DNA of 64,000 nt from Onchidella celtica. Lineage: Eukaryota; Mollusca; Gastropoda; Systellommatophora; Onchidiidae. The notes under the pieces are model-generated. The model worked only from the letters and a program-made list of their open reading frames with translations, did no database searches and was not told the DNA's origin. A program made the position numbers and the translations under genes. Within the stretch, counting starts at the first letter, position 1, and each line of letters opens with the position of its first letter. Below are positions 1 to 64,000 of the stretch, one piece after another. The stretch is taken from NCBI GenBank assembly GCA_963931925.1, contig OZ007570.1:43298187-43362186 (forward strand), given 5' to 3'.

Positions 1-329
1 CCGTTCGAGGTTTTCCGATTCGTCATTTTTACAGCTCAGACAGGGCCGAGTGTAGTAAGATTTGGTAACTCGAAACTTTGGTCACCTAAGGCTCAGGAAC
101 CGCATCACACTCAGGCTTCAAACTTTGCACAACAGCATTATCATCAATGCGAAATTAACATGGGCTATATTAGAAATTATGAAATGTTCAGGCTTCTACG
201 TTTCATTTTTCATTGTTTCGGCATCATTTAGATCTATTTCGAGTCATCGTTCGCCATTTTAAGGTTTCGTTATCACTTCCTGCGATGTGTTCACTATCAA
301 ACAAACTAACCCGTGCGCAAATCAAGCTG

Positions 330-515
330 TTGTACGGGACGCGCAGGGTGTCAACTCACAAAGGCAGAGCAGTAAGACTTATTTAAAAACAAACAAACAA
401 AAATAAAATAATCAAATAGTAACAGGCAAGATGAAGCAGGTCCATAATAACCACCCAGAACTGAAACTAATATTCAAACCGATTTATCCCGGGCAGGGCC
501 GGGGACCTCAGCTAG
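330..515 (+). mobile_element. Helitron-like 3' end
   Basis: About 185 bp align by eye with 44795-45004. Both end in a GC-rich stem-loop (stem CCCGG/CCGGG near 488-503) followed by a CTAG/TTAG terminus and then T. That is the usual Helitron 3' end: a hairpin shortly before CTRR, inserted between A and T. No 5' end or Rep/helicase sequence was found, so this is a non-autonomous or truncated copy. Confidence 0.55.
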
Positions 516-1016
516 TTTTATATAAACAAAGAAATGTGTCACTACCATCCATGAAATAATTATTTTGGTACGTACACGCGCAGCGCATCTTGTCATTTCT
601 GGAAGAGGCCAATTCTACAATTTGATATAACAGATTTTTATCATATTTACACAATTCATATTGCGGATAGACATAGATCTACATGTACTTTACAGTATAG
701 GCCTTTTCCTGTTAGATTTCTAATTTCACTTTTATTTGATCTTATACTTAAGAATCTGAAAGCTGAAAACTAATCCAAGTACGATAATGAAATAGCCGTG
801 AAAAGCGAAGCCGTTATCGTGCCAACTCAAACTCAAACCCACGAAGAGTAGATGTACTTGGCAAGGCGCTTCGTGCCGTAGCAGAGCTCGCGTGTTCGGC
901 CCCAGTCTTGATCACTTGTTTTTCTTCTTCCTTTCACTCCCGCTTTGCTTTTCTGAGCACTAACTAGACACATACCGTCACGCTTCTAATCGCCTGACAT
1001 TTTCTCTGAAGAATAA

Positions 1017-1936
1017 GGGTGCTTACAGAGAGAACGCTTGACGCTTGAGAAAGCGAGCGCTTGAAAGTAAGCGCCTGTTAAAAAGCGCTTGTTGCAAATT
1101 GAGGGGCACACAGATAACGCTTGTCGCGAGCGCTTGCTTTGGGGGCCATCTGAAAATGACAGTTGATTTTGGCGCCATGGCGGCTTCGTCTCACGACGAA
1201 TTATTATTGCTAGGCAGTGTTTTACCTAAACTAATCCTTGGAAAACGAAAGAGAATAGCTGTTCATGAAATTCATCAGAAACGCAGAGAAGAAAGTGAAT
1301 ATCATCACCTGTTTCCTCTATTGAAAAACCACCCCAATCGATTTCATTCATACATGAGAATGTGTCTCGACCACATTTTATTACATCTTGGGAAAAATAG
1401 AACCTAAAATAATTAAAACCTGGTGCAATTCGCATTAAGCCATAATGGCAGAGGAACGCCTTGTCATCACGCTAGTCAAGCTTCACTCAGTTTTTAAAAA
1501 AATGAAACGCAGACACTGTGTTATCAAGACTTAGTATTGAAGTTTTTTTTTCTTTTTATACTTTATTCTTAGCACAGCTGTGATGAGCGATTCGACATCC
1601 ATTATTTTGTTGAGTTTATAATAAACTACTGTGCGCTACACACTAGGCCTGACTTCTCTGCAGACAACATAGCTTAGCCCCTTCAATAAACTACTGTAAT
1701 GTAATTTTTTTTAAAAAAGGCCTAACTTCTCTGCGGGCGACACACCCTAGCCGCTTTAAACGCGAGAAAGAATTAACAAACAATTCTTTACGCTTTACAA
1801 GCGTCGCGACAGACAGCAAGCGCTACATAACAAGCTTTGTCTCTGAATGGTACTAGAGAAATATGAGAAACATTACAAGCGCTTGTCTACACGCGCTCGC
1901 TTTCTCAAGCGTCAAGCGTTCTCTCTGTAAGCACCC
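1017..1936 (+). mobile_element. PIF/Harbinger non-autonomous element, 920 bp
   Basis: The element is bounded by perfect 44-bp terminal inverted repeats (1017-1060 and 1893-1936, starting GGGTGCTTACAGAGAG). A TAA lies on each side (1014-1016 and 1937-1939), the 3-bp duplication typical of PIF/Harbinger. Inside is the start of a Harbinger transposase (1177-1407). From about 1620 to 1760 there is a tandem duplication of roughly 70 bp around a CTTCTCTGC motif. The identical ends imply fairly recent movement. Confidence 0.88.
1177..1407 (+). pseudogene. Harbinger transposase N-terminal fragment (76 aa)
   Basis: The open frame from the ATG at 1177 encodes a region ending in the motif SEYHHLFPLLKNHPNRFHSY. 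This corresponds to the conserved N-terminal segment of PIF/Harbinger transposases (basic patch, then a Glu-Tyr-His-His-Leu pattern, then the F-x-x-Y-x-R-M helix). The frame stops at 1407, before any of the DDE catalytic domain, and no catalytic part follows inside the element. It is therefore a remnant in a deletion derivative that would depend on a transposase made elsewhere. The recognition rests on motif resemblance only. Confidence 0.7.
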
Positions 1937-1939
1937 TAA

Positions 1940-3180
1940 TACGTTGAACATGTTTCACAAACGTTCCGTTTCATAGAACCAAGAAAACAGTTTGTATTTC
2001 ATTTGGCTTCCTGCGCAGATCCTTGGGCATTATTGCTTGGAATTTAGTTCATAAATCTTCAAATGTCATGATGGCTCTATGGTGACCGAGACAGAATGGC
2101 GGTTGGCTCTGGGGACAAACTTGGAAGCCAGGTGCTGCCCACGCGAGATTGGCGAGTCCTTCGGTCGGTCGGGAGAAATTACCAGTATCGACCCATGAGT
2201 AGAAGAACAATAATGGTTGCTTGCATATTGAATACATAGACCAGCAAATCAGATCGATTCCTCCCTACCCCAGCCCTACTTTTTCCCCCTTAGCTTACTA
2301 AGACGAGGGAGTTCGGTGGAACGCGATATCTTTTGTGCGTTTCATTTCTATTGTGAAGTATTCCCCTTTTGCACGCGACTGACTATACCATTTCTAAATC
2401 GCACTTTGTTGTAGCAACCAGCAAAGACAATGCCATACATTTTCTTGAAATGCGCCGCCCTCTTTCCTTTACAAATAATTTAGTATAGCTGGATGCTTGC
2501 CAACAGGATTTTGCAAAGGTCATTAGTAACGTTGACAATAATTAGATCCCTCGGGAAACGACCCGGTATAGAGATTCCTGCATATTTTATAGTTCAAAAA
2601 TAAGAAACCATAGACACTAGACGGAACTGAATCCGTACAACGAAAATAATGGCAAGAACTATCTCTTCCCCTTCCCCTCTCTCGCACACACACACGGTGA
2701 CAAGAAGCTGGCTGTCCATTGATTCGGATACTGACACAAACAAATTGAGGGGGGGGGGGAGTAGAGGACAGAGGATGGGGAAATAAAGAGCCCAACCCAA
2801 ACAAACAAAGACAAGGAGAATGAAAACATAATGGGTGTCCGCTAAAATAATGGCGTGAAAAATATTCAGGAATCCGGCGTTGCCCCATGACTTTGCCATA
2901 GCATTAATTACCGAATTAAATTTGGCAGTGTTGGGGAAAAAAGCGATTATCGTGCTACAAAGGACAGCGTCATAATTTTTTTTCTTTTTTTTTTTTTAGT
3001 GCCAGACATTTGGAGCATTTTTGCGATGCGATTACATACATGTACAACGTTTACCTTCATTACCGTACTTGATACAAATAATATATATATATACATGTAT
3101 GCTACACATGTAAATGTAACCTATTCAACATTAAGTTAACCTAAAATCCCATGTGTGAGCAATTTCAGCCGCTCTTTTTT
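1940..3180. other. No gene seen; simple repeats only
   Basis: Short open frames here have no recognisable domain and follow low-complexity tracts: a G-run near 2749-2759, a T-run near 2980-2997 and an (AT)n tract near 3081-3092. I see no splice-supported exon. Confidence 0.6.
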
Positions 3181-3194
3181 TCCACGCCCACCCC

Positions 3195-3280
3195 TTGGGT
3201 TGGCACTGCGGTCGGATAATAGAGCGCTTCACGACTTGGGTACCAGAAGTCCGTAGTTCGAATCTAACTTGGGGCAGGGT
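3195..3280 (+). repeat. Possible tRNA-derived SINE head
   Basis: A TTGGCACTGCGGTCGG segment is followed about 45 bp later by GTAGTTCGAATCT, spaced like pol III A and B boxes. It does not fold convincingly as a functional tRNA, and no tail or target duplication was found. Confidence 0.3.
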
Positions 3281-3992
3281 CCACCCTATTTAATTTCTCG
3301 CGTTAAAAAGTGTGCGTTGCAGAGGGGGCGGGGGGAGGTTCTCATGCTCCAACAATTTCTGGCGCTATTTTCACGGCACTCACTTGGCCGTAGCCAGTCG
3401 GGGACCATAAGTTTGTCTCTGATACTCACGTAAACCCCTGTGCTGAAAGGGGTATAGGCTGAGCTCCAACGAAACAGATTGCGAATTTCCAGTTCTTGAC
3501 ATTTCTGGGTTGGTTTTTTTGTTGTTGTTGTTTCAAATGATTTTATCACATCTTTTCACGAGCGAGAAGATGAGAAAATCAGGGTCGATGACAAAAATCT
3601 AAATCAATAAAATTTAATTGTGAACAGTTTCTTTCCTTGTGAGGAAGATGTTTAGGATTTTGTTGTTGCTGTTGTTATTACATGATTGTTGCTTGCTTGA
3701 TCCAGAAACTATGACCTCGCAGGATCGTCTTCCTCGTTTACATTATTTCCTTCTAATAATATGCCAAGATGTTGGCCTCGTTTTTCCGTTTCAGCAAGGT
3801 AGAAAAAATATTGAGGAGTTCCAATCAGTGAATCGCCTTTGTATGTGTGTGTATTTTATCCCTGATAATGAGATTTTTTCGTTTGTTTGTATCAAGTGGT
3901 AATCAAATTTGGTTTCTCGTGATTACTGAGAATGAAACTGTCACTTAGGTTCAGCTCGCTTAATATGAGAGGTAATGCATGTTGTTTTTGTG

Positions 3993-4268
3993 TGTTTAGG
4001 TCTTTATTTTAGGAGGTTCGCTGCCATTGGCACTTTTACACCTCTTTTTTCTTGTTGTGGTAGGGATTAAATTTTCAGAATTTTGCCCAGGCACCGACCT
4101 TGTTCGGCCTGCTCTTCTCGATTTCCAACTGCCAAGGTATCTTTAACGTGCCCAACGTGCACACGGATCCTGAGAAGGTGCTCGATCCTTCCTACCTACC
4201 ATAGGATCATGGACAGGAATTGTTTTCCCCCGAAAAAAATTCCAACATGCCTGCACCGACCAGGGTCG
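3993..4268 (-). repeat. tRNA-derived SINE, copy 1 (5' truncated)
   Basis: Matches the SINE copies at 4442-4790 and 7257-7594 in reverse orientation. It shares the TTTATTTTAGGAGGTTCGCTGCC tail segment, the ATAGGATCA block and the TGCACCGACC end of the tRNA-like head, but lacks most of the head. Confidence 0.7.
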
Positions 4269-4441
4269 TTAAATATGTATTACGTATTTATGCTATTTCT
4301 TAAAATAGTATTTATTTTTAATTAAGGATGACTGTGGAAAGCGATAACCTTGACTCCAGGCTTGCGTCAGCTGCTAATTATACATATAATGTTTTAAAAT
4401 GGAGCATTTTCGGATGCTCCAACTCCAAGCATACGCGACTG

Positions 4442-4790
4442 TGATGAGGCCTTTATTTTAGGGGGTTCGCTGCCCTTGGCATTTACACCTCACTTTTCTT
4501 GTTTGTACTTTGCTTGTTGTGGTAGGGATTCGTTTTTTAGAATTTTGCCTGGGCGGCGGCCTGGTTTCGATTTACAACTACCAAGGCACCTTTAACGTGC
4601 GCATAGTGCCCTCCGAAGTTTTCGCCCTTATCCGAGAAGACTAGGTGCTTGATCCTACCTATCATAGGATCAGGGACAGGGAAATCTGAGAAAAATCTCA
4701 AAATTCCAACATGTCTGCACCGATCGGGAATTTAACCCGGTACCTTCGGCATGAGAGGTGAGCACCTTGCCTCTAGACCACCGTGCCCCC
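4442..4790 (-). repeat. tRNA-derived SINE, copy 2, with 14-bp target duplication
   Basis: A full copy in minus orientation. The head (about 4715-4790) reads, on the minus strand, GGTGGTCTAGAGGCAAGGTG (A-box region) and then GGGTTAAATTCCCG (B-box region). The copy is flanked by a perfect 14-bp direct repeat, AGCATACGCGACTG, at 4428-4441 and 4791-4804, which is a LINE-mediated target-site duplication. Confidence 0.85.
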
Positions 4791-4999
4791 AGCATACGCG
4801 ACTGCATGTAAAATATCCAGGCAATCCAGAAAAAGAAAGTGCTTCATCATTCGGAAGATTAGGTACGTTTCGCATTATTACTGTCCCTTGGGTCTACTGA
4901 AAAGGTGTTTTCTCACAACTTATGTTAAAAGAAGATGGATATAATGTAATTTGCTCAAATACAGTAGCACTAGCAGGTTATTTTGCCACGCTGGCATGG

Positions 5000-7250
5000 G
5001 ATAAAAAGCTCCTGTAATTAACGAGCACAAAAAGATACGATAGCTAAGAGTTTTGATCGCGGACGAAGTGATATACAAGTATTACAAGGAGCCTACATGT
5101 ACGTTTCTGTTCAAATGTCCAGCGATGGCTTCCTCGGTCTGACAATTTGCAAACGATACCGGTACGCTGCGTGCGGTGTAATAATGTTTGTTTTTTTGGG
5201 GGGGGGGGAGTGGAGCCAGAAATTTATTGATGTGATTGTGACACGTAAATTTTAATGATCCAAACATGTCTTCCGCAACACACATCTATGGATCTGTGTA
5301 CTGTAGCCTACACGCAATTACATGTATATCAAAGTAGGATGTGTATTCTAGGTCTATGACAACATTGCTAATTAATAATTTGCCGTTCGACTACAGCGCC
5401 CGGAGGGTGAAAGCCGCTTCCCTCCTGTGTAAGACACTCCCGTTCTTAAAAAAATTACATCAAGTCCTCCACCTTGTGTCATCTGTATACTGTCACATAG
5501 GTGGCAGCCTCCTATCTTTTGTTGTCTCATGTTCATCATAACCAGTGACATACTATTTACAATTTTTCAGATTTATACTCGGACTACAGTGTTTTGCACG
5601 AGAAAGCACACAACTTTCTTAGCTTCATTTTGTGGAGCACAATGTTAGTTGTTACAGCTATAACACTAAGACACACCAAAAAAAAAGACCATCTATGTAA
5701 TACAACAGAATACTTTATTTTCTCTGAATTTTCATTGAATTACAAAATCGATTATTACTCCCAGCTCCATTCAACGGGTTTGACAGGCCCAGGTTTCACT
5801 GAAACATGTGCATGTACTATACTCTTCTCACACAGGTAAGCCATTCTTAGAGATCAGGTTGTGTGGATAAGAATAATTGCTTCTTTTCAGAAATCGAATT
5901 TTTTTTTAATAAACTGCTCCTTCCAGTGAAATCTAGTATTACTATTACTAATACACATCATATACATACATGTACATAATTAAAGAGATAAAAGCTCCAC
6001 GCAAATGCTTTCATCACCTCCCAGACAAGATGAAGTCATTTATGTAGTCAAGTCCCATGGCCTGTCAGATTAAATACCTTTGGTTCCACAAGAAAGATAA
6101 AGGAAACCAATAAAAAAAAAATGCAAGGAAAAAGTCTAATACATGTACATGTACAAGTATAGAGGGATTTGTGTCAAAGTGTTACACACTGTTTCAGGTC
6201 ATTCCTCTGCATGGAAGACATTCATTCCTGGACTACACTGAAAATTTTGACAAACATGTAAGTCATTGCACCAAATCCTACACAACCATATAATATAGGG
6301 TTTGTGAAAATTGATGTAAATTTCAGATCTTGTCACAACAAATCAACATTTCAAGATCTAATGTACCAGGACACACAACATGCTTAGACCAATGTCCTAC
6401 TCTAGGGATGACAATAATTGTAGTAAGAGGACATCCGTCCAACTAAAAACGTCCTAAGCACAAACATATCAAGGACAGATCAATACAATTCCCGTGCGAA
6501 TGACCTATGCCATGTTTTCCGTCAACTTCACCTCATGAAAGAAAACAATAATGAATGCATTTTCAAATCCTCATTGTGGTGGAGGGATACGTACACTTTC
6601 GTGGCACCAGAAAACCATAACATCTTGCAACAAAATGCAAGCAGTTTGTTAACTCTTTTTTCTCGCTCCATTATAAGGAATAACCATGCACCACTCCTTT
6701 ATGTACGTGACCTCCATTCATTTTACATGCATAACTTTTACTTCTTACTTTTTACACAGTCTGAACAAACGCATGGTATCATGCAGAAATGCCAGTTTCA
6801 TAATGTTCTGTGTATTTTGTCCTGGCAAATGACTTTCTTCAGGTTTACAAAATGTTTTGTCATTCTCAATTCTGTAAACTGCCCCCTGAGCGTTATTATG
6901 TCACCAGATAGTTTTCCTGAAGTACATCTGTGACTGTTCACAACGTATCTGAAAACAGTTCATACTGGTACTTATCAAAGTGAAAATGAAAATCTGGTCC
7001 ATTAGCACTCTTATTCGGTCGTCAAACATTCAATTTTTTTTCCGCTTTGATAATTCAGTGTGCTCCCAATTCTGTAACAAATTCCAACAATGCTGCAAAA
7101 TGAGTTACAAACTACAATGTGCCTGGACACTGCTGTCTGCCATCTCTCACGAACTTCTATGCAGTTTTACTCTATAACTGATTCTTTTTTTTTCGGGTGA
7201 GGGTGTCAAAATGGTTATTTCAAATCAAACACACCATTCCACATAATTGC
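5000..7250. other. No gene seen
   Basis: AT-rich, apparently single-copy DNA. The longest frame (6535-6933, plus, 132 codons) starts at a random ATG and shows no domain, no splice context and ordinary amino-acid noise. I do not call it a gene. Confidence 0.55.
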
Positions 7251-7256
7251 AATCCA

Positions 7257-7594
7257 GGGGACAAGGTGGTCTAGAGGCAAGGTGCTCGCCTCTCATGCCA
7301 AAGGTAGCCTACCGGGTTCAAATCCCGGTCGGTGCAGGCATGTTGGAATTTTTCTCAGATTTTCCTGTCCCTGATCCTATGGTAAGTAGGATCGAGCACG
7401 AAAAATTCAGAGGGCCCATGTGCACACTGCGCACATTAATAAAGACACTCTGGCAGTTGGAAATATTGATGAGCAGGCCATACAAGGCCGCTGCCCAGGC
7501 AAAATTCTAAAAGAAATGAATCCCTACCAGAACAAGAAAAAGTGAGGTATAAATGCCAAGGGCAGCGAACCTCCTAAAATAAAGATCTAAACAC
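7257..7594 (+). repeat. tRNA-derived SINE, copy 3
   Basis: Plus-strand copy of the same family as 4442-4790. The tRNA-like head runs from 7257 to about 7340, with GGTGGTCTAGAGGCAAGGTG (A-box region) and GGGTTCAAATCCCGGTCGG (B-box region). A body of about 250 bp ends near TAAAATAAAGATC. Confidence 0.85.
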
Positions 7595-7639
7595 ATAATG
7601 CATCTGAACCCAGAAACCGCGGTACCCGTTTTATCGTGA

Positions 7640-8288
7640 TGCCGTGTTCTTGAGCATGCACTGCTCTCACAATGAAATTGCAGGTGGTCAAGCCAAACTA
7701 TGCGGGATTGAAACTGCTTTCACGATTCCCGTTATTGTCCTTTTGATATGTAACTACCACCTTGTTGCTCTCTTTATCTCTTATGACACGAACAAGTTCA
7801 CTCACGAAATCACAAAAAGTAAGCTTTTAAAGGCTTTTTCCCCACAATCAAAAGGTGACACAGGAACATGCGAACTGTTGCTCAACAAATTTGCAATATT
7901 ATCTAATTTTCTCCTAAACTAAAGTTGTTTGTGCCTAGAAACCAATCAGAAACAAGCTCTGAAATATCATCTGCCCCAAATACGCTGTACCCATGTTGGT
8001 TCACTCGTATGTGCCAGCCTGTCCAAAATCACTTGTTTAGGGGTTGGGGGTGTGGCTAATGTGTCATTCTCAAGAGAATTATATAATAGCTCTTAGTAAG
8101 TCAGATCATTGGTTAGAGACAAAGGTTTCATTGTTTAATTCACAATCCAGTGTTTTATTATAACTGGGAGTCCCATGTTCCCACCAAAACAAACCACATG
8201 CACTGTTGTTTTGTTGCCTCGGCAAGGATCACTCCCCATCCTGCACTGAAACGTTCAGCGAGCTTTATCCATTGCCACAGTCTGACTT
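7640..8288 (+). mobile_element. Old TTAA-family element copy, same family as 23600-24367
   Basis: Collinear, diverged similarity to 23600-24367: shared blocks include CAACAAATTTGCAATATTATC, ACCAATCAGAAACAAGCTCT and TGCCCCAAATACGC. The ends are eroded, and a TTAA near 8288 may mark the right end. This is the oldest of the three family copies here. Confidence 0.6.
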
Positions 8289-8867
8289 AAATGCACAGAC
8301 TCAGACACATTTTGAACATTTTCACAGAGTGGCAGATTTTAACAGAAGATGACATGATAAGAATAAAACTCAAACAGCATTTGACTTGTATAGTTCTTCA
8401 AGCTTTCTTTTGACATATATATGTATACTAGTACTACATGTACTTATTACTACTTTCTTTCATCACCCATACAATCCAAAGCTGTTTCCAGAATGAAAAA
8501 AAAAAAACATGGTTAACTTTTTTTTATCAGATAAGGCATCAAGGTTGACAAACTTGCAATTAAAACAATTATATAATTTACTGAATATCTTTTATGACAC
8601 ATTAAAAAAAAAAACATGCACACACCCCCTCTCATGCATTGACTGTACACATTTATTTCTTCATCAAGTCAGCATCACAGATATTCACTTACTGCAGTCC
8701 CCAAACTGAAGTTGTACGTTTTTTGTGGAGCATGACAACTGAATTATTTATGTGTCTCAACCAGTGCTAAGGCTTTCCACAGCCAAACTGTTTTCTTTTG
8801 TATTTTCAATATTGCTGGAAACAAAGTTTAAATAACAGTGCAGTTCACTGTTGGAAAAAATCATAAC

Positions 8868-9165
8868 CAGGGCTGCCAGGTTGGGAAAAATTACTCGAGG
8901 GACACATGCACTGGGGTGCTGGAACAGATTTTTTTTTTCCTCATCATGATATTATGCTCAAATAAAATGTATGGTAAATAAGGACTTACATAAAATTTAA
9001 TTAAAAGTTGTCGTAGTGGAACTGAGTCCATGTCCCCTTTGTGTCATGCTGTACATTGCATATTATTACTTGTCCACTCTATTATACACTACAAACACAT
9101 GATTTGGAATTTGTGCGGACATTACGCATGCATGCGGGACAGCCGGACGACATTTGGCAGCCCTG
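8868..9165. mobile_element. CAG/CTG-ended MITE, 298 bp, 6-bp target duplication
   Basis: Ends CAGGGCTGCCA...TTTGGCAGCCCTG form a short terminal inverted repeat. A perfect CATAAC lies directly outside each end (8862-8867 and 9166-9171). The termini look hAT-like, but the duplication is 6 bp, not 8. No coding capacity. Confidence 0.8.
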
Positions 9166-9171
9166 CATAAC

Positions 9172-10454
9172 CCACACTGACAGTGATAGATATGTTATGT
9201 TCTACTGACCTCTGATGTGGAGGAAAATGCAAAGAATAGGGAAAAAAAACAACAGCAAAGCAAACAAAAACACTTCAAACAAAGGATAAATTGCAGTGTC
9301 TGATCTTGTCACGTACATGGTGTAATAAACTGTCAGGAAATTTGCTACTAGTCTTCTAAATACTTTATGTAACAAGTATAATTAACAATAAAATGTTGAT
9401 GTATTTGATAAAATCCATGCCTCGTACAGGAGAAGATTTGAAAAGTACTCTCTAGGGTACATAATATATAAATATACATGTATATCATACATATATTATG
9501 TATGTATATGCCATAATGTTATATGGATCAAATTAAAATGGAAAACAATTAGTTCACAATATTGTATTGTTTTTTACTCTAAGAACCTTAATTTCAGTTT
9601 AGAAACTGACTGTCTAAACAAATTGCGTGCAACACATATTTTACATAATTGTACAATACTGAAATAATAAGACCCTCATCAACATGTTAATTGAAGGAAT
9701 ACTATCTCACAAATGAAAAAATCCACAATCTGACTGACATCAAAGAATTTTAAGGATCCCATTCTTAATGAGTCCTGCTTCTCAAAAGCTATTCAATGAA
9801 ATGTTTTGTTGTACGCAACTTTGTCCAACAACAATTTAAAGTAAACCGCCACAGTACGTTTCAGCAAATCTTTCACAAAAATTACCTGCACATAATATGA
9901 ATTAGATGGCACCATTCTGAAAATGTGTCTCAACAATCATCTGTAAATGTAGTTTTCTTCATGAGATACTTTTCTTATTTCAATTACGTTTACTTTTAGT
10001 GCGGTTTCTGTAGACACAAAACTTCTGATGATGGAAAAAATACAAGCCCTTACATATTCTCTTACAATGTTGGTTCAGAGTTGACAGAATCAACAAAACA
10101 GAAAATAAAAATCATCATCAGGTTGGTATTGGCAAGTGAGGTGCATAAGCCTCAAATTACAATTGTACTGAACATCAGTAGGTATCACAGACTAAATTTA
10201 ATTTTCATCAATATTTGATGATGTATCATCAGTATCATATGAAACCAGACCTCTCATAAACATATATGCTGACTGTAAATTGTTATGTAAAATGCAATAA
10301 GAGAAAAGGGGAAAAAAAAAACACCAAAAAAAACTTAGCAATAGATGGGCTGCAATTACTGACCTTCTTGTTAAATGCTGTGTATACATCAGGAAATTTA
10401 TACTAATACTGATCTTCTCTGTGCTTTACACGTACAATGAACTACTTGAAATAT
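9172..10454. other. No gene seen
   Basis: AT-rich sequence with short (AT)n and ATGTAT runs near 9468-9520. No exon or element boundary was identified. Confidence 0.5.
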
Positions 10455-10458
10455 TTAA

Positions 10459-11162
10459 CCCTCTCCCACCTGTAGCGCCCAAATGCACCCGGAAGCGACT
10501 ACTTGCTTTCCTTGCAACACTCGATTGCGCCAGCATTTTACATTGTTTCGTAAATCTGATTCCGTGGGTCCAACTTTTTAATTATGGAAGTGGAAGTTAT
10601 TTCTGCTTATAGTATGCATTAAAAATGGCAGGGTCCAATGCAAGAATGATCTTGACCAGACAATTCTGTGATTTTTTTGGTGAATTTTTAAAGTTTGTGA
10701 GTGAAAACTGAAACAATGGATGAATTTTTGAGGATTTTTAGGGAGGCTAAAAGGACTGCATCAGGAAATCTTTATAATTTAGATGTACACTGTCAAAGTA
10801 TGGATGGAAATGAGTCTGAAATTGATCAAGAAGTGTTTCAGAATGACAGTAAACTGAAACTCATAGTAGAGGTGATACTCACTCAGTAGACTGATTTGGA
10901 TGAAGATCAAGGTGATGACAAATATTTTTTTTTTCACAGAAGGTAATTCTAGGCTTATTATTTAATAAAACACATGATGTTAATCTACAAGATTTCCTTT
11001 GTCATTTATGAAAGTTTGGTGCATTTCTGTTGAATGATTGCATTGTTATGCATTTTTAAAGTCAGCACAAACAATACTTACATCTACATGCAGAGTTATG
11101 CCCCTTTTGCCACAGAAATGACATAGACTGAGCAGGGAGCAAGATTGCCAAGTGGCAGAGGG
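10459..11162 (+). mobile_element. TTAA-flanked piggyBac-like non-autonomous element, 704 bp
   Basis: TTAA at 10455-10458 and 11163-11166 encloses imperfect inverted ends (CCCTCTCCCACCT versus CCCTCTGCCACTT). TTAA duplication with CCCTY ends is typical of piggyBac-like elements. An open frame at 10701-10889 (62 codons, rich in Asp/Glu) could be a remnant of a transposase N-terminus, but the catalytic region is absent. Confidence 0.7.
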
Positions 11163-11166
11163 TTAA

Positions 11167-13928
11167 GAATACTTACATTGTTGTATGAGAAGCTTAGCAA
11201 ACGCACCACACGAGACTATGTGATGTATATTGCATATGTATTTTTTTAAACAATAATTCAGGCCAATGTCCTGATCTGAAGATTTTGTGTCAGGGACAAC
11301 TGTGAAATATACACAACTCATTCTTGCATAAAGGCTACTTTAAGCACAATATTTGTGACAGATGTTACCTGTGCAGGGGAATGATCTTCTTTCTGCATTG
11401 CCTCATCTTCTGGATAACACCTGATTAATTAATAAGATGCTTCAAATGAAATTGAGAGGAAGAAATGATAGAATAATTGCACAAAATTAATAAAATTAAA
11501 ATGGCAGAATGAAAGAAATAACTGAATATAATTATTCATTAACTGAAGATATAATTTAAAATTCTGCAGCTTAGAAACAAAACAAAATGTCCACTGTACA
11601 TATAAGTTGAAAAGGAGGAGATAACATTTTTGCAGCCTTCAACTGATTTAAAGATAATATTCTCTAGATTTCAAAAGCAAAAGTAGCTTTCCCATGACAC
11701 ATGGCTGCTGTGCTTAGCAGTAAACTCAAACTGGCAGATACTTTTTCAGATGTCTGCACAAATTCTGCTGTTAGCGTTAACTGGTGTGGAGGAATATGTA
11801 AAAAAAAAAAAAAAAATTAATGGTAAAAAATGACAGCAATGCTCAGTGAGACAGAATATAATGATAATTGTAATATCATATAAGGTTGAAAAGAACCCTG
11901 AAAAAAGAAAAATGAATGGAACCCCAAAAACTGTGTTAATAAATAATATAATTTGTGGTGAATCTTTCGTACAGTGCCATAAATTATCCATTTAGCTGTG
12001 GTAATACTCAAAGATATTTACAGGCAATTATATTAACATTTTCAACAAACTACTGAGCATCTCTCACTTTTTAAATTCTGAGGTTGTTCATAACAATCAC
12101 TGTTTCTTCGCATTAAGATTCGAATGTAATGCTTTAAGAATAGCCCTTTTTTCCCCCCAGCTTTGGATATACCTGGTCAAACTCTGTATCATTATCTGTC
12201 ATCTGTAGCAGTCTGTAAGCATGAAAACTGAAGAGGGGCATATTTTAGAGTATCAAAGAGAGGTTTCAGAGCCAAACTTTTCAATCTCCATGAGAAATGA
12301 AGAACTCTGACTTCCTTACTAGGATATATTCTAAAAAATGTCCTGTAATTCACTCGGGAAACACAGCGCTTGGAAAGAACTGAACACAGCAAAATGCCTC
12401 TATCACAGTGTCATAATGCACAACTCAGATTGCATAAAACTGCTCCATAAAACACTTCCAGTACAACAGAAATCAGGAAACAACAGAAGGATGTAATAAC
12501 TAGACAACGACAGCAACTAAGAAAAAAAGAAGTATAGAACAGAGAGAGAAGTGGACATTCTGTTTCCTTGCAGTTAAGCCAGCTTTTGATAAAAATAATC
12601 CAAATTGTAATTCATTGTTAATCACCATTAACATTATTGATAATAAGAACTGCTAATAGTTTTAAAATCTACAGAAAAACTGTGGGGTCACAGTAAGGCT
12701 ATATAATGCAAAGTCAAAATTAGGCAAGAAGAAAAAGTTGCTACATACAACTTTTTGCCTAATTCTGACTTTTAATAGTTTTAAACTTTTCAGCCCTTTT
12801 AACCTCACCTGCCACAGCTTTGTTACTGATCTTTTACAGTGTTTTTATGTTACTTTTCACTACTGTGGGGAAAAAAAAACCTCGTCCCTCACAATCACAG
12901 ACAATATGGAACTGTTCCATACACTTCATCAGATGGCAATGCAGCTATCAAAAGTATCAATAATTGAATAATAAAGTATGAACTAAATCAAACTTTCCTC
13001 AGGCACACACACACACAGGCAATCAAACAGATTATACTCACGGAAATCTGAAATAATTATTATCCTACAAAAAAAAGACATCAGCAAATTGCTGCTGCCT
13101 AAGAGTTCACCAATGCAATTGCACACTTGTGCATCCAAATTACTTTTCTACTTTTCCATGCATAGGCACTTTTCATGAAACTGGCCACAGATCTAAACTT
13201 TTAGAGATACTCAACTTGAAAATAAAAGTTTAAAAAACGGTTTGCATAAAGACAAACCCTTTAAATATATATTTTCAAAGAAAAAACAAACATAGGTCTA
13301 TATATGTCGATCACTCTGGCTGTGGACAGATTTCCATGAGCTCATCCTTCAGGATATCACATTTATTTTACTTATCCATTGAAACAGTGCCAAAATGCAC
13401 AGTATGATGAAAACCACAAAACAGCCATATCTATTCTCTGCCAAGCTTTACTTGTTCCCAAACCCCCAAACAAAAACTTTGAAAAAAAAAAAAATTGGAT
13501 ATATATGTAAATCAAATATGTGCGGTGGGTGGGGGGAAGAAAAGTTTTCAAAATTGCATAAGGAAGCAATTTTCTTTAAAATCATAGAACAGTTTGCACT
13601 GAGTAACTCAACTGCAAACCACTAGACAATAAAGGCATGTCTGCAGTCACTGCATTTTTCTCCAAACAAATAAAATTTTTAAAAATGTACGAAGATAGCT
13701 TCTTTCCCACCAGTGGTAAATAAAAAAATAAAAAAAAGATGACAATTTATTCTTGCCTCTATCAGGAAAACGTAAATCTAAGAAATGATCAGCACTACTT
13801 TTCAATTCCTTACTTAAACAAAAATCCTCATACTCTATATAACATTCGGCAAGTGCAAAGAAGATGCAAGATTCATTCCTTCAAGAAAGATGGTCAGTTT
13901 GTGTCCCTTCACACAAGAAGTACTAGGT
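11167..13928. other. No exon seen; intergenic or 3' flank of the 13.9-kb exon
   Basis: AT-rich sequence with many short homopolymers. Apart from a hairpin at 12707-12773, I see no repeat boundary, recognisable frame or splice-supported exon. Part of it may be 3' untranslated sequence of the minus-strand gene ending at 13929. Confidence 0.45.
12707..12773. repeat. Hairpin, short member of an inverted-repeat family
   Basis: Two arms of about 28 bp (CAAAATTAGGCAA...AAAAAGTTG and its complement) surround CTACATA. The left arm and its upstream flank match, in reverse, the right half of the inverted repeat at 27165-27650. Confidence 0.6.
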
Positions 13929-14133
13929 TTAAATAGTAGGTTTAACCTTAGTATCAGGTTTGACTTTGTAAAACTTATCAAATTCCTCTACTTCTTTCTT
14001 GATCTCTTGCTCAGAATATGGAGGAGGGTGAAGGATTGGGTGAGCCTTGGGGAAATCCTCTGGGTGCTTGTGTAGTTCCGCATCAACGAACTTTGCATGA
14101 TATTTCTTGCGGTCCTCATCAGACATTACATAA
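13929..14133 (-). CDS. Terminal coding exon, NDUFC2-like C-terminus (partial gene)
   Basis: Minus-strand open frame of 67 codons ending in TAA at 13929-13931. A good 3' splice site (pyrimidine tract, then AACAG) lies immediately upstream at 14134-14136, so translation enters in phase from an earlier exon; the in-frame ATG at 14126 need not be the start. The product contains ELHKHPEDFP preceded by a charged DEDRKKYHAKF stretch. NDUFC2 of mitochondrial complex I ends with a comparable segment (human ...MKLHPEDFPEED...) after its membrane helices. A longer proline/charged tail follows here. No membrane-spanning upstream exon was found between 14134 and the MPC1 stop, so the gene is incomplete by eye and the identification is tentative. 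It could also be an unrelated small mitochondrial protein. Confidence 0.45.
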
Positions 14134-14483
14134 CTGTTCAGCAGAAGAAAGTTACAACAAAATCATAATCCAAAATCAGTATTTTCATTATTTCTCTGGA
14201 CTGTGAGTAATTTTAAAACATGGACAAATACTCAGCTAAACAAAAAAAATATTGCTTCCAATTCCTCCCACCAAGTTATTTTTTAAAAATTTCTCTTTGT
14301 ACTCTGTGAACTTCTTACCCCAACACTGACTTTTTATTTTGAGGCACTGTAAAACAATGCAATGTGCAACACCCCATAAAACTCCTCATCCAAAACCCTT
14401 GAGGACAGATTTGTTGGGAAATTCAAAATTTATCAAATTTTACATGGCAAAACATATGCTGTTCACTTTCCTACATTACCAAA

Positions 14484-15016
14484 TGTGAGTGTGCATGAGA
14501 AAACCCACAATAAGTCGCAAACATGACATTTTGAGTTCTGTACACATAATAAAATATAAGACATATCTGATAAATTGAAGTCAGTGACCCCCCTAAAACA
14601 AGATTTTGAGAAAACGGCACTTAATCCTAAAAATGGCAATAGCTAATTGACCCACTAATATTGGAGTGATTGCTGTTAGGAGACCGTAGTCTAATAACTA
14701 AGCCGTTATAGAGATCATACTCATCTACAGTTTACCATGTAACATGCCACGGTCCCCTAAACAACAGCCAAGTCGGAAGTTTTTGGATCTTCTTAGGAGA
14801 CCGTAGACCAATTACAAAGCCTTTATAGAGATCATAGTGAGTAGTGTTCACTGCTTGTCTACAGTTTACCCTGTAACATGTCACGGTTAACCTGCCAGGG
14901 TCCCCTAAACAACAGCCAAGTTGGAAGTTTGTGTCGGACCCATATTTTCACTTCAAAGCCGTTTTCTCAAAATCAGCTCTGTCGACATATTGTGGGTTTT
15001 CTCATGCACACTCACA
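14484..15016. mobile_element. MITE with long inverted ends and internal duplication
   Basis: Starts TGTGAGTGTGCATGAGAAAA and ends with its complement. The body matches the element at 25565-25883 (TTAGGAGACCGTAGTCTAAT and CCCCTAAACAACAGCCAAG blocks). This copy is longer because a block of about 130 bp around GGAGACCGTAG...AACAGCCAAG occurs twice. No coding capacity. Confidence 0.7.
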
Positions 15017-15251
15017 AATACCACCATATTTACATCATTTACAAATACGATAATGTACTGTCAAAGTCATAGTCATCCTTGCCTGCAAGGAACGAACACC
15101 ATCATCATATGTATAATCTATCAACATATTATCTATTTACCATTGATATTATTTTTAAATTTACATTTCTGTGGTTTTTATAATATTTCGTCAATTTCTT
15201 TAAGATACCTGGCAACTTGTTAAGTTCTGAAAATGGCCCCTGTACCACTTA

Positions 15252-15272
15252 GGGGGGGGGGGGGGGGGGGGG
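15252..15272 (+). repeat. G homopolymer, 21 bp
   Basis: Uninterrupted run of 21 G, prone to length error in assemblies. Confidence 0.9.
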
Positions 15273-16723
15273 AGTCCTGAGAGTGATATTCTAAATAACA
15301 CAGAGTAGGCTATTTCAACTTTCATATTTGAATTCAGCATGTCCAAATTAGGGGAGAAAAGTATTTAAAAAATACTTGGACTTATTGGCTACCATGGTAA
15401 TGCTGTCATCTTGAATTTCGCCTCCATGTAAACAGCAATTTTCAAAACCTAAAGGCTCCGTCATATTTCAACAAATGATCTTGAAATTTGGTATGTGTAT
15501 ATTTCAATACACAGGTTTGTGTAGGTTTTTTTTTTTTGTTGTTGTAAAACTTACGACGCCTGTGAACTAAGAAAGGCATCAATGCTGCATAGATAGCTTA
15601 TAAGAGAGATGCAACAACAAAGGACACCACTTCAGACCGAAAGAAATAAGAACAAAAGCCGAGATGCGTAGGGTCATCCCCAAATCTCAGCGATAGGACA
15701 GTACACAGTGTGCAGTGGTGCGCACCGAAAATTTTCAGAAGTGATGATGTCATAAAAACTACAGCATGTCAATGAGCCTAGTGAAAATTGGGGAAACAAT
15801 AAATTTCCAATAAAAAAAACTACACCGATTTGAGACTTCTATTAAAAACTATGCACCCTTACATCCATTCTGATGTACCATATAAAATTTGAAGTCTGAG
15901 TGTTCAGTGGTTCAGAAGCCTTTCGCAACGAAAAATCTCGTCCACAAATATATATAGTATAGATACATAATAAAAATATTTTAGTATTTTTATTTGGATA
16001 TCTTTGATAGATGTTTTTCTAAGAAATTCTGAAAATTGTATATAGCGCGTATGCATTTTTCTTGATTTTTCACCACAAAAATGATAGATTTCTCGTAAAC
16101 TATAAAAGATACTCAAACGTGGATACTAATTTTTTTAGTATACAATATAAAGATGCTATAGTGCAATTTTCATCGAAATCCAACAAAATATAAAAAAGGA
16201 GTTAGGAAATTAACGTAAAAAAAGCAAGTTTTGAGAAAAACGCGTTTGAAAATTTGCAAAGGTTTTTTGGCTGAAAAAAGTGTCTGAATGTTTACCAAAT
16301 GTCTCAATACATTCCTGGCCGTTCTGGATCGTTCATACAAGTGGGAGATTCCAATATAAGGGTCCCTATACACAAATCAGCCAGAAATGGCGTTTCACTG
16401 TGTCTTGAACTGGCAATTATAGCGTATTTTCTTCGATTGGAAGCGAATATTTTACTCGACCCTCTCCCATGAAAGTCTTGTTTTTTTTATGGAAAAACGC
16501 TTAGCTAGGTCAAATGAGTATCAAAAACGTAAATTGAAATCGACAAAAGCAAGAATCGGCATTTTGAGCCCAAAACTCGATTTCAGGACCCGTCCCCCCC
16601 CTTAAAGTAAACATGATTATGTGAAAATAAATAAATAAATAAAATAAAAATAGAACCGATTAAAGGCCCATTAAATCTGCTGGTATGCGAGAACTAAGGC
16701 TACTGAATGATACAGAGTTTTAC
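15273..16723. other. No exon seen downstream of MPC1
   Basis: Non-coding by eye. It should contain the MPC1 3' untranslated region next to 16724. The minus-strand frames at 15904-16116 and 16170-16373 have no recognisable domain. Confidence 0.5.
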
Positions 16724-16860
16724 TCACTGATAATTTACAAATCTGGCACCCTGAGTCAGTTGAGCTACTTCATTTGTTATGTGGCAAGACATGAGCAACA
16801 GATTTCGAGGGATGACCTTCCATGCAAAACGCATGAAGAGCATAGAATAAATGGATAATG
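16724..16860 (-). CDS. MPC1: MPC1 exon 5 (terminal)
   Basis: Acceptor TTTTCAG. It encodes [38 protein letters not shown] and ARFVNYQ, then TGA. The second membrane segment and the TNEVAQL motif match MPC1. Confidence 0.95.
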
Positions 16861-19800
16861 CTGAAAATAAAATCCAAGTAACAGGCTATTAACAACAGTG
16901 GATAAATCAAAACAGAAACAATGAAAACACTTTTGTGAGAAGTACAAAAACTGTTCACTGGTCATTAATGCGGACTACATTTGCAACCACCAACAATTTT
17001 ACCTGATGTTCAAATTGTATGTGCAATAATGTTAGGAACTATGGACTCTTGTGGCTTTAAGTTCACTGGAAAAGAAACACAGTTATTCAGGCCTGTGTAC
17101 ACCAAATACTTCTCCTTGGCTGAGATCAAATTTAACCCAAACTCAGCTTATAAAGTAATTGGTTATTCATTTACTCCACAAACTCAAAATGACAATTTGT
17201 CCTATTACTAGAAGTAATAATCAAAACAAACAAGACAGAAAAATTTATCACCAAGAAATTTACACAGTGATTCTGAGGTGATATAAAGGTCCACAGATTC
17301 ACTTACCTAGTGTCATTTTCCCACTAATAATCTCTGGATTCTTTTGAAGATCACCAATTGCAGCTAATGGCAAGCCCCAGTTTGCAACTGAAACAAAAAA
17401 AAAGTCATGCAGATGAATATGAAGATTTTATAACTGTGCCTATTGTAACGTGAAAATAAATAGAGATCCACCATTTCTTATCTCTGCAAACTCTGAACTC
17501 TGATAGCTGACATTTTTTGTTTTTGTGTCGATCAGTTTTCAGATACCAGTATACATATGATACATGTATAACCCATGCCAACACCCAGGCCAACGACTTT
17601 GTGTGGTACAGCAATATCTAGGGGGACATATAACTGACCATTTCACTGGTTAGGAAACAAGCTTGAAGCTGAGTGGATGGGTGGAATTGAGAGGCTCAAA
17701 AGTTTTGCTTTAAAAAAAAATGTTAGTGTTTTACTCTTTGAACACTCTCGTATTTTGTTTCTGAAAAGATTGAATATCATATGCTCCTTCATATTTCGCA
17801 TTACTGCAATCGTCAACTTATAACAAGTAAGGGGCGTTTTCAAATAAAAAAAACAAACTTATTAATTAAATATTTATAAGCAATGTAGTTATTTGACCCA
17901 TGACTGCTCGTGAACATCAAGCTGTCGCTGGCCAAGGGCTTTGTAATCTCTGCCTTGTAATCCCACCTCACCATATACCTTAATTTCCTTAAGTAAGCAA
18001 TTCATGAACTTTATGAAGTGTTCCTTGGTTCCTGCAAAACACGATGGTAGATACTCTCCTTTCTAGTGAATGGTTCTGATATGGTTTCTTTGACTATATT
18101 GGGATTTTTGATATTCGAAATACGTGTATTAAAATAAGAAGAAAAAAAAGAAAAGAAAACTGAAACTCCAAAATACATCTCATCCCAAGGGAAAGAGATG
18201 ATGGTAAAGGACATGTGAATCTCTTCACACAGAACTTGATGCGTCAGCAATAATGGCAAGTGTGTAACATTTTAGGTTTGCCCATTTAGTGGTGCAAGGG
18301 CAAGATCTTTACCCATACACTAGACATGCATACATGTTATGCAATCAGCGTTAGCTTAAAACAACATTTAAGAAACAATCACTTTTTAACGATATTTAGA
18401 AGCTTCTCCTGAAACCTTATAAGGGATATTACCTTCAGCATCATGAAAATAAATCTTTACACAACAGGCTTATTGCTTGTCACAATCAATATTAATATAG
18501 AATGAATGCACAGCAGAAGTGCTGCAAATTGGACAACATTTTTGCATTTTGCATTCAGCATGACCTGATCATGCAGAAGGGGACTGCTTTTCTGGCCCTC
18601 CACGGACCAAGGTTAAGAACTTTTGAAATTCAAAATCAATTTCACAAGCCTAGAGATAACAATATTTATGCAACAAAATCTTACCTGGACCCCAAAAATG
18701 CTGATGAAAGAAGAAAAGAAATAAATTATTAAAAATGGCGCACTTTTGTTTCACAATAATGACTATAAAACATCTTAAACTAATGGCATTGAAACATACT
18801 CAAAACTACAAAACTATCCACATGGCTTGTTATCATAAATTAGAAAAGACCGTGCTAAATTGCTACTTTTTTGGTCGCTCCAACCAAACAAGTTTCTTCA
18901 CTTATATTGTGCAGCAAGTCCTTAATGACATTAGGGGTGATATTCACAACTGCTGCACTGACCATAGCATATAAATATGGATTTCACGTGACAAAACTAT
19001 TTCATCTTCCCTGTCTCCTCAATTTTTCATAAAACAGCCTCTTCATACTACAGGGTGACCCCCAAAAAAGACAGAACCCACAAATCTGAGGAAGTTTTTG
19101 GTATCACTGGGATGACACAGAGGGATAGATCGAGATGAGCAGTGGTTCCAGCAAGACGGGGCCACCCCCCACACATCAAATGACTCCCTAGCCTGGATGA
19201 GAGAACGATTTCAGGAAAGACTGATCAGCCAGAAGTGTGACGTTGAGTGGGCACCACATTCAACGAACTTGAACCCCCCAGTTTTTCGTCTGTGGGGGTA
19301 TCTCAAGGATAATGTGTCTGAGAACAACCCTCAACGATTGGTGAATGATCACAGCAAAAATCAGAGAAATCCCCAAAGAGGAATGTGTTCAAGTAATTGA
19401 CAATATTGCACGACCTAGTTTGCCTCCAACGCCATTTGGAACATATTTTGGAAAGACTACATGACTTTCATGCATCAAAGCAACCAAGATAGCTGAAACT
19501 TTGAAGAATAAATGTACACAGAATGAAGTTTAAGTCCAGCAAATTTCGAGAAATTTGCTGGACTTTTGTAGGATTTAATGAAATTTTTATGGGTTCTGTT
19601 TTTTTTGGGACACCCTGTAAAGGAATTTAAAGTGTTTAATTTAATTCCTTTACAGGTCACTAAGTATCAAAATGATATTACTGAATCAAAAGCTGTGCTG
19701 AAATTAACAATAGTAATTGAGGGAAATGTATATTATATGTAACTGGATACTGAGCTTTTATGTAATGAAAAAAATGTTTCCGTAAGCAATGAATTGCACA

Positions 19801-22800
19801 CTTGATTTGTTTAACTCACTGATTACAGTGATCGCATGTTATGCAATCGTCGCTCCTTTATTTCTGACAAGATCACACCAACTGCGATCCCAACTTTGGA
19901 GTTTTGAATCTCGCTATGATGCACCCCCTGTGCGATAAATGTACCGGAAACAGTTAGCCTCTTTTAGGGTAGCCACACAAAGGCCACCGAATTCGGTCAC
20001 CAAGCCACTAGGCGCTTTAGGTGAGAAGAATTGCACTATATAATTTCAACAACTGCACACAGAGCCCACCTAGATTCGGTCCGTTTATATAGTGCCTTTG
20101 TGTGGCTACCCTTAGCCCTGTCAATTGACACCAGAATCATCTCACTAGTGCCAAAGGAAATTTTATATGGCCCTTTTAGTAATCCGGTCTATTTGAGTTC
20201 CAAGATGGCAGCCCCCAAGCCTCACCATAGGCATAAACACAAATATTGGTTGACAAATGCATTGCACTGGTTGCAGATAGACATACACTTTATGAATTCA
20301 CCTCTAGATGACTGTTTGTTCCTGTTGTGTACTTAAGCAAATTTCTTTGTATTATGTTACTATTGATTCCTTCAGGTGCCATTACTCATCAGCATTCTTT
20401 GTTATATTCAGCTGATGGAAAAAAAAATTTCTCTTTAATTTCAAGCACACACACACTCTAATATTGGAGTGAATATTCAAAACACTAACAAACACAGAAG
20501 AAAAAGGTTAATTTCATTGTTGTAACTTGTATCTTAACTCTTTGTGTGCCGATCACCGGTATATCGGTTCTTCAACTGATCACATTTGTGCCAATCACCG
20601 ATGCATTGGTGCACAAGAATGCTAGACTATTTTGTTTCAGGAAGAAAGAAAGTCGACTTTCTATCACACATGTTGCTGTAGTTAGTCTTCATTCATCTGC
20701 CCTGTATTTTCTTCCTGTATTGGCAAACGTGGAAAAATTCATGGCACACAAAGAGTTAAACAGTTTTGCTGTTAATAGAGTTACGAATTTTTTAAAATGC
20801 CATTGAAAACCTCAGTACCCGGAGAATACCAAGCCCCCAAAAAACCCCTTAGTCAGTTAGTTAAAAAGAATGTGGCCCACTTTTTTTCCAAGTGTACCAA
20901 AGTTCAGTTTTTAATCCACAGCTCACTTTGTGATGAAGCTGGAAAAGATTAGAAACATGGTTCATTTCTCCAACATGAAAAATGCTCAAAATATTATAAT
21001 CTGTTTTCCAAATGAGTTCTGTATGTCTCAACCAACCGGTCAAGATACCTTATACCTATCCCCAACAATGTTCTTATCCACATACCTCAACCACCTTGTC
21101 AATAACCCTAAACCTAATCTTATCCCTAAAACCTGCTCCTTATCCTTTCAACCAGTAATTAAAGACTTAGGTTAGGAAAAAAGACAGGGTCAGGGACAGT
21201 TTAAGGTATCTTGGCTGGACAGTTTTGTGTGTCCTAACCACTTTAAATTCTTATAATTCTTTACAGACAGACTCAATATTTTTGTTGTGTTTTCTGGTGG
21301 AAAGGGTAAAGGGTAAGAAATTAAGATTATCTTGAGGTTAGAGATAAGGACAATATTAGAGACAGGGTAAGGGTTAGTGGTTGACTGGGTGGTCGGGACA
21401 GATGGAACTCCTCCCTGATTTTCAGACCCTATCTTCAATAACACAAAAGTTTAATTCTGTTACATCAAAATACAAACATATATGGTTCTTCATGATCTGA
21501 AATTATAGCTGACAGAATCATTCTAACATATTTCACTGTTACTTAGTGTTAGAGAAAAAAGTGTTATAAGGTACACATGCTTCATAAGCATAAGACAGCT
21601 AAACAGTTTCCTAGGACAGAGAAAATTCTGAAAATGCATGTACTTATTAACATAAGAAGAAAAACAAACTTACTGTGCTGTTGAGGCAAGTCAGTCATGG
21701 TGGGCCAAGGAGACAGTGACATGAAAAGAGGAAGAAGTGAAGACTTTATTACAAGTATGTTTTTGGAAGCAATAGTACCCCCAAGGGATATTAATTAGGT
21801 GTTTATTACACTTAAGAAAAGCAAATGACACACTCAGGCAAATGCTGGTCACAGTGTATTTGTTTTGAAATCCATTTCACAGATATTTCTTCGGGGGGAT
21901 TACTGAAATCCTTCATAGATTTTCTGTGGATTTTAACCCTCGTCCCGTGTTGAGTGAACTTGTCCACATAACGCCTCGTATGGGGATAGTCAGTGGCCAG
22001 TCAGCCTATCGTTCGTCTGTTGCCAATAACCTCGGCGGTTGGGTCAATTGGGTCTTTTTGAAACGTGTATCGTGTTAACTTTAGAACACAATAACAACAA
22101 TACTGGTGGATAAAATAGTAAGTGACCCCTGTGATATTTGGAAAAAGTACTTGAGATGAGATGCAATAAGTTCTATTGTTTAGTAGATGGCCCACAGTCA
22201 AGAATTTTCTGCATTTACGTCCTTTAACACATGTTTTATCCTTTTCCCAAGACCTCGGCGATTTTTTTTTTTTTTGCCCCTAATTCAGGTCATTCAGTTG
22301 AACAAATTATTTTTTAAGCCAGGCACTTAATGTATCAGGACATTGCCTTCTCCCTCCTCTACTATGTGAAGGTTCAACTTCCATGATGTTTGTTTTCTTA
22401 GCATACCTTTAGCAAGAGATTTCATTTCCAGCTCATAGAGTACATGTATATGTACTGAATTAAGCAGTTTAATCAAAGCAACAGAATATCCCTGTAATTA
22501 CCACATCATATTTAAAGACAACGGCCAACAACAGAGTCGGTCATTTTCTCCCAGTTTTAACTGATGAAAGACCTACCAATAAACACCCTTATACACAGCA
22601 TTTCCCCTAGTATTACACCAGAATTCATTATTACAGACATACAATGGCTTCTCAAATACACAGATGGTCCACTTCTTCTCATTTCACATGTATACAACAA
22701 CCAGCATCAACATCTAAAGTTTCCCTAAGATTTTCCCCAGTTCGAACTTAGACCATCAGCACTATTACGTACATGAGTATGACACATAGTTACGAATACA

Positions 22801-25800
22801 ATATGTAGTTGCATTTTATAAAGTTAACGTAATCAGACAATACCCTTTCGTGAGATGTAGTAGGGGTGACAGGATACATAAACAAGCGAAACTAGTGTGA
22901 AAAAAAAATAATTGGCGCAGCAACCGAATAAACAAAACACGAGGAGCTGCGTTGCTATACAATAAATTGGCCTCCTGCAGAACTTGGTTTGCAAAATGTA
23001 GGTCAAAATAATGCTCTCGCAGTCGCATGACTCATCTGGTGTGCAAGGAGGCCAATATAGAACGGTTTCCTGCAGGACAAGGGTTAAGAATATTTTGTCA
23101 AAGCTGATACATGCAGTTCAGTAGCAATTTGATAAGGATTTGGGTGGCTGTTGTTAGAGGACCATGGTAAATAACGAAGTGTTTATCTGCTGATACTGTC
23201 GAATAAAATTTCCCCTAGGATTTTTTTTATCCACCATCATAAATTCTGTATTTGAGAACGATTTCCCCGGATTCAAACCTTTCTCCATCTTCCTCCCTTG
23301 TTCCGTCCATCGCGATCAACATTCGCATTGCGCACGGGTTGAAAACGATGGCATGATTGAAATTGGAGACTGAGGTTGTTCTGAATAAAAATGGAAGTTT
23401 ATTTATTAACATTAAACATGTATATGAAGGTTCATGTCTTATCTATAGTTATGGGTTTCTTGGTTTAGTCATGCATTAATAAGAATTTCCTCACAATTAC
23501 TTGGGGTTCTCAGTAGCGCAGTGGTTAGCATCTTTGCCTGTCAGTCAGGGGGGCTGTGGTTTGATTCTCAATAGGGCAGTTTTTTTGTTGTTTTTTTAAC
23601 CCTCAGGCTACGCAGGGCGCCGAATGTCGGTATTGACTTTCCAAGCATTCACTCCGCACAGGCGGGTTTAGTCGGCAAGGTCAAGCTGACCGTGCCAGCT
23701 GGATTTTCACCCGCCAGGTACCTTTTTGAGACATAACCAGCGTCTTATTGTTCACTGTATCTCTTCTAAATCAAAGGCATTGTGACATGGACATGTTAAC
23801 CAGTGAACCACTGGTCGGAATCACAAAGACTAAGCTTTCAAAGGCTCTCCCCACACTATCAAAAGATTTAACAGTTACATCGACATGCGAACTGTTGCTC
23901 TATAAATTTGCAATATTATCTCATTTTCTCACAAGCTGACCACCATCTTTAGAGTTTAGTTGTCTGTATCTAAGAACAAATCAGAAACAAGCTCTGAAAT
24001 GATCTTTGCCCCAAATGCCCGTGTCAATCAGGATGAAACCATTGTGTAGGGCTTGGGAGGGTGTGGCTAGTTATCATGCTTCGTTCTCACAAAAACTACA
24101 GCTGTCAGTTTGGAATCATAAGTCAGATCATTAAGTTAGAGACTGACAGACTAAGGTTTTGCTGGTTAATTCATTATCAAGTGTGATAAGGCATAGCAGC
24201 GGATGTTTTCACACCGATCAAATACAAACCAAACCACGTGGACAGCGGTAGTGTGGCCATCGTCACGGCAAGGGTCAGTGACCCTAGATAAGGTTCTCCA
24301 TGAGTAAGGTCACTGACCGGACAGTGGGCTTTATTAACTAATTAAGCCGTCGCACGCAGGGTGAGCATTAATATTGTCTTTTTATTGGGAATCAATCTTT
24401 TGTTTTTATCCAGGAACAGGGAATAAATCCTGTTTTTCTGTTTGTTTTTTTGTATCTTCACCTGTCAATAACGGGACAGTGATTCGATTCTCAGCAGCGC
24501 AAGTTTTTTTCTCCTTTTCCTATTTTTATCAGCAAATCAATCTGTTTGGTAATTGTTTTTTTAAATCCAACAACATTTGGGAATAAATCCAGTTTTGTTT
24601 TTTCTTGTAATTAGTCAACACCAATACCTGTGGATAAACCCAAGCTTTATCCGCCGATATTGTTGGCGGCCTTGGATCTGCCAATCGTCTTGCCGGATAA
24701 ACCTTGGCAGTATCCGCCAATAATGTTGGCGGATAAACCTTGGCAGTATCTGTCGATAATGTTGGCGGATAAACCCGAAAATATCTGCCGATAATGTCTG
24801 CCTGCCCAGGCTGCATCTTCTGATAGTGTATAAATCTATAGATACTCTCTGGTAATGGTATCTGCCAATAATGTTGGCGGATAAACCTGGGCAGTATCTG
24901 CCATCATCATTGGTGGATAAACCTGGGCAGTATCCGCCAACATTATCTGAGGATAAACCTGGGCAGTATCCGCCAATAATGTTGGTGGACAATGGTAGCC
25001 ATTTTACATCTAGTTACAGAGTTGAGCAGTGAACTTTGTAATTAGACTATGGTTCTCTAACACCAGCCAACCTGGGCAGCCAACAAATGCAGTGTGTATC
25101 AGTTCTGTCACAATGAGGACTTTGACCCTTACACTACAGTTTCATGTTTATCAAATGGCCCAGAATTAAAATGTGGTAGACATCTAGATCTAGATCTAAA
25201 AAGTGATAAAAATGCATCATATGAATTTAACTATTTAAACAATAACAGTACAGGCCAACCGTATTTTTTGTCTCACTGACATTTTGTAGTTACTCCTGGA
25301 GAAAAACTGAAGTGTAATTGCTGATTCTCTTAAACATTTTTTTTCCTCTGAATCGAACTCCACTACCAGTACCCTTGGCCTATTTCTCTTGAATTGATGA
25401 ATTGCAGACTGCTTTCCTCCTATCAAACACCTATGCTGATGGCTACTGCTGTCTAATAAAAACATTTCAATAGGCGAGTGGCAGACAACCTATGCCGAAG
25501 ATTACCAAAATCTGTGCTTATGAGGGCGGCACATAGTTCAGGTTATTCATGAGACTAGATAATATGTGAGTGTGCTTGAGAAAACCCACAATATGTCGAC
25601 AGAGCTGATTTTGAGAAAAATGGCGTTGAAGTGAAAATGATTGGCCAAGTAATATTGGCGTGATTGATGTTAGGAGACCGTAGTCTAATAACTAAGCCGT
25701 TTTAGAGATCATAGTGAGTAGTAGTGTTCACTGCTCATCTACAGGTTACACAGTAACATGCCACGGCCCCCTAAACAACAGCCAAGTTGGAAGTTTGTGT

Positions 25801-26141
25801 CGGACCCATATTTTCACTTCAAAGCCGTTTTTCTCAAAATCAGCTCTGCCGACTTATTGTGGGTTTTCTCATGCACCCTCACATATAGATCTAGATCTAG
25901 ATCTAGATCTAGATATCTAGAATCTAGATTAGATCTAGATCTACTTCTACTCACCCATCAGATACTATTTCTAGAAAATCCTGCACTGAATTGTAAGTTC
26001 CCAGGTCAAGCTAGAAGTAAAAAAAAAAAAAAAATTGTGTCTTTCTAGAAAAATACAAAAATCACATTTATGACCTGAACCTTACCTACATATCCAGTCT
26101 CTGAATTCTTTCGTTCTAACATACTTCAAGAGGGCCGCCAT
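16724..26141 (-). CDS. MPC1: Mitochondrial pyruvate carrier subunit 1 (five coding exons)
   Basis: MPC1 pairs with MPC2 in the inner mitochondrial membrane to import pyruvate. Five minus-strand exons join in frame to a 97-residue protein: 26086-26141, 21674-21677, 18685-18700, 17307-17387 and 16724-16860. The product begins [16 protein letters not shown], passes through the family signature STHFWGPVANWGLP, then [26 protein letters not shown] and [13 protein letters not shown], and stops at 16724-16726. Length and order fit the family (human about 109 residues). Every junction has GT/AG ends. The 4-nt second exon is the weakest part: without it, exon 1 joins exon 3 out of frame and the ST of the signature is lost. 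Introns hold a mariner relic, MITEs, TTAA elements and a minisatellite. CSTF2 starts 1.9 kb away on the other strand. Confidence 0.9.
17307..17387 (-). CDS. MPC1: MPC1 exon 4
   Basis: 81 nt encoding [14 protein letters not shown]...[11 protein letters not shown]. Acceptor TTTCAG and donor GTAAGT. This is the most conserved part of the family and the surest exon. Confidence 0.95.
18685..18700 (-). CDS. MPC1: MPC1 exon 3, 16-nt microexon
   Basis: CATTTTTGGGGTCCAG, encoding HFWGP plus one base, lies between a pyrimidine-rich acceptor ending ATCAG and the donor GTAAGA. Confidence 0.85.
19051..19617 (+). mobile_element. Tc1/mariner relic, 567 bp
   Basis: Imperfect inverted ends (CAGGGTGACCCCCAAAAAA and, in reverse, CAGGGTGTCCCAAAAAA) are flanked by TA on both sides (19049-19050 and 19618-19619). 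Only the 3' part of a transposase is left inside, so it is an internal-deletion copy. Confidence 0.85.
19137..19400 (+). pseudogene. Mariner-type transposase C-terminal fragment
   Basis: The frame contains [12 protein letters not shown], the second catalytic Asp region of IS630/Tc1/mariner transposases, then [20 protein letters not shown]. In active relatives the latter reads HSPDLNPxDF, so the third acidic residue is replaced here by Asn. The N-terminal half (DNA binding and first Asp) is missing and the frame shifts out of homology near its end. Non-functional. Confidence 0.8.
19615..19655. repeat. 41-bp hairpin beside the mariner relic
   Basis: CTGTAAAGGAATT and its complement AATTCCTTTACAG flank an AT-rich loop. 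It overlaps the right terminus of the mariner relic and may be a repair scar. Confidence 0.6.
19967..20111. mobile_element. Harbinger-type MITE, 145 bp
   Basis: Inverted ends GGGTAGCCACACAAAGGC, with TTA directly outside both (19964-19966 and 20112-20114). The 3-bp TWA duplication and GGG start fit PIF/Harbinger. Non-coding. Confidence 0.85.
20538..20755. mobile_element. TTAA-flanked MITE, 218 bp
   Basis: TTAA at 20534-20537 and 20756-20759 with 13-bp perfect inverted ends CTCTTTGTGTGCC. Two subterminal repeats follow the left end (GATCACCGGTATATCGG and AATCACCGATGCATTGG), each near-palindromic. Confidence 0.8.
21674..21677 (-). CDS. MPC1: MPC1 exon 2, candidate 4-nt microexon
   Basis: On the minus strand the sequence reads CAACAG, CACA, GTAAGT: a good acceptor, four bases and a consensus donor. 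CACA completes AG|C ACA, giving Ser-Thr of the conserved STHFWGP signature, and restores phase 0 for the next exon. Neither longer exons nor direct joining of exons 1 and 3 does this. Confidence 0.65.
21937..23083. mobile_element. TTAA-flanked element, 1147 bp
   Basis: TTAA at 21933-21936 and 23084-23087. Ends CCCTCGTCCCGTG and, in reverse, CCCTTGTCCTGCA. No transposase domain recognised inside. piggyBac-like by its ends only. Confidence 0.6.
23505..23580 (+). repeat. tRNA-derived SINE head
   Basis: TAGCGCAGTGGTTAGCATC (A-box-like) followed after about 35 bp by TGTGGTTTGATTCTC (B-box-like). The sequence does not close an acceptor stem, so it is a SINE rather than a tRNA gene. Confidence 0.5.
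23600..24367 (+). mobile_element. TTAA-flanked element, 768 bp (family copy A)
   Basis: TTAA at 23596-23599 and 24368-24371. The same family is present at 59077-59836 (reverse) and 7640-8288 (old). Shared blocks include AGGCATTGTGACATGGACATG, TTAACCAGTGAACCACTGGT and CACAAAGACTAAGCTT. Ends are weakly inverted around CTCACCCTGC. Non-coding. Confidence 0.75.
24635..24990. repeat. 36-bp minisatellite with inverted core
   Basis: About eight diverged units built on GGATAAACCTTGGCAGTATC followed by CGCCAATAATGTTGGC. Each unit contains an inverted GCCAA/TTGGC pair. The array is interrupted at about 24790-24865. A minus-strand frame through it reads as a 12-residue repeat and is not a gene. Confidence 0.85.
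25565..25883. mobile_element. MITE with long inverted ends (second copy)
   Basis: Ends TGTGAGTGTGCTTGAGAAAA and its complement. Inverted arms run about 55 bp through GTCGACAGAGCTGATTTTGA. Same family as 14484-15016 but without the internal duplication. Confidence 0.8.
25884..25951. repeat. (AGATCT)n microsatellite
   Basis: Tandem AGATCT/CTAGAT hexamers with a few slips, directly adjoining the right end of the MITE. Confidence 0.9.
26086..26141 (-). CDS. MPC1: MPC1 exon 1
   Basis: ATG at 26139-26141 in the context CAAGATGG. It encodes 18 residues ending ...EFRDWIC plus AG, followed by the donor GTAAGG (26080-26085). Confidence 0.9.
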
Positions 26142-26350
26142 CTTGCTAACTGCATCGACCTTGACTCGTCTTGATGCGTGATGAGTTGACTGGTGTCTAG
26201 GGAATAGGGTGGTTGGCAATGGTTGTTTTGTGGGCTAACAATAGGCTAAATAATATTGATTTTATAATGTGACCATTATAGTTGATGCATTATAGACTCT
26301 ATTTCATTTTCAGTTTGTATTACTGTTTTGGGGCATGAGGATTTTTTAAA

Positions 26351-26416
26351 AAATAAATATTTTTTGTTTGTTTTAATATTTTTGCTAACGCAGGGCTTTG
26401 CAAACCGTTTTTACGT
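26351..26416 (+). repeat. Dispersed 66-bp repeat, copy 1
   Basis: Nearly identical to 32885-32954, from AAATAAATATTTTTTG through CTAACGCAGGGCTTTGCAAA to TTTTTACGT. The other copy carries an extra TTAA. Confidence 0.85.
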
Positions 26417-27164
26417 TGTGTGCCACATTTCACATGACCTAGATTAGATCAGGATCTATACCAGGCCCATTGCGACTCCAAAGCTTTCCAGCATGTAACA
26501 CAGCCATGATACGCACAATTGCGTGAGACAAGCAAAACATTAAGCATATCAGTTGGCATATAGATCTAATGGTACATACGGGTGAAAGAAAAATCTAACA
26601 GGACCTGTGAAAACTGAGGAAATCACGAGAGAGTCAGGATAAGGAGACGGAAAAACATTGTTATCCTTTGCCACGATATATTCCAAATCATAAGAGGGAA
26701 TTGATGCTTTGTGTGTACTTTTTACCCCCGTCAATGATAAAAGTGCCTACTCCACTGTTGGTAGAATTTCTTTACTTTTCGCCTGATATAAGAAAAAAAG
26801 AAAAAAAAATGCGACGAGTCCCATTTTTTACGCTGGCCTTGAGGCACTCTGTTTAACTTTCGGTCGCATGGGGACGCAAAAGTACGGGCAAAATGGGACA
26901 TGTCGAAAGACATGACGCATGGAAAAGAATAGGCCCTACCGTTCAGATATCTTTACTTATGTGCCATGGTTGCAATCTCGTAGTTCAGGCATGAAATGAT
27001 GAAATGGTTGAGATTTACATGAAATTTGAAATTGCCTGCCACATCGCAGAGTTTTTATCATGAACAAGTGAGTTGAAGGACTATGCCCAGTACGGGTCTT
27101 ACTTTAAAATTGTACTTTAATAATATTTAAAAATGTAAATAAATTAGGCGCGCCACATAGGCCT

Positions 27165-27650
27165 AGTAGGCTCCTATTCAAAATTTGGCAAAAAGAAAAA
27201 AGTTGTATGTAGCAAAGCCACGCATTAGAAATAATACAAAAAGTATACAATGAAACGCAAACTAAAAGAGAAGACAGAAATGACCTGTATTTCGCCAACA
27301 GCCTTTTTCAAGGGAAAAAAGAAGAAGAAAAAACCACAATATAGATCTTAAAAAAATTGGAAAATTGAACAGATAAAACGATCGAACAATAAAAGATTTG
27401 AATATGAAATATATAGAATCCAAATAGAGTATGTCTACTTAGCTGCGAGTTCTTGCTTTCCTCTCTTCGAGCTTCCACACATTGGCAGGCGTGCTTCTGT
27501 GGTGCAATGCAACAGTGCGTTTCATTGTGCCGTTTGGGTATCATTTCTTACGCAAGGCTTTGCTACATACAACTTGTTCTTTTTGACAAATTTTGACTTT
27601 GTATAATAGCCTTGCTGCGACCCCACAGGTTTTCTGTGGTTTTTAATATT
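27165..27650. repeat. Inverted-repeat element about 485 bp
   Basis: Arms of about 45 bp (CAAAATTTGGCAAAAAGAAA continuing through GTTGTATGTAGCAAAGCC on the left, its complement at about 27548-27595) surround about 320 bp. The right flank matches the hairpin region at 12660-12735. Confidence 0.65.
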
Positions 27651-28051
27651 AAATTTCGGCAATTTCTAGTAGGCTCCTAGCATCGTGCAAGGAGACCATT
27701 GTCTTGGCACACAGTTATTATGTGTGCAGTCGCGCCATAAGAGTGATGTGCGAATGTCAGTTTGGCCTTTTCCGGGTCAACTCCTTCCCTTAATTAATAA
27801 TTAATTATTGTCACCTGTCAATGAACCATATTTTAACTGAATAATATTATATATATTTCATGTATATCCAGAATGCTATATAGCCTGCATGGATATAAAT
27901 GAAGTATTATTTACTGACATAGACCTGCAGCATGTCTTGTCCATTCTGAGGGTTAAGATCAACCTCTACAAAATTAATTGATTTAAAGATTTTTGACTTG
28001 GTCTTATAGGCTCATATCATCTGGCAACTACATATTGACAGATGATTCAAA

Positions 28052-28160
28052 ATGGCGAATCTATTCGGGAATTACAATATTCCACAGCAGCAAGACAGCT
28101 CAAATGTTCCTCTGTCTGCCACCGCATCGGCAGCAGAGAGGGCACAGCGTTCGGTATTTG
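28052..28160 (+). CDS. CSTF2: CSTF2 exon 1
   Basis: ATG in the context AAAATGG. 36 codons plus one base, ending ERAQRSVF|g at donor GTGAGA. The last residues enter the RRM; the rest is a Gln/Ser/Ala-rich leader. Confidence 0.9.
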
Positions 28161-31100
28161 GTGAGATACAGTTTTTTTTAATCTTAATTGTGGCTACTAG
28201 CCGACCCGTGCAAGATAAATCTTGCAGAGCCATCGTAGGATTTAGGAAGCCAAAATGTATTATACTAGAATCTAGATCTAGATATCTAGATCTAGATCTA
28301 GATCTAGATATCTAGATCTAATTATAGTTTTATACTAGATTCTAGATCTAGATCTACAATGCTACATTAAAAGTGCGGCACTTGGATTCGATGCAATGAC
28401 TAATAGGAGTTACGTAGGAATACACAGATGGACTACGTCCATATTCTACCACTAATGTGTAAAGAGAACTGAGAAGTCAAGGACGTAATTTCCGGTAGCC
28501 TACTACCGCAAAGAATCGGACCCAGCTTTTGTTTATATAAAACCGGATGCCAGATAACTGGCCAATTTTTTCGCTCAAATATTTCAAGATGCGGTTTTCC
28601 CTGATATGTCAATCTGACTACTACCCAGACGAACATCGGCCTACGGCCTCGATGATACAAACTGACTAGACCCTCACGTCGTTACATCCCTAAATGCCAG
28701 AAAACCATCTGGCATAGTAATTCAGAACTTACCGTTGTATTTTTTTTTCTTCCAATAAATAGATTTGGGACCCGCAAAATGCAATCTGGCATCTTGGTTC
28801 AGAGCTGATTAAATATCCGGGGATTTCATAGTTTGACCTCTTAGGTTATTTCCGGTTTTTTATAAACAAAAGCTGGGTCCGATTCTTTGCGGTAGTACCT
28901 AATTTCCGGTCACCCTTTTCAATTCTATCCTCCAGACCTGCCAACCTTCCCGAATTTTTCGGGAAACTCCCGATTTCGAACTACACTCTCCCGAAATCAT
29001 GCACTTTTTCCCGAAATCGGGATCCTTAGAATGAAAGTGCAAAAAAGCTTGAAAACGAACGGCAACGACGGGAAATAAAAAGAAAATAATGCGAACCTTG
29101 ATTTTGACGAAGCACAAACCGGATGTTTTTCACTAGCGGAAGTTTACGCTGATCTCAGTCGGCCTTCGTCTGAAAATACTTGGCACAATCGCATGCAGGC
29201 CAGTCTAACCTAATCGGCCACACGTGAAACTGCGATCTGAAGTACTCTTTGAAGATCATATAATACGCATCTTGGTACTCTTCTGTGATGTAAATAGACA
29301 TCTTCCGTTTCCTGTCAAAATATGGCCGTTGGTTTACGTTTCGGAGGTGTATCGAAACTTGCGAAAAATGGCTTTGCCTCAACTGGACCCATCGGGAATG
29401 AATGGACAAAGACTTATAATTTTATTTCAAAATCCTGAAAATATAAGGGATGAAGATGATGATTTTGAGCATTATACGCCATGCGGTAGATCTAGATCTA
29501 GATCTAATAGTGGGAATGAAGATATGAAACGGGCAGTGCGTGAAATGAAGTTGCTGAACTGGGAAAAACCTTCAGTAATAGTAAATATATTCTCTCTTCT
29601 TCTCAGTTAAGAACTTCAGGTTGTGCTTTAGTGGTTTGTATGTGTGTTTGTGTGTGTTTTCTTCTTGACATTCTGCTCTTTTCTTTGAACATTGTTTCAG
29701 TATGAGTATGATGATAAGACAAGAGGTGGGGGAGATGAGGGATATATTTGTAAGCACAGGCTACATGTATAGGTTACACAAAAAAAAATTAAAAAACTGG
29801 CTAAAAATTATTTAACCCTTTCGATGCCTATCGCCCGAATTCGGGCGATGGTTTCATCTACCCTCTTAATGCCTATCGCCTGAATTCGGGCGACGTGTTC
29901 AACTACCCTCTTACTGCCTATCGCCCGAATTCGGGCGATATGATTATGAGGTGAGCTAATGTAAACAGGAAATACACCCCCTAAAAACGTGATTAGGGCT
30001 CCGGAAGTCGAATAATCTAATTCCTGATTGGATAAGCTTTAATTTGATCTCCGGATCATAAAGATTGGCCGATTGGTTCGTTTTTTATTCGCTGTTTTGT
30101 GCGGATACTCTCTTCGCTGCGAAATAGCGTCTTTCGAGTCCGACAACGACGATGTTGATCAAATTATTGGGGATTTGTTGTAAATTCCGACTCTGAAAGC
30201 GATTTTGATGGGTTTGACATCAACCAAAAAGATATTCACAATTGATTTAGTTGACTTGCGTACGTGCGCTCCAGTTGGTAATGTAGATCTAGATCTAGCC
30301 GAAGGTGGGTGTATAGATCTAGATCTAGCCGAAGGCGGGTGTATAGATCTAGATCTAGATGTTACGAAGAATGAAATCAGTGCATTTTCTCGGTAGCCGG
30401 TAATGAACACGTTTATAAACATTGATCCCACACCTCTAGACTTTGTAAAACTGATTATTGATGATGTTCAATCATTAGTCTTGATGATTTTAGCAGTTTT
30501 GCTGCCAAATAAAAGTCAGAATGTTAGTATTACAATATTTTTATTTTCTTTTTGTATTTCTTGTGATGCTGCTGAAACTGCTGCTGCCACCACCACTACT
30601 ATCACCCAAGACCAACTATACCAAGACGGTGCAATCGATCGTTAAATACAAAGGCGAAGAGTTCCGCCGCGTGCGTTGTCTGCTAGACTGACCCAGCGCG
30701 TATGATGTGCCCAGTCATGGCTCGCTTAGCAAAGATTTAATGGTGGCATGAAGTAAACAGTGATATTTTCTTTATGTCCCATTGGATGAGATGAGATTAA
30801 TAGACTACCAAGACTACCAAGAACTGTACAATAGAGCATCTATTCAAAGAATTAATTTAATGATTAAAGCAAATAAATCAACTGCAAACTTTGAATGGAG
30901 TTCCTACATTCATAAAACCAAAGGGGAACTGTACCGGTACATCTTCTAATCTTATGAAAAAGTGTGGGGATAACCAGGGTAGCAGAACAAGAGGAATGAA
31001 GTAGGAAAAGAGACCAGATGGGCCATTATTTAAATGATTAAAGCAAATAAATGGGTATAATACTATAAAACACAAACTTTGAATGAAGTTCTCACATACA

Positions 31101-34100
31101 TCAGACCAGAGAGGAAATTCACATCTTCTAATTTTATGAAAAAGTGTAGAGATAACCAGGGTAGCAGAAAAAGGGTAATGAAGTAGGAATAATGACCACA
31201 TGGGCGATTTAAAAAATCAACAAAAACTCAACAAAATCCAGCCGCAGTATTCTGATGATAATGAACGTTGAAAAAGTGTTACTTATGTTGCAGTTTCTTC
31301 AGTTTTCCAACCTTCTTCCCTGAAATTTTCTGTTTTGGGGCACTATTTCTGATTGAATTTCTATTGCTTGAGGATTAAAAAGGAAAGAAAGAAACAACAA
31401 CAACAAAACACTTCCTTTAAAAGAAATTCGGGATGATCAAGTGGAAAAGTTCATTCACATAATTATTGATTGTACGTATGGGATTCCTTAGCTTTGAGAA
31501 AGTTTATCAATATTTGATCGATGGCATTTTACGGCTTCCTCAAACAAACAAAAAGACGATGCCGTTATACCGAAAGTTGAATAATGAATTAGAGTTTTAC
31601 GCCCCTCCCTCTTCGCAAGCACAAACATACAACTGATGATATCCATAGCACACATGCACTAGTCCAAACACAAAAATATTGGGACTGTATGAGGAGTGCA
31701 AAGGTGTATGTCTGAAGACCAATTTACTATAATAGACAAACTTCAAGTCGGCAAACAGCCTTGCAAAGTGTTAATTTTAATTCTTCACAAAGGAGCACTG
31801 GTCTCCTCGATTAACACATACGACGAACTGTGTGCCTGTGTTTACGATTGTACGTGCTGGACTATTTTTAGAAACTCTGGCTCGGCGGACGGAAGTGCTT
31901 GAATTGCACCGTCTTGGTATAGTGGGTCTTGGCTATCACCACCACCACTTTGATATGTTCATTATGCGATACGGTATTCAATGTACTAAAAGTTTCTTTC
32001 TTACAGACTTATAAAATTCCCAATATCATAAGAGATATGAATTTTTTTCTATTACACCCTTGTTCGGACAAGTTTTGCAAAAATGGTCTGGCACTGAGGG
32101 AAAAATCACAGAAAATAGGCTCGCACTGAGGGAAAAGTCTTGGAAAATGGGCCGGCACTGAAAGGGTTAAGCATACATGGTTTGAAAGGTTTTTGGATGC
32201 AATTTCTTGTAGCAATTGCAGGTCAGTTTTTCAATTGTGATGAACATGCTAACAAGTCAATTTTTTAGTTAAGGTCACTTGAGTATGGGGTGGATGTGAA
32301 AAGGCAAAAATGATTGCATTATTAATATCATCTTCTTTGATCAGTTACTTTTCCAAAACTTCATAATGAATTATTCTTCAATGAAAACAAAAGTACAAGT
32401 TTTCTCATGAATGGTCAGTTTTCCTAAAATACCCTGTCATTCTAGCAGGTTACCATTGTCAGGTGGTAGGTTAATACATTGTTAGATGTGGCAGTTATAA
32501 TTTGTTTCATTTGTCATGTTTGACACCTCGATGCCGCGCGCCGTGCATTTTCCCTAATTTGATGTTTGAAAAGTTGGCAGGTCTGCTATCCGATGAAAAT
32601 GTAAGTTTTTGCAGCTCAAAAATTTTTACTCCAGTAGGCCTAGTCTCTGTCTAAGAACTCGCTGCTGTAGAACCCAATCCACCTTAGAACCTGCTGTTGC
32701 CGTGAAACCAAATTTTTTCATTGTAAATCTTCTTCTTCTTCTTCTTATGAAGTTGATTCGTCTATATAAAAAGACGATCCCTCAACTGCACCATATGCGA
32801 CTCGACGTTACTCCTCTGAGGCTAAAACAGGGTAAAAGCCTTGCATATGTTAGGACCATTAAAAATATTCATTGTGTAAATTCTAAATAAATATTTTTTG
32901 TTTGTTTTAATTAATATTTTTGCTAACGCAGGGCTTTGCAAACCGTTTTTACGTGTAAATTCTAGAGATCTAGATCTAGACTAGACATGCATAAGAACCC
33001 GCTCTGAAATGAAAAATCCGCCTAAGAAACTGGCATTTGACCAAAAGACAAGCACACTATTCCGCAAAATGCCCCCATACTTTAACGAAGTGCTTATTCG
33101 CAGATGGGGGGTTTCTTAGTTTCGTGATGTCTAGTACTATGGAAAAGTTCTCCCACATTCCACAGTCTGCAATGGCTAGCATCTGTGGTTATCAGTCGAA
33201 GACTATGGGTCCGGTCGGTCTCAGGTGCAGTGCCACGCCCGAGCAGTTTTTTTTTTTTAGCCTCGGATTGTTCATTTAGGAAATTTTTTTTTTTTTAGGA
33301 TTTTGCAAAATTGATATTGTGGGGAAATTGATCAATGTTAGTTACTAGTGTGCTCCAGATTATTTTATTCCTGCTGATTTTATTTATTCTTTTTCACGGA
33401 ATGGGACAGAATGGGTACATCAAATTTTAAGTGTGTAAACGATTTATTTTCGTCAGTGTGAACTGAACAGCTCATCTTTCTCCATGGTAACCTGGATCTA
33501 TTTGTCATGTTTTGTTTTATTACTTTTTTTGTTTCAACGGAAGTTTAATTCTTTTTATTTGCTCTGTCTGACTGTCCCTGTGATTTCACATCCATCTAAA
33601 AAAAAATTTTTTAAATACAAAAAAAAATCCTAGTCACAATTTTATACTCTGGAGCAGAGCAACGATGATCAGTAGGGGAAATGGTAGAAAAAAATGACCA
33701 AAAACAAAATCAATACAGTAATTGACCAAGTGCGGTTTGCACGGCACATGTACTTAACTTCTAAAGGGCTGATTGTGGTTATTACACATGGCATCAGTTT
33801 CCCCACGACATGAATTTTGCTAAATCCTTAGGAAAGAAAATTCCTAGTAATGAGCAGTACTAGGTTTTTGAAGAAAAAAAAAGCTCCGGCATGAGATTGG
33901 ACCCATAATGTCCAACAATCTGAGGCAATCTCCAGATGCCTGCGAATGAGAACTTCATTCCTTAAATGGCTGTGTATACATTTGATTTAGATCGATATCC
34001 AGTGCTTATATCCTTCTGACTATTTCCAGTGGGCAACATCCCTTATGATGCCACCGAAGAGCAGTTAAGAGAGGTCTTCGTGCAAGCAGGTCCAGTGGTC

Positions 34101-37100
34101 AGTTTCAGGTAGGCCTGATCATTTAATCTTCTGACATTTGTCACAATCCTTTTTCCAAATGGTCTGATTCAGTTATTGGCACTTAATATTCAGTGTGATT
34201 GTTAGTATGAGACCACCCTAATGGGTCAACATTGACTCATAAAGCAGGGGAGAGTTCCGAATGCATCTCAAGGCCAGATTTTCTTCCAAACTGTAGAGGT
34301 AATCCTTGGTAAAAGAGATCCACACAAGGACAGGACTTCAGGAGGGGGAGAGTATCAACCCTTTCGTGTTTCTATTCTGGCTACTTGTGAAGCGCTCTCT
34401 AATGGCCAACTTCCTGGCTACGCAGCCACCCTGATTTGTTTACATTTTTATTCAGCCTTTGGCCGCCACTGCTGCATGCCTTTACTAAATTGGAAATTGT
34501 AGTCCCCATGTCGCATCTATGATCATGAATTTTGGCATAATTATTGAGAAAGGAATGAACTAAAAGATGAGCCTATTTAAATCGGAATGCTGAAATCTGC
34601 TTGTTATTTTTGTGAACGTGAAATGCTGAACGGGAATGTATGACACTACCTCTGAGACAGATGGACAATACATGTATTACAAACTATCGCATCCCATCCC
34701 AGCCCATTTGTTATCCAAGCTTACAACACTACCCACACAAAGGCACCACCCTAAGTACATGCACATACTATGTACTGCAAGTGTGTGCCGATCAATACAT
34801 GATGTAGGCTTAGAGGGAGGAACAGGCCTGTTGGATGACCATGTGTAATACAATACATTACTCGTAGGCCTAACCCACGCTTTACGGTTCAGACTGGGTC
34901 AACTGGGCATCTGAAGATTACCTGGTGATATCATTTACTATTTATAGCTATTCATGCATTGTTCTTCCTCTCAAAATTGTATACAAAACGGGGGTACACT
35001 GGCCGGCCGGATACGCAGGTTGAACACATGGCGGCATTATAGACAAAGCCGAATTCGGCCGGATTGAACAAATTGCGGGCCATATTTAACGGCCGGGTTA
35101 AACACGAAAGGGTTAATCCTCTGTTGGGATATTTGTAGTTCCTTAGCAAAGGGCTCCGCGATCAACTGCTGAGTACATTAAATGGTGTACTCTGGCAATA
35201 TTGGCATAAGTTGCGGGGGAAAAGAGGGGAGCGGATCATATATCATTTGTCATCATTGACCCATAAAGTATGGATTTATTAGTCAGTACTGTCCCCAATG
35301 TTGGCCCAGAAGTAGGTTGTGATATGAATTTATTGATCAGCACAGAACTAATTTGCAGGATTAAATGCATCACTGTTCATGTATAATGTGTTCTTATCCT
35401 CACCAAAAACTTTGATTCATCAGTCTTGTTTCAGGCTGCTTCCAATCCATGCACTGAATGAGATCACTTATTTGGTGACATTTGATTGCAATGACAAAAT
35501 ATATGACAAATTATGGAAGATGTACAGGGCCTCATACCTGGACATCAGTGGGACCATTGGAATTGTGTCAGTTAAAGAGAATGTCAAAATAACAGTACAT
35601 TATAGTGGTAGTAGAGATAAAATTAGTAGGGGGGATCAGAGAACACCAGTAGGGGTATAGTGTCCTGTAAATAACCCAATTATGTCCCTTGTGTGGAGTA
35701 TTATACACACTATGTCTGTCACCTTGCACTTGTGCGTCATACTCCAGACTTTGGTTTTCTACGCCAGAGGTGTCCACCCAACATCTCTCCCACCCTTCCT
35801 GTTGGCACTGTGAAAAGAAGCAAATTGGTTCAACGCGTGTGGAGAGTAGCGTGGTTGTTTTGAAACAGATGGCAACATAGTAGATTTACTAGATTTAGTA
35901 TGTGTTGTGTTGGTGAACTGTAATTAAATTCAACATAAAAATATTAATTTCACCTGTGCCCTAAGCACTGATGATGAGATTTGAGAGACTAATTCAGACC
36001 TGTTTACCCTAAAGGCCCCTACACACGATCAAATTAGCCGTCAAATATTTGAGTCAAATTATTTGACTCAAATATTTGATGCGAAATTTGACGGTAAATT
36101 TCCCACAAACATATTCGTGCATTCCGTCAAAAAACCCATCAAAAATCAGTTTCGTCAAATTTTTAGCCATGGACGGATCTATGGCCGCAGCAATTATTGT
36201 GATCGCTTTGGACTCTGAAGAACGTGAAAGACCTCGTAAACGGCGAAAGTGGTCAAAGGAGTGGTTTTTACAACGGGTCATTAATTACGGACACGCTAGC
36301 CTTCTCAAAGAATTGCGTATTAAAGAACCAGAGGACTTCCGCAACTTTCTTCGTATGGATGGCCCGTCATTTGATGAGCTACTCGGACTTGTTGAGCCAT
36401 TGATACGCAAAGAAGATACTGTGATGCGTGCATCCATACCACCGTCCGAACGCTTGTCTATCACCTTGAGGTATCTGGCGTCCGGAAATTCATTTCAAGA
36501 TTTAAAATTCCTGACAGCAACATCCCCGCAAGCGATTGGAATGCTGGTTATTGAAACATGCGAGGCAATCATCGAGTGTCTGAAGGACCAGGAGACTATC
36601 AAGGTGAGCTAAAGCAATAGTTTGTTACTTTTTCGCCATTGAACAAGAAAATTTTCTCCAATTATTGCTTCAATTCACGCAAGTGTAAATGGGTACCCAT
36701 CTTAAACTACTGTAATACCAATTTTTACGTCCTGAGTTTGACGCGGGTCAGGCTTGAACTCACATCTCTTTGATCTTGAAGCTATCTTGACCAGTTTTAT
36801 ATTTTACAAGACTGCTTACCCGTTCAATGAACGGGGATTATTGCTACGCTGTGGATGAGAGACAGAGGAGGGAACCGCCCCGGTGGCTCAGTAGAGAGGT
36901 GGCCCACCAGAGGAGGGAAGGTAGTGGAAGGCAGAAATTTATGTTTTAGCTTTTTGCGCAGGCGTCGTTCATCAGAAAGACATCCACACGCTCCGAAGAG
37001 CATTAAGTGTAAAAAAGAAGTCCTCAACAAAGATGTAATACTTTGTGTTCTGCATCAGCACAAAAAATTTCAGAAATTGGTTACGAAATGCATAAAGAAT

Positions 37101-40100
37101 ACAATTACAAAGTCCTCAATTATTATGTTCACAATCGTTTCATAGATTTTTCTATTTAATAATAATAATAATGGATGGCATTTATATAGCGCATATCCAT
37201 TACAAAAATGCTCTATGCGCTTTACAGAAACATGTCAAAAAATACATGGGTAAACTCACACACACAACCCACATTGATACACACATAATAATAATAATAA
37301 TAGATAGCTTTTACATAGACTAGAAACTCTCATACAAATGACATTTTAACATCCTTTTAAACTGTGACAATACTTGCGAACTGCGGACATCTAAAGGAAT
37401 CTCATTCCACACCCTGGGCCCAACATGGCTGAAAGCCCTTTCACCAAAACTTTTTAGGTTCACTACGGGTACTTTTAGTCTAAGGTTGTCAGAAGATGAT
37501 CTTAATGCTCTTGCAGGGCGATGTAGTTCTATAAGTTCTGAAATATACTCTGGCGACATGTTGTTGACACCTTTATAACAAAATAAAGCCAACTTATATT
37601 TTATTCGCTGCTCAATAGGTAGCCAGTGGAGCTCCTTAAATATTGGTGTTATGTGATCTATCCTTTTTCTTCTTGTTATTAGTCTTGCAGCATTATTTTG
37701 GATTAACTGAAGCTTATTGATTTTACTTTTTGGAAGACCACTTAGCAGTATGTTACAATAGTCCAGCCTAGAGAGAAACAGCAATGTTACAAGCTGTTTT
37801 GTTACTTCAGTAGTTAGGCAGTGCCGTATACTGCTGATTTTCCGTAACTGGAAATTAAGATTCTTACACAGCTGACTAATAAATGGTGACATTGACATCT
37901 CTGCATCTAAGATTGTGCCCAGATCTTTTACTTTACTTGTCATTTTAATAAGATGGCCATTTACATTGAGATCTGGTGGATTGATTTTTTGTTTTGGATT
38001 CGTTATGAGCATAACTTCTGTTTTCTCATCATTTAGTTTTAGCTTATTATCATCCATCCATTTCTTAACTTCTTGTATGCAATGCTCCATTGTTTTTATC
38101 GTATCATCTAGGTTTTCAAGATCACATGCTTTATATATTTGGCTATCATCAGCGTATTGGTGGTATTGAAGATCATATTTTCTGAAAATATCAGCAAGAG
38201 GTTGGGTGTATAATGTGAAAAGAATTGGGCCCAAAACAGAACCTTGAGGTACCCCAAAATTGAGTGTTTGGACATTAGAACAACTATCATTGACTCTCAC
38301 ACATTGTTTTCTATTTGAAAGATAGGACTGAAACCATGACAGTGCATTTCCTGCAATACCAAAGGTCTTTTCTAGACGATGTAATAGAATGTTATGATCT
38401 AAAGTATCAAAGGCAGCAGACAAGTCCAGAAGTACAAGAATACATACTCTTTTGTCATCGAGCTCTAGAAGAATATCATTCACTACTCTGAGGATAGCAG
38501 TTTCAGTACTGTGGCCCTTTTTGTATGCCGACTGGAATATCTCATTCAAATTATTTATTTCAATGTGCTCCATGATTTGCCTCAACGCTGATTTTTCAAG
38601 GATCTTAGACATAATTGGTAAGTTTGACACAGGCCTATAATTTTTCGCATTGTTTACGTCGAGCCCAGCTTTTTTAGTCAAAGGTTTTACAATTGCCTGT
38701 TTGAAAGAATCTGGTACAACACCAGTTCTCAGAGAAACATTGATTACATGAGTAATGGATGGCAATAACTCATCAAGATACAATTTCACAAATGTCATCG
38801 GAAGTGGGTCTAATTCACATGATTTGGATGGTGAGTTTTTGATAAGATCTTTAATCTCAGTCTCAGCCAACATCTGGAAATCAGTCAATTTCCTGCCTTC
38901 AAAAACACATAGTTCAGGTAATAAATTGGCAACATTGTTAAAATTAGATCTGATACGTTCAATTTTTTCATAAAAATACAATGAAAACATTTCACATAAG
39001 TCTTTATGGTCACCCTGTGGAAAAACCGAACTTGTTTCTTTCCCCAAAAGTTTGTCAGAGAGCAGAAAAAGATCTCTACATGTTTTAACACTGCTAAATT
39101 TTTGGATAAAATAACCCCGTTTGAGTTTCTGAATCAATTTTACAACATTGTTTTTACTTTCTTTGAAAATGTCACTGTGAACTTGCAATTCCGATTTCCT
39201 CCATCGCCGTTCATCTTGGCGTCTTTTACGTTTTAATTCTTTAATTTCAAGGGCGAACCATGGTGACCATGGTCGATGTGATACTGTCCTTGGTGTTACC
39301 GGAGCATGTTGGTCTAATGTTGTTTTTAGAGCAACATTGAAGTTTTCCATTGTCATGTTGTTTGCTGCCTGATTCAAGTTTTTTTTTAGATCATGTCTGA
39401 AATCCTTCTCGTTGATGTTCTTTAAGTTCCTGGATTCAAACGTTTTCTTTATCGTCAGAGGTTTAGGAAAATTAGTGTCAATAGTTATCAAGAAATGATC
39501 TGAAATAGCTTTATCAAGAATGTTGACACTTAAAATGTTCATTTCTGATAATGGTGCAATGACATAGTCCAAAATATGGTTGGATTTATGTGTAGCTTGA
39601 TTAACATGTTGAATAACATCATGCTCTTCTAACAGTTCTTTAAAACGAAGAACATCTAGAGATGTAGTTGAATCGAAATGTAAATTGAAATCTCCCGTTA
39701 TAATGAATTTTTTTGTTTTCGATCTAAGATGGTATAGGAGTTGTTGCATCTCGGCCAGAAATTGTGAGATGGTACATGTATTTTTCTTAGATGGCGGAGG
39801 TCTGTAAATGCAAACAACATAAAACAGTACGTTTTGCATTGGTGACAACGTAAGAAAAGCTGCCTCAAAACTTTCAAATTTTGTTTCGAGTGATGGTAGA
39901 TTCCTGAATGCATTTGCAGATTTGATGTCTTGCCGATATATAAAAGCAATGCCTCCTCCCCTTCGACCCTCTCTTGGGAATGATTTACATGTAAAACCAG
40001 GTGGTGACAGTTCAACAAGTATAGGGTCATCTCCTGTCTCCTGCAACCATGATTCAGTTATACAAAGTATGTCCGTGTTCATATCTTCCACTAGGCTACA

Positions 40101-43100
40101 CACTTCTTCACGTTTATTTCGACAGGACTGTGCATTCAGGCAAGAAATTCTAAGATTGGTGACATATTCTTGAATCATGTTAGAGCAGTCTATGTATATC
40201 AAGTTGTTATTGTTGATGACAGGCAATGGTGATTTTTTACAGTTTACAGCTCTATTTTTATGGACTGACTCATGGTGTTGGATACACACTTGTATTTTTC
40301 TCTGTTTTCTTCTTCCCTTTCTAGCTGTTCTTCGGGTCTTTTTATGTGTAACACGGGTGGTGTCTATGCGTGCTATCTTGAGTCTAGAACAAATTGTTTT
40401 GATAGCCGTGTCTAGATCTATTTTCTTGCAGCAAGTTGCTCCGATATTTATTATCTTTTCATATGCTTTTTATTAGGTTAGGGTTAGAGTTAGGTTAGCC
40501 CCAGACAAAAAAAAGTGTGAGACCATTATAAAAACGGGTTTAGAACATGTACAAATTTATTGATTAGGATTGAAGGTATTGAAAAATTGGGAAAGGGTAA
40601 GTGCATTCGCTCCATTTGCTCCAGAGTCATGCACTTCTTGTACGTCTTTTGCTTGATAAACTGGGATACCCTCAGGCTGAACAGTGAAGTATGGTGTTGA
40701 GCAGCAACTTGTGGATGGGGTCGATTGGATCGTGGCTTCATTAATTTTAACAGAATCTCTGTGGAGTTGCCCCACACCGAGCTTCGAATAGAACGTCATT
40801 AATGGCCTTTGTCGCAAATAACTCTTGTTGAGCATCCAGCTGACTCAGCTCATAAGCCCAGGCCTTGGCCCGAGCTGAGTGGCGATCATCTTGTTCAGAC
40901 AATTTTGCTTTTGCCATGATCAGCAACTCATTCCTCTCACTCTCAGGCATTTTGTTCAATTTTCTTTTTCTGGTCGGAGGCAGCGACTTTGTCGGCGTGG
41001 GTGTTGGCAGCGAAGTAACTGAAACAAAGGAACTGTCAGTCCCTTCGATTACAACGTCATCAGCATTACTTTCTTCCGGTTCTTGGTCCTCAATCTGAAA
41101 CAGAATGAAATATGTTTTGCTTAATATCTTAACTACATACATGCATGCATTTCACGTTTTTATGAACAATTATTTTTTCCCAGATGCCAAACACACCAGA
41201 CAAATGGAATCGGACAAGCGAGGAATTCATGTCGACCTGGAACTTCCCCCACTGCCTAGGTGCAATAGATGGCAAACATATCGCCATCAGGAAACCAGTG
41301 GGAACAGGATCATACTTCTTTAACTACAAGAAGTTTTTCAGCATCGTTTTGATGGCTGTTGTTAATGCGAACTACGAGTTCATAATGACAGATGTTGGCG
41401 TAAACGGACGGGTTTCGGATGGAGGAGTAATTGCGGTAACAGAAATTGGTCGACGGATGGAACTAGCTGAGTTGAACCTCCCTGAACCAAAACCCATAGT
41501 TCAGAACGAAAAAAAAATGCCATTTTTTTTTTTTTGTCGCAGATGACGCATTTGCTATGTCAGAAAACCTATTGAAGCCGTACGGAGGGGATAAGTTAGA
41601 CCATGACCAAAGAGTGTTCAATTATCGCCTGAGTAGGGCGAGGCGTGTGTCTGAAAATGCTTTTTGGATTCTGTCTGCCAGATTTGGTGTATTTCGGAGT
41701 CCTATACAGCTTTCACCGGAAAAAGCCACGACAATAACACTAGCCTGCTGCTATCTGCATAATTTTCTTCGGAAAAAGTCAAAGAACTACTTGAGACCCG
41801 GAAGTGTGGACTGGGAAGATGCGAATCACGAGGTCCATCTGGCGGAATGGCGTGATCATCAAAATCAGCTGGAGCGGTTGGGGGCATGCAGAAGTAGAAA
41901 CATTGGAGCAGGGGCACGTACCGTAAGAGATTCTTTCCGAGAATACTTTTGCACGCAAGGGCGCGTAAATTGGCAAGAGGAAAGAATTGCATAAACATTT
42001 CATTTTCATGCTTTGTAACAATAACTTTAAAATGCCTGATTTTTTTTTTGTATCTTTTTCATTATTAAATCATTGGCTTCTTTTAGGGCCATATTGCTTC
42101 AAAAGAATTTGAATTGATAATTATTCGAATTATCCGATTTCATGTGTACTCTACTCACACCAGGGATATTTCACTCATTAACATTAAAATTACTCTGACA
42201 CTGGGCCAACCAGCTGCAGCAATAACCCCACAATGTTGAAGGACAAGGTACTGCAGTACTGATTTTTAAGACTTGGTTTTGATATAAATCAGATTTGAAC
42301 CTGACATTCCAACTAAGAGCGTGTTGATTTGTTAACGACAAAATCAACAAATGAACAGGTTTTCTTAAAACTAAAAAAAAAAGAATAATTTAAAAAATGA
42401 ACAATTACATAGCGCCACCCCCAGCAAATGTTCAAACCAGGCTCTGGGCGCTTTACAAAGCCATAACACCAGAGGGAGAAACAGAAACATTGAACACTGA
42501 CACGTCACATTTGGCTGTTAGGATCTAGATTTCTAATTACCTGGAGCACGACTTGTTTACCTCCAGCATCACTTTGCACCAGTTGTGGCATTGGTAAGGA
42601 GGTCCTGGATTGTGCTGGTGTCTCCTGATCCACAAGGAACATCATTGCCGACATGAACCATGCCTGTGATTCATATAAGTTGTCCAGTCCAGCGCCAGAC
42701 TTGGCACTGTGGTTAATTTTCCGAAGCTCCGTTCTGAAGCCCGTCCGCAGTGTATTTAGTTTTTTCTTGAGCTCCTCCAGGGTCCCTTCAGGAAAGTATT
42801 CCTTGTACTTTTTTAGAAGGACTTGATAGTCTTCTATCTTCCTTTGCCTGTTGTGGTACTCCTCCGACTTAACCTTCCACAAAGAAGGCAAAGTTCGATA
42901 AACCTGGAGAACCTCTAGCATAAACTTCTTTTCTGACTCCTTTCTAGACATTGTTGTTGTAATCCTAGAGATAAACTAAGTTGAAAAAGAAGAAAACAAA
43001 TGATCTATCGATACATAGGTTGGGTTTTCAGTTTGTTTTGAACAACGAGGAGGTTACTTTCGAAATGATATTTGATCAAAAAATTTGACGGGAGCCTACA

Positions 43101-46100
43101 AACGAAACAAAAATTTGACGACTCGTCAAAAAATATCAACCGGAGTTGATCCATCAAATATTTATTACAATTTTTTTTTTGACGTCAAATTGCCCTACGC
43201 ACCATCAAATTTCGCATCAAATATTTGAGTCAAATAATTTGACGGCTAATTTGATCGTGTGTAGGGGCCTTTAGTTATGCACAATAGGGAGATGGCTGCT
43301 CAAAAATAGGGAGATTTCATTAAAAAGAGGGAGATGCTAGAAATGTGCACCATCGGCAAAGTAAACTAGTGAAATGTCAACCAAAATGTATCATCGTATA
43401 ATATGATTCATTATTTATGTGTTTGTGATTTGGACTGAATCCCTACGCTATTCATAGGATACTGTGTTTGTGATTTAGACTGAATCCCTCTGCTATGTAT
43501 AGGAGACTGTGTTTGTGATTTGGACTGAATCCCTCTGCTATCTATAGGATACTGTATCCTATGAATAGCAGAGGGATACAGTCCAAAGCCAGTGTCCATT
43601 ACTTGCAGTGACAAGTAAAAAAAAAATCAGAACACTATCTGCAATAACAGAATACAGATTCATTTATTGTCCTCTTCTTGGGCACAAGGTCACAATGCAT
43701 CAAATATCATTTCTGCCTCCGTGGTTCACGTTGATATCTTTCTTGCAGAACAAGCAAAACGTGTACGACTTTGATTTTGAAGATTGGCGAAATGCCGGGT
43801 AATCTGACTTCCATTCGGCCTTCCATTTTGTGGAGTACTTTACTCTCTTTCTGCTTCCAACGTTCGTCGACTTTCTTTTGTCATCCTCTGTGTCGGATTC
43901 GGAGTCGGTTCCACGATTCTTTCTTTTTCTGATCGACGCCATAATTCGGTAAACCGGAAGCAGGCCTCGATCTGAATAGTTTGGGCAGAGTTACTTCCTT
44001 TCCATAGCAACCAGTTTGTTTATGAAGCACCGATTGTAAGGTACTGCCGGATCGCCACCTGAGCGGCGTGCAGCTCGTGGAATAGTGCGACTGCGCTCCA
44101 CTCAGGCGGCGTGCAGTGTTCTAAAGGTTCTAATTTCATTTTCGGGAGATCGGTGAAAAAAATATCGGGAGATTTATGATGCTAGCGGGAGTTTGGGAGA
44201 TGGGGTCTAAAATCGGGAGTCTCCCGCTCAAATCGGGAGGGTAAACAGGTCTGCTAATTATGGGATTCATCTTTACTTTAGTGCATACCATTACCAAGCA
44301 AAATGAACAATGGGAACATCCAAAATGCAAAACAATGTGTGATGTTTATGATAAGACCATTTATGAATTTTGTCACCATTGTTAATGCATTGGTTTTAAC
44401 ATGCAGGTTAGTGTATGACAGAGAAACAGGAAAACCAAAAGGATATGGCTTTTGTGAGTATCAAGATGTGGAAACTGCTCAGAGTGCGATGCGAAACCTA
44501 AATAACTACGACTTCAATGGGAGACCATTACGAGTAGGTGTTGCTGCAGGAGAACAAAGTAAAGATGAAGGAAAAGCTATGCAGCAAGCTCTTGGAGGAC
44601 AGATTGTGGAGGTTCACATACTTCACTTTGTATTTTAATATGTCAAGTTCCTACTCTGCTATTCTATATTCACTCACAGTGATGAAATCCTTGCTTCTTC
44701 TGATACTTTTGTCAAAGGTGCAGTCTTATGCTGTGTATTTTCATTCAGTATGAGTTTAACTTGATGGCTGACATCAGAATCATTATAGTTAAATATTAAA
44801 TGCGCAGGGCTTTAACATGCAAAGAGTGTGCAGTAAGACCAAAGGTGCTAAATGCAATAAGATGAGGCAGTCTAAGAATAAACAAACAATTTGCAAAAAC
44901 AGAATAAGTTTAAGAAACGAGTAAGGTGAAGCAGATCCATTATAATCACCTAGAACTGAAACTACAAAATATTTATCGTGGGCAGCGCCGGGTACCTCAG
45001 TTAGTATTAAATATAAGGGATCTTTAGTATAATTATTACTCAGACTGCATAGTGTATGCTAAGGATCAGTAAAGTTATTTGAAGTTTCACTTGTATTTTG
45101 TCACCCTTTAAATTCAAAATGCTAGCTCATAACCAATTTTGAGTTAAGCGATGTGTGTTCCGTGGACAGCATACCTATAGGTTTCAAAATTGCATTCCTT
45201 CATTACAGTCTCCATACGGAGAGCCTGTTGAACCCGAAAAGGCCCCAGAAGCAATCTCCAAAGCTGTGGCTAGTCTACCACCAGAACAGATGTTTGAACT
45301 GATGAAGCAAATGAAGGTATCTGATGATTATGTTTTCTTTAACAAGCTTAAAAGCCCGACTGTGGGGCTCAGTGTTTTTACATGTGGGGGTATACCCTGT
45401 GCTTTTTTTTTTAGTTTTGTTTATAGAGATGCTCGAATGCTTTGTACCTGATGAGTAGCAGGGTTCACACAGGCCCTTGGAAGCCCTTAAAGTTTTGAAG
45501 TGCTTAATTTTCATAAAAAAGTCCTTAAATTTTGAAAATGATGTCAGAGTCCTTAAAAAGACCTTAAAATTTGTGTTTCAGTGGACACATTTGAGATCCA
45601 AATCTTCCAAATTGCACACTGGATAATTGGTACTTTGAAATGACTGAACTTTTCAGGGTGAATTTACTATGATTGAACTCTGGATACAGAAATATCCCAT
45701 TTCAATGAGTGCTGCAAACAACTTGCATAGTTGTAATATTTCTTGGTCACAGGCACAGAGGTCCTTAATTTGTTTACTGTGAGTCCTTGGGAAGTCCTTA
45801 AAATTAGTTTTGAAGATTGTATGAACCCTGGAGTAGATCTAGATAGTTCTTGCTGTGGATCTGGCAGTTTTGAAAGCAGTAGGATTAAATAGTAATGTTA
45901 ATTAACTTGACACAAAGAACCTTTGAAAGAGTATCTGCCAGGACTGGACTCCATACACAAATATAGTATGCTGTATTAACTCATTAGCTTTGATGCAAGG
46001 AACTTTTAAAGAAACATGTCTGTCAGAAGGACTGAGCTGTATATTATATTTATAATATTGAGTCTTGGTGCAAGGAACCTTGAATCTGTCATGAGGATTG

Positions 46101-49100
46101 AACTACATTTATGTTAATAGGCTTGAATAAGGCACTTTTACCAGAGCATCTGTCAGGGAACTGAATTGCTTTATGGATTTGAGATAACTGAACTTTTCAA
46201 TGTGGATTTACTATGTTTGAACTCTAGATACAAAAACAGGCGGTTTCTTTGAGTTCTGCATACTGCTTTGCAATGTTTGTTCGTCACAGGTCCTTAATAT
46301 TTTGTTTTTGTGAGTCCTTAAACTATTGAATTTGTGTGAACCCTGTTAACTCACTGATGCCTGTTCCCGCACAAGTTGCGGGATACCTAAATCGACGCAT
46401 AAGCCTAATCCCACACCTCCTGCGGGGTACATAAATAAAATTTCTAACCCCTGCACTGTTCCTGCAACACTTACGGGATTGGTTCTTTGCGGCAGTTTAA
46501 CATCTTGACTTGTTTCATTGAAAGTTTCACCGGGTTCAGATGGCAACTTTTTTTTAAACGATTTTTTAAAAACTATCACTCTATGCCGGGACGAAATAAG
46601 AACTTCTGTTGGTTGCTCAATCTGTCACACCTGATCGCTAGATCTAGTCAAGACAATGGCTTCAAAATGCAAGAAAACGAACATTTTCCAGCTTTTTGAA
46701 GACACCAGTGATGAATCTGAGGTAGATGTAGCCTATAATTCAGATCTAGATCCTGAATTCGTGCCTGGGATTGGGAAGGGAAATTCTGACTCAGATTCTA
46801 GATCTAGCCCTCCCAGTACCAGCGATCGTGCTAAGGCTAAGGCCAGTGCACTGAGTAAGGGCAAGGGGGAAGGCAAAGCCAGTAGCAGGTCTAGTTCTTG
46901 TTGACTAAGGTGAATAATAACATTACTTTCAAAGACTTGTGACACTTTCATACAATTTTTTTGACATTTTTATTAGGTCATCAGTACAATACACAAAGGC
47001 CAGAAATTTTTGCGAAACAAAGAAACTTGCCAAATTTTGAAAATTCATGAAAAAAAAACTATCTGAATAAATTTATTCAAGTTTTGTTTTTTGCATTGTC
47101 CAATTTAAAACCTGTTATGTATCAAAATATGGAATGGATTGGTGAATAAATGTGGTTGTGGGAATTTTTTGAAATACCCCCCCAAAACCCCTGGTCTTTA
47201 AGAGTTGTTCCGCCGTGGCGGGCTGGTCTTCAGTGAGTTAAAAACAATAGGTAATTGGTAAAGTGGACAAAAATCTGAACAAAAGTAAATAAATAAGTAA
47301 ATTTTCTCTAATTTTCGTGCATGTGAGTAGACCTGGAGTTTAACATTTTAGCCCTGGAAAAAACCAGTAAAATTATTCTCAAGGAAGTGCCAGGCAGTCA
47401 ACAACTCAAAGCAAACTCAAGAAAATTGAAAAACAAAACCAATTTAAAAAATCCAAACATCTGTGCACCCTCCATGGTATTTGAAACCTGCATGCAAAAT
47501 TTGGGGATTTTGGTGGCCTAATAAAAAAGCCTTTTGCGTTGAAAGGTGAAGAATTCGTGTAATATGCATCATGGCTGTTCTTCGCCGTGCTTTTAGTTTC
47601 TTGCCGGGTGGTTGAGTCACTGGCGGTCAAAAGGTCAGTCACTTCCTGCTGCCCCCACGCCTGCCGATACCGTCGGCTTACCGCTAATTAGTACTTTTTT
47701 AAACAGACAAGACAGAACATTGTGCATGCTTCTAATAAAGTGAACATCATAAAGTCAAATTCATTAACTTTTCTCTTGAATAATTTTTAAATATTTGACA
47801 TCGATCTCTAAAGAATAAAAAGAAAAGAGTGGTGTAAAATCCACTGTTTTCGCTGAACATGTGGATCATTAAATAATTATTTTTAGCCGTATAATGCCGG
47901 AGATTGCCATGAAATTAATATTTGTGTGGCGCTCCACGAAAACCCATCAGATGATGCACAGGCTGTTTTTGAGATACAGGCGTGCAAGGTAATTTTTCTT
48001 CGTTTCTCCGGTTACTACACCTGACACTTTAAACGGCCATATATCTCAAAAAGTGTTTGAGATATTGACTTCAAATAAAAAGCAAAATACACAGAAAATG
48101 GCCCTCTTTCATATTGATTGTGTATCTCAAACTGCTCAGTCCAACAAATTTCTACTACTTTTGTCTGTGTTTTGTCCATGGATGTGTCACAGGTGGATTG
48201 TTGGTTCAGTAATGCGAAAGATTGTGATGTGTGTTTTATTTGGCGTGGATTGAGCAATGGCTGGCAGAGTGAAGCTAATTTCGGCTGATGTTGACTGTGT
48301 ATTGTCTGTAAACAGTCTGACTGTATTGTATATACTTGTATTGGGCGGGTGCTCTTACTTGTACTGTCAGAGTGGTATGTTTCAGTGTGTTGGCGTTTGT
48401 GTTTTGTGTGAACTCTGGACTGACCTGCTTGGTGGATTGCTTAACTGATCCAAGACTTGTTAGACATGTTGTACAGTATTTATTACAAATTGGATGGTAA
48501 GGCCGTAATCACAAATTCTGTCCACATTTTTTTTTGAGTTCTCTCTGATCTGTCTTGCTGCGTGTTCTCCTCCTCTGTTTTTCAAATTGTTCAGTCTTTT
48601 GTGATGCTTAAAATACAGTTACTTTGAATGAGTCTCCTCTTTGTTTGAAGTCAGGTTAATAATAAAAACAGTAAAATGTCAGATTTAAAGGCGGCACAAA
48701 AGAGCTTCGGCCTGTTTCTATTTGTCTCTTGTTTTGTCAACATTCTTTCACCGCATAATCTGCACGGTTCATCCAAAAATACCATGTGTTCTTCCTTACA
48801 ATGCTCAATAGTTCCATAACAATACGGTAAATTTGTAGAGAATATGGAGAAAATCTTCTCATAACTCAGCTACTAATGGTGAGTGTGATGGGAAACTTTC
48901 ACACAGTAAATGTAACTGAATGCTTCATTTGAATGTAATTTTATTAATTTTGTGGACATCATTACCGAGATTTGGATTGATTAATGTGAACAATACGTTA
49001 ATGTTTAAAGAAAACACACGTTTGTAAAACATCTTTTCTGAAAGAACTAAAACAAATACACCAGAACAATTTGTACCATCAGACTCAGAAAAAGCAGAAC

Positions 49101-52100
49101 AAACATATTGATCACAATACAATGTTGACTTTAGCACAGATAGTAAAATAATGGGGTGAAAGAACATGATATCAAAGCTAGACCATTCGGATAGTGTGGG
49201 AGGCTGATGCGAGCGCATGCCACCCAGGGGAATCCCCTGCACCTGTCAGGTTACCGAGATTTATTAGCCTGGCCACAGCAAACTAAACGCATGCTCTCAG
49301 GCCATTTTGAATAGCCATGGCATGTAGAACTAATATGATCATGGAAATGTGAAATTCTGTTAACCAAGAAGGTGGCAGTGTAGTCCTGTTTTGATGCAGT
49401 TTTTCTTTTTCTTTTAATCTCATAGGGATGCTATTATCTCGTCATAAAGTAGGTAAACCTTCATTATTGTTCTTTTTTTTTTCTTAGGCATAAAGCCATC
49501 AAGAGCAAGATTGAACATAGAATACTTAATTGTTGCTTTTGCATGTACCCATTTCTCACTGATCTCACATTTTGCCCATTTTTTATTTCCAGCTTTGTAT
49601 ACAGAATAACCCAAATGAAGCAAGAAATATGCTACTTCAGAATCCACAGTTGGCATATGCCCTGTTGCAAGCTCAGATTGTGATGAAAATTGTGGATCCC
49701 CAAGTGGCTATGGTAGGGTTTCCTTTTAAACATGGGGGCTGTCAATGAATTAAAACTTTGTTTGTTGTGTGTTTTATCTTGTTTGATAGAATAGAGAGAA
49801 ATGGGGTCAATGTCAACTCTGATTACTAAAGGATTGTGTAACAGTTGATGCAAATTTCAGCACGTTATGATGGGGAGAATCAGATGAACTAATCGTCTAC
49901 CCTTTGAAAAACGAAACTGTCTCGAACTGTTGTAGAAATAAATAACAGGATCCGATGAACACTTAATACTAACGTTTAATAACTGTAAACAAGAGCTGAT
50001 ATCCACAAGTTACTTACACCTATCAGGGAAGGCACTTACACTTCTACTACAACTGGATTTACACCTACGATTTGCACCTTACGATTTTCACCCACGATTT
50101 GCACACGTCCTGCTCGCCTGGCCCTCCTTATATATATTCTGTCTAGGAACGTTCAGGAAGCGGCTTAACCGCCCCATAAGCACGAGACAGACCTAGATCG
50201 TTCGGGACACATACAAGCCACCCAATCGTACACAGACACGTCATAGAATTACATCACTCAAGGTCAACCTAGCGTAATCTCTGACACTGCCGTACCTTCT
50301 AGATTTTCTAGACATTCTACAGTGAAACAAACAAACCACATCAAAGAAAAATACCGGCCTTGCTGGCGAGAGGGGGGAGGAAGGTCGCCGAGTGAGACTC
50401 GCCAAGCGGGGGGTGAGAAAATATGGATCGTCCTACTAGTGGGACGCAACACAACTCCCCAATTTAAGTTGAACATTCTTCAACTATCTATATCACAAAG
50501 CGTCTACACTATCATAAAATACTTCTCATCTCCAATCTTACAATAGACATTGCTAATACTGTACTAGGTGTCTTCCCAATATCCTAAGTACAATACAATA
50601 ACCATATTATCTTTATAACACTAATACAATCTCATTACAATATCATTACAGTACCATTACAAAACCATGGTCAACAGTAGACCTACTATTATAACCAATA
50701 CACTACCATAACTATGGTGAAACGATGGTCAATGATACTATTAAAAATCATACAATGGTGAAACGATGGCCATCCAATACACAATGCTTCGTGCACGAAA
50801 CATAGCACATAACGTTGTACACAACGATGGTTGTCTTAAATACCAAATGCATAAATGCATAAACTCATAGATACAATGGCAAAAATACCAACACATATCG
50901 ACCACTGATCAGGGTCTAACTTCATCATATCAGATCAAACGAAGCAATACCAATACCGCCTAAGCTTAGGCCACTCGTAAATTACATCAATGCAACATAC
51001 AAAATCACTGCTTGCCCGCAGTTCCCATTTGGGTTACAGTCTTCAAAAATTACATTGTCCCACTGGTAACAAATAATGAAAACATCAACATATGACTAAT
51101 ACATAGTGGCTCTCTGCCGGCCAATAATTCAATACTCATTCAGATATGCCATTACAGTACAATACAGTCATCCCAGAAACGTATCTAACAGGCAAAACTC
51201 TGGGTTACAATACATCTCACTGAACTTGTACTATTCAAAACACTCTACTTAGGAAGTCGGCGCCGACATTTTCCTTGCCTTTGACATACCTAATCCTGAA
51301 TCGATATGACTGTAAAAATAGACTCCATCGTAATAGCTTTGGGCTGTCAAATCTGGCGGAATTCAAATACTCTAATGACCTATGGTCAGTCTGGAGCACA
51401 AACTCCTTACCATACAAATACAAAGTAAACTTCTTTACCGCCCAAACGATGGCTAGGCATTCTTGCTCTGAGACTGAATATTTCGTCTCACGAGGCAATA
51501 GCTTACGACTGGCATATGCCACAGGATATAACTTTCCCTCATATTCCTGCATAAGAGCAGCACCCAACCCGCGGTCTGATGCATCAGTTGCTAAGACAAA
51601 TTCTTTTGAAAAATCTGGCAGACATAACACGGGTTTGGAAACAATGGCATTCTTCAGAGAAGTGTACGCTTTCTCCTGCACTTCTTCCCACTGAACTACA
51701 TTGGGCTGACCCTTTCTAAGCAAATCAGACAGTGGTGCTGCAATCGCTGCAAAGTTAGGTACAAATTCTTGGTAATATCCCACCAGTCCTAAAAATGCTT
51801 TCACTTCCTTTTTAGTGGTGGGTCTGGGTGCATCCCGCACCTTACACACATTTTCTTCTAACAAGCCAATCATACCCTTTCCCACTGAGTGTCCAACAAA
51901 GTCCACTTCAGACGTTCCAATCAGGCACTTGGATGGTCTTGCAGTTAATCCAGCCTGGTCCATGCTCTGCAGCAATTCCTTGAGAGCCTTCACATGCTCG
52001 TCGAATGTCTCTGTATGGATCAGCAGGTCGTCCACATACGCTGTCACATTGTTCAGTCCCTGGATCAATGGCTTCACGATCCTGTTCAGTGTAGCTCCTG

Positions 52101-55100
52101 AGTTCATCATCCCGAAGGGCATCCGGGTGAATTCATAGTGTTCGCCCATGGTAACGAACGCTGTCTTGGGAATGTCTTGTTCCCGGACTCGCACTTGCCA
52201 GTATCCCTTGCTCAAGTCGATCCGAGAGAATATTCTTCCTCTCGACAGACTCTGGAACACTTCCGATGGGGCTGCTGTCGGATGAGGGTCGAACACAGTG
52301 ATCTTGTTCAGCCTCCTGTAGTCGATGCAGACTCGGTTGGATCCATCCTTCTTCTTGACCACAACAACCGGTGAAGCATATGCTGATGAGCTCCTGCGTA
52401 TGATGCCCAACCTTTCCATGGTGCTGAGCTCCTCATTCAAGGAGTCGCGCATAGCATAGGGCACTGGGTATGGTCGTTGCCGAACAGGTACCTCTGATGT
52501 CAGGTCGATGCGATGTTCGCCTAACTGGCAGCATCCGGGGAGATTGGTGAAGATGCGTTGATACTCCTTCACCACGTCGCCGAGTTGTTGACGTTGTTCC
52601 GGCGTCAGCTGCGTTCCATATTGGACATCTTCGTAGCCTTCCTTCTGGTCCCAGCTCCCTAGGTCGGCAAGGTCCTCCGTCATTCCACCGTTGTCGCCTT
52701 CCAGGTCGCAGTCCTCGATGACTGTCATGCCAGCCGACTCCACAGGTTGACTCGTCCATCACGTCGTTCTCTGCCAGCACAGTCCCAGCACCATCACCGT
52801 CGTCGTCCATCATAGCGTCGACATCTCCAGGTGTGGTGTCGCTCCTGCCGTCGTTCATCTCACACATCTCGGTCACGACAGATGCCGGTCCCATTGCCAC
52901 CGCCGCTGCTTGCGTCGTCGCTGGTGTAGTCCTGGGGATATACCTCTTGAGAAGGTTAGCGTGCAATGTCTTCTCTTTCACACCCATCTTGTCTCTGTAG
53001 TCGTTGACACCGACAACCGAGACTACCTTGTATGGTCCCTTCCACTGGACTAGGAGCTTGTTAGCGTTTGTCGGCAGCAGTACTAAAACTTCGTCGCCAG
53101 GGCGGAACTTTCTCTCTCGCGCCTTCCGGTCGTAGTAGGTTTTCTGTCTACCTTGTGCCTTTGAGAGTTCTTCCGTCGCTAACTTCCACGTGTCCTCCAG
53201 CCGCTCGCGTAGTTCCATGACGTACTGGTAACTAGTCTTTGTCTCCGGCTCCTCTACGTCCTTGGTCCATAACTGTCGCAGGATGTGCATCAGTCCCCTC
53301 ACCGTTCTTCCATACAGCAACTCGAATGGGGCGAACTTTGTCGATTCTTGGGGAACTTCACGATACGCGAAGAGCAGCGGGTTAATGTATCGGTGCCACT
53401 GCTTAGGTTGCTCCGCGCACAGTCGCCTCAAGGTCTTCTTCAGTGTGCCGTTAAATCGCTCCACCAGCCCGTTGCACATAGGGTGGTAGACTGTGGTGGT
53501 CGACTGTCGAATCCCCAGTAATCTGTTCGTTTCTTTCATGACGTCCGACATGAATTGAGTCCCTTGATCAGATAAGATCTCCTCGGGCACACCCAAACGG
53601 CTGTAGATATCTACTAAGGCTTCAGCTACTGTCTCCGCGTCAATCTTCTTCAAGGGGGTCGCTTCAGGGTAACGAGTAGCGTAGTCTACGTATACCAGGA
53701 TATACCGATGTCCGCCTTCACTTGGGGGGTCAATAGGTCCTACTAGGTCCACGGCCACTCTCCTAAATGGGATGTCTACCACTGGCATACTCTGCAAATG
53801 CACCTTAGGAGTCGCTCCCTTGTTCACTGTCCTCTGGCAGATGTCACATGAGCGGCAGTATCTCGCGACGTCACCTTCGATACCAGGCCAGTAAAAATTG
53901 CTCATCACCCTGTCCTTCGTCTTCTTCACGCCGAGATGTCCTCCGACGATAGAATCATGGGCAACACTCAGTACATACTCCCTCAGTTTCTCGGGTAGTA
54001 CCACTTGTCTTGTAATCGTAGCCTGTCTTATGTCCCTATAAATTCGGTACAGTACACCTCCGTGTCTCTCGAAATGTACGGACTTGTTGCCTCTGTTGGT
54101 CGGAATTTTCTTCTGCCCCAACTTCTTGAGGTCTTCGTCTTCTTCCTGGAGTCGGATGAGTTCCTTCCTATCCACTCCCGCGTGCCGTTCTGCCCTCGGC
54201 ACCCTCAGCGACGTAGACTGGTCCTTCCTCTTCTCCTGGGCCCTCGTGGTCACCACTCCTACCATCACCTCAGTATCAGGGTCGTACGGGTCCTTCGCTC
54301 CGTCCACGTTCCCGACTACTAGGTCGCAGATGGTCTCCGGGAGACACAGTGCCGTCACTCTGCCAGTCAGGTAAGGCGTCTTCACGTCGATAACGGCTTC
54401 CTCCGCCGCTAGCAAGGAGTTATCGATCCTCGCGATGAGTTTCTTCCCACCGGTGAGCTGTCCGTCGTCCACCAGTGATCGCCGCACCACTACACCTTCA
54501 CAGCCGGTATCTCTCAGGACGTCTACTGCTCGATTTCCAATCAAGCCCTTCATCACTGGTAACTTCAGCTTCTCCACGGTCCTTCCGTCACTGCATCCTC
54601 CGCACGTAACAGGCACCGCTAACTGGAGCTTCCCGTCCTTCATTACCGCTTGAACGTTGATGCTGGTGTCAGCCGTCGTCGCATCCTGTCTCGACGACTC
54701 GTCCGCCGCTATCACTACGGCCGCCGCCGCCTTGTTCGGCTTGCCTCGCCCCGTATCCTTCTGGGCTGGACACATTCTCCGAACGTGGCCTGGCTTTCCG
54801 CAAAGGTAACATCTCAACTCACCTTTGTCGTTTATCTTGGTACGACACTCCGTCGCCTTATGTCCCGGCCTCTGGCACCTATGGCAGACCTGTGTGCTTC
54901 TGTATCCGTTGGGCCTCTGTCGCACTGGCCGGCTCTGCAGTCTGGCGCTCCCGCTGAGTGTCCGGTTCCTCGCTACCAGGAACGCCTCCGCTGAGTCTGC
55001 GACGTCCTGTAGCGTCTTTGGCTTCCTCTCCCTCACATGGGTCGCAAGGTCTGGTGGGCAAGCATCCATAAACTGTTCTCTAACGAACAGGTCCCTCACT

Positions 55101-58100
55101 CCTTCGTAGGTCTTCTCCGTCTTTGATAGCTTTATCCACCTCTCTAGGTAAGTCTTGATCCTAATAAGAAACATCCCGACATCTTCTCCATCTTCAGGCT
55201 TACCTTGTCTGAACATGAGTCTGTAACCGTCCTCTGACAGGTTATACCTCTTCTGTAAAGCTTCCTTGACTTTATCGTAGTCCTTGGCCTCATCGATCGG
55301 CAATCGGCAGAAGCACTCCAGAGCTCTCCCAGACAGCAGGGCAGACAGTGATGTCGTCCAGGTGGATCTGGGCCAGTCCGCTGTCTCGGCAAACTTCTCA
55401 AAACGAAGTAGCCAGCTATCAAGGTCGTCCTTCCCATCCTGAAATGCAGGTAGCTTGGGTCTCTTGGAACTGGCGTGGTCGCTGGTCCCCTGCGTCGACT
55501 CGCCTCCACGCTGATGGCGGATCCTCTCCATCTCCAGCTCGTGATTCATCCTTTCCCTTTCCAGCTGAGCCTGCCGTTCAGCCTCCTTCTCCTGAGCTTG
55601 TCGTTGAGCCTCCTACTCCTGAGCCTGTCTTTCCATCTTCAGTTGCTCCATGCGCTCTTGCCTCTCTCTTTCCTCCTTTAGGCCTTCACGGATGTAATCC
55701 TGTCTCTCCTTCCCAGTGAGCTCCAAGGCGTCTGCTTCCTGGCCAAGCCTTCCAATAGCCTCTGACATGTTGTGGATACCCTCGATGATCTTTACACAAT
55801 TTACTGTACTTTAGAAAGACTTCGATGGTCTGAATTGAATCTGTTCTGATCTGATCAGATCCCGGACGAGCCCCCAATATGTAACAGTTGATGCAAATTT
55901 CAGCACGTTATGATGGGGAGAATCAGATGAACTAATCGTCTACCCCTTGAAAAACGAAACTGTCTCGAACTGTTGTAGAAATAAATAACAGGATCCGATG
56001 AACACTTAATACTAACGTTTAATAACTGTAAACAAGAGCTGATATCCACAAGTTACTTACACCTATCAGGGAAGGCACTTACACTTCTACTACAACTGGA
56101 TTTACACCTACGATTTGCACCTTACGATTTTCACCCACGATTTGCACACGTCCTGCTCGCCTGGCCCTCCTTATATATATTCTGTCTAGGAACGTTCAGG
56201 AAGCGGCTTAACCGCCCCATAAGCACAAGACAGACCTAGATCGTTCGGGACACATACAAGCCACCCAATCGTACACAGACACGTCATAGAATTACATCAC
56301 TCAAGGTCGACCTAGCGTAATCTCGGACACTGCCGTACCTTCTAGATTTTCTAGACATTCTACAGTGAAACAAACCACATCAAAGAAAAATACCGGCCTT
56401 GCTGGCGAGAGGGGGGAGGAAGGTCGCCGAGTGAGACTCGCCAAGCGGGGGGTGAGAAAATATCGATCGTCCTACTAGTGGGACGCTACAGATTGTCAAC
56501 ACAGACATGGATAAAGATTTATAATAATGATTTGTATCGTCTGTTTATATCTTGTCACCCCCGACATATATAACAGAGGAATAGAGTAATAAATAAAATA
56601 TATGTAACCAGCCAGGACGAGTTATTTTAAGCGACCAATCACAATGCACTATACGATCCCAGGGTGATTGCTTGACTATTCTGGGTCGCGGGGTGACTGT
56701 GCGGGTTTTGACAGGGAATAGGTAGATGTTTGCAAGTGTAACATAAAAAGTAAAGAAACATACAAATTTCAAATTTTAGGACGTAAAAGAATGGTTCAGT
56801 AGACTTTAAACTGGTTTTTCGTGGAATAAAAGGATTATCGTCTGCATATCATTAGGTAGACCCACAGACTAATGAATTAACCAGACTGGAAACATGAGCT
56901 GCGGGCTGTGTCGTTTTTTACAGAATTTCCCGAACGGCGACTGTATAACCTACATGGCCGCTGCTCGGGAAACTCCCGATTCTAGTTCTATCTGCAGTAG
57001 AAATTTCTTTTTATTTGTCAAGATTGGTTGTACATGTATTAATATCTTGGTGCGGAACCAAACTTCCGCGTTCAGTAGGCGCGTCAAAATGGTATCATTC
57101 AAAATTGTAGCTATGCTGAAGCGTCGGTCGCTACCTTAAACCTAAAATGGCGGATGGTTCATGACCTTTCGCTGTTTTGTGACGCCACACAATGGGATCA
57201 TCCAGTCTGGGTATTTTATTAGTCTGTGGATAGACCTATTTTCTGATCGGTTGCAAAGTTTCATTCATATTGGTTAAGAAACAGCACGGTACGAGTGTAT
57301 ACAAGAGAATGGCCCTCTTTCACACATGGTCTAAAAATAGACCCACTAGCGGTGACTTAATTGGGGCCTGTGCATGGCGATGTGCCCGATTAGTAGTGCT
57401 ACCCACAGTATTACATAAAAAACGAAGAAAAAACAACAAAAATGAAGACCTTGTCCTAAAAAGTGATAAGGTTATTAAATATGTATTGCTCTAAATGCAT
57501 AAGTTTTTTTTACATAGGATGTTACTCTGAGTGTGTGACCAAAAAATTGTTTTGATAAAACATGCTTTGAAAATAGAGAACACTTTTTCCAACCATTTAG
57601 GAATGAAGAGTGTTTATATCCGTTATAAAGATCAATTTTTGTCAGATTGAGGCACATAAAGTTCCATCCATGTTTGTCTGAAAGGAAACAATATTTCTGA
57701 ACAAGTCGTGAAAGTGAAATAAATGATATAAACAGCTGACTTTCGCTATCAGTGTCAGACTAGTTTGTGGCCATGAATGAACATCAGTCGGATGTACCCG
57801 TAGTACCAAGTGTAGACAAGATCAAAGCACCAACCAGTGATTGCAGGATTATGAAACAGAATGAGGTCATTTTTACTACGTGGTGGCCCTAAAAATTATA
57901 CAAGAAACTGAGTTTATTCAATTTTTAATATCAACAAAGGAGTCATTGCAGTTTTACTAGCTAGACTTGCCATCATGCTCCAACATTTTGAAGACTAACT
58001 GTATACTTCCACATGAGCGCTTCCGTTTTCGACAACCTTCAGCCACCTTTGGACGCAGGCCTCTCTGATGTTTTGCAACATCACTTCCCTGACCTCGTTG

Positions 58101-61100
58101 CAGATTCTTTCGTCAAGCTGTGACAGGTCACAGGGACTAGTGGCATACACCTTGCTTTTGATAGAGATCCACAGAAAAAAGTCACAAGGTGTGAAGACAC
58201 GGGAGCGCGGAGCCCATTCCAGGGGACCGATGCATCTGTCAGGAAACTTGATGTTCAGGAAATCCCTCACTGTCTTGGCAAAGTGGGGAGGGGCTCCGTC
58301 TTGTTGAAAAAAGACTCCTCGCCTGAAGTTATGGCACAACAAACTCCTGCAGCATCTTCGGTAATTTTCCCTTATAAAGGTGGTCGTGTTACCGGATGCA
58401 TCGCGGAAGAAAAATGGTCCAGTCAACCCAGTGCTAGACATGCCACACCAAACCACCAACTTTGGATAGTCTCGTTCATGCTCGAGAATTTCTGCTGGGT
58501 TTGATTTTCCCAAATTCGACTGTTGTGTCAGTTTATCCGACCAGAGAGATGAAAGATAGACTCATCGCTGAACCATAAGTTTTCCAAGAACTGAGGGTCA
58601 GTCAGAGGGGTCCCCTGGACTTATAGTTCAGCAACGAGTCTATCTTTCATCTCTGTGGTCGGGTAAACCAACACAACTGTCGAATTCAACAAGACGGAGC
58701 CCCTCCCCACTTTGCCAGGTTAGTGAGGGAGTTCCTGAGCATCTAGTATGTAACGGTCGAAAGGGTCCCTTGGAATGGGCTCCTCGCTCCTGTGACTTCA
58801 CACCTTGTGACTTTTTTCTGTGGGGTTCTATCAAAAGCAAGGTGTATGCCACTAATCCCTGTGACCTGTCACAGCTTGAGGAAAGAATCTGCACTGCCTA
58901 CAGCGAGGTCAGGGAAGTGATGCTGCAAAACATCCGAGGGGCCTGCATCCAAAAGTGGCGGAAGGTTGTCGAAAATGGAGGCGCTCATGTGGAAGTATAC
59001 AGCTAGTCTTCAAGGCATTGGAACGTGATGGCAAGTCTAGCAAGTAAAACTGCAATGACTCCTTTGTTGATATTAATGCTCACTCTGCGGCCGACACTCA
59101 AAGCCCGCTGTCCGGTCAGTGACCTTACTCATGGAGAATGGTGCCTGGTTCACACTCACCCTTGCCGATATACGATGACCACACTAGCGCTGTCCACATG
59201 GCTCGGTTTTTATTGATCGGTATGAAAACATTTGCTGCTATGCTTTATCACGCTTGAGAATGGATTAACCAGCGAAACCTTTGTAAGTCTCTAACCAGTG
59301 ATCTGACTTATGAAACTAAACTGTCAGCTGTACTTTTCGTGAGAACAGAGCATGATAACTAGCCAGGCCCCTCCAAGCCCTAAACAAATGGTTTCAGCCT
59401 GATTGACACATATAATGAACCAATGTGGGCATTTGGGGCAAAGATCGTTTCAGAGCTTGCTTCTGATTGGTTCTTAGATACAGACAACTCTAGATGATGG
59501 TTAGCTTGTGAGAAAATGAGATAATATTGCAGATTTATTGAGCAACAGATTCGCATGTCGATGTTACATCTTTTGAAAGCATGGGGAGAGCCTTTGAAGC
59601 TTAGTCTTTGTGATTCCGACCAGTGGTTCACTGGTTAACATGTCCTTGTCACAATGCCTTTGATTAAGAAGAGATTCAGTGAGCAATAAGACGGTAGTTA
59701 CGTTTCAAAGAGGTCAGTGACCCGATGCCTGAAAATCCGGCTTGCGCACAGCGTGGTCAGCTTGACTTTGCCGCCCATGCCGACTGAGTGCATGGAAAGT
59801 CGATGCCAACATATACCGCCCTTTGCAGGGTGAGGGTTAAAAATATGAATAAACTCAGTTTCTTGTGTAATTTTTAGGGATTTATGAAAAGTGTATAGTG
59901 ACTTTTGGGACACCCTGTATTTGCAACACTCATTTTCTCATGGGAATTGTCAAGGAGGAGAAATTGAATTACTAGGATTCACTTAAATATAAAGTTAATA
60001 TTGCTTGACTGTTTTTCATTCTTCCGGTGGTATCACAGTAAATGAGAGGTGCTGATTATGCCACTGACATAGGAATGCCAATGTTTTGAGAGGGTTGGAG
60101 GGGTATATAAAGCGGGCAATTTTCACACCCCCGACCCCAAGATTTTTTCAAATGTCAGGGGGGGCATCTTTAAATATATGATGGAAAACGACTGACTGAA
60201 CGTCTGTATTCAAAATAAAATGGGTTAAGTAAAGTATGAACGTTAAACTTTAAGAATGTACCCAAAAATAGCTTGCAGCACTTCACCTTAAAACAGCTGC
60301 ACGATGAAGATTCAGAGATGAATGACTGGGATTAGCTGATGACTTGAATATTGTTTATTCTGTGATGACATAAACTAAAGTTAGAGCCGTCACACCGGAT
60401 ACCTTGTTCCTGAAATTTACAAGTGAAACTTCTATGTTCTGGCTAAAAGTTTAAAAAATAGAATTGTACTTCTTTGTGATGGGAGATGACACCTTCCTGT
60501 GTTATATTTCAGTCCATGTTGTACAGGGATGATTCACTACCACTGGTCAACGTTACAGCAGCAAATACCACACCAAAGGTAGTTTCACCTAGTTGCCTTT
60601 AGCAGCCTTTTTATTTTCTCCATTTTTACATTTATTTGCATGTAAAGCTTGTTTGTAAGATTCTGACATTCCTGCTTTGGCTTAGAAGGAAAATAAATGT
60701 GGCCTGCAATGCAATTCTAAATATCACTTTACACTAGTGTTAACAAGTAGATCATTTTTAATGTTGTGGTATTTGTAATCATACTTTTCACAATAGTGAA
60801 TATAATCTTTCTCACTTTTCTGGTCTTCAGTGCCTAGTATGCAAATTGCAAGTAAAATATGATATTTTCTTTAACCCTTTGATACCTACATGGTGTACAT
60901 AGTATCGCTCAAATAGTACCAATTTCCGATTCTGTTTGTTATGGAAGTAACAGTTTTTCATGTTCCTGTGCATCTAAATGACATACAGGATTTCTGACTC
61001 ACTCGTCTGTTTACAAAGCTAATGACTAAACAGCATAAATTCATCATCAGCGATGAAAAATCTTGCCACCTACCTATCTTGAAACGAATTCGTTCTTGTA

Positions 61101-62651
61101 TTGCTATTGATTACAATGAGATGGATCAGTTAGATCAAAGCAACACAGATGAACGACGCACAATATGTGGGGGCAAAAATGCAAACAATTTTCTCTCTGA
61201 TCTGATCTGGGACTTTTTGGGTGATGTGGGAGATGAATTTTCTGGATTCGGGTTCAGAGTGTGTAGTGTCACATTCAGAATCAGACTCAAATGGTGATAT
61301 TGGTGAAGTGAACAGAAAAAGTAAATACATCTAGCAGCTCTAGGTCTACCACAAATGGTAGTGATGCAGATCTGGATCTAGAGCAAAGCCATTGGGAAGT
61401 GAACTGGAATTGAAAAGCATGAGGAACGGGAAGGGAAAAGCATTAAGAAAGAATGCCACAGCTAGGTTTAGACAGCATAAATCAGAGAGAATTTGACATA
61501 GTAGGCCTGATGTGCCTGTGAATGGCTGTGGCTAAAAATTGCTGCATCGTGGGGAATGGTAATCGTGGTGTGGCAAATAAATCATGAAACACCCATTCAG
61601 CCTCTGCGCTTCTAACCATATGATCTAAGTTCTCATTGAACCGTGGTCTAAATCGAATCTATATGATTTTAAAGTTGATGTAAGATTGAATTAATGATCT
61701 TATGCAGCCAACATAATTAGGGTCATAGTATTTTTCATTTTTATTCTCAGCCATCAGTTTCAACACCAGCATCCATGGTAGGAGGTGTCCGTGGCCCTCA
61801 AGGTACCCATTTTTTTTTTTCTTTTTTCTTTTTTATGGCTGGCTTCCTCCATTGTAAAGTTGATGATCTACATTTCTAAATGTCAGCATTTTATGTTTTT
61901 CTATTTCATGTTTGAACTATAATGAAAGGAACATCTCCACAAAACCTTCAAAGTGAGGAGTTCACATCCCTATGGCTGTGACTCTGAAATAATGACGCAC
62001 CTTTCATGGGGGTGTGGGGCATCATTCTACATAGTGGAAGACTTGTGAAATGCAGAATGTACAGATATACTTTTTCGTGCCATTGACTAATCCATACACT
62101 GTCATGACAGGGAGGAAAAGCCTATTTGTTGCTGATGTTATTGATTTAAAGTCCTATTTATTCATTGTTTGATGTAGTAAAAAAAAAAAATGGGCTAAGA
62201 GGAAGCCATTTGTTTCATGAAGTAGTGATAATTTGTCAAGAGCCTTTTTATTTCTTATATAAATTAGGTCAGATTACAGCTCTGCTTTTGACAGAGAGAA
62301 AATATATCTTACATGTGATCAGTAAGAAAAATATTGCTGCTTACAAACACAAGTGAGCGGGCAGCATCAGAAAGAAAATATCACAAGAGAAAGAAAAGAA
62401 ATTCTGTGACAGAAAGAAGAGCAAGAGACCAAAGTGTGGATCTGTGAAGACATCGTGCATTAGATAAGACTTCCTTGATACTGTGATTAAAAGAGGCGCT
62501 GCAGCCAAGTCCTCATATTAATTATTGCTGCTTTCAGGCATGCCTGGACCTCTAGGGTCAATGGGCCAGGGATTTTTGGGCATGAATATTGGTCCAATGA
62601 GTGCTCCAGTTAGACCAGACATGATGATGATGCGACCAAATGTTCCTCCAG
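28052..62651 (+). CDS. CSTF2: Cleavage stimulation factor subunit 2 (CstF-64), exons 1-8, 3' incomplete
   Basis: CstF-64 binds the U/GU-rich element downstream of poly(A) sites through an N-terminal RRM and acts with CSTF3 and CSTF1 in nuclear pre-mRNA 3'-end cleavage. Eight plus-strand exons join in frame: 28052-28160, 34030-34108, 44407-44611, 45209-45316, 49593-49712, 60513-60578, 61751-61802 and 62538-62651. The RRM spans exons 1-3 (RNP2 around SVFVGNIPY, RNP1 KGYGFCEY). The hinge region ([20 protein letters not shown], then [20 protein letters not shown]) lies in exons 4-5 and is nearly identical to vertebrate CstF-64. Exons 7-8 begin the Gly/Pro/Met-rich part. The Pro-Gly-rich middle and C-terminal domain lie beyond the window. 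The leader before the RRM is about 16 residues longer than in human and Gln/Ser-rich. Introns 1, 2 and 5 are enlarged by transposons. Confidence 0.96.
28262..28352. repeat. (AGATCT)n microsatellite in CSTF2 intron 1
   Basis: TCTAGA/AGATCT hexamer tract with interspersed ATATC and TAATTATAG breaks. Confidence 0.9.
28488..28908. mobile_element. Inverted-repeat MITE, about 420 bp
   Basis: Arms of about 55 bp (TACTACCGCAAAGAATCGGA then CCCAGCTTTTGTTTATA, ending AACCGG) face each other at the two ends. The interior has further short inverted pieces around ATCTGGCAT. No coding capacity and no clear target duplication. Confidence 0.7.
29830..29939. repeat. Three 45-bp units with a 20-bp perfect palindrome
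   Basis: ATCGCCCGAATTCGGGCGAT is perfect at 29830-29849 and 29920-29939 and slightly degenerate at 29875-29894. Spacing is exactly 45 bp. Confidence 0.95.
30284..30362. repeat. Minisatellite with AGATCT cores
   Basis: About two and a half copies of a 30-bp unit combining (AGATCT)2-3 with AGCCGAAGGYGGGTGTAT. Confidence 0.85.
32885..32954 (+). repeat. Dispersed 70-bp repeat, copy 2
   Basis: Matches 26351-26416 almost base for base, but has TTAATTAA where copy 1 has TTAA. Confidence 0.85.
34030..34108 (+). CDS. CSTF2: CSTF2 exon 2
   Basis: Acceptor TTTCCAG, donor GTAGGC. Encodes [20 protein letters not shown] then GPVVSF, the first part of the RRM. Confidence 0.97.
34359..35112. mobile_element. 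TTAA-type element, 754 bp
   Basis: TCAA at 34355-34358 and TTAA at 35113-35116 flank inverted ends CCCTTTCGTGTTT. The right subterminal region repeats GGCCGG motifs (34999-35095). No transposase domain. Sits in CSTF2 intron 2. Confidence 0.75.
36169..36603 (+). CDS. Harbinger transposase exon 1
   Basis: 145 codons from ATG at 36169 (context AGCCATGG) to donor GTGAGC. An earlier in-frame ATG exists at 36076, inside the terminal inverted repeat region, and is less likely. The product has a basic patch ([12 protein letters not shown]), then [20 protein letters not shown] and [19 protein letters not shown], the helix-turn-helix region of PIF/Harbinger transposases. The reading frame is intact. 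Splicing to exon 2 at 41184 gives ...[12 protein letters not shown], which matches the family. Confidence 0.88.
37159..40470 (-). mobile_element. CR1/L2-like LINE inserted in the Harbinger intron
   Basis: Minus-strand non-LTR retrotransposon with a single long frame (37320-40289). On the minus strand the 3' side shows ATTATTATT tails at about 37287-37304 and again at 37159-37172. The second follows a GCGC...TATATAAATGCCATCC motif, so either the 3' UTR has two tail-like tracts or an older tail lies beside it. The 5' end is not clear; an upstream stretch to about 40470 may be 5' UTR. No target duplication fixed. Confidence 0.85.
37320..40289 (-). CDS. LINE endonuclease-reverse transcriptase (989 aa)
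   Basis: Uninterrupted frame. The N-terminal third is an AP-type endonuclease: [37 protein letters not shown] and SDHFLITID. The middle is a reverse transcriptase: [54 protein letters not shown] and the catalytic YADDSQIY. The C-terminal part has [31 protein letters not shown] and the [18 protein letters not shown] motif found in CR1/L2/Crack-type LINEs. All catalytic motifs are intact, suggesting a recent insertion. The chosen Met may be inside a slightly longer N-terminus. No ORF1 was recognised. Confidence 0.92.
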   Translation of the reverse strand: MCIQHHESVHKNRAVNCKKSPLPVINNNNLIYIDCSNMIQEYVTNLRISCLNAQSCRNKREEVCSLVEDMNTDILCITESWLQETGDDPILVELSPPGFTCKSFPREGRRGGGIAFIYRQDIKSANAFRNLPSLETKFESFEAAFLTLSPMQNVLFYVVCIYRPPPSKKNTCTISQFLAEMQQLLYHLRSKTKKFIITGDFNLHFDSTTSLDVLRFKELLEEHDVIQHVNQATHKSNHILDYVIAPLSEMNILSVNILDKAISDHFLITIDTNFPKPLTIKKTFESRNLKNINEKDFRHDLKKNLNQAANNMTMENFNVALKTTLDQHAPVTPRTVSHRPWSPWFALEIKELKRKRRQDERRWRKSELQVHSDIFKESKNNVVKLIQKLKRGYFIQKFSSVKTCRDLFLLSDKLLGKETSSVFPQGDHKDLCEMFSLYFYEKIERIRSNFNNVANLLPELCVFEGRKLTDFQMLAETEIKDLIKNSPSKSCELDPLPMTFVKLYLDELLPSITHVINVSLRTGVVPDSFKQAIVKPLTKKAGLDVNNAKNYRPVSNLPIMSKILEKSALRQIMEHIEINNLNEIFQSAYKKGHSTETAILRVVNDILLELDDKRVCILVLLDLSAAFDTLDHNILLHRLEKTFGIAGNALSWFQSYLSNRKQCVRVNDSCSNVQTLNFGVPQGSVLGPILFTLYTQPLADIFRKYDLQYHQYADDSQIYKACDLENLDDTIKTMEHCIQEVKKWMDDNKLKLNDEKTEVMLITNPKQKINPPDLNVNGHLIKMTSKVKDLGTILDAEMSMSPFISQLCKNLNFQLRKISSIRHCLTTEVTKQLVTLLFLSRLDYCNILLSGLPKSKINKLQLIQNNAARLITRRKRIDHITPIFKELHWLPIEQRIKYKLALFCYKGVNNMSPEYISELIELHRPARALRSSSDNLRLKVPVVNLKSFGERAFSHVGPRVWNEIPLDVRSSQVLSQFKRMLKCHLYESF
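40747..41094 (-). CDS. Harbinger MADF-domain protein exon 2
   Basis: Acceptor TTTCAG at 41095-41100, phase 0 with exon 1. Encodes [18 protein letters not shown], a Thr/Pro-rich linker, the basic [13 protein letters not shown], then a helical [17 protein letters not shown] segment, ending in TAA at 40747-40749. A second open frame (40557-40835) overlaps the end, so the C-terminus may differ. The exon lies inside the intron of the plus-strand transposase. Confidence 0.75.
   Translation of the reverse strand: MEDQEPEESNADDVVIEGTDSSFVSVTSLPTPTPTKSLPPTRKRKLNKMPESERNELLIMAKAKLSEQDDRHSARAKAWAYELSQLDAQQELFATKAINDVLFEARCGATPQRFC
41184..41994 (+). CDS. Harbinger transposase exon 2, catalytic domain
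   Basis: Begins after acceptor TTTTTTCCCAG. It contains [15 protein letters not shown] (first Asp), [13 protein letters not shown] (second Asp) and [20 protein letters not shown] (catalytic Glu), so the whole DDE domain is present. One break is visible: a run of 13 T at 41523-41535 shifts the frame just before the conserved DDAFAM motif, and 12 T would keep it open. The rest runs open to TAA at 41992-41994. The single indel in a homopolymer may be a sequencing error or a real defect. With it ignored the transposase is about 414 residues, normal for the family. Confidence 0.88.
42541..42951 (-). CDS. Harbinger MADF-domain protein exon 1
   Basis: Starts [20 protein letters not shown] then [18 protein letters not shown]. 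The pattern of aromatic and charged residues (FxxEVLxxYRxxPxLW, YxNRx[18 protein letters not shown]) is that of the MADF/Myb-like DNA-binding domain. 137 codons in phase 0 to donor GTAATT (42535-42540). In Harbinger elements the partner protein binds the terminal repeats and helps the transposase enter the nucleus. The transposase catalytic exon lies inside this gene's intron, on the other strand. Confidence 0.85.
43700..43942 (-). pseudogene. Zinc-finger N-terminal fragment of a hAT-like transposase
   Basis: 81-codon frame: [10 protein letters not shown], an acidic SESDTEDD stretch, a basic [18 protein letters not shown] block, then [19 protein letters not shown]. The CxxC followed by HGG-NDI pattern is the N-terminal BED-like finger of some hAT-like transposases. 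The catalytic region is missing. It belongs to the 35995-44253 element, with the Harbinger inserted on its far side. Confidence 0.6.
44407..44611 (+). CDS. CSTF2: CSTF2 exon 3
   Basis: Acceptor ATGCAG, donor GTTCAC. Begins [20 protein letters not shown] (RNP1) and completes the RRM through [18 protein letters not shown], then a charged linker. Confidence 0.97.
44795..45004 (+). mobile_element. Helitron-like 3' end, second copy
   Basis: Aligns with 330-515 (AGGTGAAGCAGATCCAT, AATCACCTAGAACTGAAACT) and ends GGCAGCGCCGGGTACCTCAG then TTAG. The hairpin is degenerate. In CSTF2 intron 3. Confidence 0.5.
45209..45316 (+). CDS. CSTF2: CSTF2 exon 4
   Basis: Exactly 36 codons in phase 0: [20 protein letters not shown] then [16 protein letters not shown]. 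Start of the hinge domain that contacts CSTF3. Confidence 0.97.
45459..45830. mobile_element. CAG/CTG-ended MITE, 372 bp, 6-bp target duplication
   Basis: Ends CAGGGTTCACACAGG and, in reverse, CAGGGTTCATACAAT. GAGTAG lies directly outside both (45453-45458 and 45831-45836). The body repeats GTCCTTAAA motifs. A common repeat type in marine animals by my recollection. Confidence 0.85.
46185..46345. mobile_element. Partial second copy of the 45459-45830 family
   Basis: Matches about 45640-45830 (CTGAACTTTTCA, GTCCTTAATATTTTG, GTGTGAACCCTG). It ends where the TTAA element at 46350 begins. Confidence 0.75.
46350..47237 (+). mobile_element. TTAA-flanked piggyBac-like element, 888 bp
   Basis: TTAA at 46346-46349 and 47238-47241, ends CTCACTGATGCC and, in reverse, CTCACTGAAGACC. 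The left subterminal part repeats CCCGCACAAGTTGCGGG-like hairpins. Frame 46656-46904 encodes [16 protein letters not shown] and [12 protein letters not shown], the acidic style of piggyBac N-termini, then a low-complexity Lys/Ser/Ala tail. No catalytic domain. Confidence 0.75.
47242..49592. other. CSTF2 intron 4, right part: nothing recognised
   Basis: Unique-looking AT-rich intron. Short frames such as 48257-48448 have no domain. Confidence 0.5.
49593..49712 (+). CDS. CSTF2: CSTF2 exon 5
   Basis: 40 codons in phase 0, from [20 protein letters not shown] to [10 protein letters not shown]. The rest of the hinge helices, strongly conserved. Donor GTAGGG. Confidence 0.97.
49837..50451 (-). repeat. 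3' LTR of the Gmr1-type element
   Basis: 615 bp, TGTAACAG...CAACA on the plus strand, nearly identical to 55880-56490. The purine-rich tract next to it (50452-50470, reading AATTGGGGAGTTG on the minus strand) fits a polypurine tract. Confidence 0.93.
55859..55876 (-). other. tRNA-Pro primer binding site
   Basis: On the minus strand TGGGGGCTCGTCCGGGAT, the 18-base site complementary to the 3' end of tRNA-Pro, known from murine leukaemia viruses. It sits three bases inside the 5' LTR. Confidence 0.85.
55880..56490 (-). repeat. 5' LTR of the Gmr1-type element
   Basis: 611 bp, TGTAACAG...CTACA on the plus strand. Lies next to the primer binding site at 55859-55876. Confidence 0.93.
56853..57236. 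mobile_element. Inverted-repeat element, about 385 bp
   Basis: Imperfect inverted ends (GGTAGACCCACAGACTAATG against, in reverse, GGTCTATCCACAGACTAATA, then CCAGACTGG in both). A short frame inside (56894-57139) has no recognisable domain. Confidence 0.6.
57886..58618 (-). mobile_element. Tc1/mariner relic, minus arm of an inverted pair
   Basis: Encodes (57995-58618) a transposase C-terminal half: [15 protein letters not shown] (first Asp region), [37 protein letters not shown] (second Asp) and [20 protein letters not shown], ending HVEVYS. A stop interrupts the frame just after the first Asp block, and the usual SPD before FTPCDFF is SRV here. The outer terminal repeat is missing. Confidence 0.8.
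58620..59917 (+). mobile_element. Tc1/mariner relic, plus arm of an inverted pair
   Basis: A second copy of the same family, head to head with 57886-58618. It is internally deleted between the first Asp block and [11 protein letters not shown]. It keeps [40 protein letters not shown] and the HVEVYS end (58770-59006). Its 3' side is split by a TTAA element at 59077-59836, and it ends TTTTGGGACACCCTG at 59917, followed by TA. Confidence 0.8.
59077..59836 (-). mobile_element. TTAA-flanked element, 760 bp (family copy B)
   Basis: TTAA at 59073-59076 and 59837-59840. Reverse-orientation copy of the 23600-24367 family. The mariner sequence resumes exactly after the right TTAA, so the insertion is clear-cut. 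Non-coding. Confidence 0.88.
60513..60578 (+). CDS. CSTF2: CSTF2 exon 6
   Basis: 22 codons, [20 protein letters not shown] plus PK, aligning with the KILHRQTNIPTLIAG segment after the hinge in vertebrates. Acceptor ATTTCAG, donor GTAGTT. Confidence 0.85.
60871..61300 (+). mobile_element. Possible TTAA-type element, right end not found
   Basis: TTAACCCTTTGATACC at 60871 has the start shared by the other TTAA elements, and an Asp/Glu-rich frame at 61022-61297 could be an N-terminal leftover. No matching right terminus was located. Confidence 0.35.
61751..61802 (+). CDS. CSTF2: CSTF2 exon 7
   Basis: 17 codons plus one base: [17 protein letters not shown]. Acceptor TTCTCAG. Donor GTACCC is weak but restores phase with exon 8. 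Low-complexity content makes this less certain than the earlier exons. Confidence 0.75.
62538..62651 (+). CDS. CSTF2: CSTF2 exon 8
   Basis: Met/Gly/Pro-rich: [20 protein letters not shown] then [19 protein letters not shown]. Acceptor TTTCAG, donor GTTTGT. Resembles the Gly/Pro-rich middle of CstF-64. The next exon is beyond the window. Confidence 0.85.
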
Positions 62652-62883
62652 GTTTGTGGAAAAAATGTGACCACATTAATTTTAATTCATTTAATTTACT
62701 CCCAATCATTCTTTTCCTGTATAATATGATATTCATAGCTGCCAACCAGTATGGAAAAAAATTTGAGGTGCTCTAGGGAAATGGTCCACCTGTCACACTC
62801 TGCACTTTTGAGATAGAGCCATAAATAAGTGGGTGGGGACTTCCCGGTCCTGTATCAGTTTTTGGCATAAATAGATTCTTTAA

Positions 62884-63595
62884 CCCTTAAGGTGCTGAGG
62901 CCTATTTCACTAAGTATAGTCCCAGTTGCTGAGGGTCTACAGAAAAATCTGCCTGAACAAGGCTACTTATGAAATAAAGCCCTTATGCAAAAAGTTTACA
63001 TAGTGCAGTCATGAAATTTTCAGGATGCATGCTTATATGAATGGGCTACATAATGGTCTACATTAGAGAGATTCCCAGTCGCCAGAACTATCCATATCCC
63101 CTCTTGTTCACCCCCATCTGTGCCACGGCCACACCCCTTCTTACTAGACCTTGTGTTCCCCCCCCCCCCCCCCCCCCCCCAAACGGCCCCAGTTCATTAG
63201 AATCATGACTAGATCTATCATTGAGTCCCCAGGCCTATTCCAGTGATCTGAGTGATAACTTGACCAGGAATCATCACCATCTGGGTCCCTATCTTCACCT
63301 GAGTCACTGTCATGTAGGGGTACAAAATCCTCATCTGAACCCATGCTCAGATTGTAATCAAAGACAAAAAGTTCAACAAACAACACGATTTTCACTCCTC
63401 GGCCGTCTAAACTTTCTCACAAGGAGCAGAAGCCATCTTGAACCAAGGGGCATCACTCAATAAATGACCACGGCTTCGTACATTTTTCTAATCGCACCGA
63501 CAGTTCATACTATAGTGAATTCGACTCTAGTTGAAGGTCCCAAAGAGAATCGCATTTCTACCTTTCGACTGGGGTCGAAATCAGCACCTTAAGTG
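62884..63595 (-). mobile_element. TTAA-flanked piggyBac-like element, 712 bp
   Basis: TTAA at 62880-62883 and 63596-63599, ends CCCTTAAGGTGCTGA and, in reverse, CACTTAAGGTGCTGA. Minus-strand frame 63144-63395 contains MGSDEDFVPLHDSDSGEDRD, like the acidic N-terminus of piggyBac transposases, then runs into a poly-C tract. No catalytic region. Confidence 0.8.
63158..63180 (+). repeat. C homopolymer, 23 bp
   Basis: Uninterrupted run of 23 C inside the TTAA element. Length is likely unreliable. Confidence 0.9.
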
Positions 63596-63599
63596 TTAA

Positions 63600-64000
63600 T
63601 CATGTCTTTATGCCTGGGCAAAAGGCCTTTAATGAATTCCACCTGTGAATATGTTTTTATTTTCATTTTTTCTGATCCAATCCAATAATATTGTTAAATT
63701 TATGGAGACATTAAATGCATTTTTCTCCAAAGTAACTTTTCCTGCCTTGCCACTTTGAAATAGCCATAGCTTGATCAATTTTCAACATGAAATAAAAAGC
63801 ATTTTTCTCAAGACAATTTGTAACTCAATTTTGAAAAAAATTGGCAATGTGGGCCTGGAGAGGCTCAAACATGTTGTATTTAGTACGCATTTGGGATCTG
63901 AGTATGTAAGTCACTTTTTGTGGTGAAAAGTACGTATTTGAGGAATTTCCTCGTTTGCACAAGCAAAACACAATGAAGAGAAATCAGAAACGTAACTTTT
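63600..64000. other. CSTF2 intron 8, left part: nothing recognised
   Basis: AT-rich intron sequence up to the window edge. Confidence 0.5.

Follow-up and report, generated by a model that had tools for sequence, protein, structure and literature searches.

MPC1 (mitochondrial pyruvate carrier 1) encodes a protein that imports pyruvate into mitochondria. What connects the first coding exon of MPC1 in Onchidella celtica to the conserved STHFWGP signature of its product? In the window, by which we mean the whole 64,000-nt stretch of DNA analysed here, a full MPC1 frame is readable on the minus strand, and its first exon ends in the middle of a codon. A preliminary description of the locus proposed that this exon is followed by a 4-nt exon, CACA, and then by one of 16 nt. 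We find that this arrangement gives a complete in-frame coding sequence, and we propose that CACA is very probably genuine: a coding microexon of 4 nt, included constitutively and orthologous to exon 2 (TACG) of human MPC1; its transcription and constitutive inclusion we infer.

The MPC1 frame and its two very short exons

The coding sequence comprises six exons (Table 1), extends over 26141-13929 and adds up to 495 nt, or 164 residues. Spliced in silico, it contains a single stop, at its end. The introns measure 4408, 2973, 1297, 446 and 2594 nt in that order, and all five begin with GT and end with AG. The exon coordinates of the preliminary description (26086, 21677-21674, 18700-18685 and 17387) proved correct when re-read on the minus strand; the exons at 16860-16728 and 14133-13929, which were absent from it, have been added here to complete the frame. 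The 164-residue product matches the Pfam family MPC (PF03650) with an E value of 5.3e-33. Among PDB chains it matches those of MPC1 (E 1.9e-41; 62 of 91 aligned residues identical in the best chain) over those of MPC2 (E 2.4e-06 or weaker), and by sequence comparison the gene is MPC1. The last coding exon (13929-14133, minus strand) extends the C terminus by about 65 residues, which are unaligned to human MPC1.

Table 1. Features of the MPC1 locus, in positions of the window
Feature	Position	Strand	Description
MPC1 exon 1, coding part	26086..26141	-	56 nt; 18 residues + AG; phase 2 end; donor gtaagg
MPC1 microexon CACA	21674..21677	-	4 nt; completes Ser19 (AG|C) and encodes Thr20 (ACA); acceptor caacag, donor gtaagt
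MPC1 16-nt exon CATTTTTGGGGTCCAG	18685..18700	-	His-Phe-Trp-Gly-Pro + G; acceptor tttcatcag, donor gtaaga; strong proximal pyrimidine tract
MPC1 81-nt exon	17307..17387	-	27 residues + G
MPC1 133-nt exon	16728..16860	-	20 residues...VNY + CA; donor gtgagt
MPC1 last coding exon	13929..14133	-	205 nt including TAA; C-terminal extension
Displaced pyrimidine tract	21720..21744	-	-67 to -43 from CACA; 21/25 pyrimidines
AG-free 64 bases	21680..21743	-	Between previous AG (-68) and acceptor AG (-2); holds candidate branch points and two TGTC

Both CACA and the 16-nt exon are needed for the ...DWICSTHFWGPVANWG... of the product. Lying between phase 2 and phase 0, CACA completes a Ser codon and encodes the Thr of STHFWGP, as human exon 2 does. 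Joining exon 1 directly to the 16-nt exon shifts the frame into stops, as the preliminary description had held and as splicing in silico confirmed. Together the two short exons contribute 20 nt, and by simple arithmetic the frame is also broken if both are dropped.

The window contains no N, and the long MPC1 introns hold transposon-like sequence, including a stretch that by eye resembles a mariner-type transposase remnant, in the intron after CACA (19116-19400, plus strand). A similar mariner-looking frame at 57998-58561 (minus strand) gave no Pfam match. Elsewhere in the window lies an LTR-retrotransposon-like element (51235-55612, minus strand). Its SCAN, zinc knuckle and integrase domains share one frame, upstream of another that carries reverse transcriptase and RNase H; the order of integrase before reverse transcriptase and the SCAN domain presumably recall Gmr1-type Gypsy elements. 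A LINE-type open frame of 1049 aa with endonuclease and reverse transcriptase domains occupies 37320-40469 (minus strand). Two overlapping frames at 41166-41994 (plus strand) resemble DDE_Tnp_4 (Harbinger-like) transposases, Pfam having been run, and having matched, on 41166-41543 only. The window yielded no tRNA and no Rfam match at gathering scores.

Human exon 2 and the sequence upstream of CACA

Exon 2 of human MPC1 is a constitutively spliced 4-bp microexon, TACG, flanked by introns of over 12 kb and over 3 kb (Koh, Shin and Kim 2023, PMC9929638). With its adjacent intron, it is described as highly conserved across species (PMC9929638, Figure S1). Whether other animals share a 4-nt exon in MPC1 had been raised as a question in the preliminary description; the human gene has one, and mouse cell lines are included in the published work (PMC9929638). 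We place the human exon at the same position and in the same phase as CACA because TACG before His gives Ser-Thr only if it is divided as ..T-ACG, the frame being deduced from the protein.

The human exon has been dissected in minigenes, which also showed that exons of 2, 1 and even 0 bp still splice; the earlier view of 4 nt as near the lower limit for splicing was therefore too strong. When the exon is placed in foreign introns, 67 nt of upstream and 6 nt of downstream sequence are enough for inclusion, and with 46 nt upstream there is a marked loss (PMC9929638). The pyrimidine tract needed in minigenes lies at -67 to -43, the major branch points are at -68 and -64 (-63 in the paper's Discussion), and a TGTCTG direct repeat, whose role the authors leave open, is found downstream of the tract and before the acceptor (PMC9929638).

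The sequence upstream of CACA has a displaced tract in the same interval, with 21 of 25 pyrimidines as against 22 of 25 in human MPC1, and each of the windows that begin at -66 and at -65 here holds 22 of 25. Of seven acceptors used as controls, four belong to MPC1 and three to a plus-strand CSTF2-like gene, where they were placed by motif; the seven have 10, 13, 19, 8, 13, 11 and 17 pyrimidines in the same 25 positions. The CSTF2-like gene itself is represented by exons in 44408-49700, with an RRM match and with hinge-like exons assigned by motif. Immediately before CACA the tract is weak (12/21; controls 11-19/21, one control having 11). The acceptor of the 16-nt exon, unlike that of CACA, has a classic, strong proximal tract (19/21).

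The acceptor AG of CACA lies 66 nt from the AG before it, compared with 42, 46, 25, 60, 51, 28 and 72 nt for the controls. We place little weight on this AG-free stretch because one of the seven controls exceeds 66 nt and another has 60; it is compatible with the human signal, weakly suggestive of it, and not distinctive. Between 26085 and 13929, 17 of 679 AG-to-AG gaps are of at least 66 nt, and 2 of 676 AGs combine a gap of at least 66 nt with at least 21/25 pyrimidines at -67 to -43, a joint condition that was chosen after the human paper. Matches to YTNAY place candidate branch points, by motif, at the A residues at -61, -45 and -14. The full TGTCTG is absent upstream of CACA, where only TGTC is found, at -44 and -38; the two copies fit the human pattern and hint weakly at it, TGTC being present at one of the seven controls as well. 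We also considered RNA structure as a signal at CACA and rejected it, its stability being no greater than that of shuffles (z 0.48).

The weak proximal tract, together with the early stops that follow from skipping CACA, might be taken to mean that the exon is real and its inclusion regulated, with a frame-shifting skip that lowers MPC1 through nonsense-mediated decay. Inclusion of the human exon is described as not wholly complete everywhere: in several other human and mouse lines exon 2 is spliced 'almost completely' (PMC9929638). In human 786-O cells, however, the skipped message is undetectable, even with cycloheximide (PMC9929638). We consider regulated inclusion improbable and retain a constitutive CACA exon as the preferred reading.

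CACA among the candidate exons of the span

How readily could another short exon in the same span supply Ser-Thr, CACA being a chance match? Exon 1 and the 16-nt exon are separated by a span of 7385 nt (trimmed by a few bases at its ends for scoring), which contains 16 AG-NNNN-GT arrangements. On generic splice-site matrices, which ignore coding and were not trained on Onchidella celtica, CACA has the top score (5.4) with no coding condition imposed, the next arrangement scoring -1.1, or 6.5 bits lower. The GTAAGT donor agrees with the intronic consensus at every base. Only two of the 16 encode Ser-Thr, namely CACA and a CACG at 18854, whose very poor sites score -19.2 against the 5.4 of CACA.

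The coding match alone is worth little, because when the intron span is shuffled 2000 times with its dinucleotides preserved, some Ser-Thr candidate (AG-[CT]ACN-GT) arises in 45% of the shuffles. A Ser-Thr candidate scoring at least as high as CACA appears in 0.4% of the same number of shuffles, and one with a GTRAGT donor in 0.6%; the preliminary estimate of 1-2% for a chance occurrence was thus of the right order. With coding ignored, any 4-mer scoring at least as high as CACA is found in 7.1% of 2000 such shuffles.

Exons of other lengths must also be weighed. The span contains 15 in-frame candidates of 4 nt (CACA included) and 24 of 1 nt, and among in-frame exons of 1, 4, 7 and so on up to 31 nt, CACA ranks fifth by splice-site score. 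The four that outscore it (28, 19, 25 and 25 nt) were rejected: they would replace the Thr of STHFWGP and add 5-8 residues foreign to the family, absent from the PDB MPC1 chains. With a single T at 21810 as a 1-nt exon, the frame and the Ser would be retained but the Thr lost. Against all of these stands the human gene, which has its 4-bp exon at exactly the position of CACA (PMC9929638), and we regard another source of Ser-Thr as highly improbable. That the locus is a decaying or mis-assembled copy with an intact exon elsewhere, as the transposon-like sequence in the long introns might suggest, is scarcely credible for a gene with six intact coding exons, GT-AG at five introns, a complete 164-residue frame and no N in the window.

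Splice-site quality, frame and protein conservation all favour the model originally put forward for this locus, with a 4-nt and then a 16-nt exon, as the best reading; by splice sites, CACA is the best of the 16 arrangements.

A proposed mechanism, possible age and known systems

In the conserved STHFWGP, CACA would contribute the final base for Ser and the whole codon for Thr, and its omission would leave the message out of frame. The architecture is shared with human MPC1 and therefore suggests a mechanism of the human type. On the pattern of the human experiments, both the pyrimidine tract and the branch point would be displaced some 45-70 nt upstream, and a branch point upstream of CACA is presumably used. 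The displacement would leave room for the U2/U2AF complex, and for U1 at the strong GTAAGT donor, to bind together in spite of the 4-nt exon; the pair of sites could then be recognised as an 'exon island', after which both introns would be removed. The GTAAGT donor may also compensate for the microexon ending in A instead of G.

The 16-nt exon seems to be a difference from the human gene, whose exon 3 is apparently longer. Five exons are given for human MPC1 (Oncotarget 2016, PMC5346765), versus six coding exons in Onchidella. The part of human exon 3 in the minigene is 49 nt by its coordinates, which misfit the stated intron part, the printed length being garbled (PMC9929638). From the five human exons and this 49-nt part, human exon 3 is apparently unsplit after 16 nt, and the phase 1 intron at 18684-17388 (Pro|Val) probably has no counterpart in human MPC1. 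The 16-nt exon would thus be a second, ordinary-looking microexon, arising from this additional intron.

How old is the arrangement? We lean slightly towards the view that the 4-nt exon and its displaced-tract signal date to an ancestor shared with vertebrates, an obligatory exon of 4 nt having persisted for over 500 million years, and that the 16-nt exon joined it in this lineage. The date depends on the lineage being invertebrate, with which the C-terminal extension, the divergence of MPC1 and the repeats agree. If so, splicing must find two consecutive microexons, each frame-breaking and together 20 nt long, within intron sequence totalling about 8.7 kb. Constitutive 4-nt exons that break the frame are known in few cases, and one of these would then appear to be no vertebrate peculiarity; the displaced pyrimidine tract, necessary in human minigenes, may have been conserved along with it. 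Comparison with the Onchidella gene is a natural way to learn which upstream bases are important. Where animal MPC1 gene models were made with no provision for microexons, they may omit the Ser-Thr pair or be interrupted here.

Among the literature matches listed, which were mostly open-access, none names an invertebrate MPC1 microexon or a 16-nt MPC1 exon, and MPC1 is absent from the titles and abstract openings of the matches listed on invertebrate microexons. In viral and genome contig collections, in which no animal genomes were found, the spliced protein gave 2 and 51 pattern stretches, respectively, and no relative, and a degenerate DNA pattern for FWGPVANWG had no match in either.

CACA can be set beside three known systems. 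The first is that of exons whose branch points are distant and which have AG exclusion zones (Gooding et al. 2006, PMC1431707). Like these, CACA is preceded at some distance by its tract and likely branch point, and the intervening sequence lacks AG; unlike them, its AG-to-AG distance of 66 nt falls short of their 100-nt class and within the range of our controls. Similarly, CACA resembles the neuronal microexons of SRRM3/4 in being very short and in having a TGC upstream, here at -11 to -9. A TGC motif upstream is a feature of those exons, which are mostly frame-preserving and alternative. In contrast, CACA is 4 nt long and obligatory for the frame.

The closest counterpart is exon 2 of human MPC1. 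CACA shares with it the gene, the 4-nt length, the Ser|Thr codons, the phases and the long flanking introns, in addition to the tract at -67 to -43 and a strong donor of the GTAAG type (gtaagt here and, by deduction, guaaga in human). The two differ in the sequence of the microexon itself (CACA versus TACG), in the TGTCTG repeat, which is matched here only in part by the two TGTC, and in their branch points, which are mapped in human MPC1 and are motif candidates here. The 4-nt exon of Onchidella MPC1 is not new in kind; it is a relative of a tested human oddity, followed here by a second tiny exon of 16 nt.
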